Of a stretch of 24,012 nt of DNA, positions 1 through 24,012 are shown in pieces (position 1 is the first letter of the stretch; every line of letters begins with the position of its first letter). The notes under the pieces were generated by a model. It had not been told where the DNA came from. It searched no databases and was given only the letters and a program-made list of their open reading frames with translations. This DNA is from a virus. Location of the stretch: positions 1-24,012 of IMG/VR virus record IMGVR_UViG_3300017708_003042; one strand, written 5' to 3'. The translations under genes were made by a program, and so were the position numbers.

Positions 1-86
1 CACTTAAGAGATCGTAAACGTACCTAACCCCTCGATTGTATATACTTATATCATTGACCAACCCTACATTCAATTTAGTGATGATT

Positions 87-191
87 TTATAAAATGACCA
101 CCGGATGAGTATATATTGATATAAGGTACCGGTGGTTTGTGATAATCTTCACCGTATGATTCTTCTCCCACGCTGGAATAACAATAATCAT
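87..191 (-). CDS. Possible 34-aa micro-ORF with perfect Shine-Dalgarno
   Basis: Reading on the minus strand, AAGGAGGTGAT (202-192 on the + strand numbering) lies directly before an ATG at 191. The frame runs 34 codons to a TAA at 87-89, starting MIIVIPAWEKNH and ending THPVVIL. The Shine-Dalgarno match is complementary to the whole conserved 16S tail, whereas no plus-strand gene in the window has one. The peptide is not recognised, has no clear membrane segment, and its frame runs through the 97-136 hairpin. It could be a real micro-gene, a relic of DNA from a host that uses Shine-Dalgarno signals, or coincidence. The plus strand here reads ATCACCTCCTT, the anti-Shine-Dalgarno sequence itself. 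Confidence 0.2.
   Translation of the reverse strand: MIIVIPAWEKNHTVKIITNHRYLISIYTHPVVIL
97..136. repeat. Imperfect hairpin, 8-bp outer and 5-bp inner stem
   Basis: ACCACCGG (97-104) pairs perfectly with CCGGTGGT (129-136). Inside, TATAT (110-114) pairs with ATATA (119-123) around an ATTG loop. The two stems are separated by symmetrical 5-nt internal loops. The symmetry suggests a folded RNA or a protein-binding DNA element rather than a terminator, since no T-run follows. Confidence 0.5.
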
Positions 192-301
192 ATCACCTCC
201 TTGGAAAACTTTTGTAAACCAATTTCGTCATCATTAAGTCATATATAAGTAACACCCTAGTACAATTATTTTACCACTCTTAATTCCAGCTTAAACTATA
301 T

Positions 302-400
302 ATGACCATGAATAATAATATGAAAGAGAAAATTGATATCGCACCAGCCATTTATGTTATACTCATGGTGGTGGTTTTTTCTCTAGCGCTACACTTTTAA
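302..400 (+). CDS. Possible 32-aa single-span membrane peptide
   Basis: An ATG at 302 (with in-frame ATGs at 308 and 320) opens a 32-codon frame ending TAA at 398-400. The start is polar and charged (MTMNNNMKEKID). It is followed by a hydrophobic segment, roughly residues 14-32, with core AIYVILMVVVFSLAL, which would span a membrane once. Small phage proteins of this shape include holin-like and superinfection-exclusion peptides, but no family is recognised. Against it: no promoter or leader signal is evident upstream, and the frame overlaps a terminator-like hairpin at 342-380, so the hydrophobicity could be a by-product of T-rich DNA. Confidence 0.3.
   Translation: MTMNNNMKEKIDIAPAIYVILMVVVFSLALHF
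342..380 (+). terminator. Candidate rho-independent terminator
   Basis: CACCA-G-CCAT (342-351) pairs with ATGGTGGTG (365-373), giving nine base pairs with one bulged G and a 13-nt loop. GTTTTTT follows at once (374-380). This is terminator geometry for a transcript entering from the left. It overlaps the possible 302-400 frame, so the two readings compete. Confidence 0.35.
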
Positions 401-404
401 TTAC

Positions 405-486
405 TACTTCCCATATGGGTAAGGGTTTGGAAAATTCCATACCCCCAAATTATTTTTTTTAACAAATTTTTCAATGGTGGGAAGTA
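405..486. repeat. 9-bp inverted repeat flanking a T-rich core
   Basis: TACTTCCCA (405-413) and TGGGAAGTA (478-486) are exact reverse complements. Between them lie the palindromes CCCATATGGG (overlapping the left arm) and GGAAAATTCC, and a run of eight T residues. No gene is seen inside. Function is unknown. Confidence 0.4.
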
Positions 487-550
487 TATACGTATCTAGG
501 TATGTGGGTATGCTAGGAAGAAGAAATCTTAGACGGCTTTATGAATTCAA

Positions 551-563
551 TAATATTTATAAT
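551..563 (+). promoter_or_regulatory. Late-type promoter, copy 1
   Basis: TAATATTTATAAT is identical to copies at 9802 and 13439. It ends 11 nt before the ATG at 575. There is no TTG -33 element at the expected distance. A lone -10-like box is the arrangement known for T4 late promoters (TATAAATA) read by gp55, and a gp55-like gene is present at 8979. The transcript leader would be only a few bases long. Confidence 0.55.
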
Positions 564-574
564 AAAATTATATA

Positions 575-922
575 ATGGCATCTTACACGGCACAACAATT
601 AAATGGAGCGGGAACACCAACAGAAGTACTTACTGGTCAAAAAACGTTTACATTAACTAACCCTTCAAGTGGATCTGCTTATTTTACTGTAGAAACAGTT
701 AGAAATGCTACTGGTTCCTATGCTAATAAACCTACTAATGCTTTAGGTACATATGCTACCTTTGTTGGAATTAATATTGATACATTAATCACATCATCTT
801 ACATATCATCTGTAGTTGTTCCTTCAGGAGCTAGTTCATATAAATTTACACCAACTGCTACTGTTGCTATTAGTTCTTCAATGTTAAGAGCTACTGGTGG
901 GGTTACATTAGTAATTTCTTAA
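575..922 (+). CDS. Small beta-rich presumed virion protein
   Basis: This 115-residue protein is rich in Ser, Thr, Ala, Gly and Val, with alternating short hydrophobic strands and no charged helices, signal peptide or membrane segment. It starts MASYTAQQLNG and ends GGVTLVIS. That composition, with the late-type promoter 11 nt upstream, fits a small structural protein such as a head decoration or tail accessory component, but no specific family is claimed. The ATG at 575 is the natural start given the promoter. The TAA stop overlaps the next start (TAATGG), so the lipoprotein at 922 is probably translationally coupled to it. The function is inferred from context only. Confidence 0.65.
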   Translation: MASYTAQQLNGAGTPTEVLTGQKTFTLTNPSSGSAYFTVETVRNATGSYANKPTNALGTYATFVGINIDTLITSSYISSVVVPSGASSYKFTPTATVAISSSMLRATGGVTLVIS

Positions 923-1482
923 TGGTTAGATTAGTATTAACATTATGTTTAATATTATTTTCCTGTAAAAAAAATACTGATGATTTTGGTTTTAGAACTT
1001 ATGTAATACTTGAGGGTACACATAGTTCTGGTAGATATTTTAATCATCCTACAAACTCAAGAATAGACTTTGACTTTATGTTAGATGAATCTGCCATCTA
1101 CACTACTGAAATACCAGAAAATCAATATGATGTAAATAAAATTTATGGTTTTAGTGATTTTGGTGTTACACATCAAAAATATTCAATAAGATTAGGTTGG
1201 AGATATATTAATGGTGAAATTGAATTATGTTGGTTAAGACATGAAGATGGTAGTCATAGTTCAGCTACTATAAGAACTATAGAACCAAACATACCTTATA
1301 ATGCTACAATAGATATTAAAACTTTTTATTATATTATTACTGTAGAGGGTGATACTACAATGGTTAGAAGGAGACCTGAGGGGAATTGGGGGTTAATTAA
1401 AAGATATTACTTATACCCCTATTTTGGTGGTAATGAATTTGCACCCCATGATATTACGGTGAAAATAAGAGAAAATAATTAA
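922..1482 (+). CDS. Phage-encoded lipoprotein, presumed beta-sandwich
   Basis: The 186-residue protein begins MVRLVLTLCLILFSCKK: a short positive n-region (R3), a hydrophobic core, and a lipobox LFSC with the acylated cysteine at residue 15. The residues after Cys (KKNTDD) resemble the charged signals that send Bacteroidota lipoproteins to the cell surface. The remainder is strand-rich with many aromatic residues and ends with YFGGNEFAPHDITV. This resembles, from memory, the C-terminal motif of small Bacteroidota jelly-roll lipoproteins; it is not a proven match. The gene shares the late-type promoter of the preceding gene through a one-base overlap. A role at the infected cell's outer membrane, such as superinfection exclusion, or a virion moron are both possible. 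It seems too large and beta-rich for an outer-membrane spanin. Confidence 0.7.
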   Translation: MVRLVLTLCLILFSCKKNTDDFGFRTYVILEGTHSSGRYFNHPTNSRIDFDFMLDESAIYTTEIPENQYDVNKIYGFSDFGVTHQKYSIRLGWRYINGEIELCWLRHEDGSHSSATIRTIEPNIPYNATIDIKTFYYIITVEGDTTMVRRRPEGNWGLIKRYYLYPYFGGNEFAPHDITVKIRENN

Positions 1483-1500
1483 AGACTCCCGCGAAAATAT

Positions 1501-1531
1501 TTGGCTCCCCAAGAGACCTTTCGTATATTTA
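1501..1531 (+). promoter_or_regulatory. Bacteroidota-type promoter P1 with TTGG-N4-CCAA dyad
   Basis: TTGG (1501-1504) lies 23 nt start-to-start upstream of TATATTTA (1524-1531), matching the Bacteroidota -33/-7 layout. The -33 box is the left arm of TTGG-CTCC-CCAA. The -7 box runs into a perfect 7-bp dyad, ATTTATG-T-CATAAAT (1527-1541). It serves the gene starting at 1579 through a roughly 40-nt leader that closely matches the leader of the DUF932 gene. Confidence 0.6.
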
Positions 1532-1578
1532 TGTCATAAATGAGTGCAAAACGCACACATATAATTAAAATAAAGGTT

Positions 1579-1821
1579 ATGAATAAATTAGAAATGCTCC
1601 ACACATTATCAATTCAAGAATTAAATGAAATTAAATTACAAGTTCAACAAATGATTGAGCTAAAACAACCAGGATTTAGAGTAGGAATGAAAGTTGGAGT
1701 TGATCATAAAAAAGTTATGGGAATGGTTGGTGAAATTATTAAAGTTAATAATAAAAAATGTAAGGTTAATTTTGATGGTCAAACATTTGTAGTTCCTAAA
1801 TCAATGATAATAATAAAGTAA
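1579..1821 (+). CDS. Small protein, helical N-terminus and SH3/KOW-like C-terminus
   Basis: This 80-residue protein starts MNKLEMLHTLSIQELNEIK. Residues 1-30 form a helix. The remaining segment is small, basic and strand-rich (VGMKVGVDH, MVGEIIKVN, KVNFDGQTFVVP), like the SH3-type barrels of KOW/CarD-like nucleic-acid-binding domains. An in-frame ATG at 1540 would add 13 residues, but it overlaps the promoter's start region. The ATG at 1579 is preceded by AAAGGTTATG, a context shared with the starts at 1918 and 7917, so 1579 is chosen. It has its own promoter (P1) and lies upstream of the similarly controlled DUF932 gene. A nucleic-acid-binding regulatory role is possible but unproven. Confidence 0.65.
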   Translation: MNKLEMLHTLSIQELNEIKLQVQQMIELKQPGFRVGMKVGVDHKKVMGMVGEIIKVNNKKCKVNFDGQTFVVPKSMIIIK

Positions 1822-1833
1822 TGCGCAGGAAGC

Positions 1834-1864
1834 TTGGATACCCGAGAGAGCTTTCGTATATTTA
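1834..1864 (+). promoter_or_regulatory. Bacteroidota-type promoter P2, near-duplicate of P1
   Basis: TTGG (1834-1837) and TATATTTA (1857-1864) are 23 nt apart start-to-start, exactly as in P1. The upstream dyad reads TTGG-ATAC-CCGA. From TTTCG through GCAAAACG (35 nt) most positions are the same as in P1, differing only in a few scattered bases. The similarity extends into the leader up to the AAAAGTTATG start of the gene at 1918. Confidence 0.6.
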
Positions 1865-1917
1865 CGGTATAAATAGATGCAAAACGAATAAAAACTAATA
1901 AAAAAAAAATAAAAGTT

Positions 1918-2736
1918 ATGATCAATATAGAAAATTTACAATCAGCAAAATTTATGAGTAAGGAAGAAATTAGTAAAGTAGCTCCTTCAGTATTTACAAT
2001 GAATCCTTCAGATGAGGTATCAGATAAATATACTCATATTCCAACAGAAGAAGTCATTAATGATATGGAAGAATTAGGTTGGGGAGTTGTTGATGCAAAA
2101 GAAGTTAAAGCTAGAACTAAATCAACAAAAGGATTCCAAAAACACTTACTAGTATTTAGAAATAATGATATTGTTATTAATGGAGAAGATGGAGATACTG
2201 TTTTTCCACAAATTCTATTAACAAATTCTCATGATGGTAAAAATGCTTTTACATTTACAGCAGGATTATTTAGAATGATTTGTGAAAATGGATTAGTTAT
2301 AGCAGACACAGAATTTGAAGATGTAAAAATGCGTCATATGGGTTATACATTTGAAGATTTACAATCAATGATTAAAGATATGGTTGAAAAATTACCATTA
2401 ACAGTTGAATCTATGAATAAGATGAAATCCATTGAATTAGAAGAAGAACAAGTATTAAAATTAGCAAAATCATTACTTGATATTAGAGTTAAAGGAACAG
2501 ATAACACATTTAATGATATTGCAGTTAAAGATGTGTTAGAATCTCAACGTAATGAAGATAGAGGTAATGGATTATGGGAAGTATTTAATAGAGTACAAGA
2601 AAACATCATTAATGGTAATTTTTATTATAATACTAAATCAGGAAAGCAAAGACAAGCTCGTATAATTAAGAATTTCAAACAAGATATTAGTTTAAATAGA
2701 AACATGTTTGCAAAAGCTTTAGAATTTGCTTGTTAA
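1918..2736 (+). CDS. DUF932 family protein
   Basis: The 272-residue product matches the phage/plasmid DUF932 family (TIGR03299-like). It has SDKYTHIPTEEVINDMEELGW near residues 35-55, then KHLLVFRN, then the family's central signature ILLTNSHDGKNAFTFTAG at about 100-117, FRMICENGLVIAD at about 118-130, and VKMRHMGYTFED at about 136-147. The C-terminal half is helical and charged. Family members are common in phages and plasmids. Their biochemical role is not established; links to DNA metabolism or anti-restriction have been suggested. The gene has its own promoter (P2), an A-rich leader with AAAAGTTATG at the start, and a strong terminator 15 nt after its stop, so it is a single-gene unit and probably early. 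Confidence 0.88.
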   Translation: MINIENLQSAKFMSKEEISKVAPSVFTMNPSDEVSDKYTHIPTEEVINDMEELGWGVVDAKEVKARTKSTKGFQKHLLVFRNNDIVINGEDGDTVFPQILLTNSHDGKNAFTFTAGLFRMICENGLVIADTEFEDVKMRHMGYTFEDLQSMIKDMVEKLPLTVESMNKMKSIELEEEQVLKLAKSLLDIRVKGTDNTFNDIAVKDVLESQRNEDRGNGLWEVFNRVQENIINGNFYYNTKSGKQRQARIIKNFKQDISLNRNMFAKALEFAC

Positions 2737-2750
2737 TAAATTAATATATG

Positions 2751-2785
2751 CGCATATAACCGCGTTTTTTTGCGGTTTTTATGCG
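2751..2785 (+). terminator. Strong intrinsic terminator
   Basis: AACCGC (2758-2763) pairs with GCGGTT (2772-2777) and is followed by TTTTT. An outer stem CGCATA (2751-2756) with TATGCG (2780-2785) extends the hairpin, with one and two unpaired bases between the stems. The loop holds seven T residues. It separates the DUF932 gene from the glycan cassette. Confidence 0.8.
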
Positions 2786-2797
2786 TTGTATAATATA

Positions 2798-2821
2798 TAT
2801 AATATGAATGTCACAGAATAA
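2798..2821 (+). promoter_or_regulatory. Shared leader element TATAATATG...CACAGAATAA, copy 1
   Basis: TATAATATG (2798-2806) is followed 5 nt later by CACAGAATAA (2812-2821). The same two blocks recur at 7687-7707 with a 2-nt gap. Each pair sits just upstream of a start codon (2847 and 7721). This may be a third promoter type or a leader binding site; no TTG -33 box is at the right distance. Confidence 0.35.
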
Positions 2822-2846
2822 TGCGAAATAATAAAAAAATTAATAT

Positions 2847-3881
2847 ATGAGTTGGGAACAATTATATCCAGAAGAAAATAATTTAGTAAAGTTATCTTTA
2901 GAAAATGGAGGAGTTATAAAACCTTTAATAATTCCGAGTGAATTTACAGGAGGAACAGGTCTTTGTAATGTTACTATTTTTAAAGACGAAATAGAAGGGT
3001 TATTAATTAATATAAGACATGTAGGGTATGTAATGCACCATGTTGAATTTAATCAAAAATACTGGGGTTTATGGGGAGCTATGCAATATATGAATCCTGA
3101 AGATTTCTGTTATCTAGAAACTGTTAATTATATGTGTCGTTTAAATGATGATTTAGATATAATCCAATATAATAAAATTGATACCTCAAAATTTGATAAA
3201 GAACCACTTTGGGATTTTATAGGTCAAGAAGATGTTAGAATTTTTAGATGGAATAATAAATTTTACACTTGTGGGGTTAGAAGAGATATAGACACTCAGG
3301 GAACAGGTAGGATGGAGATGTGTGAAATTAAATTTGATAATAATAAAGTTGTAGAAATTACAAGAGATAGAATTGAGGTTCCTGAAGATGGTGTTTATCT
3401 TGAAAAAAATTGGATGCCTGTTTTAGATATGCCTTACCATTTTATAAGACATGCTGATCCTGTAGAATTAGTGAAAGTAGATTGTGAAAATAAATCTTGT
3501 GTAGCAGTAGTTAAAAAAGATAAATCTGAAAAGATTGCAAATGTTATATTAGACGATTGTGATTTAAGAGGAGGATCTCAAGTTATTCCTTTTGGTGATG
3601 GTAGATTATGTATTACTCATGAATGTTTTTTCCCATTCCATCCTGTAGGAAATGGAAAAGATGCTCATTATTATCATAGGTTTGTATTTTATGATAAAGA
3701 TTGGAATATAGTAAAAGTATCTAAAAAATTTAAATTTATGGATGCTATGATTGAATTTAATTGTGGGTTAGCTGAAGAAGGTGATGATTTATTAATTACT
3801 TTTGGATATCAAGATAATGCCGCTTATATATTAAAAATGCCTAAAATTGTTTTAGAAAAAATAGAATATGAAAAATTATAA
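2847..3881 (+). CDS. Five-bladed beta-propeller, glycoside hydrolase (GH43/GH130)-like
   Basis: This 344-residue protein has the repeating strand pattern of a five-bladed propeller. Recognisable elements are GQEDVRIFRWNNKFY (about 126-140), EKNWMPVLDMPYHFI (about 186-200) followed by DPVELVKVD, a RGGSQVIPF motif near 240, HECFFPFHP with YYHRFVFYD in the next blade, and a final blade with DDLLITFGYQDNAAYIL. ED-R, KNW-P and GGS signatures recur in GH130-type and glycosyltransferase-associated propellers that bind or cleave beta-linked sugars. It lacks a signal peptide, so it would act in the cytoplasm. The following methyltransferase gene overlaps its 3' end by 14 nt and glycosyltransferases follow, so it probably processes or binds the same glycan. 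Catalytic activity is not certain from sequence alone. Confidence 0.65.
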   Translation: MSWEQLYPEENNLVKLSLENGGVIKPLIIPSEFTGGTGLCNVTIFKDEIEGLLINIRHVGYVMHHVEFNQKYWGLWGAMQYMNPEDFCYLETVNYMCRLNDDLDIIQYNKIDTSKFDKEPLWDFIGQEDVRIFRWNNKFYTCGVRRDIDTQGTGRMEMCEIKFDNNKVVEITRDRIEVPEDGVYLEKNWMPVLDMPYHFIRHADPVELVKVDCENKSCVAVVKKDKSEKIANVILDDCDLRGGSQVIPFGDGRLCITHECFFPFHPVGNGKDAHYYHRFVFYDKDWNIVKVSKKFKFMDAMIEFNCGLAEEGDDLLITFGYQDNAAYILKMPKIVLEKIEYEKL

Positions 3882-5199
3882 ATTAGAAGAAAAATTAAAT
3901 AAATATATTTTTGATCCTAGAAATAGTGTTTTAAATTTTGAATTAGCATGTGAATATTTTAGTGCTAAACAATATGCTTCAGCTTTATCTTATTATTTAA
4001 GATGTGCTGAATTGTCCGATGATGATGATTTAGTATATGAAAGTTTATTACTTACTTGGGATTGTATGGATAGAGTTGGGAGAAATAAAACATTTGAAAG
4101 AGGACAATTATTACAAATAATATCACAATCCCCCCATAGACCAGAAGCTTATTTAATGATGTGTCAATGGTTAGAATTTAATGGAGAAGCAAGGATAGAT
4201 TCTAAACAGGAAGTATTTACTTTAATGTATACTTATGCTAGTATTGGGATATCAAATGAAAAAAATGCAAAACCTTTTAGATATTTTAATAGGTATCCTG
4301 GATATTATGCCACTAGATTTTATAAAGCTTATGTTGGGTGGCAAATAGGAAAAATAAAAGAATCAGAAGATGGAATGATTGATTTATATAATAATCATAA
4401 ACATAATATGACTGAGGATTATAAAGTATACATATATAATAATATTGTAAATTTAAGAATACAGGATAGAGTTATAGAAAATGAAAATGAAAATAATAGT
4501 TATGAAGATGCTATTAAAAATACTAATTTTGTTTTATATGATAAAAGTAAATTTAATAGATTAAAATTTAAATTTGAGGGATCAGATAAAATAAAAGAAA
4601 ATTATGCTCAAGCATATCAAGATATTTTTGTTTTATCAGTGTTAAATGGAAAAAAAGATGGAACTTATTTAGAAATAGGATCATCATTACCCTACTATGG
4701 AAGTAATACTGTATTGCTAGAAAAAGAATTTAATTGGAAGGGTATATCATTAGATATAGACCAAAATGTAGTTAATCAATTTAAAGAAAAAAGAAATAAT
4801 AAAGTTATATGTAAAGACGCTACTAAGGTTGATTATAAAATGCTTTTAGATGAATTTGGTCATAAAACTATTGATTATTTACAAGTAGATTGTGAACCTG
4901 CTCATGTAACTTATGATATACTTTTAAAAATTCCACTTGATGAATATAAATTTGGTGTAATAACATTTGAACATGATAGTTATGAATTTGGACCTTCTAT
5001 TAGAGATATATCAAGACAATATTTAGAATCATTTGGTTATGTTTTAATTGTTGACAACGTTTCTCCTCTTAATGATAAACCTTTTGAAGATTGGTGGGTA
5101 CACCCAGATTTAATTGATATAGAAACAATAAATAAAATGAAATTAGTAGATGGAAAAACAAAAAATATTGAAAATTATATATTAAATGATGAAAAATAA
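3868..5199 (+). CDS. TPR-FkbM family methyltransferase
   Basis: This is a 443-residue two-domain protein. Residues 1-200 are helical repeats of TPR type (for example ACEYFSAKQYASALSYYLRC). Residues 245-420 are an FkbM-type SAM-dependent methyltransferase, with AQAYQDIFVL (247-256), the SAM loop YLEIGSS (267-273), acidic D296, DAT (317-319), DYLQVDCEP (336-344), EHDSYEFG (368-375) and EDWWVHP (407-413). FkbM enzymes usually O-methylate sugars or polyketides; here a sugar hydroxyl is the likely target because glycosyltransferases follow. The start overlaps the propeller gene by 14 nt and the end overlaps the next glycosyltransferase by 14 nt, so the cassette is translationally coupled. TPR-methyltransferase-glycosyltransferase groupings are typical of phage and surface-glycan loci. 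Confidence 0.88.
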   Translation: MKNYKLEEKLNKYIFDPRNSVLNFELACEYFSAKQYASALSYYLRCAELSDDDDLVYESLLLTWDCMDRVGRNKTFERGQLLQIISQSPHRPEAYLMMCQWLEFNGEARIDSKQEVFTLMYTYASIGISNEKNAKPFRYFNRYPGYYATRFYKAYVGWQIGKIKESEDGMIDLYNNHKHNMTEDYKVYIYNNIVNLRIQDRVIENENENNSYEDAIKNTNFVLYDKSKFNRLKFKFEGSDKIKENYAQAYQDIFVLSVLNGKKDGTYLEIGSSLPYYGSNTVLLEKEFNWKGISLDIDQNVVNQFKEKRNNKVICKDATKVDYKMLLDEFGHKTIDYLQVDCEPAHVTYDILLKIPLDEYKFGVITFEHDSYEFGPSIRDISRQYLESFGYVLIVDNVSPLNDKPFEDWWVHPDLIDIETINKMKLVDGKTKNIENYILNDEK

Positions 5200-6019
5200 A
5201 GGAATACCCGTTATAGGAGTACCTACTATTAATGGTGGGAAATGGTTAAAAAGATTAATTAATAGTGTTGATTACCCTGTAGATAATTTTATTATATTTA
5301 ATAATAATGGAAGAGGATTAATTACAGAAGTACTTGATAATTTTACTAAAATAAAACATCCATGGATTAAAAACATTGAAGTATGTCACCTTCCTTCTAA
5401 TTTGGGAGTTCCTACGGTTTGGAATCTTATAATTAAAAGTTATATAAATTCTCCATATTGGCTTATAACTCAAGATGATATCGCTTTTACTCCAGGGTTA
5501 TTAAAGAAAATGCATGAAATAACTTTAAATGGAGATATTGATATGGTTCATGCTAGTAATGGTTGGTTTGATAGGGGTTCTTATGATTTGTTTGTTATAA
5601 AAGAATCAGTTATTAAAAAAATAGGCTTATTTGATGAAAATTTATCTCCAGCTTATTGTGAAGACCATGATTATGCTTCAAGATGTTTAAGATATACTTG
5701 GGATAATCCAAAAGATGAAATTAAACATTATATTTTAGGGGCATCTTATTATCATGGTAGAGTCTTAAGTACAAATCCTACTTGTTATCCTGACCATGCT
5801 AGTCAAACTAAAAGATCAGATAGTGGAGAAATAAGTAGTGAGGAAATGCTTAAAAAAATCAATAATTCAAATGATCATAATAAACAATATTTAATTGAAA
5901 AGTGGGGAGAGGAATGTTTACAGTATCCTCAAAAATATCCTATGGGTATTGAAAATATCCCTATAGATTATACCAAATATGATATAGATTTTATTAGAAA
6001 AAAACACTTTAAATTTTAA
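5186..6019 (+). CDS. GT2-like glycosyltransferase A
   Basis: This 277-residue protein has a GT-A fold: an N-terminal nucleotide-binding half (IPVIGVPTINGGKWLKRL, then DNFIIFNNNGRG), SNLGVPTVWN at about 71-80, a DxD-type metal/nucleotide site in YWLITQDDIAFTPG (DD at 97-98), and an acceptor-side acidic motif PAYCEDHDY (about 155-163) after GLFDENL. It probably adds a sugar from a nucleotide-sugar donor to a phage or host glycan. Two adjacent ATGs (5186, 5189) are possible; alignment with the downstream paralogue favours 5189, a one-residue difference. It is cytoplasmic with no membrane segment. The C-terminal region is longer and His/Tyr-rich compared with the paralogue, suggesting a different acceptor. 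Confidence 0.85.
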   Translation: MMKNKGIPVIGVPTINGGKWLKRLINSVDYPVDNFIIFNNNGRGLITEVLDNFTKIKHPWIKNIEVCHLPSNLGVPTVWNLIIKSYINSPYWLITQDDIAFTPGLLKKMHEITLNGDIDMVHASNGWFDRGSYDLFVIKESVIKKIGLFDENLSPAYCEDHDYASRCLRYTWDNPKDEIKHYILGASYYHGRVLSTNPTCYPDHASQTKRSDSGEISSEEMLKKINNSNDHNKQYLIEKWGEECLQYPQKYPMGIENIPIDYTKYDIDFIRKKHFKF

Positions 6020-6022
6020 TTG

Positions 6023-6829
6023 ATGAAAAATAATTTAATACCAATTCCTATAATAGGAGTACCTGTAGTAAATGGAGTTCATTGGGTAGATAGATTAATT
6101 AAATCTATTGATTATCCTGTAGATAATTTACTTATCATTAATAATAATGGTAAAGGTGAAATTGATTCCCAACTAGATGATTTAAAAAAGATTGATAATG
6201 AATTTATTAAAAAGTTACACATTATCCATTTTCCTTCTAATTTAGGAGTAGCTTCTTCTTGGAACTTAATTATTAAATTATATTTAATGAAACCTTATTG
6301 GGTGATATGCAGTCATGATGTAGCTTTCACTCCAGGTTTATTAGAAGAAATTGCAATTGCTACTTTAGATAAAGAAGTTGCTATGGTACATCCTCATAAA
6401 GGACAATTTAATTTAGGAAGTTACGATTTATTTGTTATAACTGAAAAGGGGGTTAGAGATGTAGGTTTATTTGACGAAAATTTATACCCAGCTTATGCAG
6501 AAGATAGTGATTTTATAATGAGATTAAATAATATACAACCAAAAATGATTAAAGGTTTAAAAAATATCCATTTACATGGTGATGAAATTGCTAAGGCTGA
6601 TGATGAACATTATAAGAAAAATGGGATGCAAACTAAAAAAGAAAATGAAGAATTAGCTTGGTTATTAAATCAATCTAATGAAATAAATGGAGAATATTTA
6701 GCAAAAAAATGGGGTAATGGGTGGAGAACGGTTCAACCCCATTGGAATCCTTTTTGTAATGCTGAATACCCTCAATCATATATAACCTGGGATTTAGATT
6801 TTGTTAGAAAAAAATATTTAGGGTTTTAA
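6023..6829 (+). CDS. GT2-like glycosyltransferase B, tandem paralogue of A
   Basis: The 268-residue product aligns along its length with glycosyltransferase A: IIGVPVVNGVHWVDRL, YPVDNLLIINNNGKG, PSNLGVASSWNLIIK, AFTPGLLEE, GSYDLFVIT, VGLFDENLYPAYAEDSDF. The nucleotide-binding site reads CSHDV where A has TQDDI, so only the last acidic residue (D99) is kept. The acidic PAYAEDSDF motif is retained. Similarity is visible at DNA level, so this is a tandem duplication with divergence, probably to a second donor or acceptor. A TTG three bases earlier (6020) is in frame, but the ATG at 6023 matches the start context of gene A. The tRNA-Gln begins one base after the TAA stop. Confidence 0.85.
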   Translation: MKNNLIPIPIIGVPVVNGVHWVDRLIKSIDYPVDNLLIINNNGKGEIDSQLDDLKKIDNEFIKKLHIIHFPSNLGVASSWNLIIKLYLMKPYWVICSHDVAFTPGLLEEIAIATLDKEVAMVHPHKGQFNLGSYDLFVITEKGVRDVGLFDENLYPAYAEDSDFIMRLNNIQPKMIKGLKNIHLHGDEIAKADDEHYKKNGMQTKKENEELAWLLNQSNEINGEYLAKKWGNGWRTVQPHWNPFCNAEYPQSYITWDLDFVRKKYLGF

Positions 6830-6902
6830 TGTCCGATGGTGTAACTGGCAACACGTCTGTTTTTGGTGCAGAAGAGTCTAGGTTCGATCCCTAGTCGGAC
6901 AA
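6830..6902 (+). tRNA. tRNA-Gln (anticodon UUG)
   Basis: All arms fold: acceptor TGTCCGA/TCGGACA (7 bp, with the U1-A72 pair typical of bacterial tRNA-Gln), D stem GTGT/ACAC, anticodon stem TCTGT/GCAGA with loop TTTTGGT, and T arm CTAGG-TTCGATC-CCTAG. The anticodon TTG reads CAA, the overwhelmingly preferred Gln codon in this window. The discriminator is A. No CCA is encoded (CAT follows), so the tail must be added after processing. The gene begins at the base after the stop codon of the glycosyltransferase, so it is presumably cut out of that mRNA. Confidence 0.95.
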
Positions 6903-6922
6903 CATAATAAATAATAAATTAA

Positions 6923-7123
6923 ATGGAGAAATTTCAAGAAGAGTTTTTAGATAAAGTAGGAAGTGATGAGATAATAAAAATCTCTCAAATATTAGATAGA
7001 GTAAATAGACAAGAAAAATTAGTTGAAGTTATATATTATGCTTTAATAACTATGTCTAAATCAGATGGAAATATGACTCCTCTTTTAGCATTACAAATTG
7101 CTGAAGAGGATTGGGATATATAA
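6923..7123 (+). CDS. Small acidic helical protein, unknown
   Basis: This 66-residue, mostly helical and acidic protein runs from MEKFQEEFLDKVGSDEII to LQIAEEDWDI. No signal peptide, membrane segment or known motif is seen. It lies 20 nt after the tRNA and is probably on the same transcript. Its last codons overlap the promoter P4 that serves the next gene. Codon use matches its neighbours, and the plus-strand frame is the only sensible one here, so I consider it real but of unknown function. Confidence 0.6.
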   Translation: MEKFQEEFLDKVGSDEIIKISQILDRVNRQEKLVEVIYYALITMSKSDGNMTPLLALQIAEEDWDI

Positions 7124-7142
7124 TATATTTTTCATATATTTA
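7111..7142 (+). promoter_or_regulatory. Bacteroidota-type promoter P4, likely leaderless
   Basis: TTGG (7111-7114) and TATATTTA (7135-7142) are 24 nt apart start-to-start. The box is inside a perfect dyad, CATATAT-TTATG-ATATATG (7133-7151), whose right arm contains the ATG at 7149. With a start site expected a few bases after the -7 box, the mRNA would begin at or next to the start codon. It lacks the CCRA half-dyad seen in P1-P3. Confidence 0.5.
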
Positions 7143-7148
7143 TGATAT

Positions 7149-7571
7149 ATGGTAAATTTAGATAATATATTTCATTTATTTGAATCTAATGATAATTTAG
7201 ATGGTACAGAAAATAGTACTACTTTAATTGATTTTAAAAATACCCCTACATATTGGGTTGGGATGTATAAAAAATTAATACTAAACCATGTAAATTTTAA
7301 TAAAAAACTAGCTGAATTTTTTCAAAAGTCTAATAAAGATTTAGATATTAATGATATGAAGGAAGCAGGTGAATTTGTAACTTATAATAGAGCATGGTTA
7401 TATATTAAAAAAATCAATATTAAAAATGAAGAACATATGAAAGGCGCACAAAATTACGCAGATGAATATCTTGATACAGCGTTAAAATTAGGTATAAATT
7501 TTTTTATAGAAACCGAACAATATGAAAGATGTGCTCACCTTCAAAAAATTCTTAATAATCTTTCAGAATAG
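7149..7571 (+). CDS. Hypothetical helical phage protein
   Basis: The 140-residue product is predominantly helical. Features are an acidic, Asn-rich N-terminus (LFESNDNLDGTEN), an aromatic YWVGMYKKLI segment near 35-44, and a C-terminal helix FFIETEQYERCAHLQKIL that has the look of a short TPR-like or hairpin repeat ('EQYERC..L'). Similar C-terminal helices occur in uncharacterised small proteins of marine T4-like phages, to my recollection. There is no signal peptide. It has its own promoter P4 and is followed, within two bases of its stop codon, by promoter P3. Function unknown. Confidence 0.65.
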   Translation: MVNLDNIFHLFESNDNLDGTENSTTLIDFKNTPTYWVGMYKKLILNHVNFNKKLAEFFQKSNKDLDINDMKEAGEFVTYNRAWLYIKKINIKNEEHMKGAQNYADEYLDTALKLGINFFIETEQYERCAHLQKILNNLSE

Positions 7572-7572
7572 C

Positions 7573-7603
7573 TTGGATTCCCAAAATATTTTATATATCT
7601 TAG
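7573..7603 (+). promoter_or_regulatory. Bacteroidota-type promoter P3 with TTGG-N4-CCAA dyad
   Basis: TTGG (7573-7576) is part of TTGG-ATTC-CCAA, the same dyad as in P1 and P2. A TATCTTAG box lies 23 nt downstream (7596-7603). The box is embedded in a perfect 7-bp dyad TATATCT-T-AGATATA (7594-7608). It would drive the 7721-9788 gene block through a structured leader. Confidence 0.5.
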
Positions 7604-7610
7604 ATATAAA

Positions 7611-7641
7611 TTAATATTAGGTATTAAGGTACCAATGTTAA
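7611..7641 (+). promoter_or_regulatory. Leader hairpin downstream of P3
   Basis: TTAATATTAGGTA (7611-7623) pairs with TACCAATGTTAA (7630-7641) around a TTAAGG loop, with one bulged A and one G-T pair. No T-run follows, so it is not a simple terminator. It would form the 5' end of the transcript from P3. Confidence 0.35.
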
Positions 7642-7686
7642 TATGAATGGTAAAATGATAAAAATAAAGAGATTAGAGATATAAAG

Positions 7687-7707
7687 TATAATATGTACAC
7701 AGAATAA
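7687..7707 (+). promoter_or_regulatory. Shared leader element TATAATATG...CACAGAATAA, copy 2
   Basis: TATAATATG (7687-7695) and CACAGAATAA (7698-7707) repeat the blocks found at 2798-2821, with a shorter gap. The next start codon is at 7721. Its role is unknown. Confidence 0.35.
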
Positions 7708-7720
7708 CACTAAAATAATT

Positions 7721-7903
7721 ATGAGAAATAAAAATAATTGTATAAGATTAATGGAGAAATTAGAGTCAAAATTACAAACTCTAAATTTTATACTAAGTAG
7801 ACCCAATGCGAATGTTAATGAATTTAAAAAAGTAATTGATGAATCTAAGGATTTAATTCAAGACGTAAAATCATTTTTAGATCGCGAACAAGAAACAATG
7901 TAA
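7721..7903 (+). CDS. Small helical protein, unknown
   Basis: This 60-residue, two-helix protein has segments CIRLMEKLESKLQTLNFIL and EFKKVIDESKDLIQDVKSFL, highly charged with a heptad-like spacing of Leu/Ile that suggests a coiled coil or helical hairpin. There is no membrane segment or catalytic motif. It lies 13 nt after a leader element shared with the glycan cassette and 13 nt before the HD hydrolase gene, so it is probably co-transcribed with it. An overlapping minus-strand frame is rejected because it is only a T-rich shadow. Function unknown. Confidence 0.6.
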   Translation: MRNKNNCIRLMEKLESKLQTLNFILSRPNANVNEFKKVIDESKDLIQDVKSFLDREQETM

Positions 7904-7916
7904 AAATTAAAAGGTT

Positions 7917-8687
7917 ATGAAATTAACAGCAGAAAAAATACAATCTAATTGGGAAGATTTTATAAGTAATATTAATACTTATATTTCATCTCCTCGTAAA
8001 GAACAATTAACTAAATTTTATGAAACATATGCAGAACGTATTATGCTTATGCCAGCTGCTCATAAAAAAGAATACCATTCAGCATTCCCAGGTGGATATG
8101 TTGATCATGTTAATAGAGTAGTTCATGCAGCATTATCAATGTCAGATGTTTGGAAGTCTTTTGGGTGTGATATGGATACATTTACAACTGAAGAATTAGT
8201 ATTTTCAGCTATTAACCATGATTTAGGAAAAATGGGTGATAAAGATCATGAAGCTTATATTCCCCAAACTGATAAATGGAGAAAAGATAAATTAGGTGAG
8301 GATTATATGTTTAATAAAAAATTACCATTTTCATCCGTCCCTGATAGAACATTATTTCTTCTTCAGGATAATAATATCAAATATACTTTTAATGAAATGT
8401 TAGCAATTCAAACCCATGATGGGTTGTATGACTCAGCAAATGATAAATATTTAAAAGGATGGATGCCAGAACAAAAACCTCGTACTTCATTACCTTTTAT
8501 TTTACATCAGGCCGATATGATGGCTGCTCGAATTGAATTTGAAGTAGAATGGTTACCTAAATTTAAAAAAGATCAAAGCAAAATAAAAGAAAATTTTACA
8601 ATACAAAATAAAAAAACAACAACTAAATCTAAAGCCCTAGGCAATATATCAAGCCCAGGGTTAAAGAATATGTTAGACAATTTATAA
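7917..8687 (+). CDS. HD-domain phosphohydrolase
   Basis: The 256-residue protein carries an HD-type metal-dependent phosphohydrolase core. It has histidines at AFPGGYVDHVNRVVH (H64, H70), the defining HD in SAINHDLGK (H101, D102), a further QTHDGL (H167, D168) and LHQADMMAARIE (H197, D200). The order H...HD...H...D is that of the HD superfamily, which hydrolyses nucleotides, cyclic nucleotides or ppGpp-like phosphoesters. The C-terminal 40 residues are basic and look disordered. The start at 7917 has the AAAAGGTTATG context seen at 1579 and 1918. Substrate cannot be told from sequence; dNTP metabolism or degradation of a defence signal are both plausible. Confidence 0.88.
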   Translation: MKLTAEKIQSNWEDFISNINTYISSPRKEQLTKFYETYAERIMLMPAAHKKEYHSAFPGGYVDHVNRVVHAALSMSDVWKSFGCDMDTFTTEELVFSAINHDLGKMGDKDHEAYIPQTDKWRKDKLGEDYMFNKKLPFSSVPDRTLFLLQDNNIKYTFNEMLAIQTHDGLYDSANDKYLKGWMPEQKPRTSLPFILHQADMMAARIEFEVEWLPKFKKDQSKIKENFTIQNKKTTTKSKALGNISSPGLKNMLDNL

Positions 8688-8688
8688 T

Positions 8689-8967
8689 ATGGAAATAATA
8701 ATAATATCAATATTATCAATGTTAGTAATAGTATTAGGATTTGCAGTTTTTAACCTAATGAAAAAAAATGAACAACAAGAAGATATTTTAGTAGAATATA
8801 TGAAATGGCTTAATAAAATATCTAAAGCCATAGAAGTATCAGATGCAAGATTAAAAAAATTAGACTCACAAGGCAGGTTTGAAAGTGATGATGAAATAGG
8901 TTTTTTCTTTAAAACAGTTATGACAATACAAGATTTATTAAATGGATTTAAAATTAAAGATATATAA
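8689..8967 (+). CDS. Small N-terminally membrane-anchored protein
   Basis: This 92-residue protein has one hydrophobic segment, residues 2-22 (IIIISILSMLVIVLGFAVFNL), followed by KK, predicting an N-terminal anchor with the rest cytoplasmic. The soluble part is a charged helix (about 25-60) and a terminal segment RFESDDEIGFFFKTVMTIQD. I recall similar FESDDE-GFFF tails in small uncharacterised proteins of T4-like marine phages. It starts one base after the HD gene's stop codon and ends 11 nt before the late sigma gene, so it belongs to the same unit. Function unknown. Confidence 0.65.
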   Translation: MEIIIISILSMLVIVLGFAVFNLMKKNEQQEDILVEYMKWLNKISKAIEVSDARLKKLDSQGRFESDDEIGFFFKTVMTIQDLLNGFKIKDI

Positions 8968-8978
8968 CTTATGACTAC

Positions 8979-9788
8979 ATGGATAATATAATAAGAGAAG
9001 CAAAGAAAAAAAGACAAAAACGAAATTATTTTACTCAAGAAACTGAAGACGCTATTGTTAGATATAATATTAGTGATGATAAAAGTTTTAAAAGTATAAC
9101 TTACCAAAAAGAGATTCACTATCCTTTTTATAAACTAACTGAAAATATTATTCATACTTTTAAGTTTTACTACACAGATGGTGTTGAAAATTTAGAAGAC
9201 TTACAACATGAAATCATGGTATTTCTTTTAGATAAAATTCATCTTTTTGATCCCTCAAAAGGAGCTAAAGCTTATTCTTATTTTGGAACTATTGTTAAAA
9301 GATGGCTAATAGTTTACAACCAAAAAAATTATAAAAAAAGAATTGAATCCGTTGATATTGGGGATATATCTAAACATCAAAATCTAGATGAGGGAGATAA
9401 TTCAACCTTTATATTAAATTCTAAATTAGAACAATCCTCTCAAAAATTTATAGATTTAGATAAAAACTTTGGTGATGAATTATATAATAAAGGATATAAA
9501 GAAGGTGATAGATTATCTATTTTTGTAGATTTATACGTAAAATATATGACTGAAAGAATATACAGTTATTTTCCTAAAGAATATGATGCTCAAATAGCAG
9601 ATTGTATTTTAGAATTATTTAGAAAAAGAGATGCAATTGATGTTTTTAATAAAAAAGCACTTTATATTTATATAAGAGAAATGATTGACGTAAAAACTCC
9701 TAAAATAACTAAAATAGCTAATAAATTATATAAAGTATTTAAAGAAAAATATTTAGTATTTTCTGAAAGTGGTTATTTTCCCTCTTAA
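8979..9788 (+). CDS. 55: Late-transcription sigma factor, gp55-like
   Basis: The 269-residue protein has a basic N-terminus (REAKKKRQKRNYF) followed by a sigma region-2-like core at residues 18-112: FTQETEDAIVRYN, YPFYKLTENIIHTFKFYY, LEDLQHEIMVFLLDKIHLFDP, and KAYSYFGTIVKRWLI. That order matches T4 gp55-type factors of marine T4-like phages, which redirect host RNA polymerase to late promoters. T4 gp55 is about 185 residues; this one has a C-terminal helical extension of roughly 100 residues. The putative late promoter TAATATTTATAAT lies 13 nt after its stop codon and opens the baseplate operon. The gp45/gp33 partners are not in this window. Confidence 0.85.
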   Translation: MDNIIREAKKKRQKRNYFTQETEDAIVRYNISDDKSFKSITYQKEIHYPFYKLTENIIHTFKFYYTDGVENLEDLQHEIMVFLLDKIHLFDPSKGAKAYSYFGTIVKRWLIVYNQKNYKKRIESVDIGDISKHQNLDEGDNSTFILNSKLEQSSQKFIDLDKNFGDELYNKGYKEGDRLSIFVDLYVKYMTERIYSYFPKEYDAQIADCILELFRKRDAIDVFNKKALYIYIREMIDVKTPKITKIANKLYKVFKEKYLVFSESGYFPS

Positions 9789-9801
9789 AAGTTTAAATTC
9801 T

Positions 9802-9814
9802 TAATATTTATAAT
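9802..9814 (+). promoter_or_regulatory. Late-type promoter, copy 2
   Basis: TAATATTTATAAT is identical to the copies at 551 and 13439. It ends 8 nt before the ATG at 9823 and has no TTG -33 box. It lies between the gp55-like gene and the first baseplate-operon gene. Confidence 0.6.
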
Positions 9815-9822
9815 CAAAAATT

Positions 9823-10179
9823 ATGGGACAACTAGATTCAATAATATTTGGTGATAAAAAATTTTCAGATATTCTTCATGAAATATATGAAAACCAAACC
9901 ACTAAAAAACAACAAATTACATCTTTAATAAGTGAATTAAAACCTTTGATTCAAGAAATAGGTGATGCTACTTTAATAGTACCTTTAATAAAGGAATATT
10001 TAGAAATCGGGGTAAAAAATGATGAGCAACTAATTAAAATGGCTACTATTATCCAAAGAGCTGTAAATAATACAAATGATGAAGATGGTTTTGGTATAAC
10101 TGAAGAAGAAAAAGCAGAATTATTAGCTGAAATGGATAAATTAGAAAGAATAAATAAAGAAAACAAAACTAATGGCTAG
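9823..10179 (+). CDS. Hypothetical helical protein, first gene of baseplate operon
   Basis: This 118-residue protein is almost entirely helical and acidic. It starts MGQLDSIIFGDKKFSDILHEIYEN and ends with a charged helix EEEKAELLAEMDKLERINKE. There are no membrane segments or enzymatic motifs. It directly follows the late-type promoter and overlaps the hub gene by 8 nt, so it is a late gene and probably a tail assembly factor, chaperone or small baseplate component. No T4 homologue is recognised. Confidence 0.6.
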   Translation: MGQLDSIIFGDKKFSDILHEIYENQTTKKQQITSLISELKPLIQEIGDATLIVPLIKEYLEIGVKNDEQLIKMATIIQRAVNNTNDEDGFGITEEEKAELLAEMDKLERINKENKTNG

Positions 10180-11416
10180 AATTCCTACAGGATTAAATTC
10201 ATTAAAACATACTACTATACCTTCCTCTAAAGGATCTGAAATAATTCCTGTAAGAGTTAAATTTGTTTCCTTAAATGGAAATGATTACCCAATTAATTGG
10301 AAAAAATATGGAGAATATAGTAGTGTAGGTAGTATTTTATTTGAAGATTTAACAAATCCCTCAGGTGCTCCTTTAGATACTTTAAGTTATGCTAATCCAC
10401 TTTATTCAAATATAAAATTCTTACCATTAGTTAATGAAATAGTTTACATAATTTCTTTACCTAATGCCTCAACTCAAGAAAATCCCTCTACAGGTAATCA
10501 ATATTATTATTTTCAAAGTATTAATATTTGGAATAGTATTCATCATAACGCATCTCCAAATTCACTTACAACAGAACCTACTAATACTCAAAATTATAAT
10601 AAAACAGAAGCAGGAGTTGAAACCCAAGCAGACTCTACTCCAGAAGAAATTAATTTTGGGTTTACTTTTAAGGAAAAATTAGGGATAAGGAATTTACAAC
10701 CTTTTGAAGGTGATGTTTTAATTGAAGGAAGATGGGGTAATACTATAAGATTTGGTAGTACAGTAAAAAATTCATCTCCTTTAAATCCCTGGTCTAATAG
10801 TGGAGAAAATGGTGAACCTATTACTATTATAAAAAACGGGCAAACTAAAACTAATGATGATCCTTGGATACCTCAAGTAGAAAACATAAATACTGATAAA
10901 TCTTCTATTTATTTAACTTCAAATCAGCAAATACCTATAGGAGCGGCTAATACTGATTACAGTTCATACACACCTGCTTTTGGTGAAGTTCCTAGTTCAC
11001 CTAGTTCATATAATGGTTCTCAAGTTATTGTTGATTCAGGACGTTTATTATTTAATTCTAAAAATGATCATATTTTACTTAGTTCTGCAAGAACAATTTC
11101 ATTTGGAGCACAAAAAGGTTTTAATTTTGATACTACTTCTAATTTTGTTGTTAAAGTAGGAACCAAAATAATGTTAGGAGATAAAGAAGAAAGTAATACT
11201 GAACCTTTAATATTAGGAGATAAATTTTTAGCTGATTTTCAAAAATTACTAACTAATGTAGTTTCTTTAACCTCAGCTTTAGGGACTGTGGGCACACCTA
11301 CTCCTTTTACTCCAAATATAGCAGTAGCACAAACAGCAACAAAAGTAGGATTACAAGCACAGTCTATGTTATCTTCAATTGAATTTTATAAATCAAAAAC
11401 AACAAGAACTTTATAA
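10172..11416 (+). CDS. gp5-like baseplate hub/spike protein
   Basis: The 414-residue protein has an N-terminal OB-like barrel (about 25-97: PVRVKFVSLNGNDYP ... FLPLVNEIVYIISLP). A linker follows, then PFEGDVLIEGRWGNTIRFGS (177-196), GEPITIIKNGQ (214-224) and NINTDKSSIYLTSNQ (238-252), and finally short repeated strands (NDHILLSSARTISF ... FVVKVGTKIMLG, about 296-336) of the kind that build a triple-stranded spike. This is the layout of gpV/gp5-type puncturing proteins. Unlike T4 gp5, no lysozyme domain is visible between the OB fold and the helix. The C-terminus (about 350-414) is helical. It overlaps the next gene by one base (TAATGG). I am sure it is a structural hub-type protein and fairly sure of the gp5 relation. 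Confidence 0.75.
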   Translation: MARIPTGLNSLKHTTIPSSKGSEIIPVRVKFVSLNGNDYPINWKKYGEYSSVGSILFEDLTNPSGAPLDTLSYANPLYSNIKFLPLVNEIVYIISLPNASTQENPSTGNQYYYFQSINIWNSIHHNASPNSLTTEPTNTQNYNKTEAGVETQADSTPEEINFGFTFKEKLGIRNLQPFEGDVLIEGRWGNTIRFGSTVKNSSPLNPWSNSGENGEPITIIKNGQTKTNDDPWIPQVENINTDKSSIYLTSNQQIPIGAANTDYSSYTPAFGEVPSSPSSYNGSQVIVDSGRLLFNSKNDHILLSSARTISFGAQKGFNFDTTSNFVVKVGTKIMLGDKEESNTEPLILGDKFLADFQKLLTNVVSLTSALGTVGTPTPFTPNIAVAQTATKVGLQAQSMLSSIEFYKSKTTRTL

Positions 11417-13416
11417 TGGCTTTAGCAGGATTTATATCAAAAATAGTTCAAAGTATAACTAGAACAACATTTCAATTTAATAAAACTTTAGATGTATTAA
11501 TATCACAATTTAAAGATGCCTGCCCTACAACAGAAGAATTAAAATCTTTAATTAATCAAAAAAACCAAATTAATGGAGCTTTAGTACAAATCGAGGGAAA
11601 AATAGCTACTTTAAATAAGGTAGCAGCAGGTTCTGAAATAGCTGTTGAAGCTTTAAGCGCAGGAAAAACTATAATTAAACAACTACCAATTCCATCATCA
11701 GTTCCACCAGGAATAGGATTACCTTTAAGTGTAACTAATAATTTTTCTGATGCATTAGATAATTTAGGAACTTTAATAGATAAAGAAGAAGCATCTTTAG
11801 AATCTATTCCTGAAGCTTTAGAATTAATAAGTAAAGATGTTGGAGAAGTAATTACTAAATTAAATGAATTAGATGTTGTTTTAAATAATTGTTTAGAAAA
11901 AGACCCTAATATAACTCAAGCAGATTTAGATGCTATAATAGCTACAACTGGAAATTTTGTAGGGGTACTAACTAATGAACAATTAGAAGAAATACTAAAT
12001 AACCCTCCAGGTTTGTTATATGGTGATTATTATTTAAGATTAAATTATGTTGAAGTAAGTCAAGCTACTTTAAGTGCTTTTAATGAAGATATTGCTGAAG
12101 GAGAAGGAGAATTACTTAATGCTACTTCAATTGGAACAGCTACACTTACTAATAGATCATTTGATAAAAAACAAGTAACAGCCCAAAATAAAGAATCAGT
12201 CCCTCCCCCAGGTGATTTTTATAATGAAAATATAGCAGTTGAAATTTTATATGGAGACGAATCATTTTCCTCATCTAATATAGTTTTAGTTGATGAAATG
12301 AAATGGTTAATTGATACAAAAGATTTAATATTTTTACCACCTCCTCCCCAAGAAGATCCTCTTAAAGCTATTTATAAAGAAAATCAGGTTATTTTATTAA
12401 TGAGTCTTTTTGGTGCCAATAGAGAAGAAGCAGAAGAAATATATGAATTAGCTTGGGAATTATCACAAAATAAGGGACCAAATAAAGGGTACTATGATAC
12501 CTTAGTTAAAGAAGCTTTTGATAATTCTAGAACTATTCTAGAACAAGCTGTTGCTAATGAAGGATATGAATGGAAAGAAGGTGATAGAGTTTTAGATTCA
12601 ACCATAAAAAAATTATTTTTACCTAATATAACTGATGAAATTAAAATTAAATCTAATATAAGCTTATTAAGAAGAAAAGGTGTAAATTTAGAAAAACAAG
12701 CAAATTCTTTAGGGGGTAATTATAATACTACAGATAAAAGATGGAACAATGATGGAGAATTTAACTTTACCCCTAATGCTAAATTATATCCCTATTCTGA
12801 AAGGTTAGCACTAACAGCTGAAAATTTATTTAATGATGCTACTATTGGGAGTTCTTTCATAGGTTTAAGATCAGAAATGAAGAGAAGAAAACCCTTATGG
12901 CAAGCTATATTTGAAGAAGCTAATTATATAAGTTTAACAAACCCTGATGTTTCTTTTAACGATCCTTTAAAAGAATATTTTAATAGTAAGGGAATGGGAT
13001 ATAATACTCCAAGTGTAAATGGTATACCTATAGTAGGAAATTCATCCACACCTATTACTTTTGAAGAAGGAGAAGAATTATATGATAGAGAAAAAGATAT
13101 AAATGCAGAATGGTTCTTTAATAATTCAAATTTAAATGATACTCCACAAATTACACCTAATGGTGTAACCTTTGAAATGTTAAATGCTTATTCAAAAACC
13201 CAATTAATGATAAAATTAAAAACTGCATTGGGTAATGGATGGTATAATCAAAGTGCAATAACAACATCAGAATTACCATTTTGGGCACCTTCAGGGGGTA
13301 ATCCAAATGATAGTACTTACTATCAAGGAAAAGATCCAAATTATGGTTTAAATCCAAGTGATAAATGGTATTTTGAATTTGGTAGAAATGGTTTACCTAT
13401 ACCAACTGGGTCATAA
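11416..13416 (+). CDS. Large baseplate-operon structural protein, unknown
   Basis: This 666-residue protein has several parts. Residues 1-190 are helical with coiled-coil character and a Pro/Gly break (PIPSSVPPGIGLP, about 93-105). Residues 195-300 are strand-rich (YYLRLNYVEVS, AVEILYGDE). A PPPPQEDP linker near 310-318 leads to a helical C-terminal half with many aromatic residues. No enzyme motif, signal peptide or membrane segment is seen. Its place between the gp5-like protein and gp25 suggests a hub component, in the position where T4-like phages carry hub proteins, but no specific T4 equivalent can be named. It starts within the previous stop codon. The next gene has its own late-type promoter. 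Confidence 0.6.
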   Translation: MALAGFISKIVQSITRTTFQFNKTLDVLISQFKDACPTTEELKSLINQKNQINGALVQIEGKIATLNKVAAGSEIAVEALSAGKTIIKQLPIPSSVPPGIGLPLSVTNNFSDALDNLGTLIDKEEASLESIPEALELISKDVGEVITKLNELDVVLNNCLEKDPNITQADLDAIIATTGNFVGVLTNEQLEEILNNPPGLLYGDYYLRLNYVEVSQATLSAFNEDIAEGEGELLNATSIGTATLTNRSFDKKQVTAQNKESVPPPGDFYNENIAVEILYGDESFSSSNIVLVDEMKWLIDTKDLIFLPPPPQEDPLKAIYKENQVILLMSLFGANREEAEEIYELAWELSQNKGPNKGYYDTLVKEAFDNSRTILEQAVANEGYEWKEGDRVLDSTIKKLFLPNITDEIKIKSNISLLRRKGVNLEKQANSLGGNYNTTDKRWNNDGEFNFTPNAKLYPYSERLALTAENLFNDATIGSSFIGLRSEMKRRKPLWQAIFEEANYISLTNPDVSFNDPLKEYFNSKGMGYNTPSVNGIPIVGNSSTPITFEEGEELYDREKDINAEWFFNNSNLNDTPQITPNGVTFEMLNAYSKTQLMIKLKTALGNGWYNQSAITTSELPFWAPSGGNPNDSTYYQGKDPNYGLNPSDKWYFEFGRNGLPIPTGS

Positions 13417-13438
13417 TCGATATAAAAACAAAAATTAA

Positions 13439-13451
13439 TAATATTTATAAT
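13439..13451 (+). promoter_or_regulatory. Late-type promoter, copy 3
   Basis: TAATATTTATAAT, identical to the copies at 551 and 9802, ends 10 nt before the ATG at 13462. No TTG -33 box is present. It would start a second baseplate transcript covering gp25, gp6 and the downstream tail genes. Confidence 0.6.
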
Positions 13452-13461
13452 AAAACTAAAG

Positions 13462-13818
13462 ATGAAATTAACAGAATTAAAAAAAGTATTAAAAGAAACT
13501 GTTAGAGAAGTAATACAAGAAGAATTAAAGGACATACTTTTAGAAGCAGTAAAAACACCAAAAGTAGTTACACAAACTCCAGTAATGGAATCTTTTAATC
13601 CTATTTCTTCACAACCACCAATACCTACTACTCCTATAATGTCTTCTCAAGAAAAAAGAGATGCTTACAAAAACATATTAGGTGAAACAGCAGCAGGATT
13701 TAATACTAATAATGTACAATCTTTTAAACCTAACCCAGGAATGGATATGGCAAATGGTTCTTTACCTGAAGGGAATGTTGGTATGGATCAAATAATGAAT
13801 TTAATGAATACTAAATAA
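13462..13818 (+). CDS. Small virion/assembly protein with charged helix and disordered tail
   Basis: This 118-residue protein has residues 1-31 as a strongly amphipathic charged helix (MKLTELKKVLKETVREVIQ...). The rest is Pro, Asn, Gly, Met and Ser-rich and probably disordered (SSQPPIPTTPIMSS, MANGSLPEGNVGM). Helix-plus-tail proteins like this are common in T4-like marine phage virion operons and may act as adaptors or chaperones. It follows a late-type promoter and shares one base with the gp25 gene. Function is unknown. Confidence 0.55.
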   Translation: MKLTELKKVLKETVREVIQEELKDILLEAVKTPKVVTQTPVMESFNPISSQPPIPTTPIMSSQEKRDAYKNILGETAAGFNTNNVQSFKPNPGMDMANGSLPEGNVGMDQIMNLMNTK

Positions 13819-14225
13819 TGGTTCAAATTGTAAATATTCCTCCACCAACACCTAATAGTGGTAGTGTTGCTTTAGGATTTAGTTTACCTATGTCGGGTAA
13901 TGCAGTATTTAACCCAACATTTACTACTAAAGAAGTAATAAAAACTAATTTATTAAATTGGCTATTAACTAATAAGGGTGAAAGAGTAATGAGACCTCTT
14001 TTTGGTGCAAATTTAAGAGATTTTATTGGAGAGGGTATTAATGATGGAACAAATAGTGCTATTGAAGCACGGATTAAAGATAATATTTCATTAGAATTTC
14101 CTTCAGTAATAGTTAAAAGTGTAGAATTTGATAATCAACCTGATCGTAACACAATAAATTTATTTATAAATTATATGATTAATAATATAGGGGTAGAAGA
14201 TTCAATAAATATAGCAATACAATAA
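13818..14225 (+). CDS. 25: Baseplate wedge protein gp25 (GPW/gp25 family)
   Basis: The 135-residue product has the family core TNLLNWLLTNKGERVMRPLFGANLRDFIGEG at about 35-66. The xKGERVMRPxFG motif is diagnostic of gp25/gpW wedge proteins, which resemble type VI secretion TssE. A strand-rich C-terminus with VIVKSVEFDN follows. It joins gp6 in the wedge and helps initiate sheath assembly. Length is close to the family norm. It overlaps both neighbours by one base, and gp6 follows immediately as in T4. Confidence 0.93.
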   Translation: MVQIVNIPPPTPNSGSVALGFSLPMSGNAVFNPTFTTKEVIKTNLLNWLLTNKGERVMRPLFGANLRDFIGEGINDGTNSAIEARIKDNISLEFPSVIVKSVEFDNQPDRNTINLFINYMINNIGVEDSINIAIQ

Positions 14226-16102
14226 TGGCAAATTTAAATAGAAACATAACATATACTGAAAGAGATTTTAATACTTTTAGAAATTCTCTTATAGATTATT
14301 CAAAAACTTATTTCCCAAACACCTATAATGACTTCTCCCCAGATTCTACAGGAATGTTATTTATTGAAATGGCTTCATATATAGGAGATGTTTTATCTTT
14401 TTATTTAGACAACCAAATACAAGAAACTTTTATACAATATGCTAGGCAAGAACAAAATTTATTTGATTTAGCTTATATGTTAGGTTCTAGACCTAAAGTT
14501 ACTACAGCAGCAACAGTTGAAATTTCAATATTCCAACAATTACCTTCAAAAGCACAAGCTGTACCTGGAGGTGGTACTGAATATGTTCCTGATTATGATT
14601 ATTCTTTAAAAGTTCCATCAGGTTTTCAATTAACATCAGCTGAAAATTCAAACATAAAATTCATAACTGAAGATGTATGTGATTTTTCAGTTTCATCTTC
14701 TCAGGATCCTACTACTGTATCTATATATGCTATTGATTCATCAAATAATCCTGAATATTTTTTATTAAAAAAGACAAGAAAAGCTATATCTGGAACTATT
14801 AATTCAATAGAAGCTACATTTACAACACCATCTAAATTTGCAACAGTAGATATAGCGGGTAATGATATTATTAATATATTAGACGTATTTGACAGTGATG
14901 GAAATCAATGGTATGAAGTATTAAATCTAGCACAAGATACTGTATTTACAACAAAAATAAACGCAAGTTATACGGATCCAAATGCAGTTCAAGATGATGC
15001 CCCTAATTTATTAAATTTAAAACAGGTACAAAGAAGATTTACTTCAAGGTTTTTGAATTCAACAACATTACAATTAGGTTTTGGGGCAGGAACTGTAAGT
15101 GATAATGACGAAGATTTAGTTCCAAACCCGGATAATGTAGGAACTGGTTTAGCCTTTTCAAAAGATAAATTAACTACAGCATATTCACCTTTAAATTTTA
15201 TGTTTACTGATACTTATGGTATTGCACCTTCAAATACAACTTTAACTATAAGATATTTAACTGGTGGGGGACTGTCCTCTAATGTAACTTCAGGTACATT
15301 AACTTCTTTTAATGCTGATGGTATTATTTTTAACAATGCTAACTTAACTGATAATTCATTAGCTAATATTATTTTTAATTCCGTAGCAACAAATAATATA
15401 TTAGCAGCAGATGGGGGTCAGGGAGCTGATACAATTGAAGAGATTAGACAAAATGCTTTAGGAAGTTTTCAAACCCAATTAAGAACAGTTACTCAACAAG
15501 ATTACTTAATTAGAGCATTAAGCATGCCAGCTAATATAGGTACTATAGCTAAAGCTTATATTCAACCAACTAAAGTAGCAGAATATCAATTAGGTGAATT
15601 ACCTACAATTTTAGATATGTATGTATTATCTTATAATAGTGCTAAAACATTAAGAACAGCTTCTTCAACTTTAAAACAAAATTTAAAAACTTATTTATCA
15701 GAATATAGAATGATAAATGATTCTATAAAAATAAAAGATGCTTATATTATTAACATAAGATGTGAATTTGATATAATAGTTTTACCTAATTATAATAATA
15801 ATGATGTAATTTTAGGTTGCATTAATTCCTTGACAGAATATTTTGATATAGATAATTGGAATATTAACCAACCTATTTTATTAAAAAGTTTAAGTATACT
15901 TTTAGATAAAGTAGAAGGAGTACAAACTGTAAGTAGTGTAGTAGTTAAAAATATAGCGGGAATAAGTAAAGGATATAGTGAATACTCATATGATTTACAA
16001 GCAGCAACTAATAATGGAGTTATATATCCTTCAGTAGATCCTATGGTTTTTGAAATGAAATACCCACAACAAGATATTATAGGAAGAGTAGTACCATTAT
16101 AA
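14225..16102 (+). CDS. 6: Baseplate wedge protein gp6 (gpJ-like)
   Basis: The 625-residue protein begins with the gp6 signature: NITYTERDFNTFRNSLIDY, then DFSPDSTGMLFIEMASYIGDVLSFYLDNQIQETFI (about 38-72) and the LAYMLGSRPKVTTAA helix. The gpJ-type core lies at about 395-440 (GGQGADTIEEIRQNALG, QLRTVTQQDYLIRAL). The last 130 residues form an alpha/beta domain. gp6 dimers build the inner ring of the baseplate wedge with gp25, gp53 and gp7. Its length is near T4 gp6 (660). It starts within the gp25 stop codon and is followed 11 nt later by an unidentified structural gene. Confidence 0.93.
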   Translation: MANLNRNITYTERDFNTFRNSLIDYSKTYFPNTYNDFSPDSTGMLFIEMASYIGDVLSFYLDNQIQETFIQYARQEQNLFDLAYMLGSRPKVTTAATVEISIFQQLPSKAQAVPGGGTEYVPDYDYSLKVPSGFQLTSAENSNIKFITEDVCDFSVSSSQDPTTVSIYAIDSSNNPEYFLLKKTRKAISGTINSIEATFTTPSKFATVDIAGNDIINILDVFDSDGNQWYEVLNLAQDTVFTTKINASYTDPNAVQDDAPNLLNLKQVQRRFTSRFLNSTTLQLGFGAGTVSDNDEDLVPNPDNVGTGLAFSKDKLTTAYSPLNFMFTDTYGIAPSNTTLTIRYLTGGGLSSNVTSGTLTSFNADGIIFNNANLTDNSLANIIFNSVATNNILAADGGQGADTIEEIRQNALGSFQTQLRTVTQQDYLIRALSMPANIGTIAKAYIQPTKVAEYQLGELPTILDMYVLSYNSAKTLRTASSTLKQNLKTYLSEYRMINDSIKIKDAYIINIRCEFDIIVLPNYNNNDVILGCINSLTEYFDIDNWNINQPILLKSLSILLDKVEGVQTVSSVVVKNIAGISKGYSEYSYDLQAATNNGVIYPSVDPMVFEMKYPQQDIIGRVVPL

Positions 16103-16113
16103 AAATAAAAAAT

Positions 16114-16848
16114 ATGGATTTATTAGAAAGATATAAAGAAACACTTAAAGTAACAACTAGAGGAGATCAAGGTATTACAGGAGTAGCAGCCCCAGGAACT
16201 TATTTAGGTAACACACCAGGCCCTATGCCTCCTAAACTTTCTCCTTTAGAAGCAGAATATGATGAAGGAGTTAATAATCAATTGTTGGGACAAGCTGAAA
16301 ATGGTGGAGCTGCACCAAACGAGTCTGATACCGGAGTAATACCAATATCTGGTTTTACTCAAAGATATACACCAACAAATGCATATTATACTACTAATGA
16401 AGGAGTAGTTAGAGCTAATATTTCAACTAATGATTTAGTTTCATCAACTAAAATAACAGCTTTAGATGTTGAAAACCCAGAATCTGGAGTAAAACAAGGA
16501 ACAGGAGGTGGACCTAATAGAACATCAGCAGCTAATGGTGAAAAATCTTCATTTTTAGATGGTGGTGATTATAAGGTTTTAAGATATCCCACAAGAGCAA
16601 AATTTATTGATACTAGTATAAATTCTGAAGATGGGGGAACATTAGAAACTATGACTTTACAACAATATACTCCTAATAGGACTTATTTAGAAGTATTAGC
16701 AGATCCTAATTTAGATATTGAAAGAATTACTGGTACACCTATAAACCAACAACCGGCTCCAGGAGGAGTACCTACAGAAATTGATGAAAGTATAGTTCCT
16801 GATAATGTTAAACCAAAACTAGAAAGTTTAAAAAACTTTAAAATATAA
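16114..16848 (+). CDS. Baseplate-operon protein, low-complexity, unknown
   Basis: This 244-residue protein is rich in Gly, Pro, Thr and Asn. Residues 1-110 look extended (GVAAPGTYLGNTPGPMPPKLSP, QRYTPTNAYYTTNEG). A short folded part near 160-210 includes KVLRYPTRAKFIDTSI and MTLQQYTPNRTYLEVL, and a negatively charged, helical end follows. No family is recognised. Location between gp6 and a DNRLRE-type protein argues for a baseplate or fibre-attachment component. Extended low-complexity proteins of this type often wrap along wedge proteins. It lies 4 nt before the next start codon, so co-translation is likely. Confidence 0.6.
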   Translation: MDLLERYKETLKVTTRGDQGITGVAAPGTYLGNTPGPMPPKLSPLEAEYDEGVNNQLLGQAENGGAAPNESDTGVIPISGFTQRYTPTNAYYTTNEGVVRANISTNDLVSSTKITALDVENPESGVKQGTGGGPNRTSAANGEKSSFLDGGDYKVLRYPTRAKFIDTSINSEDGGTLETMTLQQYTPNRTYLEVLADPNLDIERITGTPINQQPAPGGVPTEIDESIVPDNVKPKLESLKNFKI

Positions 16849-16852
16849 TTAA

Positions 16853-18304
16853 ATGGCAATTTATAAATTATTTCCTGAAAAAGACGCTACCTTATACACC
16901 CAAGATGTAACAATGAATACTGGGTTAGACCAAATATTAGAAGCATCTACTTATCTATTAAATGATGCAGCTCAAACTAGTAGATATTTAATAAAATTTT
17001 CTCAGAATGAAATTAATGGGGCATATACTAGTTATATATCTGGATCAGGTATAAGTTATTTATCAACAGCAGTAGGAGCTTTAAATGGATCAATTACAAC
17101 TAACCCAACAACTCTTTTTAACAAAGTATATTATAACGTTCCATTTACAAGTTCTACTGGAGGGGGAATAGGAGCAATAGGAGATATAACCGTAGCAGGA
17201 AATACTATATCAAATATTACTATTACTAATAGAGGAAAAAATTATAGAATAGGTGATGTATTAATAACAACACCTTTATCTAAATCAGCAGGAGGAGGAG
17301 CTAATTGGGAACAAGAATCAGGTTCATTAACATTAGTAAGTAATGATTTTAAAAAAAGAAAATGGGGGTCTAGTTTAAGAAATTATGCTGCTGTAGTAAC
17401 AAATTTAAATTCAACTTCATACTTAAAGGTTTATCCTGTTTCTCAAAGTTGGGATATGGGAACAGGAAGATTTGGAAATTCACCTGTTACTACAAATGGA
17501 TGTAATTGGAAAGAAAAAAAATCTGGTTTTCCTTGGACTAATGGAACCTTTGTTGATTTAACTACAGGATCTTATTCTCAAAACCAAGGTACAATTGTTG
17601 GAGGGGCAACATGGTATACTGGATCTGCAACTAATAAAATAATAACTGCTTCTCAAGCTTTTACGTACTCTGACCCTATAGATTTAAATGTAGATGTAAC
17701 TTTTGCTGTAGATATTTGGTTTAGTCAATCAAATGGAATAGGTGCTGCTGATATTCCAAATGAAGGGTTTATAGTAAAACAAACTTCCTCTGTTGAATTA
17801 ATTCCTTCACAATCAGAAGCATCAACTTTTAAATATTACTCTGTAGATACTAACACAATTTACCCACCTACATTAGAAATAAAATTTGATGATTTTTATT
17901 ATGGTACCTCATCCCAAATGCAAACTTTATCTCAACCCGAAGCATTTATATCTACATATAATAATGATGGAGTTTATTATCCTCAAAGTGTACAAAGATT
18001 TAGAATAGCAGCAGTTCCACAATACCCTAAAAAAATATTTCAAACAGCTTCGGGTTATTTAACTAATTATTATTTACCAAAACAAGCACAATACGCTATA
18101 AAAGACTCAGAAACTAATGAATATGTAATTGATTTTGATAGTCAATATACTAAAGTTAGTGCTGATGCTACTTCTAGTTATTTTGATATTTATATGGGAG
18201 GGTTAGAGCCAGAAAGATACTATACAATTTTATTAAAAGCTAAAGTTGATGGTACTACTAAAATATATAGTGAAGATATGATGTTTAAAGTAATAAATGG
18301 GTAA
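16853..18304 (+). CDS. DNRLRE-type structural protein with inserted Gly-rich module
   Basis: The 483-residue protein begins KLFPEKDATLYTQDVTMNTGLDQILE, the opening of DNRLRE-type jelly-roll proteins (KDATLY...NTG). It continues with SRYLIKFS, and at about 200-220 has SWDMGTGRFGNSP and GCNWK, typical of phage members. Residues about 102-150 interrupt the fold with a Gly-rich stretch, GGGIGAIGDITVAGNTIS and ITITNRGKNYRIGDVLI, resembling the small repeat seen in T4-like structural proteins of marine phages. The C-terminal part ends with a strand-rich domain (LEPERYYTILLKAKVDG). DNRLRE domains are often linked to carbohydrate-binding or surface proteins, so this may be a baseplate adapter or fibre-linked protein. 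It overlaps the next gene by one base. Confidence 0.65.
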   Translation: MAIYKLFPEKDATLYTQDVTMNTGLDQILEASTYLLNDAAQTSRYLIKFSQNEINGAYTSYISGSGISYLSTAVGALNGSITTNPTTLFNKVYYNVPFTSSTGGGIGAIGDITVAGNTISNITITNRGKNYRIGDVLITTPLSKSAGGGANWEQESGSLTLVSNDFKKRKWGSSLRNYAAVVTNLNSTSYLKVYPVSQSWDMGTGRFGNSPVTTNGCNWKEKKSGFPWTNGTFVDLTTGSYSQNQGTIVGGATWYTGSATNKIITASQAFTYSDPIDLNVDVTFAVDIWFSQSNGIGAADIPNEGFIVKQTSSVELIPSQSEASTFKYYSVDTNTIYPPTLEIKFDDFYYGTSSQMQTLSQPEAFISTYNNDGVYYPQSVQRFRIAAVPQYPKKIFQTASGYLTNYYLPKQAQYAIKDSETNEYVIDFDSQYTKVSADATSSYFDIYMGGLEPERYYTILLKAKVDGTTKIYSEDMMFKVING

Positions 18305-18729
18305 TGAAAAAGATAACTTTAAGATCACAAAGATTTGATAGGGATGCTTTTAATGCAACTGTAAATACTGAATTTACACAACTTACAGATGCTCCTGACC
18401 CATCATTTTTTGATAGGGATTTAGCAGTATTAGATGATTTTTGGTATCTTTATGATAAATTTTTCTACATTATACCTAAACTTGGAGAAGTAGAATCTCA
18501 TCAATATCTTGCTAAAACTAGTGAAGAATATTCTGGTTTTGCTACTATTAATGAAGAAATACAGGCTTTATTAGATGAAATTGCTGAATTAAGAAAAGAA
18601 AATTTAGAACTAATAAAAGAATCTACTAATTTAGATAATACAGTTGATCCTAATGATTTAGGGTTTGATGGTACAGGGAGAAGTCAAATGGAAAATACTC
18701 CATCAGTTAGTAATGATATAAGAGGATAA
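18304..18729 (+). CDS. Small coiled-coil baseplate-operon protein, unknown
   Basis: This 141-residue protein starts MKKITLRSQRFDRDAFNATV and has an aromatic-rich block FWYLYDKFFYIIPKLGEVESHQYL at about 47-70. It then has a charged coiled coil at about 83-108 (EIQALLDEIAELRKENLELIKE) and a polar tail ending SNDIRG. The FFYIIPK-G...SHxYL pattern recurs, as I recall, in small conserved proteins next to the wedge genes of Bacteroidota phages. It shares one base with the previous gene and is followed 12 nt later by the giant tail gene. It is probably a small oligomeric adaptor or trimerisation component. Function unknown. Confidence 0.65.
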   Translation: MKKITLRSQRFDRDAFNATVNTEFTQLTDAPDPSFFDRDLAVLDDFWYLYDKFFYIIPKLGEVESHQYLAKTSEEYSGFATINEEIQALLDEIAELRKENLELIKESTNLDNTVDPNDLGFDGTGRSQMENTPSVSNDIRG

Positions 18730-18741
18730 AAATAAATATAA

Positions 18742-21700
18742 ATGGCAATACCAATTTCATCATCATTAACCCAATTAAATGCAGAAGTTTTTTTTGAAGA
18801 AGGATTTGAATTAAGTTTAGATGCTATTGTTCCATCAATTGAATTAACAGGTTCATTTTCTACCTTTCAAAGTAGAACACAATTATTTATATATGATTAT
18901 TCTAAAAGATTATTATTTAGTGATTTAGATTTTAATGGAAATGGTTCATACCTTCCACCAGAAAATACCTTAACAACCTCAATACCTACATCTTCAATTT
19001 ATAACCAATTTGAATTAAATCCTGTTGAAGATATTTATAATCAAGGATATTCCAATGGTAAGTATTATATATCTTACAATTTTGTAGATTATGAGTTAGG
19101 ATCAGAACTTATTGATGAATCCCCTTCACCTATAGATGAAGAATTAAACTTTGATGATAATTCATCTTTTAGTGGTCACCCTTATTTTTTATCAGAAATA
19201 TCAGGAGATAGAACTGAAATTAGAATTCAAAATAATTTTCTAACTTCTCAACAAATTGAGTCCTACTATAATGAATTTGAAAATAAATTAAATAATAGAG
19301 AAAATGTAGATGAATTTTATATTTCTTTTGAAGGTAATAGAAATTTTATTGGTGTAAATAGTTTATTAGTTAAATCATCAGATGAAAAAACAGATCCAAC
19401 TTCTATTTTAATTAAATTATATAAACCCCTTCCTGCAAATTTTGAAGTAGAAGAACAACTACAAATAATTACAAAGGTAGGAGAAACCCAAGTTTTTGAA
19501 GTTGAATTTAATCCTAATTTAGAATTTGTAGATAATTTATTATCTTTAAAGGGTCCTAACTATAATATAGATCTTAAAGATAGAGTAAATAATTCAACAA
19601 ATTTTAAAACATTTAAAGATTTAATTAATACTAATAGCTCTCAATCCTACTATCAATTTAATTCTTTACAAAACCAAAAAGGAGTAATTTTAAGAAAAAA
19701 CTGGGCAGAATGGAAACAATTTGTAAAATATTCATCAGCAGAACAAAGATTAAATAATTTTAAAGATAAATTAACTTCAATTGAAGCCTTTGAAGATGAA
19801 TTATTAGACCTTAATAGTATATTATTGGGTACAACAGGATCAGCTGAGTATTCTTCTAGTTATAATGCTGTTAGTAATAATATAAATGAAATTATTAGTA
19901 ATTTTGACAGTTATGAATATTTTTTATATTATATAACAGGATCAGAATCATGGCCCAAAAGTGCATCTGTATCATATCCTTATCCTAACTACTCTGTATC
20001 AAGTTCAGAAGCATTAAATTGGTTTGGAAGTACTAATGAAACCTCTATTTATTATAATACAGGAAAAAATCAAATACTTTCTGCTTCACTTTATGATGAA
20101 AATAATCAAGATTATTTATATTATTTAATCCCACCTTTTATTAATGAAAATAATGATAATAATCAATATATTAAGTTTGTAAATATGACTGGTCAAGCTT
20201 TTGATGAAATGTATCTTTACACAGAAGCTATAGAACAAGTTAGAAATACTAATTCTTCTTTAACAGGATCTGTTTTACCTTTAGGGTTAGCAGATGAAGT
20301 AATTGAATCTTTAGGGTTTGAAACTTATGGCAATAATTTTAATTCTGTAGGATTTAATGTAAATTCAGTAGGGGCTTTTCCTGTAACAGGATCAGGATTA
20401 GAATATATAACACATTATATTGATATAGCATCAGGTTCTGTTATTAATTATTATGATAAAGAACAATCAACTCTAGGATATGTTATAGCATTAGCAGATC
20501 CTTCATTCCCTTATCCACTAGACAACTCAGCTCAAGAAATATATAAAAGAATATTTCATAATATGATTTCTTTAGTAAAAAGAAAAGGAACAGTTACAGG
20601 GTTAAGACAATTAATTAATATATGGGGGGTTCCAAGTACAATGCTTCGTATAAGTGAATTTGGAGGGAAAAATAAAGATGATGAAAACGATTATGATTTA
20701 TGGATGAATCGTTACAGTACTGCTTTTAAAACATATGAAGCAAGTTCATTAAAACCAAGTGGGTCTGTTAGAATACCTTGGCAACCTTTAACAAATAATT
20801 ATTATTCTTCTCCTAATCAAAACTATTATTCTGTTCCTGACAACATACAATTTAGATTTAAAATAGATGAAAAAGTAACTCCAACATCTAATTTTTCACA
20901 ATCTTTATTAGTAAAAGGTAATCTATATAATTCTACAGCAGATTTTGGTATAGTACTATCATATTCAGGTTCTCAATCTGGATCCTTTTTAGGATCACAA
21001 TTACCAACTGATAATCAATATGGAACTTTAAAATTAGTTATGTCTGCCTCAGCCGCTGATGGAGGAATAGCTTCTGCTTCAATTTCACTACCTTTTTTTA
21101 ATAATGATTGGTGGTCAGTACAAGTACAAAGAAAAACAAATGTTTCACAATCACTCTTTAACGGGACTTTAAATGAATATGAATTAAGAACAGCAAATAA
21201 TATATATGATGGTTATGATGGAAATCAAGTAGGATTTCAAGGATTAGCTACTATTACAATGCCTGATAGTAAAAATTCATCATCTATTAATGAAGCATGG
21301 AATGATACTCATACTATTACTGGTTTTAATCCTGCAGGAAATAATAGTATGAAAGGATACAGTGCTGTTGTGTTAGGGGGAATGATGGAACCAGGTAATG
21401 CTATTAATACTAAAATAGGAACAGGAGCAAGTGCAGTAAGTTTAGGATCAGGTTTTTCAGGATCTTTTCAAGAATTTAGGTATTATAGAAGAGCTTTATC
21501 TGGATCACAATTTAATGATTATGTGATGAATCCTGAATCGATACAAGGACATGCAGACTCAAATACTGGGGAAGGAAGTTCTTATGATTTATTATCTTTT
21601 AGATTACCATTAGGAAATGAATTAGAATATACTAATGTTAGTGGAAGTGGAAATGCAATAAATTTTACAGGTGGTAGTGGGGACAATTACACTGGTTTTG

Positions 21701-24012
21701 TTTTTGGTGGTAATTCTTTCTTTGCAGGGCAAAATGCTTTAGGATCACTACATCCTTCATTAGTTAATAAACAAGGATCTCTATATACTTCATCTTTTAT
21801 TGATACAAATAATGTAACATCATCACAATATAATTTAGTTTTTAGAAGAACAACAAATGATGCTATATCAGCATCGTATTTAGCTCCAAATACAGAAATA
21901 AATTATATGGACCAGCCAGCAGCTGGTATAAGAAATAGAATTAAAAATAAAATTCAAGTAATAGATAATAATGAATATGGTACTATATTATCACCTTTTA
22001 GAAGTATACAACAAGAATTTGAGCAAAGTAGTAGTTATACAGAAGATTTAAATTCATTAGAAGTTGGATTTTCATTTCAAAATGAGATAAATGATGATAT
22101 AATTTCTACTTATGGGCATGGGGTAGTTTCTGATGCAATAGCAGATCCAAGATTTATATCTGAAAGTTCAGACAGATACCCAGAATTAACTCGTATAGCA
22201 GAAGATTATTTTAAAAAATATCAAGGGGTTACAATATTTGACCCTACCTATAATGGAGGAAAACCTACTATAATTGAGAAAGAATATGATTATAATAGGT
22301 TAATTAAATTTTATGAAACTTCATTATTTAGAGCAATTAAGAATTACATTCCCGCTCGTACAAGCTTAAGTACGGGAATTATCGTAAAACAACATCTATT
22401 AGAGCGAAACAAAACTAATGCCGTGATTGGTATTAATAATAATAGTCTTATAGCTAAGACGCCTGAAACCGGCTCTAATGCTTGGGGTTATACTGCTGAA
22501 ACAGGATTTAATAGTGGAATATATAATAAAAATCTACTAATAACCTCAAGTATTAATATGTACTCTTTAACAGGTAGTGCAGGAGGAAGTGTTAATAAAT
22601 ATAATGTTTTAAGTAAAGAAGGAGGATGGTTTCAATTAGAAAATGATAATTTTTCACTAACATCAACACCTGTAAGCATATTTCAAGGAGCCCCAGATTC
22701 ATTTAATGGAGACGGTATAGTTTTAGACGTAGATAGTAATGGAGTATCTTATTTAGGAACATCTGTAGCTTTTATTTCAAATGTGCAATTAGACCCATAT
22801 TTTTCATCTCAACCTACAGATATAGATGTAACAGTTTCAATAACTTCTAGTAAAAGAGGTGGTATTTTTTCTACTACATTTGATTTTGGTAATGTCCAAG
22901 ATCCAGATAATACTGTATCTGAGAATTTTTTAACAGCCTACCCTGATGAAAGGCTTTATATTAATATATCTTCAGATGAAAATATTCAAATGGGTGCTTA
23001 TTCTCTTAGATTAGGATCAAACCCATTAGCAACAATAGATTATCCAGAACCTTCAGCTTCACAACAAGTTAATTGGTATATAGATGATTTTACAGGCGAA
23101 TATAAAGTAAAAGATACTCAAGAAGAATTTTATAATGGTGATTATAGTGGTAGTAATATACCAATGATTCCTGCTCAATATAATCCTTATAGAATATTTG
23201 CTGATGGAAATGATCAAACACCAGATTCTCTACCTCCTTTTATTAATTTTAACTTAGGAGGAGGAAACCCAGATTATTGGGATGTAATATCTTCAGATAC
23301 TATTGAATTTAAATCAGGATATCCTGGTACTGCAACATTTAAATATTGGACAGGATCTCTTCATAATCTAACACCAGGTGGAACATATAAATTAACTTAT
23401 ACAATTACAAATAAGTCATCCGGTTTATCGAATCTTGGAATAGTATATAATGATCCTGTTGCTGGTTCTACTAGCTGGGGTGGGTTTGCTGCTAATAATG
23501 CAAATGGAACTTTTACAAAAATATTTGTAGCAACAGATGATAGAGTTTCTGGTATTGGTGATAGTGGAGGGGTGTATATGTTTGCTTCACCTTCAGGTGA
23601 AGATGCAACAATTCAATTTAATTCTATAGTTGGGTTAGATTCATTAGGTCCTAAACATCTACAACCTAACAATAGTTTTACTATAGTTCCTTCTTCAAGC
23701 TTTTTATTTCAAAATTCTAATTATAATCCTTTATTACATAATGTAAGTGGTAGTAGAAAAAATTCATATTTATTTGATCAAGATTTCGATCCTGTGTCAC
23801 CTGGAAGTAACTTAAAAGAAGGAATACCAAATGATTATGCTTTATTAGTATCTTCTTCTCAATTAGGTTGGACAAAATCAAACCCAACAGCAGATGCACT
23901 ATTAGAATACTCAGAAGTTCCTGATAGTAATTATACTACAGAAGCAATAATTAATTCAAGATATAAAGGAAGTAAAGTAACAAGTGCTGATTATAATTTT
24001 AGAATTACTGAA
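18742..24012 (+). CDS. Giant baseplate wedge/adhesin fusion protein (3' end outside window)
   Basis: An ATG at 18742 opens a frame with no stop to the window end: at least 1757 residues. Residues 1-560 are strand-rich with repeated TGS motifs and a helical piece LRKNWAEWKQFVKYSS near 317-332. Residues about 585-645 (IYKRIFHNMISLV, RKGTVTGLRQLI, GVPSTMLRISEFGG; R614-T617 as RKGT) resemble the RxKGTxxALR motif of P2 gpI and T4 gp7-type wedge proteins. Residues about 700-935 look like a LamG/ConA-type lectin domain (WWSVQVQRKT, RYYRRALSGSQF). Near 1201-1222 is a conserved block YIPARTSLSTGIIVKQHLLE. A second carbohydrate-module-like stretch lies at about 1525-1640. It probably anchors in the wedge and displays host-binding modules. 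The domain assignments are inferred; the gene itself is certain. Confidence 0.85.
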   Translation, partial: MAIPISSSLTQLNAEVFFEEGFELSLDAIVPSIELTGSFSTFQSRTQLFIYDYSKRLLFSDLDFNGNGSYLPPENTLTTSIPTSSIYNQFELNPVEDIYNQGYSNGKYYISYNFVDYELGSELIDESPSPIDEELNFDDNSSFSGHPYFLSEISGDRTEIRIQNNFLTSQQIESYYNEFENKLNNRENVDEFYISFEGNRNFIGVNSLLVKSSDEKTDPTSILIKLYKPLPANFEVEEQLQIITKVGETQVFEVEFNPNLEFVDNLLSLKGPNYNIDLKDRVNNSTNFKTFKDLINTNSSQSYYQFNSLQNQKGVILRKNWAEWKQFVKYSSAEQRLNNFKDKLTSIEAFEDELLDLNSILLGTTGSAEYSSSYNAVSNNINEIISNFDSYEYFLYYITGSESWPKSASVSYPYPNYSVSSSEALNWFGSTNETSIYYNTGKNQILSASLYDENNQDYLYYLIPPFINENNDNNQYIKFVNMTGQAFDEMYLYTEAIEQVRNTNSSLTGSVLPLGLADEVIESLGFETYGNNFNSVGFNVNSVGAFPVTGSGLEYITHYIDIASGSVINYYDKEQSTLGYVIALADPSFPYPLDNSAQEIYKRIFHNMISLVKRKGTVTGLRQLINIWGVPSTMLRISEFGGKNKDDENDYDLWMNRYSTAFKTYEASSLKPSGSVRIPWQPLTNNYYSSPNQNYYSVPDNIQFRFKIDEKVTPTSNFSQSLLVKGNLYNSTADFGIVLSYSGSQSGSFLGSQLPTDNQYGTLKLVMSASAADGGIASASISLPFFNNDWWSVQVQRKTNVSQSLFNGTLNEYELRTANNIYDGYDGNQVGFQGLATITMPDSKNSSSINEAWNDTHTITGFNPAGNNSMKGYSAVVLGGMMEPGNAINTKIGTGASAVSLGSGFSGSFQEFRYYRRALSGSQFNDYVMNPESIQGHADSNTGEGSSYDLLSFRLPLGNELEYTNVSGSGNAINFTGGSGDNYTGFVFGGNSFFAGQNALGSLHPSLVNKQGSLYTSSFIDTNNVTSSQYNLVFRRTTNDAISASYLAPNTEINYMDQPAAGIRNRIKNKIQVIDNNEYGTILSPFRSIQQEFEQSSSYTEDLNSLEVGFSFQNEINDDIISTYGHGVVSDAIADPRFISESSDRYPELTRIAEDYFKKYQGVTIFDPTYNGGKPTIIEKEYDYNRLIKFYETSLFRAIKNYIPARTSLSTGIIVKQHLLERNKTNAVIGINNNSLIAKTPETGSNAWGYTAETGFNSGIYNKNLLITSSINMYSLTGSAGGSVNKYNVLSKEGGWFQLENDNFSLTSTPVSIFQGAPDSFNGDGIVLDVDSNGVSYLGTSVAFISNVQLDPYFSSQPTDIDVTVSITSSKRGGIFSTTFDFGNVQDPDNTVSENFLTAYPDERLYINISSDENIQMGAYSLRLGSNPLATIDYPEPSASQQVNWYIDDFTGEYKVKDTQEEFYNGDYSGSNIPMIPAQYNPYRIFADGNDQTPDSLPPFINFNLGGGNPDYWDVISSDTIEFKSGYPGTATFKYWTGSLHNLTPGGTYKLTYTITNKSSGLSNLGIVYNDPVAGSTSWGGFAANNANGTFTKIFVATDDRVSGIGDSGGVYMFASPSGEDATIQFNSIVGLDSLGPKHLQPNNSFTIVPSSSFLFQNSNYNPLLHNVSGSRKNSYLFDQDFDPVSPGSNLKEGIPNDYALLVSSSQLGWTKSNPTADALLEYSEVPDSNYTTEAIINSRYKGSKVTSADYNFRITE
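22348..22379 (+). repeat. Hairpin inside giant tail gene
   Basis: ATTCCC (22348-22353) pairs with GGGAAT (22374-22379), and an inner GTAC (22358-22361) pairs with GTAC (22370-22373) around an AAGCTTAA loop, with a 4-nt bulge on the left arm. It sits in a CpG-rich patch (22353-22473) that encodes the conserved YIPARTSLSTG block. It may be a structured mRNA element, a recombination mark, or a by-product of protein conservation. Confidence 0.4.

Follow-up and report, generated by a model that had tools for sequence, protein, structure and literature searches.

The motif copies and the genes behind them

The stretch of viral DNA analysed here ("the window"; 24,012 nt, IMG/VR record IMGVR_UViG_3300017708_003042) carries a gene for a sigma-like protein and, at three places, one and the same 13-nt sequence, TAATATTTATAAT, raising the question of whether these copies are promoters and, if so, which sigma factor reads them. 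A preliminary description had proposed that they form the late promoter of a Bacteroidota phage, recognised by an encoded sigma resembling gp55 of phage T4.

The three copies are exact matches, all on the plus strand (Table 1), relative to a chance mean of 0.07 in the window; none of 100 dinucleotide shuffles reached three. Gaps of 11, 8 and 10 nt separate them from the ATGs of the ORFs starting at 575, 9823 and 13462, no copy has a TTG at the -33 register, and the second begins 13 nt past the stop codon of the sigma-like ORF, all in agreement with what had been described. When two mismatches were allowed, 29 matches were found versus 20.6 by chance, and loose matching of the 13-mer was abandoned in favour of its core; a count so close to chance suggests that the signal resides in the core and its placement. 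Noncoding DNA of the window contains only six plus-strand TATTTA sites, namely the three copies, which we assign to a class L, and three sites of a second class, E, each with a TTG and a spacer of 20-21 nt.

Each copy had been said to precede a block of presumed virion genes. This holds for copies 2 and 3, whose conserved blocks run into genes of the gp25 and gp6 baseplate type (the gp6-like protein is 46% identical to the wedge protein of Flavobacterium phage immuto), but is less certain for copy 1, since the 115-aa ORF behind it has no family match. Just upstream of copy 1, some 550 nt (positions 1-550) are free of ORFs and of Rfam matches. Between the early-type genes and the sigma gene, positions 3868-6829 are taken up by successive ORFs of the TPR/FkbM-methyltransferase-like and glycosyltransferase-like kinds, and a tRNA-Gln gene (anticodon ttg; 6830-6903) separates the glycosyltransferase-like ORF from small ORFs.

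Table 1. Putative promoters and neighbouring genes in the window
Feature	Position	Strand	Remarks
L-class (late-type) promoter, copy 1	551..563	+	core TATTTATA at 554-561; ATG at 575
E-class promoter	1501..1531	+	TTG-N20-TATATTTA
E-class promoter	1834..1864	+	TTG-N20-TATATTTA; before DUF932 gene at 1918
E-class-like promoter	7111..7142	+	21-nt spacer; before ORF at 7149
Sigma-70-like gene	8979..9788	+	269 aa; Pfam Sigma70_r2, E 2e-5, above cut-off
L-class promoter, copy 2	9802..9814	+	core at 9805-9812; ATG at 9823; 13 nt past sigma-like gene
First gene of copy 2 block	9823..10179	+	conserved across the group; orthologue of immuto gp117
L-class promoter, copy 3	13439..13451	+	core at 13442-13449; ATG at 13462
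First gene of copy 3 block	13462..13818	+	used for comparison of orthologue upstream regions
gp25-like baseplate wedge gene, copy 3 block	13818..14225	+	Pfam GPW_gp25, 1.1e-9; PHROG_261, 7e-17
gp6-like baseplate wedge gene, copy 3 block	14225..16102	+	PHROG_10646, 2e-16

Conservation of a shorter core

The sigma-like protein of the window, used as query, recovered 80 viral loci (57-98% identity), and in all 80 the DNA that follows the sigma stop codon carries a TATTTAT core, mostly as ATATTTATAA, before the next gene begins. The immuto sigma yielded 80 further loci, 63 of which have TATTTATA within 100 nt past the stop codon; the remainder have variants of the TATTTATT type, CTATTTATTA among them. 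The conserved unit is thus some 8 bp long, TATTTATA, preceded by A or C and leading into A-rich DNA. Judged by these comparisons, the functional core is [A/C]TATTTATA followed by A-rich DNA, shorter than the 13-mer that had been taken for the motif.

The same core marks the regions upstream of orthologues of the genes behind the copies. [AC]TATTTATA is present in 46/46 distinct upstream regions for the first gene of the copy 3 block and in 51/55 for that of copy 2; for the copy 1 gene the strict core was found in three of five, the other two being ATATTTATCA variants. Operon-internal control genes had the strict core in 0/33, 0/12, 0/31, 0/28, 0/7 and 2/22 distinct upstream regions, a large contrast, although the orthologues are phylogenetically related and do not constitute independent trials. 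The base preceding TATTTATA is A in 91% of cases in the 158-kb IMG/VR contig G001 and often C in immuto-like contigs, and this A-to-C shift between two clades is consistent with a co-evolving, trans-acting reader. The distant sigma-bearing records Mel-JY01 (a Microcystis phage) and LR756508, whose sigmas share 33-42% identity, had the motif without clear preference for either strand in the stretches examined, and their promoter box may differ; a search for viral relatives from the Mel-JY01 sigma found none.

Distribution in long relatives

The record of the source phage consists of the window only, and the genome-wide counts by strand and distance to start codons, compared with shuffled sequence as had been proposed, were made on two long relatives: the complete 160-kb genome of immuto and G001, for which genes were called with a purpose-made simple ORF caller. 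Immuto is an isolate whose host is Flavobacterium sp. LMO8, bearing out the assignment to a Bacteroidota phage. The distribution proved non-random. The motif recurs 20-30 times in each genome, mostly in intergenic DNA and in the direction of the genes. Gene-strand [AC]TATTTATA begins 9-45 nt 5' of a start codon at 23 of 28 sites in immuto (4.9% expected; p 7e-26) and at 20 of 27 in G001 (4.4% expected; p 6e-22). The longer ATATTTATAA lies on the gene strand rather than the other by 8 to 0 in immuto and 20 to 1 in G001, with 7 and 12 noncoding occurrences, respectively, relative to shuffle means of 0.4-0.5. Leaders predicted from these sites are mostly 2-35 nt long, and a few predicted L starts would land within a coding region.

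The L sites of immuto are concentrated beyond 78 kb, in the virion module, which holds 16/23 of them and 0/20 of the E sites (Fisher 9e-7). Genes first after L sites include those for the terminase TerL, portal, tail sheath, tail tube, tape measure and tail spike, and a named virion, packaging or lysis gene comes first after 8/23 L sites versus 1/20 E sites (p 0.024), a difference that weakens to p 0.10 with a looser L consensus. At some L sites the gene that follows is of replication type or has no assigned function, and among the late genes, some, such as that for the major capsid protein, have no recognisable L site. Intrinsic terminators precede 4/23 L sites and 15/214 genes, without clear enrichment, and were dropped as support for the class.

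A second class of sites in the same genomes

Genomes with L sites also contain the E class, TTG-N20-TATATTTA, which lacks the TAA extension and has its spacer fixed at 20. All 23 E sites of immuto counted by strand are on plus and none on minus, most of them at 60-76 kb before small ORFs, a clustering within the early-type region. In the window, the -7 box of the E site before the DUF932 gene is also found upstream of many orthologues of that gene. The Bacteroidota promoter consensus is a -33 TTTG and a -7 TAnnTTTG (PMC6847099), and the E class fits the spacing and box layout of these sigma-ABfr promoters, with A in place of the last G. TATTTA is common to the L core and the E -7 box. The L class differs from sigma-ABfr promoters in that most L sites have no -33 box, the core is extended by TAA, and C can occupy A-11; the three copies in the window lack the -33 TTG and have A, not G, after TTT. 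The two classes also diverge immediately after the core (TATAA in L versus A[C/G]n in E) and at the -33 box. It is the presence in the same genome of a class that does have the -33 box, and whose -7 core is almost the same, that gives the missing -33 box of L its meaning. A scan for standard sigma-70 elements (TTGACA/TATAAT) returned fewer sites than in shuffles.

Some sites combine the two classes: TTG-N20-TATATTTATAA joins a -33 TTG to an L core, and four records, for example, have a -33 TTG with TATTTATAA before their orthologues of immuto 90688. TTG is at the exact -33 register in 10/76 pooled L sites (~13%), compared with one or two at most other offsets. Such hybrids show that the -33 TTG and the L core are separable modules, and they may fire both early and late. 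Orthologues of the 140-aa ORF at 7149-7571 have an L core in 17/44 and an E-type -7 box in 19/44 distinct upstream regions, suggesting that this gene may have changed promoter class repeatedly. The E sites at 1501-1531 and 1834-1864, like those of G001, share TTTGG, a CC.GAGAGA-like spacer stretch and TTCG directly before the -7 box, and this extra sequence might be a site for another factor.

The sigma-like protein and comparison with T4

Sigma70_r2 is matched by 15/18 members of the sigma family. A Pfam scan of four long relatives (immuto, G001, G016 and G017; E<=0.05) listed one such match each in G001 and G017, none in immuto and G016, and no second match in any, although divergent sigmas could escape it. 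The G001 protein scores 26.6 bits, compared with 14.5 bits for gp55, the only match in T4. Five of the 18 members matched PHROG_234 (late sigma; best E 0.0043), and hhalign against a profile of seven gp55 proteins aligned region 2 only, with a probability of 35%, falling to 3% for a broader alignment. The description of the protein as gp55-like is borne out for its region-2 homology and its adjacency to the motif; membership in the gp55 family is at most tentative, the profile similarity being weak and no homologues of gp45 and gp33 having been found in the searches below.

In AlphaFold (AF2) models (pLDDT 67 and 80) the sigma is helical; a disordered linker follows the region-2 helices and leads to a C-terminal helical domain that is among the most invariant parts of the family and is not clearly alignable to gp55, which resembles the group sigma in region 2 alone. 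Neither Foldseek against the PDB nor Pfam identified this segment. With the first model, the top 50 Foldseek matches were mainly sigma factors, none of them significant (best E 0.019); the better model gave no significant PDB match and only a weak one to viral models (E 0.0038), and profile searches with the family against solved structures returned nothing useful. We do not claim the C-terminus as sigma region 4, the Foldseek matches being non-significant and Pfam giving no support.

T4 gp55 reads TATAAATA with no -35 element, is activated by gp33 and the gp45 clamp (PMC2988020), and flips the non-template-strand bases -12, -9 and -8 (PMC7892883). The resemblance of the L class to this system consists in a single 8-bp -10-like box before virion genes, with no conserved -35/-33 element, together with a phage-encoded protein with sigma region 2; TATTTATA equals TATAAATA at 6/8 positions in the same orientation, with A-12 kept. 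As had been proposed, the core nevertheless differs from that of T4: the coding strand carries TATTTATA rather than the T4 box (-13 to -6), whose two central A's (-10 and -9 in T4 numbering) are replaced by T. TATAAATA itself is present only as the reverse complement or, in some loci, incidentally overlapping the 3' end of the motif, and a reading of the motif as an opposite-strand T4 box was rejected because the genes are on the other side. Profiles of the gp45-type clamp, beta clamp and gp33 families (PF02916, PF00712 and PF16805) found no match in immuto, which is complete, or in G001, G016 and G017, which may not be, and very divergent partners could escape them; PF02916 and PF16805 did detect the gp45 and gp33 genes of the T4 control.

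Weighing the explanations

We consider it likely that the three copies are minimal -10-like elements of the late promoter class L, read by a phage sigma on the host core polymerase, and, as part of the same explanation, that an L promoter does not require a -33 element. We infer this promoter activity, and the pairing of sigma with box, from the two classes and their conservation, strand, spacing and gene context. The reader of TATTTATA is probably the phage-encoded sigma-like protein of the window, which on the best reading of its sequence would act like gp55 without necessarily belonging to its family. Of the late promoter previously proposed, the promoter-like element, its placement before late-type genes and the missing -33 box are borne out, and late timing is inferred from this context.

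The strongest competitor is that the L sites are promoters read by a sigma of the host, its primary one or some other, that a phage activator perhaps stands in for the -33 contact, and that the adjacent sigma-like gene has a different role. The L core does overlap the E -7 core (TATATTTA) almost wholly, L/E hybrids occur, and distant relatives encode the sigma but lack the motif. We nonetheless regard host reading as improbable, because the two classes are consistently distinct after the core and at the -33 box, because the C that often precedes TATTTATA in immuto-like contigs yields CTATTTAT and so breaks A-11 of TAnnTTTG, and because 160 loci pair the motif with a phage sigma gene. That the motif acts instead in translation initiation or mRNA processing is suggested by its nearness to the ATG and by the preference of Bacteroidota, which lack a Shine-Dalgarno sequence, for adenines 5' of the start (PMC6847099). 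Yet its distance to the start varies as widely as the predicted leaders do, it is found at only ~20 of 190-215 genes and is missing from operon-internal ones, and its core is common to the TTG-N20 promoter class, which makes such a role very unlikely. Chance in AT-rich DNA, for which the 28% G+C of the window and the near-random number of two-mismatch matches might speak, is scarcely credible in view of the strand bias, the intergenic placement, the shuffles and the phylogenetic footprint; the occurrence of the core in every distinct region upstream of the copy 3 gene refutes it.

Proposed mechanism and significance

Under the preferred explanation, reading by the phage sigma, the host primary sigma of Bacteroidota would read E promoters before early-type genes. 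Expressed from an upstream promoter, the phage sigma would accumulate and capture the host core polymerase, and its region 2 alone would contact the L element on the non-template strand and open L promoters, so that the switch from E to L would come with sigma accumulation. Because copy 2 directly follows the sigma gene, sigma made from the upstream promoter would open the next block; copy 3 would drive the block with the gp25- and gp6-like baseplate genes. L transcription would begin ~5-11 nt before the first ATG of the conserved blocks (at ~564-567 for copy 1, by prediction), giving very short leaders of 5-8 nt on T4 spacing or 8-11 nt with the host -7 register. More tentatively, and in our judgement with the odds against it, one protein may replace both gp55 and gp33 in a late system free of clamp and co-activator, region 2 reading TATTTATA while the C-terminal domain, itself reading no DNA, binds to the flap of the polymerase. 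If this were true, late transcription would be uncoupled from replication via the sliding clamp.

A phage late sigma with a lone -10 box is of a kind already known from T4. What would be new is such a pair in phages that infect a different phylum, where the box is not that of T4 and its accessory genes have not been detected. We found no published late promoters of Flavobacterium phages in the open-access literature that was searched; a prior description may exist outside it.

If correct, this explanation would provide a readable early/late promoter code for a widespread group of T4-like phages that infect Bacteroidota and have few annotated genes, and would allow gene timing to be deduced from sequence. 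It would also mean that a late sigma and its lone -10 box need not come with the clamp machinery of T4. The existence of immuto as an isolate on Flavobacterium sp. LMO8 makes the code directly testable, and the phage sigma and its 8-bp promoter would be candidate orthogonal expression parts for Flavobacterium.
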